This document shows positions 1 to 64,000 of a DNA stretch of 64,000 bases, one piece after another (the first letter of the stretch is position 1; each line of letters opens with the position of its first letter). Under the pieces are notes generated by a model, which had not been told where the DNA came from, did not search any database, and saw nothing but the letters and a program-made list of their open reading frames with translations. The stretch is from Diadophis punctatus similis (taxonomy: Eukaryota; Chordata; Lepidosauria; Squamata; Dipsadidae): assembly GCA_023053685.1 (NCBI GenBank), contig JALIGW010000016.1, forward strand, positions 8,383,001-8,447,000, written 5' to 3'. The position numbers were made by a program, and so were the translations under genes.

Positions 1-43
1 GCCCACAGAACCAGTAGTAAAAAAAAATTGGATTTCACCACTG
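1..43. mobile_element. hAT-like MITE, right end only
   Basis: The window opens inside a MITE. The sequence up to ggatttcaccactg matches the right end of the copy at 44470-44713. Confidence 0.75.
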
Positions 44-319
44 CTTCAAGGTTTTGGAAAACCCATGAAATGAAAGTGATAAGTGATTAGCTTACTTCTA
101 TAAGTGATCACTGATTAACTTAATTCTATAGTTAATTCAATAGTTACTTTTTCTGGCCCTAGTTGACCAATATATCTCTCCCAGAGGAAGGAGAGCTGAG
201 ATCTATCCTCTTCTTTCTTGTTGCACTTTCTGCTTTCCTCACTTGCAAAAGATTGAAGAAGAACTAACAAGAAAGATGATGACATTAGAGCCAAAAGTTC
301 CAAGACTGCTGTCGTGGTT

Positions 320-535
320 CCTAGGCTACAGACAGCCCTTCATGGTCTCTGAGCTTAGTTGTTTTCTTATAGACATTTCATTACTGAGTAACGTCTACTA
401 GCACTGATGATGTTACCTAGTTTGGGTAATGAAACGTCTGCAAGAAAACAACCAAGCTCAGAGAGCACCAAGGACCCCTCATTTCAACCCTGAGTTACAA
501 ATATTCTCCTTTATTAGAGAAAGTCTTTCTTATTG
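320..535. repeat. Palindromic repeat (copy at 56290-56450)
   Basis: Arms 342-383 and 427-470 are imperfect inverted repeats around gcactgatgatgttaccta. The second copy is at 56338-56445 and a partial one at 25065-25100. I cannot classify the family. Confidence 0.6.
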
Positions 536-589
536 TAGCTCTGGCCCTACATAGATGAACTGGACAATCAATTGCACCACACAATCTAA

Positions 590-1070
590 TTTAATTTAAT
601 TAAAAGTTCTTATAGGCCGCCCAATCCCGTAGGACTCAGGGCGGCGTACAGCAGAATAAGAACAATCAAGAAATATAATAAAACAATTTTAAAAATTACA
701 AAATTTAAAAAAGAAAACCAATCATCCATGGGGGAATAGGATCTCTTTTCACCCCACCTGCAGGAAGAGCCATGTCTTCACGGCTTTGCGGAAGGCCAGT
801 AGGCTGGGGATAGTCCAGATCTCTGGTGGGAGTTGGTTCCAGAGAGACGGAGCTCCCACAGAGAAGGTTCTCCCCCGTGGTCCCACCAACCAGCATTGCT
901 TGGTTGATGGGACCTAGAAGAGACCAACTCTGTGGGACCTAACCGGTCGTAGGGAGGTATGCGGTAGGATGCGGTCCCGGAGGTAACCTGGCCCTGAGCC
1001 ATGTAGGGCTTTAAAGGTCAAAACCAACTCCTTAAATTGAATGTGTAGTGACAAGAGTTCTCTATCCCCT
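590..1070 (-). mobile_element. L2-type LINE 3' fragment
   Basis: Matches the 3' end of the L2 at 29898-30400: tail, gccgcccaatcc stem, then ggtcccaccaaccagcattg and ccggtcgtagggaggtatgc in minus orientation. Confidence 0.85.
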
Positions 1071-1740
1071 GAAGCCATTTTCTGTAGATCTCATTTTTGA
1101 GACCAGAAGATAAGAGGTACCATTTTCCATCAAAGTAATTATCTATCTACAGTCATTATGGCACATTAGCACAGTCAAGAAATAAGGTGCTGGTAAAATG
1201 TGTAATAATTATGTTGGACAGGGATGGTTATTTTTTTTTCTGTAGTTAAAGAGAGAAGGAAGGTCAATTAAAAACATCTGTGAATACTTAGTACCTTATT
1301 ATTGTATTCTAATTACAGTGAACATAATGTATATATTGAGTCATTAATTGTTGCTGAGTAAAATACTCCCTTGCCTTGGGAGTATTGATCACATTAGTAA
1401 TTAGTGGAATGAAAAAAAGGCATTTTAAAAAGTTACTAAAATAGATACTGGATTCACACATCATATTCACACATAAATAAGGTTTGTTTGATTTTGACAT
1501 AGCCTATTATAAAATCTAGCTATGGGTTTGTAAGCCATCCTTATAAGCCATGTTTACATATGATATGAACCCATCCAGTTGTGATTTCTCAAAAAGCTTT
1601 AATGAAGCAAATAATGCCTTATTTGCCAGGAATTGCAACCATTCAATTAAAAGCCCTACTGAAATCAGCAAGATTTCTTTTATGTCAGACTCGTCATCAA
1701 ATGAGCTACTTTAAAATTTTGAGGAAAGCATTGGATTTTT
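1071..1740. other. No recognised feature
   Basis: AT-rich intergenic or EXPH5 intron 1 sequence. I see no gene and no clear repeat. Confidence 0.5.
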
Positions 1741-1885
1741 AGAATAGAATAGAATAGAATTCTTTATTGGCCAAGTGTGATTGGACACACAAGGAATTTG
1801 TCTTTGGTGCATATGTTCTCAGTGTACATCAACGAAAAGATACATTTGTCAAGAAACATGAGGTACAAAACTTAATGATTGTCAT
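1741..1885. repeat. Squamate interspersed repeat with AATAG leader
   Basis: Starts with agaatagaatagaatag followed by ttggccaagtgtgattggac and cacacaaggaatttgtc, a common squamate repeat that tends to carry AATAG tracts at its edge. Family name not certain. Confidence 0.6.
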
Positions 1886-1896
1886 CATTTGAAGGC

Positions 1897-2060
1897 AGAG
1901 AGCCAGTTTGGTCTAGTGGTTAAGGCACCAGACTAGAAACTGGGAGACTATGAGTTCTAGTCCCACCTGAGGCATGAAAGCTGGCTGGATGACTTTGGGC
2001 CCACACTCTCTCTCAGCCCACAATGTCAGGCCACTTGGTTGATCAGAAAAAACCGAGACC
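1897..2060 (+). mobile_element. tRNA-derived SINE
   Basis: tRNA-like head with A box (tggtctagtggttaagg) and B box (gagttctagtccc), then the shared body gctggctggatgactttggg and ctctctctcagccca. A second copy is at 14197-14398. Confidence 0.75.
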
Positions 2061-2220
2061 CTGCACTTGTGGAAAACACGCTAAGAAGAGAAAAAATTGT
2101 TTCGAAGTCACAAATTAAGGAATGACTAGTAGTCGGGGCAAAGCATTAATTATTTTCATGCTGGAGGAATGTATTTCTGAGAGAGCCTTCATTAAGTAAA
2201 GGGCAAGGAGACTGAAGAAG

Positions 2221-2446
2221 CAATAGCAATAGCACTTTACTTATATACCGCTTCATAGTGCTTTACAGCGCTCTCTAAGCGGTTTACAGAGTTCAGCATT
2301 TTCCCCCCAACAATCTGGGTCCTCATTTTACCGACCTCAGAAGGATGGAAGGCTGAGTCAACCTTGAGCCTGGTGAGATTTGAACAGCTGAACTGCTGAA
2401 CTAGCAGTCAGCCTGCAGTCGCAGCATTTAACCACTGCACCACTTC
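2221..2446 (-). mobile_element. tRNA-derived SINE (second family)
   Basis: Minus-strand copy of a family found at 6762-6935, 19018-19240 and 26534-26773. The head, gtggtgcagtggttaaat on the minus strand, is at the right; the tail, agtgctattgct, is at the left. Confidence 0.78.
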
Positions 2447-2685
2447 ATTCAGAAGGTGGAATGTCCATCAGTGGTTCTGGTAGTTCTGCTTTTCCTAGGG
2501 TTGTTTCTGTTTGCCATTGCCTTCTACTGGGACATTTTTTTCAATTTCCCAGTCTGCTGTAAGTTACAAGTCTCCCATCAAAGCACCAGTAACCAGTTCA
2601 GCTTTTTCAAGGTCAAAAGGGTCAGCTAGGGGTCATGAGAATCTTGGTAAGGCAACTAAGTCCTAGAACGTCTGGTTCCTTTTTT

Positions 2686-3145
2686 AATTTAATTTAATTT
2701 AATTTAATTTAATGGATTTGTATGCCGCCCAACTCCCTAGGGACTCTGGGCGGCTCACAGCATATTCGGATCCATTACAACAATATAAAATACCATAAAA
2801 TACAATAATTAAAAACATACAAAAGTTAAAAGAGTATCTCACATTCAAAAGAAAAAACAAGGGGGGAGACCCATATCTAAACTAGTCGGTCTCACTTTCA
2901 CCCCGCCTGCCGGAAGAGCCAGGTTTTTATTGCTTTCCGGAAGGCCAGTAGGGTGGGGATGGGCCTGATCTCCGGGGGAAGCTGGTTCCACAGGGAGGGA
3001 GCTCCCACAGAGAAGGCCCTCCCCCTCGGTCCCGCCAGCCGACATTGCTTGGTCGACGGGACCTGGAGGAGGCCGACTCTGTGGGCCCTAACCGGTCGTA
3101 GGGAGGGATGCGGCAGGATGCGGTCCCGAAGGTAACCTGGCCTTT
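2686..3145 (-). mobile_element. L2-type LINE 3' fragment
   Basis: Begins with (TTTAA)n tail (2686-2714) and the gccgcccaactccctaggga stem, and continues through gaccggttag-like sequence to ggtaacctgg at 3140. Minus orientation. Confidence 0.85.
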
Positions 3146-3159
3146 TCTATCTTCTATCC

Positions 3160-3433
3160 CAGAGGTGTCAAACTCAAGGCCTGGTGGCTGGATCTGGCCC
3201 GCGGGGTGATTAGATCTGGCCCGCGGGGTCATCCTGGAAACAGCGAAGGATTGACCCGTGGTGCCTCTGCCAGTGAAAACGGAGCTCGGGAGCCCGTTTT
3301 CTCTGGCAGAGCACTCGGGCCACCACAGGCGTCCCCGACACAAGTGACGTTGAGGGGCCACTCCGTCTCCCCCCCCCCGAGGTCAAACACAACCCTGATG
3401 CGGCCCTCAATGAAATCGAGTTTGACACCCCTG
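3160..3433. mobile_element. hAT-like MITE (CAGGGGTGTCAAACTC family)
   Basis: Terminal inverted repeats cagaggtgtcaaactcaagg and cgagtttgacacccctg. Perfect 8-bp target duplication TTCTATCC (3152-3159, 3434-3441), centred on TA. Confidence 0.9.
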
Positions 3434-3441
3434 TTCTATCC

Positions 3442-4430
3442 TGATGCTGTTTTTCTTTTTGTGGAATGTGAAATTTAGATGTTCGTTTCTGGGCAGCAGT
3501 GGGTTTTACTCACCGGGAGCCTTGTTGAAAAAAAAAGAAAGAAAAAATCCAATGTCCTTCCAATAAATGAGAAACTTCAAAAAAAAATCAATGTGCTTGT
3601 GAGAACAAAAGATGGCAAGTGATCAACGATCACATTCCATTTAATTTTTGTGCAACTACTTGAACATGTATAGGATGTGATCTTGCTTGTTCAGAAAAGC
3701 CGAGGAAAACATTTCTTCTTATGGTTAAAGCTCCTTTGCCGTTTACGTAGGAGAAAGATCAGCAGATCAAGTTTGAATAAATAAAAGATTTTTGAGCAAT
3801 TGCAGTGATCGTTTCTAAACAGTGGTAGAGTTGACAAAAATCTCACGCTAGGAATTCTTGCCTTTTTGTCTGGAAACTCTTGATGTCCCATAACTGCGGG
3901 AGCAATTTGTACGCTCAAACTTGATGGATAATTCTGCATTCTCAAACCTAACACTTATCCTTTAGCAACTTGTTAAAACATTTCATAGACTCTGCTTGGC
4001 AGAAGAATTTAATCAGCCTTTGCTCCTGCCCAGGGGTGGATCTGCAAAAGTTAACTGGGAAGATAAAATGTTTTGAGTTTAATGCATCCAAAAATAGCAG
4101 GTTAGGGGATAATAACAGTCCTCCCCCAAAAGAGAAGGGGGAAGGTAAGTGATCTGACAGTGAATTGAGCCATAGCTTTAGGGTAAATGAACACAATAAA
4201 CAATATTAAAAAATCACAAGGGACAATAGCTTAAAAGCACCAAAGGCAGTCATTGGGTTGGAAAATGACCTTGTTAATAACTTTCAGTTTGAACGGGGAG
4301 TTCAGAAGTACTCATATAATATAAATTCATGAATTCAATTCCTCCCCCCTTTTATAGCTGGAATGCATGAAATATAAATATATGATCCTCTAGTGTCACC
4401 TTATTAAAGTTTTATTTGTTAAAGTAGTTC
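3442..4430. other. No recognised feature
   Basis: AT-rich unique-looking sequence. Short ORFs here have no recognisable product. Confidence 0.5.
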
Positions 4431-5132
4431 TAGCCAACTTTTGCTTAATTGTACTTTACCATACATATGCAGATATGCAACATAATAGCATCAAAAGGTT
4501 TTCCCAGTTGCAATGTATGGCTGTGAAAGTTGGACCATAAGGAAGGCTGAGCGCCAAAGAATTGAGGCCTTTGAACTATGGTGCTGGACAAGACTCCTGC
4601 GAGTCCCTTGGACTGCAAGGTGATCAAACCGGTCAGTCCTGGAGGAGAGCAACCCTGACTGCTCTTTAGAAGGCCAGATCCTGAAGATGAAACTCAAATA
4701 CTTTGGCCACCTAATGAGAAGGAAGGACTCACTGGGAATCTTTGTTGGGAAACTAATGTTGGGAAAGATTGAGGGCAAAAGAAGAAGGGAACGACAGAGA
4801 ATGAGGTAGCTGGATGGAGTCACTGAAGCAGTAGGCATGAGGTTAAATGGACTCCAGAGGATGGTAGAGGACAGGAAGGCCTGGAGGAACGTTGTCCATA
4901 GGGTCGTGATGGGTCAGACACGACTTCGCAACTAACAACAACAAAAGGGGCAAAAATATTTGGATTCTTGAAACAGATCCATGTACCATGGAGCATGATT
5001 TGTTAGCCAACTTTTTCTTAATTATAGTTTACCTTATATATGCAGATATGCAACGTAATAGCATCAAAAGCAGCAAAAATATTTGGATTCTTGGAATAGA
5101 GATCCATGAATCTATGGAGCATGATCTGTTGG
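4431..5132. repeat. Tandem duplication of ~125 bp, first copy split by BovB
   Basis: 4431-4498 plus 4944-5003 (first copy) is repeated at 5004-5132 (second copy): tagccaactt, tatgcagatatgcaac, atttggattcttg and gagcatgat occur in the same order in both. The uninterrupted second copy gives the pre-insertion sequence of the first. Confidence 0.82.
4499..4943 (+). mobile_element. BovB (RTE) LINE 3' fragment inside a duplicated segment
   Basis: Same sequence as the BovB at 19700-20130 with a few stops. It begins at ttttcccagttgcaatgtat and ends at the cgcaactaacaac tail. Caaaagg on both sides is the likely target-site duplication. The insertion splits the first of two tandem copies of a ~125-bp segment. 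Confidence 0.88.
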
Positions 5133-6197
5133 TTATTCTGAAAGATTAGATTTCTGGTAGCTTTATTGTGTTTTACGGATTTTAGGATTTGATATTCTTT
5201 CATCTTTTTTTTTAACCCAAGTGATGGATTTTGAAAATTCTATACCACTCAAAATCAGCTTGATTGCAGCAACTTTTAAATAAGTGAAATAAAATAAATA
5301 AAATTGAGGAGAGGATCAAGAAAAACAAAATGTGAATTTGCCCCAAGGCGGTGTTTCTCATCCTTGGCAATTTGGAGACGTGTGGACTTCAATTCCCAGA
5401 ATTCCCCAGTCAGCGTGCATGAAAGCTTTGGCCACACATGTCCTTTGCCACTTTATGACTCAACTGTGTTTCCATTAAATAGCTGAAAGGATCTTACATT
5501 GCACATAGGAAAGCATGACACTATTTCCATCCACAAATTACTAATGTGCTACTAATTTCTTTGGGTTAGACATGGGTCAGGATCACTGTTTGCAAACGAG
5601 GATAGTCTTATTGCGTGGACTGTGATTTGTCCAGTGTGCATTTTTAAAACAAAGATGGTATGTTGAAAAACAACCACACCTAAAGAGATTATTTGTTCTC
5701 ATGGACTCCAATTGCATTTATGTAGCTCTGTACCTTCAGGGTGGGGAGTAGAGAAATTTATAGAGAATTATACTTATTCCTTTACAGAACTGCTGTGTAA
5801 AAAGAAATGTAATTAGGCAAAGGAGCAGATTTTTTTTAAAATAAAGGATCAAGAATTAACTATTTTTTGATAGTTGATTTCCTTGCTTGTTTTGAAAGAA
5901 GAAAAACTCTGTATAGGAAAAAAGCAGTTGACTGGATCTCTTAAAAAAACCCACAAAGAACAAGGAACCATTATATAAACTTTATTTAGCCCAAGTAAGA
6001 TCTAGTACTGTAGCTCAAAAATCAGTTCATCTGATTCTGAATTAGTCAAAATCTGTTTTAAAAAGATGTTCCAGAATCCTGCTGGAATCATTCATGGTGT
6101 TTCCTTTATGAAGAAACTAAACGTTCTTCCGAAATTCGGAAAATTCTGTCAAAACCTGACCAGGTTATCTGAGGGGCCGTCTCTTGCCGGTCACATC
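5133..6197. other. Mostly featureless; half-MITE near 5350
   Basis: 5345-5410 (gtgtttctcatccttggcaa, ttcccagaattcccc) resembles one arm of the palindromic CAGTGTTTCTC MITE. Nothing else recognised. Confidence 0.45.
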
Positions 6198-6205
6198 TTC
6201 CCGAC

Positions 6206-6380
6206 TAGGGGTGGTATTCACTTACCTTCCCTACAGGTTTGCAAATGTGAGCGCATGCGCAGGGCCTCGAAAATGTGAATAAATGGAAAGTCATTACGTC
6301 TGGGCGGGTGGGCGGGGCCTCCTGCGGTCGCCACTACCGGTTCGCCTGAACCGGATAAAACAGGCTGAATACCACCTCTG
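6206..6380. mobile_element. hAT-like MITE inside an L2 fragment
   Basis: Ends taggggtggtattcacttac and gaataccacctctg are inverted. Imperfect 8-bp duplication ttcccgac / ttcctgac (6198-6205, 6381-6388). Confidence 0.75.
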
Positions 6381-6765
6381 TTCCTGACCCATCAGAGCGG
6401 GGAGGCAGAGAATGCTGCGGATCCCATCCCCAAGGGAGATACACCTGGTGGGACCCAGAAGAAGGGCTCCCTCTTTCCGGAACGTCATTCCCCCAGAGAT
6501 TAGAACAGCCCCCACTCTAATACTCTCCCAGAAGGCACTGAAGACCTGGTTCTGCCAGCGGGACTGGGGAACCCAGAGCGGGATGGAGCCCATTAAATGG
6601 CTCGTGTGATCTGCTGTCCCCGGGGCGGGGGGTGGGAGGTGATTTTATTATATTATACTATATTAATTTATTTGTTTCTTTTTATTAGTTTTATTGTTCT
6701 AAATGTGGTTTTATATTCTGTAAGCCGCCTTGAGTCACCATGGGCGAATAGGCGGCAATATAATA
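6381..6765 (+). mobile_element. L2-related LINE 3' fragment
   Basis: Encodes the degenerate L2 C-terminal region (RAPSFRNVIPPEIRTAPTL) and ends with the stem gtaagccgccttgagtcacc. Confidence 0.78.
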
Positions 6766-6935
6766 GCACTTAGACTTATATACCGCTTCATAGTGCTTTA
6801 CAGCCCTCTCTAAGCAGTTTACAGAGTTCAGCATATTGCCCCCAACGATCTGGGTCCTCATTTTACCGACCTCAGAAGGATGGAAGGCTGAGTCAACCTT
6901 GAGCCTAGTGAGATTTGAACAGCTGAACTGCAATA
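6766..6935 (-). mobile_element. tRNA-derived SINE (second family), truncated
   Basis: cacttagacttatataccgc through gatttgaacagctgaactgc, same family as 2221-2446, lacking the tRNA head. Confidence 0.78.
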
Positions 6936-7347
6936 AATAAATAAAATCTAATAGTGGAGAATGAGGGAAGCTGAGTGGGTAGAAAGCGATCAAAGTGAAC
7001 ATCATTAGGGACAGGAAGGAGTGTTTGCCTTTTTCTCTCTTGCTGCAGTTCAAAAGAAAATCAACCCTCCCTTCATTAGGATTAGGATTAGGTCCAGAGG
7101 AAAGGCCCAGTTGGCACATTAATCAAAGGCTCTGCCACCTTTTCCTCCAGTTATGTTGGACTTCAAGGGGCATCATCCATTATCTTGCATGTCAGTGACA
7201 GCCCAATATATTTGGTGGGCAATAGATTGAGGAAAGCTGCCATAGGAGATTCAGTAGGAGAGGTGGAGTATAGGAGGAGAGGCAGATTATTAATTATTTC
7301 CATTTTGTGATCTTGGTACTTAACATTGGATATATCTGAGGCTAGCA

Positions 7348-8095
7348 TAAAAGGTAAAGGTTTCCCTGTCCAGTTGTATCCGACTCTAGGGTGGACATAG
7401 AGTGTCCGGCGACTGCAATTGGTGCAAAATGCAGCTGCGCGAGCTGTGGTGGGTGTACCTAGATACACCCACGTAACACCTATCCTCCGCCAGCTGCATT
7501 GGCTGCCCATTAGTCTCCAGATCCAATTTAAGGTGTTGGTTTTAACCTTTAAAGCCCTACATGGCTCAGGGCCAGGTTACCTTCGGGACCGCATCCTGCC
7601 GCATACCTCTCTACGACCGGTTAGGGCCCCCAGAGTTGGTCTTCTCCAGGTCCCATCGGCCAAGCAATGCCGGTTGGCGGGGCCGAGGGGGAGAGCCTTC
7701 TCTGTGGGAGCGCCCTCCCTTTGGAACCAGCTCCCTCCAGAGATCAGGACTATCCCCACCCTGCTGGCCTTCCGTAAAGCAATAAAAACTTGGCTCTTCC
7801 GGCAGGATGGGAGAAAGTGAGACCAACTAGACCAGATATGGGTCTCCCCCCTTGGTTATGAATGTTAGATGCTCTTTTTAATTTTTGTAGCTTTTAAATT
7901 GTTGTGTCTTTTTATATTGGAAAATGGATTGACATGTTGTGAGCCGCCCAGAGTCCCCTGGGAGTTGGGCGGCATATAAATCCATTTAAACAAACAAACA
8001 AACAAACAAACAAACAAACAAACAAGCAAGCTGTTACCTTCCCACCGAAGTGGTACCTATTTATCTACTCACATTTGCATGCTTCCATACACTTC
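7348..8095 (-). mobile_element. Sauria-type SINE split by an L2 insertion
   Basis: Left part (aaaggtaaaggtttccc, tccgactctagggtgg, 7348-7400) and right part (gctgttaccttcccaccgaa, 8030-8090) are the two ends of a minus-strand Sauria SINE. The middle is replaced by the L2 at 7405-8026. Confidence 0.72.
7405..8026 (+). mobile_element. L2-type LINE 3' fragment
   Basis: Open frame 7419-7820 encodes the L2 RT C-terminus ([46 protein letters not shown]). It ends with the gccgcccagagtcccctggg stem and an (AAAC)n tail at 7990-8026. Confidence 0.9.
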
Positions 8096-8099
8096 CCTA

Positions 8100-9085
8100 A
8101 TTTGGACAATTCCTACAGATCTGGGTTTCAAATCTTACAGTCAGTATGCCCATTGCTAAGAATTCTTCGGATTGAATACATTTTCCCCCCTTCTTGGTCT
8201 AGCCCCCAAAGTTAGAATTTCCCGGTCATTTCCTTTAAAGCGCTGAGCAGATCTGACCCCCCCACGAGTTTTTCCCAGATCAGTCAAAGTCAGCTCAGTG
8301 CTGCCACCTGCTGTGACCAGGTTAGCAAACTATTTTAGCTTTTATTTTATTTTAATTAAATGTGATAGATACATCACAATGTTTGCCAGCTTGCACATAT
8401 TTTCTTGAGTTTTTTCTTGATTGGGGGATTTATCATTGAGAGGTGATGCTGAAGGAGACTCTGTTAAGAGGTGATGAAACAAAGAGTCTAATTTTATTCT
8501 TAGAATTTCAGGCCTGGCAGAAATTTTATAAGAAGGTTTGAAAAATCTAGTTCTTTTTTTTAAAAAAAGAGGAACATTTTTAACAATGTATACTCTGTTT
8601 ATATTATCTATGTATTTCTGATAGGCATGCCAAGAATGTAAACTCATTATATTGATTATAGTAATAACATGCTGTCTGGAAGGCTAATGAAGTGAGGAGA
8701 AATGTATACACTCCTGGTGAATCACCAGTCAGCTATAAACTGTAGCAAAGGCTCATTCCCTTCTTTCTACGGCAGTCACATTTTATATTTAGTTTTTAAC
8801 AATTAATATCTGTGTTAATTGTTGCATTTTGCTCAGTAGATTTGTGTTTCTTATTGGAATTGTCCTTCTCCCTCAGATACAATTCTCATTATCCCAGTGT
8901 ATGAGAAAAATGGTCTGACAAATTTGAAGGCAGCTGATTTAAGCAATGTATTTTTTCATAGATTCCTACTGGCAGAAGTATTTAATGCAATAATTTTTTT
9001 GAAAAAAATGTACACGGGGGTCAAAAATGGGATTGCTGTTAAACAAACTGTGACTTTGGTGTCATGGTACAGCAGATTCAAGCCC
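8100..9085. other. No recognised feature
   Basis: AT-rich sequence with short poly-T runs. No gene or clear repeat seen. Confidence 0.45.
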
Positions 9086-9087
9086 TG

Positions 9088-9480
9088 TATAGATAATCCT
9101 CAATTTATGACCCACAATTGAACCCAAAATTTCTATTGCTAAGCAAGAGAGTTGTTAAGTGAGTTTTGCCCCATTTTATGACCTTTCTTGCCACAATTGT
9201 AAGTGAATCATTGAGGTTAGCAACATGGTAGTTAAGTGAATCTGCCTTCCCCATTGACTTTGCCTGTCAGAAGGCCGCAAAAGATGATCACATGACCCCG
9301 GGAACAATGCAATTGTAATAAATACATGCCAGTTACCAAGCATCCGAATTTTGGTCACATGACCATGGAGATGCTGCAAGGGTCGTAAGTGTGAAAAACA
9401 GTCATAAGTCGCTTTTTTCAGTGCAGTTGTAACATTGAACAAACACTAAACAAACGATTGTAAGTCAAGGATTACCAGTA
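9088..9480. mobile_element. TA-flanked palindromic DNA element (CAGGTAGTCCTCGACTTAC family)
   Basis: Ends are inverted: tagataatcctcaatttatg and gtaagtcaaggattaccagt. Internal gttaagtgaatc repeats are typical of the family. Other copies: 15405-16133, 25678-26493 (two, nested), 31688-32079 and 42934-43321, with TA on both sides. Confidence 0.75.
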
Positions 9481-9541
9481 TTGTTTTCTTGCCATACCTT
9501 TTAATGGGCCAAAATAAAACAATATAATAAACCATCTAGAT

Positions 9542-9942
9542 CAGGGGTATCAAACTCGATTTCATTGAGGGCCACATCAGGGTTGTGGTTGACCTGGGGC
9601 TGGGGCTGGGGGGGCATGGCTGGGGTGGTCGGGGCCAGGTTGTCACAACCGACTGGGTTGTCGGGGCCGGGCTGGGGCTGGGGGGGCTCCATTGCCTCCA
9701 GTGAGTGCCCAGGGGGTGGCAGTGGCCCCTCACTGACTCCAGGGCAGCCTTGTGGATCTAAGGCTGAGTGCGTTCCGGCCCAGATGGCCACCACCAAGTT
9801 TTAGATCAGTGCCCAGCTGACCTGGGCCAGGGCTGAGGTGCCGGGGGCCGGTCCTTCACTGTTTCCAGGGCAGCCTCGCGGGCCAGATCTAACCACATCG
9901 CGGGCCGGATCTGGCCCCCGGGCCTTGAGTTTGACACCCCTG
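9542..9942. mobile_element. hAT-like MITE (CAGGGGTGTCAAACTC family)
   Basis: Ends caggggtatcaaactcgatt and gagtttgacacccctg. Target duplication atctagat / atccagat, centred on TA. The interior is GC-rich with ggggctggggctggg repeats. Confidence 0.87.
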
Positions 9943-10201
9943 ATCCAGATTATAACATCCTTTTTTTCCCCACAAGAGTGTGGGGAGAGTGTGACTCTAT
10001 CTGGGGCCAGAGCTTTTGTATTATGTATTTAATTGTTTTTATTTTAATCCTGTTTGCTGTCCAGAGTCATTTGTTGAGATGGTCGCCCATATAATAGATA
10101 AAAATAAAGACACAGAACTGGATATTCTGCATAAATAATCTCTCTCTCTCTCTTTCTCTCTTGCTTGTTTTGTCCCATTCAGTCCCATACAGCCTCTAAA
10201 C

Positions 10202-10305
10202 CAGTGTTTCTCTGCAATTTTAAGTGTGGATTTCCACTCCCAGAATGAGGAATTCTGGGAGTGAAAGTTCACACTTCTTACAGTGGATGAAGCTGAGAAA
10301 CACTG
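10202..10305. mobile_element. Short palindromic MITE (CAGTGTTTCTC family)
   Basis: Ends cagtgtttctctgc and gctgagaaacactg. Target duplication ctctaaac / ctctaaag. Another copy at 47262-47379 (ccatatag / ccatagag) and a degenerate one at about 22119-22250. Confidence 0.82.
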
Positions 10306-10341
10306 CTCTAAAGTTTAGAGTCTAAACAAAGTGGAATGATA

Positions 10342-10576
10342 CAGAGGTGGGATTCAGCAGGTTCTGACCAGTTCTGGAGAACCGGTAGCTTAAATTTTGA
10401 GTAGTTCGGAGGACCTGTAAATACCACCTCTGACTGGCCCTGCCGCCATCTATTCTCTGCCTCCCAAATCCCAGCTGATTGGGAGGAATTGGGGATTTTG
10501 CAGTAACCTTCCCCTGCCATGCCCACCAAGCCACGCCCACAGAACCGATAGTAAAAAAAATTGAATCCCACCACTT
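10342..10576. mobile_element. hAT-like MITE (CAGAGGTGGGATTC family)
   Basis: Ends cagaggtgggattcagcagg and ttgaatcccaccact. Perfect 8-bp duplication gaatgata (10334-10341, 10577-10584). Related to 44470-44713 and to 1-43. Confidence 0.85.
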
Positions 10577-11109
10577 GAATGATACCTGTTTCATCTCCAT
10601 TTGAGACCTACATCGTTCCCAAAAATTTTTCCTGAAGGGGAAGTTTGGAGACTGGAAGAATGAGAAGATCCTCTAATGCAGTCTAACACAAAAATTGTGG
10701 AACTTCAAACTGCGGGATCAATCTTCCACTCCGGAAGTTTGTACTAATTTTGAGTACAGGTGTTTGAACACATGGATGACTCATTCAGGTCAAACGTTCC
10801 CTTGTTATGAACTGTGGCTTGTTCATGGACTGATTAAAATTTAAGAGACTTGTGTAAAGAACCACTTGCAAGATATTTCATTATTAGTGAAAGACATGTT
10901 AGTTTGCTAATTCAACAGAAGGCAGCAAAAAGACAATAATACTTTCTGCACTGTTGGTTCTTATATGGATAATCATCAGGTTGCTGTAATTCTTGAGTTC
11001 TATCCCTTTCTTTCTCAGTATGTCTTTCTTAAAAGTATCTGTGTGAATTACATTCAGAAAAGAAAAGAACTTCAGGGTTTAGAACAGCTTTGCTTTTTCA
11101 TTCAGTATT

Positions 11110-11599
11110 TACTTCTTTTTATATGACATGCTAAAGTATAAAGTACTACTTTATACTGCTTTGGTAAGACCACATTGGAATATTGCATCCAGTAGAGATC
11201 ACCATGATAGAAAAAAGATATTGAGATTCTAGAAAGGGTGCAGAGAAGAGCAGCAAATATGATTGGGGGACTAGAGGCTAAAACATATGATGAATAGTTA
11301 CAGGAACTGGGTATGTGTAGTCTAACAAAGAGAAGGACTAGGAGTGACATGATAGCAGCCTTCCAATATTTGAGGGACTGTCACAGAGAAGAGGGAGTCA
11401 ACCTATTCTCCAAACATCTGAGGGCAGAATAAGAAGTAATGGATGGCAACTGATCAAGGAGAGATCCAGACAAGAAGTATGGAGAAATTTCCTAACAGTG
11501 AGAACAATTAACCAGTGAAGTGGCTTGCCTTGTGGGTGTTTCATCACTGGAAGTTTTTAAGAAGAGATTAGACAGCCATTTGTCCTGAATAGCATAGGG
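11110..11599 (+). mobile_element. CR1 LINE 3' fragment
   Basis: Matches the minus-strand CR1 at 36414-36870 at the DNA level: ggtgcagagaagagcagcaa, ggaactgggtatgtgtagtc, acaatgagaacaattaacc-like sequence and acagccatttgtcctgaa. It is cut at the 3' tail by the MITE at 11600. Confidence 0.85.
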
Positions 11600-11815
11600 C
11601 CATGCTGGCGATCCTATAGCACGCGTGCCACAGGTGGCATGCAGCGCCCTCTCTGTGGGCACGCGAGCTGTCGCCCTAGTTCAGCTCCACTGCGCATGTG
11701 CGCACGCCTCCCGCCGGCCAGCTGGTCATCGGGTCTCTGCCGCACATGCACTGGGGTGTGTGCAGGGGCCCGCACGCGCAGGGGCATGCGCATGTGCTGG
11801 GGCGGGGCTCAACCT
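11600..11815. mobile_element. hAT-like MITE (CAGTGATGGCGAAC family), left part
   Basis: Starts ccatgctggcgatcctatag then gcgtgccacaggtggcatgc. The upstream 8 bp are GCATAGGG (11592-11599), inside a CR1 tail. No right end found, so it is truncated before the L2-like sequence. Confidence 0.72.
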
Positions 11816-12205
11816 AACTCTAACACTTCTCACCCCACTGGGATTGGCCCGTCCCACCTGTGCCAGTAGAGGAGGCAATGCTGTAGGTCCCATCAGCCCG
11901 ATTATTCTGATTGGCGGGATCCAGGAGGGCCTGCTCTGCTGTTGCTTGTGAGGTTGGCCCCAATCCACCTATCCCAGTTGGCTTGGGGCCCCAATGGGAG
12001 AACAGTGCAGTGGAGGTGGTTGATCGAGTAACAACAGATCCCACCTCTCTCCAATCCACCCGCACCCTTCCTATGTGTCATTAGATTTGAATGTCTGGTT
12101 TTAATTATGTTTTAATGTACTGTATAAATACATTTTTATGACTGTAAGTTGACTGCTCAGAGTTGCCCTGTAAGATGGGCGGCCAACAAATTTTAAATAA
12201 ATTTG
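11816..12205 (+). mobile_element. L2-related LINE 3' fragment
   Basis: Ends gtaagttgactgctcagagt, gggcggccaacaaatt and a short A-rich tail. The block gaggtggttgatcgagtaac to the tail recurs at 58484-58690. Confidence 0.65.
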
Positions 12206-12445
12206 CAAGTGATATAAATTCAAGCTCATTGCCAAGCACCCAAATTGCGATCATGTGACCATAGTGATGCAATGTAACTTTGAGGACAGGTCATAAGTCA
12301 CTTTTTTCATTGCTGGGATAACTTCAAACTGTTGTTAAATGAATGTTCATAAGTCTAGAACTACTGTAAACTAGATACTGGGATAATTTAAATTTCATTG
12401 GTCTCCCTTAGTATGGATTGAGAATCGTTAGTGGAATGCCTAAGC

Positions 12446-12807
12446 CAGTGGTTCCCAACCTTTTTGTGATCGAGTACCACTTGGAGGTCCCGTACAGTCG
12501 CCGCGTACCACCTGGTTCCAGAGAAACTAAATTCGATCAGATATCACTTTATTTCCATAATTGTACCATTCCTTTTTTGGCCCCGCGCATCCAGCAACTG
12601 GATTCTCGGGCCGCTGGGACCAGGTGGGTGGCGTGTGGCAACAGTTGCAAATCGTTGCCAGATTATCTTGTGTTAGGCAGTAAACATTTTTGTGAAGTAA
12701 AAAATAACTAACTAAAAATCGTTCATGACCCCGAAAGTGTTCGCGTACCACCTGGAAGGCCCTCGCGTACCACTAGTGGTACACGTACCACAGGTTGGGA
12801 ACCACTG
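12446..12807. mobile_element. hAT-like MITE (CAGTGGTTCCCAACC family)
   Basis: Ends cagtggttcccaaccttttt and aggttgggaaccactg are near-perfect inverted repeats. Target duplication gcctaagc / gcgtaagc (12438-12445, 12808-12815). It lies 293 bp upstream of EXPH5 exon 2. Confidence 0.88.
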
Positions 12808-13100
12808 GCGTAAGCCCACAATTTGAACAGACTTGGTAAAATAACACTATATTCATGTATTTTTTCCAGACAAAATCAATTTGCGCTTATAGAATTTTAA
12901 AACAATATTCTCCTGCAGTCTTTAGAATATAGGTGGTCCTTATTTACTGATTGCCTCTTATAGCAACCATGCACAATTATAGTCACTGAACAAGGATTTC
13001 CTATAGCCTATTTTAGAGAACTATAACTCTTCTGAGGACATTATTGAGACCTTGAAGGAAAATAAGAAGCTGTTCAGTGATATCTGTGTCTTTGTTTAAG

Positions 13101-13258
13101 CAAACGTCAAAAGGAAAATGAAGATACAACAGGGTGTCCAGGAATGACAGGAGAATGGCTTGAAGATTTCCAGAAGAGAAAATTTAAAAGTGAGACAGAT
13201 ATCAGCAGAACGCCGAAACAACCACTAGCTCACCGGTTGAAAAAGGCCATGGGAAACA
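13101..13258 (+). CDS. EXPH5: EXPH5 coding exon 2 (Rab-binding domain, SHD-like)
   Basis: A 158-nt exon between the acceptor tgtttaag (ending 13100) and the donor gtgagt (13259). It starts with the last base of a split codon and ends with the first base of the next one. It encodes about 52 residues including [10 protein letters not shown], collinear with the mammalian VTGEWFEEIQ region that follows the first helix of the Slac2-b Rab27-binding domain. The distance from the exon start to TGEW is the same as in the human protein. The aromatic after Trp in the usual GxWF motif is Leu here (codon 13159-13161). The exon sits in a repeat-free stretch. Confidence 0.88.
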
Positions 13259-16200
13259 GTGAGTTGTCACTACAGTAGTTTATTCACAATGAATAACAAT
13301 GCTATCTGGAGCATGGGGAAAGGAAAAGGTTAATTTTTATACATATACACACAGATAGATGGATACCTGCCAACATATATATGCATATGCACGCATAATT
13401 GAGCTTGTGCTTGGCATCAGCACTAAAACATGATTGAGTTTTTTTCTAGTGAAGAAAACAATATTAAATGACAATACTGAAACTTAATTTTGGTTTTCCA
13501 TCAAGTGAAGACATTAGTCTGATTACAACAGAAAATACATTCTACTGGGATCGCTACTCATGCTTTTAAAAGAGTTTTTACAGGGAGGAAAATAATAAAT
13601 CGTGTATCACAGGAATATCTGCAGAACGGTGATTGACTTACTGCATTGAAGTCCTGTTGTCTTTCTGCGGAAGATAAGACACAAAAGCACTTTAGATAAA
13701 TCAGATTGCGGATAAAACAATGGGTTTCTCCTATCTACCTGTCAAGGAACAGAAACTCAATTTAGATAGATGAAATGGATGATAGCATTTGACAGATGGG
13801 GTGGAGCTCAGAAACATGCAAGTGACAAGATAATCAGATATCAGAGCAAAAAGATTTGAGTCTGTCGATTGCCTTACTCAGCACTAATAAAGATAATGTA
13901 AGAAACACTTTTTTGTGGTGCTATTGCTTTTAGCAAGTTCCCAACTAGCCTTTTGTATTCTACACACAGGTAGTTTAATCACCATTGGTGGTCTTCTCAC
14001 ACCATATTAAGCCACAATTCTCACCCTTTCCTTTATGTGGATCATGTTAAGTTATCACAAATGTTTTAGGACTGCCATATTAATCAGGAATTGGAGTGCA
14101 ATGCCTTTGGGCAAGTTGGCATAGACAATTCCCCCAGCTAGTGTCCGTGGACCCTCACTTATATTTCACAGAACTGAGCAAGAATAGTAAATTAAGTCAA
14201 GTGGTTAAGGCATCAGGCTAGAAACCAGGAGAGACTGAATTCTAGTCCTGCCTTAGGCATGAAAGTTGGCTGGGTGACTTTGGGTCAGTCACTCTCTCTC
14301 AGCCCAGTCTATCACACAGGGTTGTTATTGTGGGGAAAATAGGAGGATAGAAGAAATATTAGGTATGTTTACTGCCTTAAAAATAATAAAGGCTACAAAC
14401 AGATACCGTATTATTCGGAGTATAAGATGCACCTTTCCCCCCCTAAAAGAGGCTGAAAATTTGGGTTCGTCTTATACTCTGAATGTAGCTTTTTCGAAGC
14501 TTTTTTTTTCAGTCCTAATGAGGCGCTAATGATCTTCCCAGCTCTTACCGGCTTGCAGGCTTTTTTTCATTGCTACTCGCTCGGAATAAGGTTTTTTTTA
14601 AGCCCTAACCAGGGGATAAAATAATGTGCTGAAGTTGACCAGACTAAGGACTCTAGCCAGATGAATACCTGGTAGGTAGATATTTTCCCCTATTTTTCTC
14701 CCCCCAAACTAAGGTGCGTCGTATACTCCGGTGCGTCTTATACTCCGAAAAATACGGTAAATAAAATTATTTTCCAGAAAGAAGGTCAAAAATCTTATGA
14801 GCTTTTGGTGTTGCTGTAAGATTTTGGCCATTTAAAAATATGTTCTTTATTTGGTCACTTGCACTAATAAAAAAAATCTTCATGCTAGACAATATCACTG
14901 TGTCACTTAGTTGAGTTGGGCAGGTATAGAAATGGAATAAATCATAACAGAACAACATCACTGTTTTGTACAATATATGGCCGCATCTTTCATTAACATT
15001 AGTTTTTCTTTTTTTCAGATTCTGCAAACACAAAGGGTTCTGCTTTGGAAGTCCCACAAGCCCAGAAGCCTGGATCCACTTCCATACTAGAAGGACTGAG
15101 AACACCGTTTGCTTCTCTGTTCTCGTCCTTCAAGAAATCCAAAAAGCAGCATTTAAAACCTCCGCAAAAGCAGCGACAACAACACTCTTTACGGTAAGCA
15201 AGAATTGTCCTATGCCTGTGATGGCGAACCTATGGCACGCGTGCCAGAAGTGGCACGTATAGTGGGCACATGAGCCGTCGCCCATTGCTCTTCCGGTTTC
15301 TGGCACACGCATGCACACCGGCCAGCTGGTCTTCGCACACGCATGCGCACCAGGAACCAGAAGAGCAGCCGCCCGGTACGCACGCGCACACAGGAAACCG
15401 GAATTACGATTGCAACTCTTGCTGACCATTAGGTATGTCATTATGGGACTGATCCAATTTTACAACATATTTTTGTGGCAGTTGTTAAGTGGATGCTGTG
15501 ATCATTAAGCAAACCCATTGTTTTTGCAATGGGCATTTTTTGTGACAACCTGGAAGTAAATGCTGGTTTCCAGCAAAAACATTATAAACCATGGTCACAT
15601 GACTGTGGGATGCTGCACAATTGTGGGTTGGTTGTCGAGTATCCAAAATGTGATCACGTGAGGTGGGGCAGTCATCAGGATTTAGAAACTGGGTCATAAG
15701 TACTGTCTTTTTGGGTCCATCCTAACTTCACAGGCGGCACGGCGGCTCAGCTGTTAAGACGCTGGGCTTGTCGGCTGAAAAGTTGGCAGCCCAGGTTCGA
15801 GACCCGAGCTCCACCCAACAGGGTGAGCTCCTGTCCTCACCCCAGCTCTTGCCAACCTAGCAGTTCGAAAGCATACAAATGCAAGTAGATAAATAGGTAC
15901 CACTCCAGTGGGAAGGTAATAGCGCTCTGTGATATAATGCTGGCCACATGACCGTGGAAAAGTCTTTGGACAGTGCTGGTTCAATGGCCTTAAAATGGAG
16001 ATAAGCACTGCCCCCTATGGTCGGCAATGACTAATGGAGTAAAATCCATAGGAACTCCTTTACCTTTACTTTTTTTTTAAACTTAACTTCAAATGATCAC
16101 TAAGCGACCATAATAAGTCAAGGACTACCTGTACTTCCATTGTACCTTTGGTAAGATATTTGAAAGGACTTTCATGGCTCTAAGGACAACCTTAAACACT

Positions 16201-19200
16201 GAAAGAGCCACAAAGGTCCTAACCGGAAGCCCCCTGTTTAATTCTGGAGCCGACCGGAAGTCTGGTTCCCCCACCTTAGAGTCTCCTCCTAGCGCGGCAT
16301 CCTTTTTCCTCTACCTGTCCTAACCAAAAGCCCTATCAATTGTGGAGCCAACTGGCGACAGGGAGCCGCAGCAGAGAGTTGAAAGAGCCACACGCGGCTC
16401 CAGAGCTGCAGGTTGCTGACCCCTGGTATATAGCAATAGCAGTAAATCTGCAGGCTTTCAGGTCTTCCCCGCTCAAGCTGCAGATGTTACCTCTTGGATC
16501 CAGATCTCTTTTGTATGCAAGCTATGTATTTTACTACTCAGTCGAGCCCTTTTTTTTCAAACTATTTTGGCATAGCTGTTCAATAATGTCAGGCATTTTA
16601 AGAGACTTGGCGGACTATATAAAAGCCACGGAGGAATTACCACTTCTGAATTGCAAGTTGTCAGCAAAACTTGCATGTGGTCCTTTTATTAGATTTTTTT
16701 ATATGAGTGTATATAAACTTAACTGTAAACAATAGGTCTATAAAAAAATTTCATAGAGGACATGAGGGTGGGAACAATGAATTAGATTAACATAGTACAT
16801 GAAAAGGTTTTCAAAAACCCTAAAAAGATTAGTTCATAATTCCTGAAACTATGCTTTGTTGTAACTGGTGGTAATTCATTAATTTATGGCTTATAATTTG
16901 AGGTCCAAAGCCCTAATACAAACTTGTGTTTATTGGTGATTTTATCAATGCCAATGTTGTTTAAATGGTGCTCCAGATGTTTTGGGATTTCACCCAAGGC
17001 ATCTATCACTATTGGTACTATCTTTGCTTTCTTTTGCCACACTTGTTCTACTTGTATTTGCAGGCCTTTGTATTTTGTGATATTTCCCTCCCCCCCAGTT
17101 ATTTTCTCTCCTATTCTGCTGCCAGGTACTGCAACATCTGCTAGCCAGACTTCCTTGTCTCTTTTATCAACAATTGTTAGATTTGCAGTGTTGTGTGGCC
17201 GATGTTTGCCTGTCGAATTCTAAAGTCTCAGAATATTTTAGCTTCTTCATTAGGGTAGAAATTTATTCCCCAATGAAAAACTAAATCCCATAGCAAAGTT
17301 GGTTGCTTCCTGGAATATCCCAGAATTTCTTGGGAAACTTCCAATCACCTACCAGAGATGTTGGAGAGAAGATGCATTACATGTTTCTCAATCCAGGCAT
17401 AGAAATGTCTTCCTCCATATTGCTGGAATTCTGCCTTTATCTTTAAAAGAGCAGCCATTTTGTCCCGTGGCAGTTGACGCAGAAAGAACACTTAGTCAAA
17501 TACAGTTTGAAAGTTTTAACTGTTATGTCATAGCCTTCCTAAGAGAACTCTCGAGATTGTAACCTCTGAGAATTCCATGAGCTGGTCCAAAGGAAGAGAC
17601 AGGAGACTGGAGCAACAGGAACCCAAGTCTGGAGTTGGAGAGGTGGTGGAAGGTTAAAGGCTAAGACTGGTCTTCCATAATGCCAGTCACTGCTATGGTT
17701 TGACTAGGTCGATGGCTGCCCTCTTCTGCCACAATGTTTACCTCTTCAGAGCAGATTACCTCTGTTCTGACTCCATAGCTATCATCACGGTGCCCCATTA
17801 CTTGACTCAATCTGAAGTGGCTTAAGTTCCTGGTCACCCAGCTCCTCTGGCCAACAGTCCATCCGACTTGCCTCTTTAGCTTCTGATTCAGAAGAGGCCT
17901 AGATAGACCACTTTCTATGTAGGAGGGGAAGGGGAGAGGAATCTCCTGTGGGTACCTGTTAAAGCCATCCTTGAGAGAGAGAGAGAGAAGAGTTTCTCTC
18001 AGGTTTGGAGACTGTCTGGAAAATTTAGATCGGCAGTGAGATTGAACTATAGGTAGGTCACAATTAGCGCAAGTTCAAATAGTGCAATATGTGATACAGT
18101 GTGAATTGTAAATTGACACCAGGTGCGTTTTAACATGACTCAAAATTCGGTTAATGCGAGTGGGCAACTAAGGCCTAGTGCAGTGATGGCGAACCTTTTT
18201 TGGTTCGCGTGCCAAAAGGGGGGGGAATGCGGGGGATCACGTATGTGCGTGCCCACACTCATAATTCCATGCACCCCCACACATACACGCATGACCCCCT
18301 GCTCCCAGCATGCAATGGCACGCCCATTTTTCGCTCTCCCCAGGCTCCAGAGCCTTTCTAGGAGCCTGGGGAGGGCGAAAATGGCCTTCCCCACCCCCTC
18401 TGGAGGCTGGAAACAGCCTGTTTCCCAACTCCCAGTGGGCCCAGAAGGCCCAAAAATCAGCCAGCTGGTGCACACATGCATGCCGGACCTGAGCTCGCGT
18501 GCCCACCGATATGGCTCCGCGTGCCACTTGTGGCACCCGTGCCATAGGTTCGCCATCACGGGCCTAGTGCATACGCCGCTGCAATTGGATTTTTAATGTG
18601 TTCATCTGTGTGTGTATAAAATGGTGAAAAAGAAAATTCCATCAGAGGAAATAGTACAAATTTTAAAAAGAAGAGGCTCGTTATTGCATTAGAGCAAACA
18701 TTTGATATACTTGAACAACATGAATATGGTCACAGTAAGGCTAAAATGGAGCAATCTGCATATCCGGATGACTGAATCTATGGTTGATTTTTATTTCTAT
18801 TTTATTTTTTGCTTTTATTTTGCTTTCTATAACTACTCTACAGAAAGTTAACCATAAACCGACATTACAAATGCATTATTTTTATCTTTTACCGTAATAT
18901 TTTATTAACATGTATAAAAATTATGTTTAAAGATTTTCACGGCCTATTTCCCTCTGGCTGGAACTGATTAACGTATTTTCCATAACAACACCACTTTGAA
19001 TAATACAGATTCAAATAATAGCAATAGCACTTAGACTTATATACCGCTTCTCAGTGCTTTACAGCCCTCTCTAAGCGGTTTAAAGAGTCAGCATATTGCC
19101 CCCAACAATCTGGGTCCTCATTTTATCTCAGAAGGATGGAAGGCTGAGTCAACCTTGAGCCAATCAGGATTGAACTGCTGGCATTCGGCAAAGTTAGCAG

Positions 19201-22200
19201 AGTTAGCCTACAATATTGCATTCTAATCAATGCGGCACCATGACAACCATTTCATGGCATTCATTAATTAATCAAGACCTAGCTGTACTGTCAGGTTGTT
19301 CAATACAATACAAGAGGCACTGAACAATTCCTTATTTCAGCCAGGTTTTAATGCCTAAGAAGATTTGCTTTTAATCTTTATGTGAAATCAGACTGCTAGT
19401 ATGATCTTGTTTCCTAGTTTCAGAACTGTGTGCAGTGATGACAAATCAGCATCTGCAGTATATCACAATATTGCCAAAATGACAACTGGTACATGGTGAC
19501 ATCGTACAAATGCCATCCTTATCTGAGACAAGTACTGTACATAAATCACGGTATTTGCATGGTTATATAGTCAAGATGGGGATTGCAGCCAAGAAATTAA
19601 AAAACGCTTGCTCCTGGGGAGAAATCTATGACAAATCTAGACACCATACTAAAAAGCAGAGACATCACCCTTCCAACAAAAGTGCGTATAGTCAAGGCTA
19701 TGGTTTTCCCAGTTGCAATGTATGGCTGTGAAAGTTGGACCATAAGAAAGGCTGAGCGCCAAAGAATTGAGGTTTTTGAACTATGGTGCTGGAGAAGACT
19801 CCTGCGAGTCCCTTGGACTGCAAGGCGATCAAACCGGTCAGTCCTAGAGGAGATCAACCCTGACTGCTCTTTAGAAGGCCAGATCCTGAAGATGAAACTC
19901 AAATACTTTGGCCACCTAATGAGAAGGAAGGACTCACTGGAGAAGAGCCTAATGCTGGGAAAGATTGAGGGCAAAAGAAGAAGGGGACGACAGAGAATGA
20001 GGTGGCTGGATGGAGTCACTGAAGCAGTAGGCGTGAGTTTAAATGGACTCCAGAGGATGGTAGAGAACAGGAAGGCCTGGAGGAACGTTGTCCATGGGGT
20101 TGCGATGGGTCGGACATGACTTCGCAACTAACAACAACAAATAGTCAAGCATGTTTTGACATTTGGCCAATTAATGGTTTGAAAAAGTCTGAATAATGCA
20201 GAAGTAGATGCACCTTTTTAGAGAAAAGAAACAACGATGGAAAATAGTTAAAAAAACTTGATGAAATCTTAGCACTCACAGCAGTCAAGGGATTTTGTGT
20301 TACAGTTTTATTGCAAATATTTGTATTGCAATGGAATGTTTCTGTAACAGATCCTCAGAAGATAGCAACGAAAAGAATTTATCTAACTATTACGCAAAGG
20401 TCATAAAGAGTGGGGTTGTTTTTGTTCCCCCAATTTTCTCTTTCAGAGTTATTAAAGAAGGCTGTTAGCAAAGTTGGTTCTGGCTAGGGGAATTCCGGAA
20501 AGGCCACTCATTTTAACATGGCTAAGATTGAGAATCACTGGTTTGGAGTTGTGTCTGAACTGGGTCCAAGCCACAGGGTGGCGCTATTGGTTTCAAACGT
20601 TGATATTGTGTGCTTTCTAGTGGCATTGTGAATGAAACAAAATGCTGAAGCAGATGGTGATTTTGATTGTTCCAGCAAAGCTCCAATTATGTCCAAAGAG
20701 GTTTTTTTTAAAAAAACTAATTACAGTATACTTCTGATGGACATTTCAAGTTTGCTCTGGGTGTGAGTTTTGCTTGATTTTTCCCATAACCCTGCAGTTT
20801 AGAGATAAATAACTTGGATTTTTCTGAACCTCTGGCTTGTGTTCTCTGCAGCCCACCTAACCAGAACTGCTGACAACTGAAAGTATAATTTCTTACAATA
20901 TTGAGACCCGAAATGGCTGAAAAAAATGTAACCTATGTACTACAATAGGTGTAACAAAGTTTTACAAATTTCAAAATCCCTCCCAATAATAAAGCAAAAT
21001 AGCATCCCTCCCCTTTATCTCCCCACCCTCGGCAAAAAAATTCATTGCTGCCCCACCTACCAAAACATTTATATTCCTTTTGCTTTAGCTGCTATGCATA
21101 GCCTGCAATTCTTAGTAGTCATGTATAGGGTGTAAGAGCTGGACCATAAGGAAGGCTGAATGCTGAATAATTGAGGCGTAGTAATAATTGTAGTGTTCAG
21201 TGGTGGGTTCCTACCGGTGCGGTCCACTCTATAGCACCGGTAGCGGCCCGCTGGTGACGTCACAGTACCGGTGCGGTCGGTTGCCTGGGCGCCACCATTT
21301 TTAAAATTTTTTTTATTTTTTTATTTTTTATTTTCTTTTGTGCATGCCCAGAAGCCGAGCTTCCGGCACTGCACATGCGCTGCCTTCCTACCCCACAGTG
21401 AGTCCAAGCAGGGGAGGATGGCTGAGGGAGCGCGTGAGATGCTGAAAGAACGGGTGGCAGGAGCTATCTCCATTCCCTTCCCTTCAGCAGTCCGAGAAGC
21501 CAGGAACCCGCGGTGATGATCCTAGGCATTTTCGCACGTTCGAGGCTTCTCCAGCTGCTGAGGGGAGGGGGAATGGGCGGCAGGACCTAGCTCAGTTCTC
21601 CTCCCTTCAGCAGTCCGAGAAGCCACGCCCACCTGGTCACATGGCCGGCAAGCCGTGCCCACCCGGTCACATGGCTGGCAAGCCACACCCACAAAATAAG
21701 CCACGCCCACAGAGTGGTAGTAGAAAAATTAGGAACCCGCCCCTGGTAGTGTTGGACAAAACTCTTGAGAGCTCTTGGACTGCAAGGAGATCAAATCAGT
21801 CAATCCTAAAGGAAATCAACCTTGATTGTTCTTTGGAAGGACAGATAAGTGAAGCTGACGTTCAAATACTTTGGCCACCAAATGGGAAGAAAGGACTCCT
21901 TGGAAAAGACCGTGATGTTGGGAAAGATGGAAGGCAAAAGCAGAAGGGGACCGAAGAGGCTGAGATGGTGAGGTGTCATTTTCGCAACTGAAGATGAATT
22001 TAGGCAAATGCCAGGAGACGGGAGGAAGGGAAGCTTCGTGGGATTATGAAGAATCAGACAGACTTAGCGACTGAACAAAAACAACATTTAAATGCAGAGA
22101 CAGAGTGTTTGCTAGAACAGTACAGTATTTCTCAAATTTGGCAACTTTATGATGCGTGAACTTGGCGGGGAATTCTGGTTTACTACCTGGGTAATTCTGG

Positions 22201-23347
22201 GAGTTAAAGTTCACGCATCTTAAAGTTGCCAAGTTTGAGAAACACTACGCTACAACAAATTGGACTTCCCCTGCGTTGTGTGGGATGGTGTTACTTACTG
22301 ATTACAGGTACTTTCTCAGGCCTCCTATGATGTAATCCTTGCCTGCCAAGAGCATTTGAAACCATTCCCATAGAGTGTCACGTGATGCATAAATAAACAA
22401 TGCTATCACTATACTGATTACAACATGCTTTATTTACATCTCCTGAAAGAATAATTGTGTCTACTATACTGTGGAATCTGTTTGGAAGAGGACAGAGGCT
22501 TGAAGCGGCCTTTTTGCTTCTTATGAGGTTGGACCTCTTTAAAAACAGATGAAATTTTGCAATCGGTACCGGAATCAGTCATGAAGATAAATAAAATGAA
22601 GGTGGGATTCATCCTCCCCTCATCTAATGCAGGACAACTGTGAAATCCAGATAGAAATACACAGCCATTACTCAAAGCCTGGGTGGGCAGATAATCTTAC
22701 AATCTGATTGCTTAAACTTGAACCATTTGATGTGGGAAGGAATTCCATATGATGCTTGGTTACATCATATTCTCTCGAGCCACTAGGTAAAATTTGCTGG
22801 CATATGTAGCACCTTTAAGAGGGCATTTAACAATAAATCTTATTGATGGGCAAGCCAGGGTTGGTTTTCACTTACCTTCCCTACCGGTTCGCAAACGTGA
22901 GCACGTGCCCATATGCGCACATCCTCCCACGCATGCGCTTTACTCCTGCGCAAGTCTTCCATGCATGTGCCCGGCCTCAAAAACATGCACAAATAGGATT
23001 GGGCCACCCGTGATTTCCCCTACCGGTTCGGGCGAACCGTTCTGAACTGGCCCGAACCGGCTAAATGCCACCTCTGGGGCAAGCACACAATGGAGCAGGG
23101 ATTCTGTCAAGCGTCCAAGTTCAAAGCTATAGAGGAATTCCTGAGAGCGCAAGTGCAGTGGCCAAGACTGTGTAGATGGAAAGTTCTAGAAGCTAGCGCA
23201 AAAGCAGCATTTCTGTGGAGCTGATGGAAAATAAGGGCAGTATTTCCCTGCTAAAGCGAATAACTTGGCTGGGATTGCAAATAAGAATTGGAAATATTGG
23301 CACACAAAGAAAATGTAATCTTTTGTCCCCAGATTTGTGACCAGAAC

Positions 23348-23400
<53 letters not shown>

Positions 23401-26400
23401 AGGCCCCTGGGAGTTGGGCGGCATACAAATCTATTTAAATAAAATAAATAAATAAAATAAAATAGGCAATCTTGGCCACACAGAAACACACACACACACA
23501 CACACACACACGTAGGCAATCTTGGCCACTAAGTTTCCTATGTCTAGTTTTATCTAAGAAGTCAGCAACACAATACCCACAAAGCAAAAAATCTGAACAA
23601 AGCTGTCAAGATAAGGCAGAGCTGACTCTACAAAATTATTCAATGTTGTTGTTATTGGATAATTATTCCTCTTATAGATTCCTCCTGTGGAATCACTTAC
23701 CCAGGAAAATAAGAGCTGCATCCCACTGTCAATGGGTTAACATGAGCATGAGGATTAATGGGTCAATAGAGAATGAACCTAGATTGTGAGTTAGTGGTTA
23801 TTGTTGGTGGTGTTTCCGGACTGTATATTAGTGGAACTTTTATTTATTTTGTTGACATAGCTTTTCTAAACCACTTTCATTCTTCTGATTGAAGCTGCAC
23901 AAAATACAGTCCTAAAAGAAAGCACTGCTTCTAATCCTGTGTTTTGTACCTACCGGTTGTAATTCTTGAACCAGCCCCAAACCATCTCATTTTATTCACC
24001 ATGACCGTGTTTCACTTGCCAACATCTGCATTATCAAATCTCTTTCAGAGCAAAGAAAACATGTGCTGGGTTGGGTTGGGTTGGGCTTTGCTTTGCTTTG
24101 CTTTGCTTTATTTTGATGCTTTCTTAATTTTTGTTTTGGGGAAAGTGGCAAGCAAGCTTATGCATTTCAATCTACCAAATGTGTGACAGACAGGCAGGTA
24201 CATAATAGCACATCATGCCCTGAAATAGAAGGGTAGCTAAGATAATCTTGGATTCCCTGTCATTAAATATTTCCTCACTGATAAACAGGGCAATTTTAAA
24301 ACACTTACAAAAGAGACTTCAGAAGAGAGTACCATGAAAATGTTGGGGCACTAATGAAAGATTGTTTGCAAAGAATTCTGGAAGAAAATATCATGAAAGA
24401 TGCCAATGTCTCTTGATGTTGTTTTGCCTGATTGGTCATGAATCAAACAGTGCAATATTACTAACAGTGTTTGATGTTCATATTTTGCATTGTGCTCTGT
24501 AGAGATATAAAATTGTATGGAATAAATGGCTTTGGCCGTGCTGATATTTCTGGGCATTGAAGTCCACACTCTGTAAAATTGGGGAAGGCTGAATTAGAAA
24601 TTCTTCATAAGCATTTGGTTTGGTTTTTTAAATGGCTGTTTCGAAGACAGCAGAAAAATCATGCATAATAAATAAATATCCAAAGTTTTAAACTTTCCCC
24701 AAAATGTGTACAGTATATCATGATGAATTAGGCAAAATCTGCACTGTATATTTTGGGTTGCTTTTCATATAAAGAAGAAATAGCGCAACTGAAGCATTAA
24801 GGTTTTTTTAAAACTATTCTTAACTCCCTCTTTTTACCACTTTGGCTGTCAAAATATTTTTTTCACTATTCTGCCTCTAACTGGCCAAGACAACTAACAT
24901 GAGTCTGTTTTATTTTTTAAAGAGTATTCCGTGTGCGTGTTTGTGTGTGTGTGTGTGTGTGGTTCCTGTACCTTGTTAGGTGTAAACCTTTTAGAAAAGT
25001 CTCAGAACTTTTCTGCAATAAGAAAATTATCATATCTTACAGGAAGCAAATTCATGTGGAATCAATCCTTGGTGCTTTCTGAGCTTGGTTGTTTGCTTGT
25101 AGCCTCATAAGTGCTGGTAAGTGTAGGGTTTGCTCCCTGTTCGTATATAGTAGCTTAGCCCTTCTGGTGTTGCTGGGGGTGTGGTTTCTTCCTTGGTAGT
25201 TCCTTGACTGAGTATTGTTTTCTGCTTGATTGTTTGTCTGGTGTTGGGAAATTCATGTTGAACATTAAGCAAACATCCTAACAGTCAGATCAAATTGATA
25301 GTGGGGGCAATTACAGAGAGAGGTGATGAGTTCTGCTTCACTAGTTGTGTTTCTAGCAGAGACTAAATAGGCATTTGTCTGGAAAACCTTAATTTAGTTT
25401 GTTGGGTTGAGTAGAATGTTGACCTCGCCCTAAATGGCTTTTTCTAATTGTGCAATTCTAGGTAAAACCGGTAGGAAAATAATTCTTACAGGAGGGGCCA
25501 ACTTGGGAAGAGAAATGCTCAATGCTGGCTTTCAAATACTACTTTGTAGAAGATGCTTGATTTGCCTGTCTCAGTTCAATTTGAGATCAGGGTGGCCAGT
25601 TTTGGTAATTTAACACAAGAGTTCCATAATGTGACACAGCCAGGGTAGAAGTCAAAGGAGAGCTCCATGTTTGCCTGGTACAGCTAGTTCTCAACAACCA
25701 TACTTGGGACCCAAATTTCTGTTGTTAAGTACAGGTAATCCTTGACTTATGACCACAATCAAGCCCAAAATTTATGTTGCTAAGTGAGAATTGGTTAAGT
25801 GAATTTTGCCCCATTTTACGACCTTTCTTGCCACCGTTGTTAAGTGAATCACTGCAGTCGGTAAGTTAGTAACCTGGTTGTTAAGTGAATCTGGCTTCCC
25901 TATTGAATTGGCTGGTCAGAAAGTCACAAAAGGTAATCACATAAGACACAGCAATGGTCTTAAGTATGAATCAGTTGCCGAGCCTCTGAATTTTGATCAC
26001 ATATTATGGGGATGCTACAAAAGTTGTACCTGTTGAAAAATGGTCATAAGTCACTTTTTTCAATGCCGTTGTAACTTTGAACAGTCACTAAATGAACTGT
26101 TGTACGTCGAGGACTACCTGTATGGTGATTGTTAAGTAAGTCATGCCCAATTTTATGACTTTATTTTTACCGTGGATGTTAAGTGAATCACTGCAGTTGT
26201 TAAGCGAATTGCATGGTTGTTAAGCAAACTCAGCTTCTCCCATTGACTTTGCTTGTTAGAAGCTACCTTGGAAGGTTGCAAGTGGAAATCACATGATCCC
26301 AGGACATTACAATTGGCGACTGGCATGTATTTATTATTACAAGTGCTCGAAATTTTATCACATGACTGTTTATCCACACAGTATGGATGCTGGGACAGTT

Positions 26401-29400
26401 ATAAGTGTGACAAGTGGTTGTAAGTCACTTTTTCAGTGGCATTACAACTTTGAATGGTTATACAAATAGTTGTAAGTCAAGGATTACCTGCAGTCATAGG
26501 CAAAGGTCACCCAGAGAAAGCAGATGTAAGAAACATAGCAATAGCACTTAGACTTATATACCGCTTCATAGTGCTTTACAGCCCTCTCTAAGCGGTTTAC
26601 AGAGTTCAGCATATTTCCCCCAACAATCTGGGTCCTCATTTTACCCACCTCGGAAGGATGGGAGGCTGAGTCAACCTTGAGCCTGGTGAGATTTGAACAG
26701 CTGAACTACTGAACTAGCAATCAGCTGAAGGTCGCAGTGCTGCTTTTTAACCACTGCACCACCTCGGTTCCTATCCACAACATCAGCTGTGTTTCCTGGG
26801 CCCTGCATTAGTATTGATATTGGTCATCCAAGCAGCCTTATTTTATGCATTGAAAAAAAATGTGAGGATAATTCATGCGGCTGGAAGGATACGAACATGA
26901 TGACAGATCTTCACATTCTCATTTTTATTCTGAAAATACACTATTCGGTCTCCAAGAAAATAGTGTGTATTCCAAGTTAAACATTCATTATTCTACTGCA
27001 ATATACTGGCCATTGTAAATCTCTACAGGTTTCTGATTAATTGGGAGCAAAGGCATCATTATCCCATAAATGTCTTTTAAAAAAGCTTTGTACTTCCCTG
27101 AACCTTAACATTCCACCGAGATGTTATTGTTTCTTCAATAATGCCATTTGGGTTGTGCTTATTTTGGCTCTCCTGACCTCAGTTTGCTATTAAAGTAATT
27201 GATGGGTGGCACAGGCATTGAAGCCTGAGAGTCTCTAGTTTCTTTGATCTGCTGAAAAACTTCCCAGCTATTGATTGACTCAGGAGCAGCAGTTGTAGTT
27301 TCTGTTTTGCCATTAACCTGGGGAGTAGGAAACCGGCACCTGTTTCCTGACTTCTGGCATTGGAAACAGGATTCCTGGTAGCCCTCACTTGACCCGTCAC
27401 ATCACATTAATAATGGAGGAAATGTTCCCAGAAAGTAGGAAGACTAGACGCAGAGGAAGGTAGAATTCCTGCCACATTCATTCAAAATGAATGGAAGAGG
27501 GAATTAGGGGGAACTACAATGAGTTAGGTCAGGGATGTCAAACTCGTGGTGTCACGACGGCGTCATGTGATGTATCGTGACTTTTTTTCCCCTTCGCTAA
27601 ACTGGGCATGGGCGTGGCCAGCGCGTGATGCTTCCGGCCCATGGTGTGCCAAGGTACACCCATGTGACACCTATACTCCGCCAGCTGCATTGGTTGCCCA
27701 TCGGTCTCCGGGTCCAATTCAAGGTGTTGATCACCATCTTTAAAGCCCTTCATGGCTTAGGACCAGGTTATCTCCGGGACCGCATTCTGCCTCACACTTC
27801 CCTTCGACCGGTTAGGGCCCACAGAGTTGGCCTCCTCCAGGTCCCGTCGGCCAAGCAATGCCGGCTGGTGGGCCCTAGGGGGAGAGCCTTCTCTGTGGCG
27901 GGTCCCGCGCTCTGGAACCAACTTCCCCCAGAGACCCGAACTATCCCCACTCTGCTGGCCTTCCGAAAAGCCGTTAAGACATGGCTTTTCCTGCAGGCTG
28001 GGGGTAGAGCTTAATCCACTTGAGCTCACCCCCAAGTATGTATGGTTGCTGAATGGTTGTTGGATGATTTTAATACTGTGTTTTTTAATTTTTATATTTG
28101 TTTTTAAGTAATATTTATAAATTGGTTATTCTTGTATTCTCTCTGTTGTACGCCGCCCTGAGTCCTTCGGGAGTTGGGCGGCATATAAGAAAACCAAATA
28201 AAAAAAAGTTTGACACCCGAGTTAGGCAGAAAGGAGGAAACTAGGCAGTTCATGCTTGCTTTAATAGAAGTGATGGAGGTTGGTGTAGCCTGCATTCTTT
28301 CAAACTTACAGTCTGTGATCGGAGGAGAAATTCTTCTCAGGAATGTCTCAGTGAATTGTTGATGGAATGCCATTGTGATATCTGTATAAAAGAAGTTTCA
28401 AAACTTGTGGGACGTTGCACATTTTAAAGAAGAAACTGGACAACCATTTGTCTGAAAAGGCATAGGGCCGTGATGGCGAACCTATGGCATGCGTGCAACA
28501 AGTGGCATGCGGAGCCATATTGGTGGGCACCCGAGTTCAGGTCTGGCACACATGTGCACGCTGGCCAGCTGATTTTCAGGCCTTCTGGGCCCACTGGGAA
28601 TCGGGAAACAGTCTGTTTTCAGCCTCTGGAGGGGGTGGGGAAGGCCCGTTTTTTGCTCTCCCCAAGCTCCAGAGCCTTTCTAGGAGCCTGGGGAGGGCGA
28701 AAATGTCTTTCCCCACCCCCCCGGAGGTCCTCCAGAGGCCGGAAACGCTCCGTTTGCCGACTTCCGGTTGGACGGGAAGTTCCATTTTTTTGCTCTCCCC
28801 AAGCTTCAGAGCCTTTCTAGGAGCCTGGGGAGGGTGAAAACAGCCAACTTGAAACGGGCCATTTCTGGCCTCCGGGAGTGGGGGTGGGGAAGGCTGTTTT
28901 CGCCCTCCCCAGGCTCCTAGAAAGGCTCTGAAGCCTGGGGAGAGCGAAAAACGGGCGGGCCATCGCGTGCCGGGAGCGGGGGAGTGTCACGTGTGCATGC
29001 ATTGGGGGGGCATGGAATTATGGATGTGGGCACGCATGCGTGTGACACCCCCCTCACGCTCCCCCCCTTTTGGCACACGAACTAAAAAAAGTTTTATTTA
29101 ATTTTGAGATCATTACTACTAATAATACTTTTTAAAGATTTAGAATTTTTTGGAAGTAAATAATTTGATGTATGGTAATATTGTGCTATTAATATCATGA
29201 TGAAGTTTAATATTTTTGTAATTTATATTTAGTTATTATTTATGTAATATTCATTTAAGTTTTATTTAATTCTGAGTAGATGCTGTCTAGGGTAGATGAT
29301 TGAAAGGAGGAGAAAGAAATTGTTCTTTTTCCTTTGTATATTTTTCTTCTTTACTTTATCCTTGTTTCTCCTGTGTTTTTCTTGTATTTTTAGTTTTATT

Positions 29401-32400
29401 CTTTTCTTATTTTTTATTATTACTTTATATACAGATGATATAAAAGATAGAGGTTTAACGATGTAATTTATCAATGTACAATTTGGAGTTGAGGTTTTTT
29501 TTTTTTTAAAGTTTTCCTTTCTTAACTTGATTTAAATTTATCTTATTGATATTATGCCCTGTATTCTCTCTGGGAAGTCCGGGGGGAGGGGGGAGGGGAG
29601 GGGTGGGTGAGGGGGGAGAAAAATAAAAAATGTTTGTACTCTGTACTAATAAAACTTTTTCAATAAAAAAAAAAAGTTCGCCATCACTGGTATAGGGTTT
29701 CCTGCTTGAGCAGGAGGTTGGATTAGAAGACCTTCAGGGTCCCTTCCAACTCTGTTATTCTGAGAGGAGCATTTCAATAGCTTTCTAGTAGCCTTGACTC
29801 AGAAATCCTCCATACCAATATAGCCATCTTGTCCATCTAACTCAAAATTGTCTCCTCTGAGACCAGTTCTGTATGTATATAGCATGTGTATATGTGTGTT
29901 ATTTATTTATTTATTTATTTATTTTGGAATTCTTATATGCCGCCCAACTCCCTAAGGACTCAGGGCGGCGTACAACAGTGAGAAAATACAAGAATAACCA
30001 AAATCTAAAAAAGTTAATTAAAAACAAATATAAAAATTAAAACACAATATAAAAAATCATCACCAAGCATTCAACATCATACATACTTGGGGGGTGAGCT
30101 CGAGTGAATTAAGCTCTACCCCCCGCCTGCAGGAAAAGCCATGTCTTAACAGCTTTCCGGAAGGCCAGCAGAGTGGGGATAGTTCGGGTCTCTGGTGGAA
30201 GTTGGTTCCAGAGCACGGGGCCAGCCACAGAGAAGGCTCTCCCCCTTGGGCCCGCCAGCCGGCATTGCTTGGCCGACGGGACCTGGAGGAGGCCAACTCT
30301 GTGGGCCCTAACCGGTCGAAGGGAAGTATGAGGCAGAATGCGGTCCCGTAGATAGCCTGGTCCCAAGCCATGAAGGGCTTTAAAGATGGTGATCAACACC
30401 TTGAATTGGACCCGGAGACCGATGGGCAACCAATGCAGCTGGCGGAGTATCGATGTCACGTGGGTGTACCTTGGCACACCCACCACAGCACGTGCAGCCG
30501 CATTTTGCACCAGCTGAAGTCTCCGGATACTCTTCAAGGGTAGCCCCATGTAGAGCGCATTGCAGTAGTCCAAACGAGAGGTGACAAGGGCATGAGTGAC
30601 AGTGAGTAGAGCCTCCTTCTCCAAATATGGCCGCAACTGGTGCACCAGGCGAACCTGTGCAAAGGCCCCTCTAGCCACAGCAGAAAGATGATGGTCCAAT
30701 TTTAGCTGTGGATCTAGAAGGACCCCCAAGTTGCGGACCTGGTCCGAGGGAGTCAGTTTTGCTCCCTCAAGGACCAAGGAGGGACAGTTGTCATAGTCCT
30801 TAGGAGGCAATATCCATAGCCACTCAGTCTTGTCGGGATTAAGTCTGAGTCTGTTCCTCCCCATCCAGATCCTAACGTCGTCCAGGCACCGGCACATTAC
30901 ATCAACTGCCTCACTGAAGTCAGACGGGGTGGTGATGTACAGCTGGGTGTCATCAGCGTACTGATGGAAACACACCCCATGTCTGCGAATGATCTCCCCC
31001 AGCGGTTTCATGTAGATGTTGAACAGGATGGGCGAGAGAACCGACCCCTGAGGCACCCCACATGATAGGGGCCTAGGGGACGATCTCTGCCCCCCTGCCA
31101 GCACCGACTGCATCCTATCAGCGAGATAAGAGGAGAACCACCGCAAAACGGTGCCTCCCACTCCCAACTCGCTGAGACGATGCAGAAGGATACCATGGTC
31201 GATGGTATCGAAAGCCGCTGAGAGGTCAAGTAGCACCAGGATGGAGGAGTTTCCCCCATCCCGGGCCCGCCAGAGATCATCCATCAGAGCGACCAAGGCA
31301 GTTTCTGTACTGTAGCCGCGCCTGAAGCCCGACTGGTAAGGATCTAGATGATCTGTTTCATCCAGGAGCTGCAGAGTTTGAGTAACCACCACCTTCTCCA
31401 CAACTTATGTATGTGTTTGGGTAAATATACACTTTCTCCTGAGAGCAGGCAGCAGATTTTCATTTTTAATGTGGGCTGGTGTGCTCGCAGTTAAAAAAAT
31501 GACAATAAAGTTATCTATCTTATCTTCTCCAGGGATTTTGCTCTTTGCCCTTCTCTTCTCAAGAAGAAAGTAGCAGATAAGCTACTTTCTTCTTGAGAAG
31601 CCAGAGTGAATAATTCAGGGTTGGGGAGCTGGAAACATATTTCTTGAGGGCATCATAAGATGAATGCATTTTACTGACTTAAGGAAGTACAGGTAGTCCT
31701 TGACCTATGACCACAGTTGACCCCAAAATTTCGGTTGCTAAGCAAGACAGTTGTTAAGTGAGTTTTGCCCCATTTTATGACTTTTCTTGCCACAGTTAAG
31801 TGAATCACTGCTGTTGTTAAGTTACTGACACGGTTGTTAAGTGAATGTGGCTTCCCCATTGACTTTGCTTGTCAGAAAGTCGTAAAAGATGATCCCATGA
31901 CCCCGGGACACTGCAACCGTCATAAATATGAGTCACTTGCAAGACGTCTCAATGTTGATTCTGTGACCATGGGGATGCTGCAACTGTTTTAAGTGTGAAA
32001 AATGATCCTAAGTCACTTTTTTTCAGTGCCGTCATAACTTGAAACGGTCACTAAACGAATGGTTGTAAGCCAACCTGTACTGAACCCTATTTTGGGGCAG
32101 GGTCCCTCCTTCTAGAACAGGAGGGTGAAACTCAAGGCCTGCAGGCAGGATCCGGCCTGCAGGGTGCTTAGGCCCACAGGGCTGCCCTGGAAACAGCGAA
32201 GGACTGGCCCGCGGTGCCTCTACCAGTGAAAATGGAGTTCTGGTTTCGCTGGCGGAGGGTTGCAGGAGGCCGTTACAGCCGAAAATGGAGCATGCAAGGG
32301 GTAGGCGGCCCTCCCGAGCTCTGTTTTTCTGAGGGTTGCAGGAGGACGTCACAGCAAAAAACGGAGCTCGGGAGCCAATTTTTGCTGGCAGAGCGCTCGG

Positions 32401-35400
32401 GTCACCACAGGCATCCCAACACGAGTGACATTGAGCTGGCCACGCCCCCCCTGGTCACGCCCCCCATGCCCCCCCAGGTCAAACACAACCCTGACGCAGC
32501 CCTCAATGAAATCGAGTTTGACACCCCTGATCTAGAAGCACCAGGGCCAATGGTCCCTCTAATGTTAGAAAACGGCGCGCGGCAATTGGAAACTGCTGCG
32601 CGCCGTTCTCTAGTCATGTGCATGGGCGCGCAGTTGCGCAGCCTCTGATATTAGAAAATGGCGCGCGGCAGTTGGAAACTGCCAAGCACCGTTCTCTCGT
32701 TACGTGCGCGGCCGCACAGCTTAGAGGGAACATTGACCAGGGCTGCTGCTTTTCAACATATCTTACACTGAGGGAATCTTAGGGATGAAAAGACGACTTC
32801 AAGCTTTTGATTTTTTCCAGCTGAAAAGCTGAGGAATAAATGCACCAGCTGTAAAATGCTTTGAGGACTTTTCCTCTCAGCTGAAACCACACATCAGCAG
32901 GTGTAAAAACCTAGCTGGGGTTTTTCTATCTGTCCATCAGTTTCCCCCGCAAAAAAAAAAAATTAAAACAAAATATTGCAGGCGCTTGGACCTTTCAATT
33001 TGTTCTTCCCTGCCTGCGAGCACATTGCAAATAAATGACAAAGCAATCTGGGAGGGAAAATTCATTCAGACACCCCAAGCATGCCAGCGAGCCAGTTTAT
33101 ACTTGCTGCTGCTGGAGCACAATAAAATTGAAGCTTCCGTGAATACACAATTGGCTCCCGGTGGACGAAAAGAGGCCGGCAAAAAAGAAGGGGTTGCGAA
33201 GGGTCTCTAAGGCGCGAATTGCAAACCACCCATGAGAGAATGAGCGAGCCCTGAAGGTTTCGCTTGAAAGGCAAAGTGCAAGTAAGAAAAAAGAGCCAGC
33301 TATGTGAGCGGCAGGACAAACTGTTACTGGCAAGGGAAGTTGTTGACGTGGTAAGCAAAAACCCCTTTCCACACGGACGGGTGGGCGGGAGAAAAATGCA
33401 CCTTCAGAAGGCAACTAACTCCGGTCTGTAGGATTGCAGGGAGTTTTAACTAGAACTCCAGCTTGTCCTACTTTGCTCCGTTTAGCAACGTGCTTTCATT
33501 TCCACTTTGTTTACTATGAAATTAAATTAATCATCGGATTGCTCTGAAGGGGGGGTGGAGGAGTGTTCACACGTCTCTCCCAATCTCCTCAGTTTTCTGT
33601 TCTTTTACCTTGTTTCTGTTCCTCATCCTTTATGCTCTCTGAAACCATGGCATCTATTGTTTCTTGGGGATTGCGATTAAATAAAGGGAAAAGGTAGCAT
33701 TCCCAGTTAATTTTGCTTGGTGCATTTTAAAATAGTGAAATTAAAGATTGGAGTAGTCGAGTAATTTTTATATTGATAATCTTTACAGCAAGTATAGTTG
33801 TGATGTCAGTGTAGAAGATGATGTTGTGGTTGTTTCCCCCCCTCTTCTGTAAGTGTGGTTTCTCTCTCCAGTTAGCAAGACACTTGAAAGAAAAATTAGG
33901 CAATGAACATTTCTATAGACTTATAGATACAGAATGAGATTAAATTCTTTACTCTTGTTAATGAATTGCTTTCATTTCGCCACCTCGGATAAATCAACAG
34001 CTCCAAGGTGAAACAGTATTAAAGGCAATCATGTTATAAGCAATTTTCACATCTGCTTAGCGAATGTGAAATGAACTGGCAGTTTTATTGAATTTAACCT
34101 GTGTTCTGCCTGGATAAGCTGGCTGGGACTAGCCAACTGTTGAGAGATAATATCTGCTGTTAATACATTGACTTACTATTTTTAATGTTAGGAATTTATA
34201 ACTTCCCACTGTAAGGAATTAAAGATTTTTTTAATGCCTTCTAATAACCATGAGATGAGTAAAAATTCAGTAAATGAATTTTTCTCTGTCTGAGAAATGG
34301 CTAGAAGGACATTTGAGCAACAAGCTGCATTATTTGGACAGCCTGGCTGGCTTGAGGCAGAGCTTCTTAGTATAGTTTCTGAAAAGTAGTTATAATAAAA
34401 AGCTTACAAGAGTTTTAATATTTAATATTTGTAATTTGTTTGCCTCGTCGCATACCAACTGAGGCCATCAGTATCTCCCACTATCGATCTACAGGAGCAA
34501 TAAGTTTAAATGTTGAATCATTTACTTGGCCTCAGATACCTCCATGTTAAAGGGACCTAATCTATATCCCACTCACAAACCTTCAAGGATTTCTATTAAT
34601 TGCAAAACAAAAAAAAGCAAGGATTGTAAAACTGAGTCTAGCAAACAGGCCATATTAGACAATCAAACTGTCTTCTTGGGGTAGGTGGGTGGGAGAAGTG
34701 TGTATTTATAACTTCCCATTAAGTGTATAACTTCCCATGGTCTGTGTATAATTTCCTTTAAAGAAATATATTGTAGGAATGCCAAATTTTGCACAAGTGC
34801 AAATAACTATTTAGCAGGATGGGAAAATCAGAAACTGTGGAACAATTTGGGGAAAATGGACTTGCCAATGGCCGTATGGAAGTTGAAAAGGGATAAAACT
34901 TGGGGGAATAAAGTTTGAAAACATAAGGAATGGCTGGAATCCTGAGTATTCAAATTCCATTGTTTTAGCTCCCACTTAAATTTCATGTGCTTTGGATATA
35001 CATGCCAGCTTTCATCTTTCTTCTCTGTCAAAAGTTTATTCTGCCAATCCTACATACGTCTGTGTGGATATGTACCTGCATCAGTATGAGTTGCTTCTAG
35101 AAAGAATTAGAAAAGCAGCTAGAAACTAGAAATATAAAAACCAGGAAAAATGTTTGCTGGGAATGCTAAATAAATAAATGGATCCAGAAACTTACTTCAG
35201 AATAATCATCATATGCTCCTTTCAAGCTGTGTATCACGACTTGCCAAACTTCTATTATTCCATTTCTATAGTATTAATTAAAACATCAAAAAGCAGAAGT
35301 TTGCCGAATTTTTTAAAAAAGGCCAAAGAGGAAGGTAGTGAGGCAGTCCCACTCCAGCTAAAGACCTCTTGAAATTAATTATCCAACTTCTAAAAAAATG

Positions 35401-38400
35401 ATTAGTATTTTTAGGGCTTTCCAAGTTGTATTATCTTGAACCGCTTGATAGTTTCCACTGCACAGTCTTGGTATTGTTTAAAAAAGGATCCATATAGTTT
35501 CCATTAGAAAAAAGGCACCTAGTGTCCTTCCGGGTTCTCCTTAAATGATAACTTCCAGCAGACTTTGCTGTGGGCTATATAGGCTTTCTGGGAATTCTAG
35601 CACCCTGTTGAGTAAGGCATGAATATATTTGCGGTAGATGTGGTGCAGCGCATCCATATTCCTGCCTTTTGGTTACCTCCCTGCCTTTAGCTAGCCTGCC
35701 TGTTAGAGTAGCTTGGATAAAAATTGCAATGAGGATAGGCCTCATAAGTGCTATAATGTGGATGAGCCCCAAAATTTGGTTTTCACGGAGAGTATTATTT
35801 TAAGTGTGATATTCTATTTTAGGACTTGCAGTACAATTCTCACCTATTTCCTAGGTCCACATGGCAAGAGACTGCTTTCATTTTCAGTTCTCTGGGTCGG
35901 AAAGAATCTCTGAGGGCCACAAAAGAAGGACACAGGGATATATGCAAAATACTCTGGATCTTTTTTTTTTCCTGAGCATGAAATGTTCTGGTTCAACATC
36001 ACAATTGTTGCAGGTTCCGGATGGTTTATCTCTTACTGGAAATGTTCCAATCATTCCAGAAATGCTTTGAGGCACCTGTTTTCTATGTGAAACAGGTGTT
36101 TCCAGCTTGAATGATTGCTGTTTGAAGCTTGAAACTTTTCCAGAATGGTCAGAATAACTCCACAAATATTTCAAACGTGCAGCAAGGTGTTTTGAGCGTG
36201 GAACACAGTATTGTACATTAGAAATGTTTTGAATTTGAAGGACTTTGTGCTTCACTCAAGGGCTGCCGTTCACCTATCCCTAGATTCTAATATTTCTATA
36301 ATTCTATAATGCAGATTTATAATTCTATAAATCTATAAATAATAATAATAACAACAAAGTTGGAAGGGACCTTGGAGGTCTTCTAGTCCAACCCCCTGCC
36401 TAGGCAGGAAACCCTACACTACTTCAGACAAATGGTTATCCAACATCTTCTTAAAAACTTCCAGTGTTGGAGCATTCACAACTTCTGGAGGCAAGCTGTT
36501 CCACTGATTAATTGTCCTAACTGTCAGGAAATTTCTCCTTAGTTCTAAGTTACTTCTCTCCTTGTTTAGTTTCCACCCATTACTTCTTGTTCTACCTTCA
36601 GGTGCTTTGGAGAATAGTTTGACTCCCTCTTCTTTGTGGCAACCCCTGAGATATTGGAACACTGCTATCATGTCTCCCCTGATCCTTCTTTTCATTAAAC
36701 TAGACATACCCAGTTCCTGCAACCGTTCTTCATATGTTTTAGCCTCCAGTCCCCTAATCATCTTTGTTGCTCTTCTCTGCACTCTTTCTAGAGTCTCAAC
36801 ATCCTTTTTACATCGTGGCGACCAAAACTGAATGCAGTATTCCAAGTGTGGCCTTACCAAGGCATTATAAAGTGGTATTAACACTTCGCGTGATCTTGAT
36901 TCTATCCCTCTGTTAATGCAGCCTAGAACTGTGTTGGCTTTTTTGGCAGCTGCTGCACACTGCTGGCTCATATTTAAATGGTTGTCCACTAGGACTCCAA
37001 GATCCCTCTCACAGTTACTACTGTTGAGCAAGGTACCACATATACTGTACCTGTGCATTTTGTTTTTCTTGCCTAAATGTAGAACCTTACGTTTTTCACC
37101 ATTGAATTTCATTTTGTTTGATAGCGCCCAATGCTCAAGTCTGTCAAGATCCTTCTGTATCTTGAGCCTATCTTCTGGAGAGTTGGCTATTCCTGCCAGT
37201 TTGGTGTCATCTGCAAATTTGATGAGTTCCCCATCTATTCCCTCATCCAAGTCATTGATAAGGATGTTGAAGAGTACTGGGCCTAAAACAGAGCCTTGGG
37301 GTACTCCACTGCAAACTTCCCTCCATGTAGATGCAGTTCCATTGAGCACTACACGTTGAGTGCGGTTGGTTAGCCAGTTTTGAATCCATCTGATGGTGTT
37401 GCTGTCCATCCCACATTTTTCTACTTTATCTAGAAGTAGGTTATGGTCTACTTTATCAAATGCCTTACTGAAGTCCAAGTAAACCACATCGACAGCATTC
37501 CTCTGGTCCACTAATTTTGTCACTTTGTCAAAGAATGTAATAAGATTAGTCTGGCATGATCTGTTTTTGACAAACCCATGTTGGCTTTTGGTTATTACTT
37601 TGTTTGCTTCTAGGTGTTCATTGATTCATTGCTTGATTATCTTTTCCAGAATCTTCCCTGGTATTGAGGTGAGGCTGATAGGTCTGTAGTTTCCTGGATC
37701 TGTTTTTTTCCCTTTTTTGAAGATGGGAACTACATCAGCTCTTTTCCAGTCCTCTGGCAGTTCCCCGGTGCTCCAGGATCTTTGAAAGATATAGTTCAGT
37801 GGTTCTGAGATCTCATCTGCCAGTTCCTTCAGAACCTTGGGGTGTAATCCATCTGATCCTGGTGATTTGAATTCGTCTAGGGTAGACAGGTGTTCCTTTA
37901 CCATTTTCTTCCCTATTTTAACTTGTGTTCCTAATATGTTTTTTGTGATGCTGTTTTTGATAGGTTGGACTGTTTTTTCCCTTTGTGTAAAGACAGATGC
38001 AAAATACGTGTTAAGTAGCTCTGCTTTCTCCCTGTTGCTTGTCACCTTCTTGCCACTTTCTCCCTGCAATGGACCAATTGTTTCCTTGACTTTTTTCTTG
38101 TTTTTAATATGTTGGAAGAAGCTTTTTTTGTTATTTTTTACTTTTGTCGCAAGCCTTTGTTCATTGTGAGCCTTAGCTTTCCTCACTTCATCTTTACAGG
38201 CTCGGGCTATTTGCTGGTATTCTACCTTAGTTATTTCCCCTTCTTTCCACTTTTTATACTTGTCCTGTTTGTCTTTCAATTTGTCAGAGAGTTCTTTATG
38301 CAGCCATACTGGTTTCTTTTGAGACCTATTATTTTTCTTCTTCATTGGTATTGTGCTAGTCTGGGCTTTTATAATCTCACTTTTCAAAATTTCCCAAGCT

Positions 38401-41400
38401 TCTTGAGTTGTTTTCCCCTTGAGGATTCTCATCCATGGAATTTTTCCCAAGTTCTCTCTAAGTTTATTGAAATTAGCTCTCTTAAAGTCCAAGACTCTAG
38501 TTTGATTTTGTTCTACTGCTTGTGCTTGCATAATGTTGAATTCCAATATTGCATGATCACTTGCCCCCAAGGTTCCTTTAGCTTCAACACCTTCTATCAT
38601 TTCATCTCTGTTAGTGAGAATTAAGTCCAATATAACTGATCCCCTTGTTCCCTTCTCTACTTTTTGGGAAACAAAATTGTCTGCTAGGTTTGTTAGGAAC
38701 CTGTTGGATCTTCCACTTGGAGCAGAGTTTGTCTCCCAGTTGATGTCAGGGTAGTTAAAATCCCCCATTACTATTGTGATGTGCTTCCTACATACCTTAG
38801 TTAGCTGACTAGCAAAAAGTTCATCTACTTCCTCTGTTTGGTTGGGTGGCCTGTAGTATAGACCTATGGCAATGTCATTTCGCTCCCCTTTAATATTGAC
38901 CCAAATGCATTCAAGATGATTTTCATTATTGTTGTGCTCTATTTTTGTAGAGATGTAGTTATTTCTTACGTATATTGCAACTCCACCTCCTCTTTTATTT
39001 GGTCTGTTTCTTTTAAATAATTTAAATCCCTCTAGCTGTATATTCCATTTGTCAGTTTCATCCCACCAAGTTTCCGTTATGGCAACTATATCATATCTTC
39101 CCTCATTTACTTGAATTTCTAATTCTCCCTGTTTATTCCTCATACTCTGTGCATTGGTGTATAGACATTTAAGTCCATTTTGATTGACCCTGTGTTTATT
39201 GTCTACATAACCTGTGTTGTGCCTGACTGCCCCTACTTTCTTGCCACCTGTTTGATTAGTGCACATGGTATGGCACTCACTATTAAATGCTTGGCTTTGC
39301 TTGACAGCAGAGCTGATAAACTTACCCGCACACACATCTATGTTGTGTACACTGTTAACCCTATTAATTTTAGATTGCTGGGGACAGAAATGATCTGTAT
39401 CAATTAATTCTCTGTCCCCGCTGTTCAGTTTAAATGTTTATCCAGGAAATCTCTGAATTTAATACCAAGTAGCTCAGTCCCTTTCTTTGATGGATGCAAA
39501 CCATCTCTTTTGTACAGTTTTTCATTGGACCAGCTGCAGACATCATGACTAATAAAACCAAAGCTTTCCCTTTTACACCACTCCTTTAGCCACACATTAA
39601 ACTCTGCTACACATTGGCCTTTCCCTTTTTGTTCCTTATATACTGGTAAAACCTCTGAAAAGTTAAGCCTACAACCTATACTACTAAGTTCATACCCCAA
39701 GCTCTGGAAGTCATTCTGCATAGAAAGTACATCTTTTTGGGACAGATCATTTGTGCCAAGATGTATAATAGCATCAACATCACAGTCCTTACTGGCATTC
39801 TTGACAATCTTAAGAATGCGCCTCTTGTCTCTGCTGGCAGTAGCACCTGGCAGACACCTGACCTCTTTCAAAACCTCGATATCCTTTCCTAAATTTACAT
39901 CCCTTACAATTGAATCACCAACCATAAAGATTCTATAACTCTTGGTTAAGAACAATTATCCAATCTAACTATGGTAAAATCCATGTTAACTTTGTTACCA
40001 CAGTCTTTTGGATAGGCAAGAGTTTGAACTGATATGTATTATTAATCCATTACAAAGATTCACCATTCAGAATGCCTTCTGTTAGAGAATCTAAAGTAAG
40101 CATCTCTATAATTCTATATGAAAAATCTATATTCTTCAAAAGTTTAAGGTAAAAGTAAAGGTTCCCCTCATATACCGTATTTTTCGGACTATAAGACGCA
40201 CCGGAGTATAATACGCACCTCAGTTTTTGGGAGAAAAATAAGAAAAAAAAATTCTGCCTACCAGCATCCATCTGGCTAGCGTCCTTAGCAAACAGTCTGG
40301 AACAGGTTTATTAGCCTTGCAAAGCTCCGTTTGAGAGGCTGCTTTTTCAGCCTTACAAAGCTCCGCTTGAGAGGTTGTTTTCAGCCTTGCAAAGCTCCGC
40401 TTGAGAGGCTGGCAGGACTACATTCAGTGTATAAGACGCACTCAGATTTTCACCCTCTTTTTTGGGGGGAAAGGTGCGTCTTATACTCCGAAAAATACGG
40501 TATGTGCTAGTCGTTCCCGACTCTAGGGGGTGGTGCTCATCTCCGTTACAAAGCCAAAGAGCCAGCGCTGTCCGAAGACATCTCCGTGGTCATGTGGCCG
40601 GCATGATTAAACGCCAAAGGCGCACGGAACGCTGTTACCTTCCCATCAAAGGTGGTCCCTATTTTTCTACTTGCATTTTTTAATGTGCGTTCGAACTACT
40701 AGGTTGGCAGAAGCTGGGACAAGTAACGGGAGCTCACTTAAAAGTTTGATTAAGGTTATACAAGGATTATTCTAGTCCAGATTGTAGCAATAATTTATTT
40801 TATTCCAAATCAACATAAATGCATCATAGTTTGTTTTTTAACATGTTAAAAACTGCTGCAGCATCTCCCATTATGGTAACCTGTTCCATTTTAGAGTAAA
40901 GACATAATGAAGAGAATGTGAATTCATAAAATAATATGAATTATTATAATACTGTAATAACACGCTTTAACACTATAACATAAGATTTTTGTATGTTGGC
41001 ATTAGCAAATATCCTGAAATTCCCCTGGGTTTAGGAAATGTCAGAATCATTAAAACAGATGTAAATACTGACATCCATGGCAGGAATCTTTACATCCCTG
41101 CAATGATAGCCAAGATTTATAGACTGCAATACTAAAGAAAATCAAATTGTATTATGGCTTACATGCTTGAATTAAGCTAATAGTGTTCAATTAACAAAGC
41201 ATTGCTATTTAACAAATCATAATGTTTTCTATGAATCCAGTAAGGAAAATAAAAATCTTAAATTCATGTGAAATTCAATTTTGGGAATGCCTGTTTTAAC
41301 ATTTTGCTGTGCGTTATAGAGCTTACCCCAAAAAGATAAACTGAGGGTTGCAATGGAATGTTACTTTTTTTATCAGGGTGGTTTAATGTGAAGTTTCTTG

Positions 41401-44400
41401 ATATTCAGGCAATATACGTAGATAGTTTTCAATTCTGCTTCTGATTGCAACGATTTGATGCATGCAGTGAAAAATTAACACTTCAAATTCTTCTTTACAG
41501 ACATGACCTTATGACTTCGAGTGCCCACACATCTTTCAAAGCAGAAGAAATGGCAACGGTTGGTCATTTAACAGTTTTATGATCCAAGTGCTAGAAGCAA
41601 TATTACTCATTTCATATTTGCTTCCTTGTTTTGCAGAATCTTAGTGATGATCAAGACATGATACTTACAATACTGCACATTTAATACAATACATTGGGAA
41701 GCATTGCCAATTTGACCCTAACCTACTGAAACTTCTTTAAAGGATAAGAAAGAGACCAAGTTAGCAGGAAAGAGTCCTCGTATTGGTCCGTTCTACCAGG
41801 TCACATAGAGTGGGAACACTCCAGGTCCCTTTCCTCAAACATTGCCATCTGGTGAGATTTCATATGCACACCTTCTTCATAGCCACCTCCAACCTTTTAA
41901 ACAGATCCCATCTGAGATTCAGCTCCCCATATCTCTATGCCAGTGATGGCTAACCTTTTTGTCGTCGCGTGCCAAAAGCACACATGCATGTGCGCAACAG
42001 TGTGCCCGTACCCATAATGCAATGCACGTGCGACCCCCCCACGTGCCCCGCCCCTGCGTATGCGACCCCTGTGTGCGACCCATGCATTCACGTGCGACCC
42101 CCCACATGCGCCCCGCCACCCCTCACCCATTTTTGTCTTCCAGGTTGGTGCAGGAGGCCTTCCAGGCCCAAAATGGGGTGCAGTGGGCCCCTGCACCCCG
42201 TTTTGGGCCTGGAAAGCCTCCTGCACCAACCTGAAAGCCAAAACGGGGCGTAGGGGCGCCGTGTGAGGCCCCAAAATGCAATGCGAGCACCCCTGTGCAT
42301 GCGCCCCATGCATGCACACATCTCCCGCATGTGCCCCGTCCCCTGCACATGTGTGGCAGAGACTCAAAGACCAGCTGCCTGGCAGGAGGTGTGCGTGCAT
42401 GCGCGGTGGAGCTGGGCTGGGGCAACAGCTGGCGTGCCTGCAGAGAGAGCTCTGTGTGCCACCTGTGGCACGCATGCCATAGGTTCGCCATCACGGCCCT
42501 ATGCTGTTAGCTTTCCAGAAGGCCATGAAGACTTGACTCTTCTCCCAAACATTGACCTAGGATGAAGTTGAGTTGGGCAGCAACAATATGGGTAGTTCTG
42601 GTGCCTGGTAGGAAGGGTATGAGCCATATTATTCTTATTGGTTCCTGAAGGTACAGAGCATAGACATTAGTACATTTATATCTTCTGTGAGGTAAGGGTG
42701 GAATAAATATAGTCTCCCTTATCCTTATCCTTGTTCATGTGGTAAGTTAGATGAAAACTTAAATATTTTCAGTGGGCTTAGATATTCCCACTGAGTTTCA
42801 TGGCTGCATGAAGATCAGAATTCTTCATCCTGTTTGATCAATCACTACAACAGAATTGCTCTGAATAGGTGCAGTTAAAACATTGATTGTACAGTGCCCG
42901 CACTGTAAGAAACCCAGCTGAGGAATGAAGTTACAGATAGTCCTCGCCTTACAACCATTCATTTAGTGAACATTTGAAGTTACAACAGCACTGGAAAAAA
43001 GTGATTGACAGGAGCATTACAGCATTCCCGCAATCATGTGACCAAACTCCAGGTGCTTGGAAGTGGCATGTATTTAAAATGGCTGCAGCATCCGAGGGTC
43101 ATGTGATCACCATTGGCAGCCTTCCCAGATGGCTTCCAACAAGCAAAGTCAATTGGGGAACCGGATTTCTTTAACGATCACGAGATTCACTTAGCAAGTG
43201 TAATGATTCACTTAACCAAGGCAAAGAAGGGTCATAAAATTGGGCGTGATTCTCTTAACAACCACTTTGCTTACAATGGAAATTCTGGTCCCAGTTATGA
43301 TTCTACCTCAAGGACTACCTGTAGTAATTGCACTCTCATCAATGCCATTTAAAGAAAATTGACAGAAAATAAACTACGAGTTCTGTATCCAATTTCCCAG
43401 TCCCTTTCTAATATGTAATACAGGTTCAAAGTTTAGAACTGACAAACTGTGGTGAATGTTAGTCATGCACGAATTTAAGATTTTATTCAGACTCTATTCG
43501 AAAAGTTGTGATGTCAGCAGAATAAGGATCCATAAGAAGAGTTTTCTTGCTGGTATTTGTGATACAATTACTAAATTTTAAAAAATATCTCCAGCCTTTT
43601 CTATTTTTAAAAAAAGCCCACTGTTTTTATTAATTAATTATAATTGTTACTTTGCTCTGATTTCATCTTTGGTTTCTTCTTATCTTCCATCCTCCAATTG
43701 TTCTTTTATTTGTATTACGGATCCCATTATTTTATTGTTTATGAATTGCCTGTGAACCTTTTGAGGATGAATGGGAAACAAGATAAACATTCAAAAAAAA
43801 ATTTTAAATGGTGTAAACATCCTTACACTATTCGTTCTCTGTTCCATTCATGAGATTTCACTGGTAGGGATAGCGAAACAAACATTGTTTTGACATTAAT
43901 AAAATGGTCCCCAGGGGTTAAAGGAGATGCTCTTCAAGAATTTTCTTCTGCATGTAGCTGAATTTGTTTTGCGGTTATGTCATACTTGCAAGTACACCCA
44001 CTCTGCCACTGTCATAATTATTCTAGACTCTCTTAGTGACTACAATGCATATGTCACAACTGGAGGATATCTATAAGCCTTGAATGATGAGAACAATTCT
44101 TTCAAGCTAGGGCTTTAGAGAGAAATTACGGTACTTTACTCACCTGTCGTGATCCTCTTCATTTTAAAAGAACTGCCGGGACTGTCTTTGGAAATCATCA
44201 AACCAGTTGGTTCAGTTTTTCTGACCTTAATCTAATACAGTGATTCCCTCATTTGTGGGCCAAAGACCAAAGTTTGCCTTTAAAAAAATTAAACTTACCT
44301 TTTGGAAACACCTGTCATGTTGGCTCCTTCCTCCAAATATTGTCTTCTCATGGGAATCAGAAAGCATGCCTTTTCTGTGCCAGCCCCTGCCCTGTGGAAC

Positions 44401-47400
44401 ATCTTACCCTCTGTAGTTCAGCCGGCCTCTCCACCCTTTTAACCTTCTAGAATCTAGAAGACTCTAAAGCAGGGGTGAAATCCAGCAGTTTCTGACAGGT
44501 TCTGGAAAACCGATAGTGGAAATTTTGAGTAATCCGGAGAACCGGCAAATACCACCTCTGGCTGGCCCCAGAGTGAGGTGGGAATGGAGATGTTGCAATA
44601 TCCTTCCACCAGGAGTGGGGAGGGAATGGGGATTTTGCAGTATCCTTCCCCTGCCACGCCCACCAAGCCACGCCCACAGAACCGGTAGTAAAAAAAATTG
44701 GATTTCACCACTGCTTAAAGACCTGACTTTTCCTTCCAAGTGATGGAAGAAGATTACACAATGGCATGTTAGCATGGATTTGGCCCAGGTTTTTGTTATT
44801 TTAAATGCTTTATGTTTTAATTGGTTGGGTCTTTCAGTTTTTCAAGTGGTTTTACATGTCTTTTAATCTTCGATTGGGAGCCGCTCAGAGTTGCCTGAAA
44901 TATGGGTGGCTGTATTAGTGTTTGAAATGAATGAATAAAATATTGTATTTGTTGGAACTGTGTGTGTGTGGAGGAGTGTTTTTCCACTATGGTTGCCAAC
45001 TGCTGTGCCTGCTAAAGACTTCTGTAAGGTGCAGGCACTGGAGAATTCCTGAACATTGCCATGTCCCCAAAGGGCAGTCGGATTCCTAAACTCTGCTGCC
45101 TAAGTAGATGGGAAAGCAGGGCAAATTTAATTACTTAAGTAGCCTGTAATGGCAAGGAAGATACCTAGATGTTGCTTTGAGAGCAGATGAAGATGTTGGT
45201 TGCCTATTGCGTATGTATATAATCATGATGTATATTCCCAGCTTTCTCTTACTTTCTCACCTGGTGCTTTTACCACAAGACCAAAGTTCTATATTGCAAG
45301 ATTCCATGAAGAAGTTTGATTATAATCAGTTAATCAAAACAGTTAACCAAAATATTGTTGCTTTTCGGACCCAGTGTTATAATATACCTCTATTCGTATT
45401 TTTCTTTCAATTATGTGCTAGAAATAAGGAAAGAATTTATTTAGAAAAACATTATTGATATTTGTATATTTTAATTTAATTTTAATAATTGTGATAAATC
45501 CAGGAAGATTTTTTTCCCCATTCAAGAAGAACATGCCTATTCATTCAGAAAATTGCTTTTCAGCTGTAATGTTCAGAAACTATAATTATGAATTTTTACT
45601 CCATATTTGTTGCAGATGTGGCCAATTTTTGCATCATTTGCCTTAATTGTTGAAGAGCTTAGAACTAAATTAAGGTGTGCTAAAGCAGTTTATCTGCAAG
45701 AGAGAAAAATGTGCAAATGTTGAACTAAGGCCACCTCTGTAGCCAGGATACTATCAATGTTACCATAGAAGAGAATTGTAGTAAGAGATAGGTATTCAAT
45801 GGCTTTGCTTGGTTGAAAAAAAATACCTGTTTTCTTCATTTGTTCTCTTCGTAAACCCAGACATGCAACTCCTCTTTGCCCTCTGAACCTATGAATAAAT
45901 TCCTTGATGCAAACATCGCTGATGTGATGGACAACACGTCAACGTGGAATGAGGAGCTGGAAAATGAGCTTTTAAAAGGTAAATTTACATCTCTGCTCCG
46001 CATTGGGTAGGAAAGTGGTACAACTGTATAAAACATTCTTACGAGGGTGAGTCAAAACGTAATGCCATTTTCTTTGGGACAGGTATAATTGCCAACACAG
46101 GAACATGTAGCATACATCAAAATGAAGCTGGTCCTCTGTGGATCACATCCCTACTTCTTAACATAGTCACTGTTTCTCTCAATAGCAATGTTCCACCTTC
46201 GAATGAGAGCATGTATCCCTGTCTCGTAAAATTTTGTTGACTGTTCTTTGAGCCACTTCTTCACTGCAGTTTTCACTTCCTCATCACTGGAATAATAATC
46301 CTCCATACTCACCAGATTTAGCGCCTTCAGACTATCAACTCTTCGGCCCCATGAAAGAGGGTTTGAGAGGCAAACATTATTCCAGTGATGAGGAAGTGAA
46401 AACTGCAGTGAAGTGGCTCAAAGAACAGTCAACAAAATTTTACGAGACAAGGACCACCTGTAATGCCACTGTGGCCTACAGCTGGTGCTTTCTGAATGTG
46501 CTAAACGTCAGTTCCCAGTCAGTCTACTGGCAATGATTTCCAAGAATTGTGGGAGTTGAAGTAAACGTGTGTATAGGACAATAGCCTGGGGCACACTGCC
46601 CTGTAGTTTCACCTAGATCCTCTGAGTGGAGTAATAAATGAATTAGATAATCACATAATGGGATTATTACCTTCCAATTTACCTATAGCCATCCTGTTTA
46701 CCTTCAGGCGTTAACGCAATCTACCCAGACAAGAACTGACACTAGTCAAAAATTTTGAGTATGTCCTTTGGTTAGCTACATTGGCACTACTGTCGCTGCA
46801 TGGGGGACATTAATTGGGTCTCATTGTCCAGGAAGACTACCAAACAACCCTCCACCAACCAACATACAGTTAGTTGTATTAGTGTTGTTTGAAAAGGCTG
46901 TATTGAATTATAAGGCTGAACCAGTGGCGAATGAATGCTAGTCTTCTTTCTTGCCATCCCAGTGGAATAACTGGCTTTGCTTCCTCAAAGCTTCATCTAC
47001 CTGCTATTTAATGTTACGTAGTACATTCTGTGCAGCACTCTTATAATATTCACTACCCACAGGTAAAGACAGGAAAAGCACTCCCTAAAAGGAAGTGGAG
47101 AAGATCAGAAACCCCAGAACTCTCTTAAACCTTCTGATACTTCTCCTTAATCTTTTTCTCCAAGTTAAAATATTCAAATATTCCTATTTTTCCTCACAGA
47201 GCAGAGACAAAAAATACTCTCTACTTGGGTGTTCATATTTTCAGATTTTGAGCCCATATAGCAGTGTTTCTCAACCTTAACAACTTTAAGATATGTGGAC
47301 GTCAACCCTCAAAGCAAACTGGGGAATTCTGGAGGTTGAGGCCCACATACCTTAAGGCTGCTGAGGTGGAAAAACACTGCCATAGAGAGCATGACTAGGG

Positions 47401-50400
47401 ATAAGGTGACCTCACCAGAGTACACAGAATAGGCCCATTCTTTTCAATTTTGGGGTTGAAGATAAGGGGTAAAATAAATGTTTTAAATCCCATTCATGGA
47501 GAAATGATGTCTGGCTTGATCCTTAATTTGCACTAAAAAGCACATAAAATGCCACTGACAGTATTTTATTTATTTATTTATTTATTTTGTCAAGCATGTA
47601 TTAGATAACAGATATAGTTATAGACATGGTTATTAATACATGAAATGGATACAAATAAAAGGGGACATTAGGACAGGGACGGTAGGCATGTTGGTGCGCT
47701 TATGCACGCCCCTTACAGACCTCTTAGGAATAGGGTGAGGTCAACGGTAGATAGTCTAAGGTTAAAGTTTTGGGGGTTTGGGGAAGAAACCACAGAGTCT
47801 GGTAGTGCATTCCAGGCATTGACCACTCTGTTGCTGAAGTCGTATTTCCTGCAATCGAGTTTGATGCGGTTTACCTTAAGTTTGTATCTATTGTGTGCTC
47901 ATGTATTGTTGTGGTTGCTGAATTTCAGCGGTGTGATTAGATGAATAGAATAGAATAGAATAATAGAATAGAATAGAATAGAATAGAATAGAATAGAATA
48001 GAATAGAATAGAATAGAATAGAATAGAATAGAATAGAATAGAATAGAATAGAATAGAAGTCATTGAAGGAGAGTTAGACTTTTGCTCTTTTAAAGTGTTT
48101 ATTTTTGTACCTCAGTTAAATAATTGATATGGAAAGGGTTATCTTTTTTCCCTAAGTGAACTAAGGAATGGTAGGTGCAGGCTAACACACGCAGCACAAA
48201 AAATAATAATTACACCTTGTATCCCCAAGGTGAAAATACTTTGCAAATTAATCTCCCCACATTCTTGGCAGTTATAAAATGTTCTTGAAATGATATTAGA
48301 TTTAATATTTCACTCAAAGGAACAGCCAGCAAGCAAGTATATATTGATTTATCCAAGTATATTGTACGTAAGGATGCAAATGAATTCAGTTATGATTTCT
48401 GCAATCTGCTTTCAACAGAATGTGCCATAACAAGCACATTAGCTTTAATTTCAGATTAGAGAAAAATCAGTAACACGTGGAACAACATTCATGCAATCTA
48501 ATGTACTAATTTTGTAATGTTTTCTATGATTTTAACCTGTTTAGAATTGTATTTCAATAAAAGAACAAAAGCCTCATAGAATGATTGAGAGAAAAATATT
48601 GCGTGTTTAAGAAATGCCCTGACAGTGTGTATCAAAAACTTTTAAGTATATCTGTTGTTATGTCGGTGTTTTAATAAAAATAGATATATATGGGGATTGT
48701 ATTTTATGTAGAATAATAACTCACAGCAGGTTGATCTATGTCAATGTTGAAAAATAAAATTAATTCCCTCCTTCTTCTCTGTTCACTAGTTTTGGACAGT
48801 CTGGATAACCAGCTAGCAAAAGAACAATCTCAAGATACTATGAATATAAGAACTCCAACTAACTATGGCTCTACAGCACCAGAAATCTATCATCATTCCA
48901 CTGTTGTGCAACCAAATTTCCTTGGAGAAGTACAGAGAAATGACCAGAACTTGTTTTTCCCAGATAGAACAAGGACATTAAGAGCCAGAGATAAATACAA
49001 AACTGTCTTCACACCAAGGAGACTTTATGATAACTATACAAAGCAGCATCAGCCAGAAAAATACACATATGGGGATTTGTATGATGAAAGATCTTCTGTT
49101 TTGAAGAGAGGATATTCTGCTTGTTCTCTTGGACGTTCTTCAGAAGATAGCTTGGCATTTCCATCAGGATCATACAGTAATGGATTTGGTCCTAAGAACT
49201 TCATGTGCAAGAATAAAATGGGCAGAAGTTACTCTTTGTCTTGCCTTACAAGACGCTCGTCTTTGATGTCTGCTGACGGGTTTTCCACCGGTACCTTACA
49301 GCATGAGTTGGAAAACAATATGGACTTCACAAAAGTCAACTTCCAGCATCATTCCAGACGGACTCCTCTTTCATCTATTGTATGGAATATGCCGCAGTCT
49401 TCTAGACATTCACTACATCCAAACAGACTTCGTAGAACACAGTCATTAATAGAATTTAACTCAGCATTTGAGGACAGACATCCTTGTTCTCCAGAGGAAA
49501 ATACAAGATACCCATTGTTTAGGTCAAAAATGAATTACAGACAAGTAATACCAAACAAGAGCCATCCTTTATTCACTGAGAGACGTATAGACCCTCTGTG
49601 TTTCGACAACCGGGAGAATTATGTGTTACATCCATTGAAAAATGTTTCAAAACCATGTTACAGATACCCATCATTTCGTGGTAAAATGCATCCGTCCCCA
49701 AGCAATCTTCCTTTTGGAAGAACGGAGGAATATCTTTTTAGACGTAATAATCATCAGTATTTCAGGGATGCTAACCATGTCCCTGATGTAAACTTTGAAC
49801 AGGTGATTGACCGGCGAAGTGACTATGGGGGAAAAAAAGATGTATGGCAAAGTGAACATATGCGTGACTGTGCCTCAGAATACACAAAGAGTAGGGATCA
49901 TCCAGGAAGAGGAAGTAACAAATTGTTTGCTAAGTGTTCAAAAGGCACACAGAAAGGTCCAACTTATGTCTCAGCTGCTTTGGAGAACCAAACTGAACAT
50001 GCAGCGCCAAGTCAAAGCCATTTTAGTGGAGATAGTCAAGCTCTTTCAAAGACATTTGTTAAACCCTTTCAAACCAAGAAAAACTCTAAAATGTGTGGCA
50101 TGGAAGAGGTGAATGGTGCTGATCAGCCAGACAAAATGGATAGTATGGACATAAAAAAGCCAACATTAATTCAAGCGTTTGGACAAGTAAAAACAAATAG
50201 TCCAACAGAATATCAGATGTCCCCTCCTACAGTCTCTTCTCAAGCTACCCCTCCTATGAGTGTATCCCTGCATCCACCTTTTATCTTAAATTCAAAAAGG
50301 CAAGCCAAGGCAAATTCCTCAAGACGCGTTGAAAACGTTTGCTTATCAAATATTCACACTAATAATGGCCAAAGAAATGAAGACAACAGCACTGAAAGCA

Positions 50401-53400
50401 ACGGTGTAAAGCAAGCTTTCCCCCCACATCTGATCGCTAATCTTTCAAAGCTGTCAGTTCTTCGAAGTAACCCTCAAGAGGAACACCAGCTGGAAACTTT
50501 GAAAGCATTTAGCCTTGACAAGATGTTAAACCCTGTTTTCATTGACGACCCCAAAGTACTTCCAAACAATGATTTTCCTCTTTCTTATGCTGAAACACTC
50601 CATCAACCGAATAGATTTGTTAGATATTCAACTAGTAATAGTATTTGTGGCTCGCCCAGTGGCAGCCCTCTCAAACCTCCTAAGACGCCTAAGACATTAT
50701 ATCAAAAATCAGCTAGTATTGACGGCAGTGATCTCTCTAAAAGACGCATCTCTCCCCCTACGAGGAAAATTCCTTTCAGAAATAAGAGGATGGGGGAGGA
50801 TAACATAGAATCCCATGTATCAAACAGACTTGGGAATATTTATTCAAATAAGGCAGATAAGAGGTCTTTGTTCAGCTCATCCTGCTCATCCTTAAACATA
50901 TCGTCCAAAGAAATGGCTGAAGAAAAAAATAAACAAATTAAAAAGTACCACGTGCATTTAATTCAAGCTCCTAACTGCCCATCAGGGAGTACTACTGATA
51001 TAATTGGCAGCAAGCGGAAAAAAAGAGATGAGATGCTCCGTCTAGAGAAAGCAATTTTTCTTTCTCCTGAAAAGGAGGAAGCAGAAAATCCTTTAAAGCA
51101 ATATAAAACTACCAGCACATTGACCGTAAGCATAGATGAAGATAATGTAAAATACCATGAACTGATTTCGGTTTATTATACTTTACCACAGAAACATTCG
51201 AAAACGTTGTGCGATGTCTTTCTAGGAGATACCAAAAAGGCAGATTCATCCCCATCCCCAGAAAAACCCGGGACCCCTCAAAAGCAGTATGAAGTTCGTG
51301 TCGGTATGACAACTCTAGCTTTTCCATCCAGCTTAGAAAAAGGAGATAAACTTATTTCCCCTGACAAAATGCCTGCTCCTGATATACAACAGGATTCAAA
51401 AAATACAGGCAATCCTGTTAAAGATCTCCAAGTTTCAAATCCCACTGTGGAAACAGCAGATATTTCTCAAGCACATTGTTCAATGAATAATAAAAAAGAA
51501 ATAGTTGTATCAGGAACAGGAGAGCTGGGACTTGCAATTTCCAATAGGCTACCTGTGGATGGCCCCAAACCCAGCAGAAAAGAGGTTGAAACAGTTAACA
51601 CCAATATTTTGTCCAACCTGCATGTTGGCAGGCACTCTTCTCCATGGACAGAGACACCAAAACTTAATAAAAGCTTACATCTTAACTCATTGAATTCCAA
51701 AAGTATCTCTTTGGGGAATATTTCTGTAGTTTCTTCTGCAATAAATGGCCAAAAAGGGGGTCTTGGCTGTAGTCAGCCATCTGCTGAAGCATCAGCAAGC
51801 ATTCCTCCTTCCAATTTAATTGACGTTATCCAGGACGGAAAGCCCACTGCATATCCAGAAATTGGCACCCAAGTAAATGTCACTAAAGAAAAAATTAGAA
51901 ATGCTGCAGAGATCAAAGAAAGGGCTCGTTATATATGTCGGATTATTTCTGAAAGGGGACATCTGTTTCCACCGAGAAATGAAGGTGTCCGAAATGAAAC
52001 GTCCATTTCAACAACCAAGATGCATTCAGATTCCCAGAATTTAACAATGCCAGGGGATGCTGCTTTTTCAGCTAATGCAGTTGTTCATCCCAAAGGGAAT
52101 GCGGTAGAATGTTCAAAGCCCCAACAGCAAGAGATGCCTCAAAATCCTGCACTCCACAAAGTTGGCACCAATTTACAGAGGTCTGAAAGAGTCTGTGTGA
52201 ACAATGAGAACCTTAGCTCTAAAGATCAGCATTCAGGTCCTACACAGGACTTGCCTAAGCATTTACTACCTGAAAGTAAGCTTGCCCTGGATGGCCTTAA
52301 AAATAAAGTTAATGACATAGAAAAAAGGAAAAATAGGTCTTCCGTTAAAAACAAACTGGCAGCCATGTGCAGAACAAGTCGAAAGTTTTCTAATAAGAAA
52401 AGCTCAAGTCCCAAACCACACGTAAGTTGCATATTTTCACAAAACGATGCACTTCCATTTCAGAAGAGCAGCCACCATCCCCTGTTGATTTCACCCAATG
52501 ACTCTCAGCAAACAGGGAATGTGAATCAGAATCAGGTTTCTCTACCTGGTGAATTTGATATTCCAAGACTGAGTAAAGTGGAAACTAAGAAATTGCAAGT
52601 TAATGAAAACAGGAGGCCTTTGACAAACTTGTGCAACCAGAAAAGAGAACATTCTGGGCAAAGCGATAAAAATATAAAGACCATCCAAAATTCTAGCCTC
52701 GTATTTTCAAAATCAATTATGCCTGTGCTGAACAGCAATTTACAGACAGGTAGCAAAGTTTTAGAAAACAACAACAATCTCATTTTCTCCAAATGCACAG
52801 GAATGGATGCTTACCCCCCAAAAAGAGCTCACTGTAAAGTTGGTGAGCTTTCATCTTTTCCACTTTTATCTGATAAACATGCATACATTAAAAATAATTC
52901 AAAGGCAAATATTTGTCCACTGCAAAAATTGACTTCTCAAGCAGAATGTGATGATTATCAAGATAATGAGCAGTCAGACGTCTTTAAAAATGTAAACCAG
53001 TCCTGTGCCAAGCCAGTTCTAAATCTCAGCAAAACCCAGCGTGAACGACATTTTTCTGAAAGTTCCTCTACACAAAAGCTCCATGATTATTTGCCCTCCA
53101 AAAACAACTTGACACAGCCCGGATATAATCGGAAGTTCAAGTCCTATTCTGAACTGTTGTCCTGTGATGAAAATGAGAACTGGGACACATACAACGAGAA
53201 TCACAGGAACTTAGGCTCGCGACGTATCATGTACCCCTCAATTGAATTTGGTATTTTTGGGAAAGAACAACAGCAGGCTTTCTTAGATAACATAAAGAGG
53301 TCACTTACGGAAGGACGGTTGTGGAATCCATGTCTTTTAAAGAACTCCAGGTCCATTAAAAGGGAAGATGGGTGCTCCTTACGTGGGTTGGAGCTGTTGA

Positions 53401-53558
53401 AATCGAGTGCTACAGCAGAACACTTCTCAAATGAACCTTTTGATTTCCACGAAGAAGTCTCTGCATATTCTTCAGATTCGGATTCGGATTCTGACTCTGA
53501 CACCACCACAGATGATGAATATTATCTGCATGAGTATGAGAAAGAATCAGAACTATGA
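13101..53558 (+). CDS. EXPH5: EXPH5 (exophilin-5 / Slac2-b), five of probably six coding exons
   Basis: Join of 13101-13258, 15019-15193, 41501-41558, 45861-45978 and 48790-53558: about 1,758 codons without a break, all phases compatible. In mammals the family member binds Rab27 through an N-terminal helical domain and acts in secretory-vesicle and exosome trafficking, notably in keratinocytes. Seen here: the TGEW motif of the Rab-binding domain (exon at 13101), a conserved FASLFS segment (exon at 15019), the short segment [13 protein letters not shown] at the last junction, then RTPxNYGS and TPLSSIxWN near the start of the giant last exon, all matching the mammalian protein as I remember it. 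The last exon encodes about 1,589 residues, mostly low-complexity and disordered, ending in an acidic Ser/Asp tail. The start codon exon is not in the window. Mammalian EXPH5 is near 2,000 residues, so this orthologue is somewhat shorter. The orthology call is from recognition, not a search. Confidence 0.93.
14197..14398 (+). mobile_element. tRNA-derived SINE
   Basis: gtcaagtggttaaggcatca (A box) and gaattctagtcctgcc (B box), followed by the same body as 1897-2060. Located in EXPH5 intron 2. Confidence 0.75.
14404..14759. mobile_element. TA-flanked MITE (ACCGTATTTTTCGG family)
   Basis: Inverted ends taccgtattattcggagtat and actccgaaaaatacggta with subterminal aagatgcacc / ggtgcgtc. TA on both sides. 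Second copy at 40173-40502. In EXPH5 intron 2, about 260 bp before exon 3. Confidence 0.8.
15019..15193 (+). CDS. EXPH5: EXPH5 coding exon 3
   Basis: A 175-nt exon after a strong polypyrimidine acceptor (t-rich tract then cag ending 15018), with donor gtaagc at 15194. Phase in matches the previous exon (A|AT, Asn) and phase out is two bases (CG). It encodes a Ser/Lys-rich segment with [15 protein letters not shown], matching the conserved FASLFS segment of mammalian EXPH5. The donor is followed 22 nt later by a hAT-type MITE. Confidence 0.87.
15216..15404. mobile_element. hAT-like MITE (CAGTGATGGCGAAC family), left part, next to EXPH5 exon 3
   Basis: Starts ctgtgatggcgaacctatgg then cacgcgtgccagaagtggca. 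The upstream 8 bp are TCCTATGC (15208-15215), centred on TA. It begins 22 nt after the exon 3 boundary. The right end is missing. Confidence 0.75.
15405..16133. mobile_element. TA-flanked palindromic element split by a Sauria SINE
   Basis: Left part 15405-15731 (cagttgttaagtggatgctg) and right part 16082-16133 (gtcaaggactacctgta) belong to the family at 9088. The SINE between them is flanked by taacttca on both sides. Confidence 0.7.
15733..16078 (+). mobile_element. Sauria-type tRNA SINE
   Basis: Head ggcggctcagctgttaagac (A box) and ggttcgagacc (B box), body ccaacctagcagttcgaaag and ggacagtgctggttc, ending with the typical ctcctttacctttac tail. Confidence 0.85.
16195..16425. mobile_element. 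hAT-like element, right end
   Basis: Ends with gagctgcaggttgctgaccc ctg, the reverse of the widespread CAGGGGTCAGCAACCTGC hAT terminus. gaaagagccac occurs twice. Left terminus not found. Confidence 0.6.
16924..17255 (-). mobile_element. Degenerate non-LTR retrotransposon C-terminal fragment
   Basis: In minus frames, broken by stops, it reads [16 protein letters not shown] sequence, [16 protein letters not shown] and [19 protein letters not shown]. This matches a conserved C-terminal signature of some LINE reverse transcriptases (VPVVIGALG type). Clade uncertain. Confidence 0.5.
17256..18172. other. No recognised feature
   Basis: Unique-looking intron 3 sequence with a short GA run at 17974-17990. 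No exon or repeat recognised. Confidence 0.45.
18181..18561. mobile_element. hAT-like MITE (CAGTGATGGCGAAC family), complete
   Basis: Ends cagtgatggcgaaccttttt and aggttcgccatcacgg. Perfect 8-bp duplication GCCTAGTG (18173-18180, 18562-18569), centred on TA. The interior has cagagcctttctaggagcct, shared with 28650-28930. Confidence 0.9.
19018..19240 (-). mobile_element. tRNA-derived SINE (second family)
   Basis: agcacttagacttatatacc through gcatattgcccccaac and ttgagccaatcaggattgaa. Minus orientation, same family as 2221-2446. Confidence 0.78.
19592..20145 (+). mobile_element. BovB (RTE) LINE 3' fragment
   Basis: Open frame 19628-20119 encodes the BovB RT C-terminus: [60 protein letters not shown] and [13 protein letters not shown]. 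It ends with the BovB 3' end acttcgcaactaacaacaac. In EXPH5 intron 3, same strand as the gene. Confidence 0.92.
20146..21100. other. No recognised feature
   Basis: Unique-looking intron 3 sequence. No exon recognised. Confidence 0.4.
21110..22085 (+). mobile_element. BovB LINE 3' fragment, split by a MITE
   Basis: Left part 21120-21197 (agctggaccataaggaaggc) and right part 21746-22085 (cttggactgcaaggagatca to the end agcgactgaacaaaaacaac) form one degenerate BovB copy. A hAT-like MITE (21198-21745) interrupts it. Confidence 0.82.
21198..21745. mobile_element. hAT-like MITE (CAGTGGTGGGTTCC family) inside BovB
   Basis: Ends are inverted (cagtggtgggttcctaccgg and attaggaacccgcccctg). The 8-bp target duplication gtagtgtt is perfect (21190-21197 and 21746-21753). 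The interior is GC-rich with cacccggtcacatggc repeats. The same family is at 56540-57095 (opposite orientation) and 57468-57895. Confidence 0.88.
22119..22250. repeat. Palindromic MITE (CAGTGTTTCTC family)
   Basis: Arms caaatttggcaactttatga and aagttgccaagtttgagaa are inverted, with tgcgtgaac / gttcacgca inside. Target duplication not clear. Confidence 0.65.
22856..23076. mobile_element. hAT-like MITE
   Basis: Ends cagggttggttttcacttac and ctaaatgccacctctg. Perfect 8-bp duplication gggcaagc (22848-22855, 23077-23084). Related to 6206-6380 and 58713-58918 (shared cttaccttc, ctaccggttcg). Confidence 0.85.
23350..23398. repeat. (AC)n microsatellite
   Basis: About 24 AC units. An L2 3' tip (gggagttgggcggcatacaa and an A-rich tail) follows at 23400-23465, then a shorter (AC)n at 23488-23511. 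Confidence 0.95.
23400..23465 (+). mobile_element. L2 LINE extreme 3' tip
   Basis: cccctgggagttgggcggca followed by tacaaatctatttaaat and (AAATA)n: only the last ~65 bp of an L2 copy, between two AC arrays. Confidence 0.7.
23488..23511. repeat. (AC)n microsatellite
   Basis: About 12 AC units. The 17-bp string taggcaatcttggccac occurs on both sides (23464, 23513). Confidence 0.9.
23540..25675. other. Intron 3 sequence with simple repeats
   Basis: Contains (GGGTT)n then (GCTTT)n at 24068-24110, (GT)n at 24938-24961 and a partial copy of the 320-535 repeat at about 25065-25100. No exon recognised. Confidence 0.5.
25678..26493. mobile_element. TA-flanked palindromic element, one copy nested in another
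   Basis: The inner copy (25732-26120: caggtaatccttgacttatg to tcgaggactacctg) has TA on both sides and splits an older copy (25678-25729 and 26123-26493, ending gtcaaggattacctgca). Confidence 0.78.
26534..26773 (-). mobile_element. tRNA-derived SINE (second family), most complete copy
   Basis: Reads on the minus strand from the head ccgaggtggtgcagtggtta (26773) with a B-box-like gttcaaatctc to the tail agtgctattgct (26534). Confidence 0.82.
26780..27520. other. No recognised feature
   Basis: Unique-looking intron 3 sequence. Confidence 0.4.
27530..28219. mobile_element. hAT-like MITE carrying an L2 insertion
   Basis: Left end cagggatgtcaaactcgtgg and right end aaagtttgacaccc are the termini of the CAGGGGTGTCAAACTC family. 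Target duplication agttaggt / agttaggc. Most of the interior (about 27640-28206) is an L2 3' end. Confidence 0.82.
27640..28206 (+). mobile_element. L2-type LINE 3' fragment nested in a MITE
   Basis: Open frame 27625-28014 encodes [20 protein letters not shown] and [20 protein letters not shown]. It ends gccgccctgagtccttcggg and gcggcatataag, nearly identical to the L2 at 29898. Confidence 0.9.
28468..29689. mobile_element. hAT-like MITE (CAGTGATGGCGAAC family) carrying an L1 insertion
   Basis: Ends ccgtgatggcgaacctatgg and agttcgccatcactg. Target duplication GCATAGGG / GTATAGGG. The interior has three inverted or direct copies of a block around gagcctttctaggagcctgg. The right arm is interrupted by an L1 3' end. 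Confidence 0.88.
29091..29674 (+). mobile_element. L1-type LINE 3' end (5'-truncated)
   Basis: AT-rich sequence followed by a G-rich polypurine tract (29580-29618), typical of L1 3' UTRs, an AATAAA (29663) and a poly(A) run. aaaaaaagtt on both sides is a plausible target duplication. Confidence 0.72.
29898..31401 (-). mobile_element. L2-type LINE, 5'-truncated, long open RT frame
   Basis: Minus-strand element with a TAAA-type tail (29900-29926), the family's 3' signature GGGCGGCATATAAG-like stem (29935-29975), and an ORF at 30109-31401 that reaches the 5' truncation point. At least eight other copies of this family or relatives are in the window, all 3' fragments. It lies in EXPH5 intron 3, antisense. 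Confidence 0.88.
30109..31401 (-). CDS. L2-type reverse transcriptase, 430 codons without a stop
   Basis: RT motifs: [17 protein letters not shown] (block 2), [20 protein letters not shown] (block 3), [16 protein letters not shown] (block 4), YADDTQLY (catalytic YADD) and [11 protein letters not shown] (block 6). The C-terminal region [20 protein letters not shown] and LHWLPI is typical of L2. No frameshift is seen in 1.29 kb, which suggests a recent insertion. The endonuclease half is absent. Confidence 0.88.
   Translation of the reverse strand: MEKVVVTQTLQLLDETDHLDPYQSGFRRGYSTETALVALMDDLWRARDGGNSSILVLLDLSAAFDTIDHGILLHRLSELGVGGTVLRWFSSYLADRMQSVLAGGQRSSPRPLSCGVPQGSVLSPILFNIYMKPLGEIIRRHGVCFHQYADDTQLYITTPSDFSEAVDVMCRCLDDVRIWMGRNRLRLNPDKTEWLWILPPKDYDNCPSLVLEGAKLTPSDQVRNLGVLLDPQLKLDHHLSAVARGAFAQVRLVHQLRPYLEKEALLTVTHALVTSRLDYCNALYMGLPLKSIRRLQLVQNAAARAVVGVPRYTHVTSILRQLHWLPIGLRVQFKVLITIFKALHGLGPGYLRDRILPHTSLRPVRAHRVGLLQVPSAKQCRLAGPRGRAFSVAGPVLWNQLPPETRTIPTLLAFRKAVKTWLFLQAGGRA
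31402..31687. other. No clear feature; small palindrome
   Basis: 31562-31600 contains a perfect inverted repeat of the string tcttctcaagaagaaagtag and its complement. Otherwise unremarkable. Confidence 0.5.
31688..32079. mobile_element. TA-flanked palindromic element
   Basis: Starts tacaggtagtccttgaccta and ends ggttgtaagccaacctgta, with gttaagtgaatc motifs inside. Family of 9088-9480. Confidence 0.8.
32118..32529. mobile_element. hAT-like MITE (CAGGGGTGTCAAACTC family)
   Basis: Ends caggagggtgaaactcaagg and cgagtttgacacccctg. Target duplication ttctagaa / atctagaa, centred on TA. Confidence 0.87.
32548..32735. mobile_element. hAT-like MITE (CAATGTTCCCTCTAA family)
   Basis: Ends caatggtccctctaatgtta and agcttagagggaacattg. 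Perfect 8-bp duplication accagggc (32540-32547, 32736-32743). The interior is a tandem duplication of ~80 bp built on aaaayggcgcgcggca. Confidence 0.88.
32744..36284. other. Repeat-poor block of intron 3
   Basis: The longest stretch without recognised transposons. 32960-33430 is richer in GC than its surroundings and has ttgacgtggtaagc (donor-like gtaagc at 33353). No coding exon could be supported. Confidence 0.4.
36414..37523 (-). CDS. CR1 ORF2, reverse transcriptase core and C-terminus
   Basis: A 369-codon open frame. RT motifs: [13 protein letters not shown] (block 3), [15 protein letters not shown] (block 4) and FADDTKLAG (catalytic FADD, block 5), followed by the conserved C-terminal region RTRSNGWKL and [11 protein letters not shown]. 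It is in frame with the upstream endonuclease half and separated from it by one stop codon. Confidence 0.9.
   Translation of the reverse strand: MTKLVDQRNAVDVVYLDFSKAFDKVDHNLLLDKVEKCGMDSNTIRWIQNWLTNRTQRVVLNGTASTWREVCSGVPQGSVLGPVLFNILINDLDEGIDGELIKFADDTKLAGIANSPEDRLKIQKDLDRLEHWALSNKMKFNGEKRKVLHLGKKNKMHRYSICGTLLNSSNCERDLGVLVDNHLNMSQQCAAAAKKANTVLGCINRGIESRSREVLIPLYNALVRPHLEYCIQFWSPRCKKDVETLERVQRRATKMIRGLEAKTYEERLQELGMSSLMKRRIRGDMIAVFQYLRGCHKEEGVKLFSKAPEGRTRSNGWKLNKERSNLELRRNFLTVRTINQWNSLPPEVVNAPTLEVFKKMLDNHLSEVV
37626..39335 (-). CDS. CR1 ORF2, endonuclease and start of reverse transcriptase
   Basis: A 569-codon open frame. APE-type endonuclease motifs in order: [33 protein letters not shown] and SDHA. 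A linker rich in Lys follows, and then the first RT blocks ([22 protein letters not shown]). The frame ends at a single TGA directly before the continuation at 37523, which is in the same frame, so this is one point-mutated ORF2. Confidence 0.88.
   Translation of the reverse strand: MCAGKFISSAVKQSQAFNSECHTMCTNQTGGKKVGAVRHNTGYVDNKHRVNQNGLKCLYTNAQSMRNKQGELEIQVNEGRYDIVAITETWWDETDKWNIQLEGFKLFKRNRPNKRGGGVAIYVRNNYISTKIEHNNNENHLECIWVNIKGERNDIAIGLYYRPPNQTEEVDELFASQLTKVCRKHITIVMGDFNYPDINWETNSAPSGRSNRFLTNLADNFVSQKVEKGTRGSVILDLILTNRDEMIEGVEAKGTLGASDHAILEFNIMQAQAVEQNQTRVLDFKRANFNKLRENLGKIPWMRILKGKTTQEAWEILKSEIIKAQTSTIPMKKKNNRSQKKPVWLHKELSDKLKDKQDKYKKWKEGEITKVEYQQIARACKDEVRKAKAHNEQRLATKVKNNKKSFFQHIKNKKKVKETIGPLQGESGKKVTSNREKAELLNTYFASVFTQREKTVQPIKNSITKNILGTQVKIGKKMVKEHLSTLDEFKSPGSDGLHPKVLKELADEISEPLNYIFQRSWSTGELPEDWKRADVVPIFKKGKKTDPGNYRPISLTSIPGKILEKIIKQ
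39425..39955 (-). CDS. CR1 ORF1 C-terminal SGNH hydrolase (esterase) domain
   Basis: A 176-codon open frame. SGNH/GDSL blocks are visible: GDSIVRDV (block I, catalytic Ser), GTNDLS (block III, Asn) and DGLHPS (block V, Asp/His). CR1-type LINEs are known to carry such an esterase in ORF1. The N-terminal part of ORF1 is missing, probably by 5' truncation during integration. Inferred role: RNP formation or lipid interaction during retrotransposition. Confidence 0.85.
   Translation of the reverse strand: MFLTKSYRIFMVGDSIVRDVNLGKDIEVLKEVRCLPGATASRDKRRILKIVKNASKDCDVDAIIHLGTNDLSQKDVLSMQNDFQSLGYELSSIGCRLNFSEVLPVYKEQKGKGQCVAEFNVWLKEWCKRESFGFISHDVCSWSNEKLYKRDGLHPSKKGTELLGIKFRDFLDKHLN
39961..40148. other. 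No recognised feature
   Basis: AT-rich flank between the CR1 5' end and the Sauria SINE. Confidence 0.4.
40149..40735 (-). mobile_element. Sauria-type SINE split by a MITE
   Basis: Minus-strand SINE: tail aaagtaaaggttcccctca (40153-40170), body ctagtcgttcccgactctag to cgcacggaacgctgttacct, and caagtaacgggagctcac near the head (40735). A TA-flanked MITE sits near its tail. Confidence 0.87.
40173..40502. mobile_element. TA-flanked MITE (ACCGTATTTTTCGG family)
   Basis: Inverted ends taccgtatttttcggactat and tactccgaaaaatacggta. Inside are three direct copies of ~40 bp (ttgcaaagctccgcttgaga). Confidence 0.88.
40740..41500. other. No recognised feature
   Basis: AT-rich end of intron 3 up to the exon 4 acceptor. 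Confidence 0.45.
41501..41558 (+). CDS. EXPH5: EXPH5 coding exon 4 (small)
   Basis: A 58-nt candidate exon after the acceptor ttctttacag (ending 41500). It is needed to connect exon 3 (two-base overhang CG) to exon 5 (frame 0), and does so exactly: CG|A followed by 19 codons. The donor ACG|gttggt is weak (G at +5 but T at +3). A second phase-compatible GT at 41574 has a poorer context. The encoded peptide is Ser/His/Glu-rich and not strongly recognisable, so placement rests on phase and splice sites. Confidence 0.7.
41941..42496. mobile_element. hAT-like MITE (CAGTGATGGCGAAC family), complete
   Basis: Ends cagtgatggctaaccttttt and aggttcgccatcacgg. Target duplication ctctatgc / ccctatgc (41933-41940, 42497-42504), centred on TA. 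Contains a long hairpin at 42141-42233. In EXPH5 intron 4. Confidence 0.9.
42141..42233. repeat. Long near-perfect inverted repeat (43-bp arms)
   Basis: 42141-42183 and 42191-42233 are reverse complements with two mismatches and a 7-base loop. The arm begins caggttggtgcaggaggcct. It lies inside the MITE and could fold into a stable hairpin RNA. Confidence 0.95.
42505..42933. other. Possible L2 trace, otherwise featureless
   Basis: 42505-42560 (ttccagaaggccatgaagac) resembles the L2 C-terminal coding region. Nothing else recognised. Confidence 0.35.
42934..43321. mobile_element. TA-flanked palindromic element
   Basis: Ends cagatagtcctcgccttaca and cctcaaggactacctg with TA on both sides. Orientation opposite to 9088-9480. 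Confidence 0.8.
43322..44365. other. No recognised feature
   Basis: AT-rich intron 4 sequence. Confidence 0.4.
44366..44945 (+). mobile_element. L2-related fragment split by a MITE
   Basis: Left part (gccttttctgtgccagcccc, ctgccctgtggaaca) and right part (gacctgacttttccttccaa, gggagccgctcagagttgcc, tail gaatgaataaaat) fit one L2-like 3' end around the MITE 44470-44713. Confidence 0.65.
44470..44713. mobile_element. hAT-like MITE (CAGGGGTGAAATCC family)
   Basis: Ends caggggtgaaatccagcagt and ttggatttcaccactg. Flanks ctctaaag and gcttaaag are an imperfect duplication. The same family ends at 1-43. Confidence 0.8.
44950..45860. other. No recognised feature
   Basis: AT-rich end of intron 4 up to the exon 5 acceptor. 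Confidence 0.4.
45861..45978 (+). CDS. EXPH5: EXPH5 coding exon 5
   Basis: A 118-nt exon after the acceptor gtaaacccag (ending 45860), with donor gtaaat at 45979. The open frame starts at the first base and leaves one base (G) that joins the last exon as G|TT, Val. It encodes a segment ending [13 protein letters not shown], corresponding to the mammalian PPWDASLLENEFFQ that directly precedes VLDDLD. The other two frames contain stops, so the frame is unambiguous. Confidence 0.86.
46039..46478 (-). mobile_element. Mariner-type transposon remnant with inverted duplication
   Basis: 46040-46310 is a minus-strand mariner 3' end: terminal repeat ttacgagggtgagtcaaaac, and transposase C-terminus [20 protein letters not shown]. 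46310-46455 carries an overlapping part of the same gene on the plus strand (YSPDLA-like, [19 protein letters not shown]), so the two halves form a fold-back structure. In EXPH5 intron 5. Confidence 0.78.
46480..47253. other. No recognised feature
   Basis: Intron 5 sequence without a recognised element. Confidence 0.4.
47262..47379. mobile_element. Short palindromic MITE (CAGTGTTTCTC family)
   Basis: Ends cagtgtttctcaacctt and gaggtggaaaaacactg. Target duplication ccatatag / ccatagag. It contains gtggacgtcaacc / ggttgaggcccac arms. Confidence 0.8.
47560..47938 (-). mobile_element. CR1/L3-like LINE 3' fragment
   Basis: Minus strand, broken by stops: [20 protein letters not shown] and [12 protein letters not shown] sequence, a LINE ORF2 C-terminus. 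The (AAAT)n tail is at 47562-47588. The (AATAG)n array abuts its 5' truncation point. Confidence 0.65.
47941..48058. repeat. (AATAG)n pentanucleotide microsatellite
   Basis: About 23 units of gaata/aatag, nearly pure, with one phase slip near 47960. It is in EXPH5 intron 5 and adjoins a LINE 3' fragment. Confidence 0.95.
48059..48789. other. End of EXPH5 intron 5
   Basis: AT-rich sequence up to the acceptor of the giant exon. No repeat recognised. Confidence 0.45.
48790..53558 (+). CDS. EXPH5: EXPH5 giant terminal coding exon
   Basis: A 4,769-nt exon after the acceptor gttcactag (ending 48789). The open frame happens to extend about 50 nt into the intron, so the Met at 48738 is not a start. 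RTPxNYGS is at about 48849-48872 and TPLSSIVWN at about 49361-49390. The protein is rich in Ser, Asn, Lys and Gln with many Ser-Pro and Thr-Pro sites and no recognised globular domain. The C-terminus is strongly acidic: alternating Ser-Asp (53474-53505), then [10 protein letters not shown], ending ESEL and TGA at 53556-53558. One very large last exon is the typical EXPH5 architecture. Confidence 0.95.
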
Positions 53559-55920
53559 GGAACTCCACAGATGTAGATTGCAACTACCTACTAGCTGACT
53601 TGTTGGTTGATAGCTTATAAAAGTAGGGACTGGAAACCTGACTAGCTTTCTGTAAATGCACTAATTTGAATTCAGATACTAAATGGACATATTGCACTGA
53701 TCTGGTCTTCCACAATTCTGGCTTTTCTTAAATATGTGGACTCCTGGAATTCTAAGAAATATTATTGGAATTAAGGTCCACATATCTGGGGAATGCTCAG
53801 GTTATAGAAACTCTGCGGAGATGTAATATATTTGGTTTGAGGGTAGGGTGCTGTATGAAGTCAGTCACTGTGGCTTATAAACTTTGGTGTGTTTTTGTGT
53901 GTGTGTGTGTTGCTTAAATTCAACCAACTGTGGTTTATTCAATAAACCATGGTGAAGCAATCCGTAAGTTAAGAGTCATGTGAACCTAGCCATTCTAGTG
54001 ATCAGCTCAAAAATCAGAATTAGTTTTAAGTGGTAAAATCGCCCTACATTTGAATCTCCAATGGCACTGGGAAGAATAAAGGAATTGTCCTAGTGGTTCT
54101 CAAATGGGCGTGCCTGGTTTTTCAGAGCAGGGTCTCTTGTAACCAGTCAACTTTGGCACATAATCATAACACGGGTGCTTTCATCAGCAATTGAATGTTT
54201 GCATTCAACACATTCATGGCCTTTCTGTGTTTCAACAAATCTAAAACTTCTAAGTTTTATTTGGAAAAAGGGAAGATTCAGAATATGTGTATATCTAATA
54301 TCCTAAAGGAGAATATATTCCTTTAATTGGAAAATGTGTGTTTTATTAAAACTCCGTTAAAATGAAAGCAGCTACTTCGATGAGGTAGCTATCCTTAAGC
54401 TTCAAGTCATACTGAAGCTATTGCAGGGGACTCTCTCATTCAAAACAGTGAAATTTTAAAATCTACATGTTCACTGATTTCCACTTTGGTTTTTTAAAAT
54501 CAGCCTATTAACATGATGTACAAAATTGGTTATTCTGAAATGCTTAATACTTCGTTAAAGAAGTATGTATGAACTGAATGTACAGTATACGTTTAAATAT
54601 TTGTTTAGTATGGCAGTTACACTTGAAAGTACTTCTAAAGTATATATTTATATTTTAGTTCATGTAAATGAAACCATTCTAGTAAGATTCTAATTAATGG
54701 TCTGTTCATGTAAAAATATGTTCCTTAAATGTGAATTATTTTGAAAAAAAATATCTGTGCATTAATTGTGCATATGGCCTAATTAAGCTGTATAGCTTTT
54801 TGTATTGGAAAAAGACTTTGGACCTTGTAAAAGTTTATGAAGCTTTTTTTTTTTACTGAAAATACTTCTATGTGACAAGCTCAGAGAGCAGTCAAAAAGT
54901 CATGCAAGGGCATATGTTTACACGCATACAAAACTGTTCTTTAGTATTTTCTTTCTGTGCTTTGCCTTTATTACTTTTATTCTCTTGTACATTATAGATA
55001 TGTTGTTTGTTTTGAGATCAATTTTCAGGCCATATTTTCTTCTGGTGAGTTTCTGTTCTATGTATCCAGGCGTTTTTACAGTACGTTACCTGTACAAACA
55101 AAATTGTAATTCAACTGAAGAGCAAAAATCCTTCAATGCAACCTGATCTCGTTAATGCAAACAACTGTTTGGTATTTGCTTGCATGGGCAGGTACAACCC
55201 CCCGGTGAGAGAGTAAGTCAAGTTCAGACGGCGAAGGTCAATCGGTGATCACTGAACCACCCATTCCAAAGTCCAGTTAGCTAGAGCAAAGTTACAGGGC
55301 TGAAACTGAGCAGCAGATGGGAACAGAAATATGTTAACTCCAGGACTGGTGTATTTTCTCGTTGCTTGTTTGGAGAATAGGAATCCAGGTAATTCCAAAC
55401 CACCTGATTTGCCTTCAAAAATATATGAATTTCATGGGGTTTTCAAACAATTTTTGGACTTTTAAGACTGACTTGGTTGGTGGCATTTTCCAAACCATCT
55501 CTCCCTTGCTTACTAGAAAGGGCAAATGGCAGGAGACAAGTCCAAAGTATGAAAAAGTCCCACTCTGTAAGAAGCTCCTTCTACAGTTTCATAGAATTTT
55601 CTTTGTAAAACAAGGCAACAGACCGCAGTCCTGTATTGGCACTATATTGATAGTAGGCATTCGATTATAGGTTAGCAGTTTGTCCCCAGAAATTCGGTGT
55701 TCTTTTGTCTTCTGTTGACCACCCGTGTTTTATGCAAGCCTTCCCCAGTCCTTGTATCTTCAAATGTGTTGGGACTACAACTCCCAGAATTCCTTGCCAG
55801 CATATTGCAGTGCAAGCACATTTAGAATGTACCTAGGGGAAACTCTTTTTTTTTCCATTTGAAATAAGCTATTAATATTGACTACCAATATTTTTAAATA
55901 AATGAACTATATTTATGACT
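53559..55920 (+). other. EXPH5: EXPH5 3' untranslated region (inferred)
   Basis: AT-rich, largely repeat-free sequence after the stop. AATAAA hexamers occur at 53941, 54075, 55897 and 55972. The one at 55897-55902 is best placed: a GT-rich tract (tgtttgtgtt, about 55941-55950) follows within 50 nt, which predicts cleavage near 55918-55925. A (GT)n run lies at 53888-53911. Segments at 53715-53800 and 55745-55800 contain the 'cccagaattcc' motif of a palindromic MITE family. The end is inferred; earlier sites may also be used. Confidence 0.55.
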
Positions 55921-56284
55921 GACTCACAAAGTGGTTTTCTTGTTTGTGTTCTGCTTTCATTCTGGATGTTTAATAAATGCTTAATTTTCAGGGCAGACAT
56001 GCCTGAACGACCTGTTTACAGTTGTGACATCAAAAATGGATTCAAGTGTTTAGAGTCAATTATTTTGTTATTACAAGATGTCATCTTCTCTTGGCTTTGT
56101 GTCATATTTCTAATTTGTAAGAAAGATAAGTATAGTACATGTAAACAAAAAACAGAGGTGCAGATAATTACCCCTATAGAACTTCAGACTCAATATACTT
56201 GTATAACATAGTACAATTATCTAACAAACTCTAAGCAGTAAACGATACATTAGATCAGTACCGAAAGTTGTAAACCAAATTAAG

Positions 56285-56450
56285 ATGTAATTCGATAAAG
56301 GAGAATATTTGTAGCTCAAGGTTGAAATGAGGGATCCTTGCTTGGTGCTTTCTGAGTTTGGTTGTTTTTTCAGAGCACTGATGATGTTACCTAACTTGGG
56401 TAATGAAACGTCTTCAAGAAAACAACCAGGTTCAGAGACCACCAAGGACC
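56285..56450. repeat. Palindromic repeat, second copy
   Basis: ggagaatatttgtagctcaa, ctttctgagtttggttgttt and gggtaatgaaacgtcttcaa match 320-535 in inverted and direct form. Confidence 0.65.
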
Positions 56451-56539
56451 CCACACAGACAAATATTCTGGGCATTGAAACTTGCTCCCACAATTTAGCC
56501 ATTCTTTCAAAGAATGAAACTACATGCTCAGCCCTGCAC

Positions 56540-57095
56540 CAGGGGCGGGTTCCTAATATTTTTACTACCACTGTGGGTGTGGCTTATTTTGTGGGTGTGG
56601 CTTGCCAGCCATGTGACCGGGTGGGTGTGGCTTGCCGGCCATGTGACTGGGTAGGCGTGGCTTCTCGGACTGCTGAAGCGAGGGGAACTGAAATAGATCC
56701 TGGCGCCCATTCCCCCTCCCCTCAGCAGCTCGAGAAGCCTCAAACGTGCAAAAATGCCTAGGATCATCACCGCGCGTTCGTGGCTTCTCAGATTGCTGAA
56801 GGGAGGGGAATGGAGATAGCTCCTGCCGCCCGTTCTTTCAGCATTTCACATGCTCCCGCAGCCATCCTCCCCTGCTTGGACTCACTGTGGGGTAGGAAGG
56901 AAGCGCATGCGCAGTGCCGGAAGCTCGGCTTCTGGGCATGCGCAGAAGAAAATGTTTTTAAAAATTTTTAACAATTGTTTTTTAAAAAATGGCGGTGCCC
57001 AGGCACCAGCAACCGACTGCACCGGTACTGTGACGTCACCAGCGGGCCGCTACCAGTGCTATAGAGTGGACCGCACCGGTAGGAACCCACCACTG
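56540..57095. mobile_element. hAT-like MITE (CAGTGGTGGGTTCC family), inverted
   Basis: Ends caggggcgggttcctaatat and gtaggaacccaccactg. Perfect 8-bp duplication ccctgcac (56532-56539, 57096-57103). Confidence 0.9.
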
Positions 57096-57467
57096 CCCTG
57101 CACCCAACTGGATGGAGTATCATTCCAATGGAAGTGTTCATTTTCATCCTTTCCAGAGGAGCAAGACCTCATTCTGGCTCAATTTACACAGTTGTGCCCA
57201 GAGGTTATGCTCAAAGACAGCACATGAGTGCAAACACCCCTCCCAGCCCATTTACAAGTTCCAGCAACATAATAAACAGTAGCTATGAAACTGCAGTATC
57301 TATTACAAAACACAACTTATAAAGATAGCCCTTGGCTTACAATCAGTTGGTTAATGATAGTTCAAAGTTACACGGCCTTGGAAACGGTGCTTTCTGCCCG
57401 TAAAGCACTTCCAGCCAACATGATCACTCTTGGCAACTGGCGGGCATTTGCGACTGTTCGCAGCATC

Positions 57468-57895
57468 CAGTGGTGGGTTCCTACCGGTGCGTTCCACTCT
57501 ATAGCACCGGTAGCGGCCTGCTGGTGACATCACAGTACCGGTGCGGTCGGTTGCCGGTGCCTGGGTGCCGCCATTTTTTTTAAAAAAACTTATTTTTTAA
57601 AAAAACTTTCCTCTGCGCATGCCCAGAAACCAAGCTTCCAGCACTGCGCATGTGCTGCCTTCCTACCCCACAGTGAGTCCAAGCAGGGGAGGATGGCTGA
57701 GGGAGTGCGTGAGATGCTGAAAGAACGGGCGGCAGGAGCTATCTCCATTCCCCTCCCTTCAGCAGTCCGAGAAGCCACGCCCACCCGGTCACATGGCCAG
57801 CAAGCCACACCCACCCAGTCATATGGCTGGCAAGCCACACCCACAAAATAAGCCACGCCCAGAGTGGTAGTAAAAATATTAGGAACCCGCCCCTG
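57468..57895. mobile_element. hAT-like MITE (CAGTGGTGGGTTCC family)
   Basis: Ends cagtggtgggttcctaccgg and taggaacccgcccctg. The flanks do not form a clean duplication. It interrupts TA-element-like sequence (57320-57467). Confidence 0.82.
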
Positions 57896-58024
57896 ATCCT
57901 GCAGTCTGGCAAAGAAACGCTCATATTGGAAAATGGATTTGCTTAAGATCTGCATAATTCAGACTTACAACTGTGTGGTGAATCGCTTATCAACTACTGT
58001 AAAAACATTTTCTTAAAAATGAGG

Positions 58025-58480
58025 TTCAGTCACATGGGTGCCTCGACTTACGACTGCAACTACTTACACAATCAAATTTCTAGTCCCAATTGAGGTCGTA
58101 TGTCAAGAACAGCTTTCAAATATATCCTCTGTACCAAAGGATATTGAGAGTATTTCAACAGCAGATCTATGCTGTTAGGTCCCATTTCTTTTACTGCAGT
58201 CCATAAGATCTGCCCAATTCATTCCAGATACATTACTGCTGTTTTTCTGTATTGGCAATGCAAAATGTAACTTGCAGCAAAGTGTAAAGTACTCAATACA
58301 GACAACTTTCTGTTTGCAACTTTTTGAGAAGCAAAGTCATTGGGGAGGCCAGATTCACTTAACAACCTTGTTACTAACTTGACAACTGCAATGATTCACT
58401 TAACGACTGTGGCATGAAAGGGCAAAACTCACTTAACAGGTGTCTTGCTTAACAACAAAAATTTTGTGCTCAATTGTGGA
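58025..58480. mobile_element. TA-flanked palindromic element, degenerate
   Basis: ctcgacttacgactgcaact at the left and cacttaacaggtgtcttgct and gtgctcaattgtgg at the right are family motifs. The middle (58090-58300) is unrelated or diverged. Confidence 0.5.
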
Positions 58481-58483
58481 GGT

Positions 58484-58690
58484 GGTTGATCAAGTAGCAA
58501 CAGATCGCACCTCCCTGCACTCTGCCCCCACCCTCCTCATGTGTCCTTAGATTTTAATGTTTGGTTTTATCTTATTTATGTTTTAATGTATATACATAGC
58601 TACCTTTTTATTACTGTAAGCCACCCAGAGTTACCCTATGATAAGATGGGTGGCCAATACATTTAATCAATCAATCAATCAGTAGTGCTC
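58484..58690 (+). mobile_element. L2-related LINE 3' fragment
   Basis: gaggtggttgatcaagtagc, ctgtaagccacccagagtta and an (AATC)n tail at 58664-58682. Same subfamily as 11816-12205. Confidence 0.7.
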
Positions 58691-58712
58691 ATCAATTGAA
58701 AGCTACCTGTAC

Positions 58713-58918
58713 CAGTAGTGGGTTTCACTTACCTTCGCTACCGGTTCGGAACTGTGAACGCACACGCTCACGCGGCGCTTCTGCGCATGTGCAGAATCTT
58801 CTGCGCATGCACAGATCGTTCGTGATGACGTCCGGGTGGGTAGGCGGAGCCTCCTGCTGCTACCGCCGCCGCTACTGGTTCACCCAAACCAGGGCAAACC
58901 AGTAGCAACCCACCACTG
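58713..58918. mobile_element. hAT-like MITE
   Basis: Ends cagtagtgggtttcacttac and agcaacccaccactg. Perfect 8-bp duplication acctgtac (58705-58712, 58919-58926). Confidence 0.9.
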
Positions 58919-59099
58919 ACCTGTACTATATTCTGCAGGCAATATAATATCAGTTTTTATTTCTGCTCTTGCGTGGAATCATTTTTTAAAAAATTCAGTT
59001 GGAAAGGTAAGAATAAGCAAATTTAAAACTTCAAAATGTGAACATCCTAATAAGAAGTCAGAGCAGTAAAATAAATTGATGATAAAAACTGTAGAATGG

Positions 59100-59760
59100 C
59101 TCACGTACCTGCCGAAGGAAGAATAACCAGGTTTTCAGTGCCTTTCAGAAGATAATCAGAGTGACAACCATATCAAGCTTTGTGAGGGATGATGTCTCAC
59201 AGGGCAGGCACTGCCACAGAGAAGGCACACCTCTGAGGGCCCAGTAAGGTGACTTAAAAGGGCACCCCTTCTGATGAATCATAAAGGATGGGTAGATGGT
59301 TTCCCAAATAACCAGACCTTATACCAGGGGTGTCAAACTGGATTTCTTCGACGGCTGGATCAGCATTATAGGTCTCCACAGGCCGGACCGGGGGGGGGGG
59401 GAGGAGACGGGGCAGACGCCTCCTACAGCAATTTGCCAGCCAAAACGGGACGTGGGGGCCACCGCACTGCCCTGTTTTGGGTCGGTCCTTTGCTATTTCC
59501 AGGCTGGCCCCATGAGCCAGATTTAAGCATCGGATCCGGCCTGCGGGCCTTGAGTTTGGCACCCCTGCCTTATACCATAAAGGGCTTTATTAAGAACGAG
59601 CACCTTGAATTGCATCCGGAAGCCAGATGGCCACCAGTGCAGTCCACGGAGCAGTGATGTCACATGCCCATACTGTGACATCTCATTTACTGCCCATGCC
59701 ATCACATTCTAGACCAGCTATGGTTTCCAAGTGATTTTTGAGGACAGCTCCATGTGTAGC
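59100..59760 (-). mobile_element. L2-type fragment split by a MITE
   Basis: 59120-59260 (cagtgcctttcagaag, gccacagagaaggcac) and 59576-59760 (aagggctttattaagaacga, gcaccttgaattgcatccgg) match the L2 minus-strand order around the MITE 59325-59567. Confidence 0.75.
59325..59567. mobile_element. hAT-like MITE (CAGGGGTGTCAAACTC family)
   Basis: Ends caggggtgtcaaactggatt and ttgagtttggcacccctg. Perfect 8-bp duplication CCTTATAC (59317-59324, 59568-59575), centred on TA. Confidence 0.9.
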
Positions 59761-61078
59761 ACCTTGCAATTATTGATCTGTGAGGTGATTAGAATAAGAG
59801 CAACCATGTCATAATTCAAGAAGTGCTGCTTATTTATTTATCAATTTTACTTTACTGATCTATTCTGATTGGTCCTGCATTTCCCAAAACAGCAATAGAC
59901 TGGCACCAGAATGAAGCAGCTTGTAGCTCTGCCAATTATGTGTAAAACAAAATTATTTCTCCTCCTCTGGTTCCATTCTCTTCTCTCTCTCTCTCTCCTG
60001 TTACTCCAAAAGTTGCCATGACATTGTAAATGTGTAGGTAAGAAGAAAATGGTTAAACTTAAGAGGAAAAATTATTTTAATTGTATGTTTGTAATTGTAA
60101 GTTAAAATTATACCAAACTTCTTGGCCTTGGCTCTGCCCATGTTTTTGCATGCAATCCCTAGCATGTCATCCAACAGTGAAAGGTGACGCAGCTATAGTA
60201 CACCCACTTATTAATGGTTTATACATAATTAGACCTTTTGTGGAGACACTTAAACAAGAAAGACCATATTTTACACATTAATGAAGGAACAAATGCTAAT
60301 TTTGAATGCGTGGGAGGATATGTAGTTCCATCTGGAAAGCTATTTTCTTGTTTAATGATTTTTACAGCATGTCTATAAAAGGTGTTAATTATAAAAAATA
60401 TTATTTTAGAAAGAAGTTAATATAGGTGGAGAAGGTTTTGCTTTTCTAAATCTTGTACACGGTGAATTATCCAACAGAGTTCCAGAATATTCCGATACCT
60501 CAATACCATAGCTCACTAGTTGTATTCCATATGTTTTTAACTGCCTTTCTTTTTTTTCTTCTTCTATTATCCTAGAGCTTGAAGACTTTGAGTATATTTA
60601 ATTGACAGAAGAGTCAGACCAAACTGCAAAAGGATGCAAAATTAATCTATGGGGTTTTTGGGTTTCAACATGTGATGGTTATTGGCTTAACTGGCTTCAA
60701 ATAGGAATTATGGATTATCTCTGACCATAGTTATCAGACTTGAGGGCTATCTAGTATTTCCGAGGTCAGCAGAATTCCTTCACAGGATCACATGGAATTA
60801 AGTCAGTTTAAAACAATTCAGGAAATCACCTTGCATGCTGTCATGAATTTGTGGTAGTTTTCACAAGAAATCACATGACTTCAGAGAGCTATGAAGTGTT
60901 ATAAGATTCACCAGATTCCATCAATTTCTAAATGAAGTTTTGTCTGCACCTTTTGTTTTTCTGCATATTTATATCAGCCCCTCCAATGCCTCGTTTTCAG
61001 AAGAATATACTGTTGAATGGTAATTAGATCAAATAGTGTTGTTGCCTAAAGTTATTTCTGCCCTCTTTTCTCTTGCAG
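59761..61078. other. Region upstream of POGLUT3 exon 2 remnant
   Basis: AT-rich. POGLUT3 exon 1 (signal peptide) would be expected between the EXPH5 end and here but was not recognised. (TC)n at 59978-59998. Confidence 0.4.
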
Positions 61079-61200
61079 AAGTGCACCATTTAAAATGACA
61101 AACCAATCTCTCAAACAGAAATAATCCAGATTCATGTCCCATAACTTCTAGATAGGAATGAATGGATGTTTTCTAAAATAGTATCAGCTGTATGGAAGGG
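61079..61200 (+). pseudogene. POGLUT3: POGLUT3 remnant, exon 2 (filamin-like domain)
   Basis: Follows an excellent acceptor (tctcttgcag ending 61078). The first frame reads SAPFKMTNQSLKQK then TAA at 61122-61124, matching the family's TPFKVVVKSLSPKE. A +2 shift then reads IQIHVP, TAA, LLDRNEW, matching VRIHVPKPLDRNDG. Beyond about 61190 similarity fades (possible EGLR) with further stops. Confidence 0.78.
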
Positions 61201-61733
61201 CTGAGATAGCGTTAAACACAAAAATGCTTCATTGCAATGTATACATAGCTCAGTCTCCTTACATTTTGAAGGGTAAAGACCTGGTTAATTGTTGAATAAA
61301 GAAAATCCTGTCAGAATGCTCAACATGGGTGTGAATAGATTGTATTCTATTCTATCTTATTTGGAATTGCTTAGGACTGGAGAAGTCAGATTTATGCAAT
61401 ATCAAGAGTTATTGTTAAGTGTTATAATAGTGGATACATTTGACACAGAAACATATGGTTGCTTTGTAGAGTATTTTATAATACTTATCTTCAAGGAATT
61501 ACAAGTTAATTGGCTTGGGTCCCAATTCTGTTAAATCCATTTATAATTTTAATTTATGGGTGCATAAATCCCAAAAAATCAGATTTGAGAGTTAGTAAGT
61601 TTGAATATTTATAATCAAAATCTTAGAATGGACAAATATTTTAATCTTACATAATTACATTTTCCTTTAAAAGGAGAAACTCTAATGTATCAACCCCTAT
61701 TCGGAACCTTATTAAGTCATTTGCTTCTTTCAG
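61201..61733. other. Decayed intron 2 of the POGLUT3 remnant
   Basis: No clear coding similarity. An 81-codon open frame at 61289-61534 has no recognisable product. Confidence 0.4.
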
Positions 61734-61900
61734 GTCCAGTTTATCCCACATATGGTGAATATCTAGAAGATATCAGATTTGAGGAAATGTTTTATCAAGT
61801 CCATTAGAAAACTATATTACTAAAGATGTTGCTGCATTTCCTAGTATTGGTCTTCAGCAGATGTTCGATATGCAAAAAGTCCCACAAAAAATTGGCCAAA
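61734..61900 (+). pseudogene. POGLUT3: POGLUT3 remnant, exon 3
   Basis: Follows acceptor gcttctttcag (ending 61733). It reads GPVYPTYGEYLED, matching GPVYHEYCECPED with both cysteines replaced, and then TAG at 61805-61807. In another frame from 61819 it reads TKDVAAFPSIGLQQM, matching AKDFASFPSINLQQM, then KVPQKIG matching EVPKRFG. Similarity stops where a BovB 3' end begins (about 61901). Confidence 0.82.
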
Positions 61901-61980
61901 ATTATTGTTATTGTGTTCAGTCACTAAGTCATGTCCAATTCTTCACAAACCCTGGTCCATAGAATACCACGTGGTTCATT
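61901..61980 (-). mobile_element. BovB 3'-end fragment inside the POGLUT3 remnant
   Basis: ttattgtgttcagtcactaa then gtcatgtccaattcttc is the reverse complement of the BovB 3' end seen at 22040-22080. It begins exactly where exon 3 similarity stops. Confidence 0.7.
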
Positions 61981-61984
61981 ACAC

Positions 61985-62424
61985 TATCCTTGTTTGTTTG
62001 TTTGTTTAGCATATGGCATATCATACAAGGACTAACAATATACTGTATATTCATATTTCATCCAGATTAGTAGAACCCAATAAAATATAAATATTAAAAA
62101 GACTATCCATAATCATCACTATCCATAATCATCACATCTATCAATTGGGGAAGTACATAACTTCAAAATCTCTTCAGGCAAGGAAGGTATTTCCTACTGG
62201 TACTGATTTATTAATGTCTAATATAACAGGCATTTATATGAATGTAATAATATTTCAACTCATTGGATATATCTACTGTATATGACACAACAACTATTTT
62301 CAAGTTGTTTTGGTCAGCATCCCAGGAGCCATAGGCTTGGCCACGTTTCCTCTTTGCAAGTTCAGAGACAGGATTCTAACTCTGAAAGGGGAAATTTTAT
62401 ATTGGGAAACTTTTATATTGGTAT
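61985..62424. other. No recognised feature
   Basis: (TTTG)n at 61993-62008 and a duplicated atccataatcatcac at 62105-62135. Nothing else seen. Confidence 0.4.
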
Positions 62425-62432
62425 ACCTACAC

Positions 62433-62721
62433 CAGAGATGAGTTGCACCCAGTTCGGACCAGTTCTATAGAACCGGTAGCGGGAATTTCCCCCTGCTCGC
62501 TGAACTGGGAGCGATCACCTGTTGGCCACGCCCCCAAACCGGCTCTAATGGCGGCACCTATGGCAGCACCATCTTATTTTTGGCTTCTGCGCATGCGCAG
62601 AAGCTTGTTTTGGCTTCTGCGCATGCGCAGAAGCTGGGTTTTCGGCACTACGCATGCACGCGCAGCCATGTGGCACGGGAGGAAGCGAACCGGCAGCGAG
62701 ATAAGTTAGAACTCACCCCTG
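62433..62721. mobile_element. hAT-like MITE in the decayed POGLUT3 intron
   Basis: Ends cagagatgagttgcacccag and ttagaactcacccctg. Target duplication acctacac / acctacat. Contains a direct repeat of ggcttctgcgcatgcgcaga (62582, 62612). Confidence 0.85.
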
Positions 62722-62729
62722 ACCTACAT

Positions 62730-63689
62730 CCAGTCTGCAAATGAACATAGCATTTTAGACCATAACATAAGCTGGCTGAAATGTATTCACTTCAGTTGCA
62801 AGCAATAAGGTTGGTGTTAGGTTGGTTGAAGAATTCAATTGTTATTGCGCTGTCTAGCTCATTTGCAAGAAATATTACCTTCTTCAATCTCCTGTTGAAT
62901 TTGATTTGCCTCCAGGCTTTTCCCATATTTTTGTATTCCAAATATTTGCACCACCAGTCACAGGATGAAAATTAAATGGCATTAAAATCTATATACTCAT
63001 TTTCACTGCGATATGCATATAACTGCATATACTTTCCATTCTTTGATTTCCATCCCATTTAAATTTTGGTTCCTAAGTCAATGAGTACAAGAGTATCACA
63101 GTATATACAAAGGAGCCTTCTTATCTGAATTGCATCCAGAAAATATAGAAGAAACTCAACATTACTGCCTTGTGAGATCTTTTTAACTTTGCAATGTTTT
63201 TCTTTTTGTAAATGTGTTATAAAACCAAAATTAAACATGTTTTTTAAAAAGCAGAAACATTCTTTGGCGTGGGATTTGGAAGAAAAGGAAGGAAGGAAGG
63301 AAGGAGCATTTTTCTGGCTATATAAAAGCACTTCAGATTAAATACCCCAAGGACATATGTGACAGAAAAACATAGTTGGCCTTTTATGCATATGCAGGTA
63401 CTTTATGCTTGCATTTATTCATTTTATTGCTTGTATATATTGCTTATATTGCACTTTCCCTCCAAATGCTGAAGTCAAGAAGTTCTCTCTTCATTTTATC
63501 TCCACAACAACAAGGGAGGAAAGGTGCACTAGGAAAGAATGGCCCAAAATTTACCATGGAAGCTTCCACATCTGAAAAGGAGTTTGAACCCCAATTCTCA
63601 CCCAAAAGCTTAACCACGATATCACACTGGCTCCTCTTCTCCTTGAACAAATACCTTTAATGTCAGTGACTACAACCACAATACATGAA
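62730..63689. other. No recognised feature
   Basis: AT-rich sequence between POGLUT3 remnant blocks, with (GGAA)n at 63277-63305. Confidence 0.4.
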
Positions 63690-63989
63690 AGCTGAAGTCA
63701 GACCTTGGATAGTAGCATATCTGATCAATGATTCACTGGTTGATTTTATGTTCATCTCCCTGATGTGAAATTCTATCTTAGTGTTGTGGGTTGGCTTGCT
63801 GAACATTGGAAGGTGAATGACACACCCGGTCCTCTACCTATCTTTTCATGGTGTGGCTCCACAGACAGAGCAGATATAGTGCTTTCAACTTACGATGTCA
63901 CCCATTCAAGCTTTGAAACTTGGCGTGGTGTCACAAACGATTTATCTGTGCAAAAGAACAGAGGTAAAAGGGAAAGAGCATTTTTTTGA
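63690..63989 (+). pseudogene. POGLUT3: POGLUT3 remnant, start of the glucosyltransferase region
   Basis: The frame from 63720 reads SDQ, stop, FTG, stop, FYVHLPDVKFY, then a clear match to the family: GWLAEHWKVNDTPGPLPIF, SWCGSTDRADIVLSTYDVTH and RGVTNDLSVQ (best block 63759-63962). After NRG about five codons of the family are missing, then ERAFF and TGA at 63987-63989. No convincing acceptor precedes the block, and similarity continues past a possible donor (ggtaaaa, 63964). The sequence runs off the window end. Confidence 0.82.
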
Positions 63990-64000
63990 AGAGAAAATAG

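Follow-up and report, generated by a model that had tools for sequence, protein, structure and literature searches.

POGLUT3 is a unitary pseudogene beside EXPH5 in the snake Diadophis punctatus similis

We identified the remains of POGLUT3 (KDELC2), a GT90 protein O-glucosyltransferase, in the genome of Diadophis punctatus similis. The remains are almost certainly those of the resident single-copy gene, which has decayed in situ into a unitary pseudogene and yields no enzyme. The locus carries disabling lesions and lies at the syntenic site, no working copy was found elsewhere in the assembly, and a working orthologue is present in relatives, with at least ten lizard POGLUT3 records among the matches listed (best 120 of 834). 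The initial annotation, which had read the locus as a lost POGLUT3 and a unitary pseudogene beside EXPH5, was right in essence. The window is the whole stretch of 64,000 nucleotides that was analysed (C68:8383001-8447000), taken from an assembly of 1.78 Gb in 419 contigs. Five collinear blocks with similarity to POGLUT3 were found by tblastn and per-exon profiles, three in the window and two beyond its right end, where window coordinates are extended past 64000:

48735-53558, + strand, large open exon of 1607 aa in the left neighbour, which we take to be EXPH5 (open reading frame)
61100-61272, + strand, relic of POGLUT3 exon 2, coding for the last part of the filamin domain (tblastn and per-exon profile)
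61273-61733, + strand, relic intron that interrupts the Gly codon of ILK-G-PVY; donor GTAAAG, acceptor TTCTTTCAG
61734-61902, + strand, relic of POGLUT3 exon 3 (tblastn and per-exon profile)
61903-61952, + strand, first part of a repeat-like insertion within exon 3 (internal repeat match)
63750-63989 (block to 63986), + strand, relic of the first part of POGLUT3 exon 5 (tblastn; per-exon profile, E 1.5e-33)
65494-65652, extended coordinates, + strand, relic of POGLUT3 exon 6 (per-exon profile)
67418-67521, extended coordinates, + strand, relic of POGLUT3 exon 8 (per-exon profile)

The three blocks inside the window had been noticed at the outset and hold at about these positions; the question whether exons continue past 64000 is answered by the relics of exons 6 and 8. 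In a search of 89.7 kb, the exon-5 block matched the three lizard POGLUT3 queries listed with 66-67% identity (E 1e-28 to 4e-28), and the match pairs for exon 2 and exon 3 had E values of 4e-10 to 2e-8 and 1e-5 to 4e-4, respectively. Against five POGLUT2 queries, the identity of the exon-5 block was 45-48% (E 6e-13 to 3e-11). The exon-8 pieces are weak by themselves (E 4e-4 and 1e-3 in the per-exon profile search); this relic ends with CNCHKKTPSREEI, and its counterpart in the python Liasis is CNCHRKTPSREEL. Judged by these alignments, the similarity of the blocks to POGLUT3 is far above chance. The relic resembles lizard POGLUT3 (Varanus P0164, Pogona P0184, Podarcis P0172, Tiliqua P0162) in its residues, in those exon borders that can be tested and in gene order beside EXPH5, and differs from it by stops, frameshifts, absent exons and the loss of the catalytic Asp. 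POGLUT2 (KDELC1), the paralogue with an identical domain order, is clearly less similar to the relic and lies intact on another contig (C35) of the snake genome. A tree was calculated from 18 POGLUT3 and 6 POGLUT2 sequences and the relic, using the 269 columns that are filled in the relic. The relic grouped with POGLUT3 (100/100), within POGLUT3 with squamates (99/99) and among these with Liasis (98/95), on a terminal branch of 0.58 compared to a median of 0.099, a kind of row whose placement the tree program flags as unsure.

The lesions, all on the + strand, are distributed over the five relics as follows:

Exon 2, TAA at 61142-61144, frameshift at about 61163, TAG at 61179-61181
Exon 3, frameshifts at about 61772-61782 followed by a TAG at 61805; small in-frame indels, with one codon missing at 61812
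Exon 5, TGA at 63987-63989; one codon missing at 63941 and five at 63965
Exon 6, in-frame TAA at 65584-65586 (extended coordinates)
Exon 8, frameshift at about 67481; codons missing at 67459 (four) and 67480 (two)

Four stops are in frame with the aligned exons (starting at 61142, 61179, 63987 and 65584), and the relic has no open frame through all POGLUT3 exons. One of the four lesion positions named in the initial annotation stands and three were wrong. The TAG at 61805 is present, but is met only through the frameshift at about 61772-61782. The TAA at 61122 lies outside the aligned frame, the real stops of exon 2 being those listed above, and the TGAs at 63729 and 63741 are intronic, as the exon begins only at 63750. 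The loss of both cysteines of the YCEC motif, which reads YGEY in the exon-3 relic, had been seen correctly. No AG directly precedes the start of the exon-5 or the exon-6 relic. Per-exon profile searches of the 42-kb interval from EXPH5 to ATM gave no match below E 0.5 for exon 1, exon 4, the rest of exon 5 (5b) or exon 7. A spliced alignment with cheap gaps had proposed pieces of exons 4, 5b and 7; these were rejected as chance matches on this ground and dropped before invariant sites were counted.

According to the available text of a study on POGLUT2, D238 is the catalytic base of that enzyme and R310, R316 and R376 are its phosphate-binding arginines (PMC13084666). The relic has Gly at the position of Asp238, which falls in the exon-5 relic, and Trp at that of Arg376, and the stretch with the equivalents of Arg310 and Arg316 was not found in the relic region. 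Among the positions that are invariant in 15 other tetrapods, 35 of 121 are changed in the relic; when each of those tetrapods was left out in turn, it showed 0-5 changes at 121-126 invariant positions. As read from the sequence, the relic makes no enzyme, because the four in-frame stops, the frameshifts, the missing exons and the changed catalytic base exclude function.

The insertion in exon 3 had been named as BovB. An interruption that looks like a repeat does begin at about 61903 (+), with a 48-base match of 83% identity (E 2.5e-6) to window positions 22040-22084 on the opposite strand, and we presume the sequence to be a BovB-like tail. The window also contains long open frames at 30109-31404 (-), 36414-39955 (-) and 19601-20119 (+), which presumably encode retrotransposon endonuclease or reverse transcriptase.

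The nearest sequence to the relic in the tree, Liasis olivaceus P0242, bears on how far the loss reaches among snakes. It is the sole named snake POGLUT3 among the matches listed in one search (best 120 of 867), and no named snake POGLUT3 was among those listed in another (best 120 of 834). For POGLUT2, at least ten snake records are named among the matches listed (best 120 of 1117). Some rows of these protein listings are nameless and each cluster formed at 90% identity appears under a single name, so that a short or hidden snake entry is possible. The Liasis entry is labelled 'LOW QUALITY PROTEIN', a label for models that have been mended for frame or stop problems. It has 7 indel events compared to 0-2 in the 15 other tetrapods, its residues continue past the REEL end, one YCEC cysteine is lost, and 21 of 218 invariant sites are changed compared to at most 9 of 232 in the other tetrapods. 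These features of the protein model suggest that it is degenerate and probably also a pseudogene, although one that is far less decayed than the relic and that retains exons absent from it.

The loss of POGLUT3 is thus probably not confined to Diadophis and may extend to other snakes. If it is older and shared, the gene would have been inactivated or released from constraint a single time, no later than the common ancestor of pythons and colubrids, and POGLUT3 would be missing from other snakes too; this would extend the unitary-pseudogene explanation and is compatible with it. We consider it to have just under an even chance of being correct. The state of the Liasis model argues for it, together with 11 residues that are common to the relic and Liasis and absent from the 15 other tetrapods, the branch of 0.13 that the two share, and the lack of another named snake POGLUT3 where snake POGLUT2 is named repeatedly. 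Decay is unequal, however (35/121 changed invariant sites in the relic vs 13/119 comparable sites in Liasis), the catalytic Asp is kept in Liasis, no common disabling lesion was seen in a comparison that used Liasis as protein only, and the absence of other records is drawn from the best 120 rows, nameless and clustered ones included. The losses could also be independent: an early one among colubroids, and a later or even recent one in the python lineage. The roughly threefold weaker decay in Liasis and its terminal branch of 0.14 compared to 0.58 for the relic point in this direction, but a slower clock in pythons could yield the same picture and the branch common to the two snakes is itself long; independence has rather less than an even chance in our estimation.

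In a simulation of neutral decay, the 29% of changed invariant sites in the relic were reached at about 0.17 changes per site and the 10-11% in Liasis at about 0.05 changes per site. At a neutral rate of 1 to 2.4e-9 per site per year, this would correspond to roughly 70-170 million years of decay for the relic and 20-55 million years for Liasis, values that are biased low as only recognisable blocks enter the count and on which no conclusion rests.

Whether shared or not, the loss in Diadophis concerns the resident gene, as is apparent from its structure and position. The intron at 61273-61733 has kept both splice sites and the relic is therefore no retrocopy; its border coincides with the border in POGLUT2 as read from translations. 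The acceptor of exon 8 is intact at 67416-67417 (extended coordinates), so that the absence of introns that marks processed pseudogenes is not found here. The borders before YKYQ, after IKWA and before KYAERQ match those of exon-skipping isoforms from Podarcis, pangolin, Prinia and peafowl. Of two splice acceptors reported initially, the AG at 61732-61733 is real and the AG at 61077-61078 is doubtful, as the match to the Liasis protein extends further upstream.

The flanking genes are in the expected order. The N-terminal EXPH5 parts of read-through models match four exons between C68:8371708 and window position 45983 (+), and the C-terminal exons of ATM, matched with a reconstructed query sequence, lie at C68:8478617-8488972 (-). 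The order is thus EXPH5 (+), POGLUT3 relic (+), ATM (-), in line with the earlier claim that position and strand relative to EXPH5 fit, and with the human order, in which we take ATM to lie beside POGLUT3 and C11orf65 presumably lies between the two. Read-through models that join EXPH5 and POGLUT3 exist in horse (P0142), starling (P0189), sea turtle (P0192) and alligator (P0204), which suggests that the two genes are neighbours in other amniotes as well. The horse model is named Exophilin 5; such names mislead, but the models are useful as evidence that the genes adjoin.

A whole-assembly search with the Varanus POGLUT3 gave nine matches, seven on C35, all in POGLUT2, and two in the relic; no working POGLUT3 was found elsewhere in the 1.78-Gb assembly with this query. 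An intact POGLUT3 elsewhere in the genome had been named initially as the finding that would overturn the interpretation, and only the relic and POGLUT2 came up. As the POGLUT3 query recovered POGLUT2, the search contained a positive control for a more distant target. It covered assembled sequence and overlooked relic exons 2, 3 and 8, and is thus sensitive to an intact copy, not necessarily to a decayed one. A search of the assembly with the Pfam domain Glyco_transf_90 gave four matches, located in the POGLUT2 and relic loci, with a limited sensitivity, as nothing was obtained for POGLUT1.

It is very improbable that the relic is a retrocopy or an extra duplicate that landed beside EXPH5 while the true POGLUT3 lies elsewhere. 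This possibility gains from the sequence ETLR-GVTND, which is continuous in the relic and interrupted by an intron in POGLUT2, but no border occurs at this point in any exon-skipping isoform compared. Human POGLUT3 has 8 exons and human POGLUT2 has 10, and POGLUT3 probably lacks an intron at this point in general. The retained intron with donor and acceptor, the acceptor of exon 8, the order and strand that fit EXPH5-POGLUT3-ATM and the lack of another POGLUT3 in the assembly all speak against a copy that arrived from elsewhere. Synteny and the retained splice sites thus support the original interpretation of a resident gene decaying in place. An assembly or sequencing error in a working POGLUT3 is scarcely credible: the single-site lesions rest on one assembly, but decay that spans five exons, alters 35 of 121 invariant residues and goes with whole exons not found is unlike assembly errors.

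The paralogue POGLUT2 is intact in the same genome and open across 10 exons to its KEEL end (C35, about 5908950-5929470). The tenth exon is very short and consists of VKEEL and the stop only; in POGLUT3, the REEL end shares an exon with CHRKKPS. A truncated POGLUT2 without KEEL, whose frame would end after HRTKV, was ruled out by the tenth exon, which follows an acceptor at about C35:5929450. With its exons joined, the snake POGLUT2 is closest to colubrids among the 10 snake records compared, with an identity of 98.6% to Pituophis (353 aligned residues), 97.6% to Pantherophis (417), 96.6% to Naja and 96.0% to Pseudonaja (503 residues), and 94.0% to Liasis (401).

Both POGLUT2 and POGLUT3 glucosylate the EGF repeats of fibrillins, LTBP1 and Notch in the stretch between cysteines 3 and 4, and in the available text of both studies the authors judge the two enzymes to be largely redundant, with limited site specificity (PMC11261140, PMC8405936). 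Mice that lack one or the other enzyme are described as viable and fertile, and those without both mostly die as newborns (PMC11261140). Among the EGF repeats of FBN1, FBN2 and LTBP1, ten are reported to prefer POGLUT2 and four POGLUT3 in human cells (PMC8405936). Drift under the cover of POGLUT2 would be the simplest account of the loss of POGLUT3. The loss would have been tolerated as POGLUT2 modifies EGF repeats with O-glucose in a like manner, if the redundancy seen in mouse and human cells extends to snakes, and snakes of this lineage would rely on POGLUT2 alone. POGLUT2 may cover all sites in snakes.

No report of the loss of POGLUT3 in snakes was found in the open literature searched (judged by title, supplements excluded). 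We tentatively suggest, with nearly as much confidence for as against, that POGLUT3 was lost or freed from constraint once, early in snakes, and that the O-glucose between cysteines 3 and 4 on fibrillin, LTBP and Notch is added by POGLUT2 alone. If so, snakes as a group are perhaps natural POGLUT3 knockouts, a clade with a long-term loss in which the sites preferred by POGLUT3 were either taken over or abandoned by POGLUT2. A lineage long without POGLUT3 would make it testable whether the specificity of POGLUT2 has widened, whether the sites preferred by POGLUT3 are no longer glucosylated, and whether some essential substrates depend on POGLUT3 only. The case is also a warning that a snake gene model named POGLUT3 may be a mended pseudogene.

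Other gene losses in snakes, such as those of claw proteins, are reportedly known. Like other unitary pseudogenes of snakes, POGLUT3 is a resident gene that decays with no working copy elsewhere, and in this respect represents a fairly ordinary kind of gene loss. Unlike the claw proteins, POGLUT3 is a glycosyltransferase of the ER that has a redundant paralogue, and its loss would seem to have no evident tie to a lost organ.
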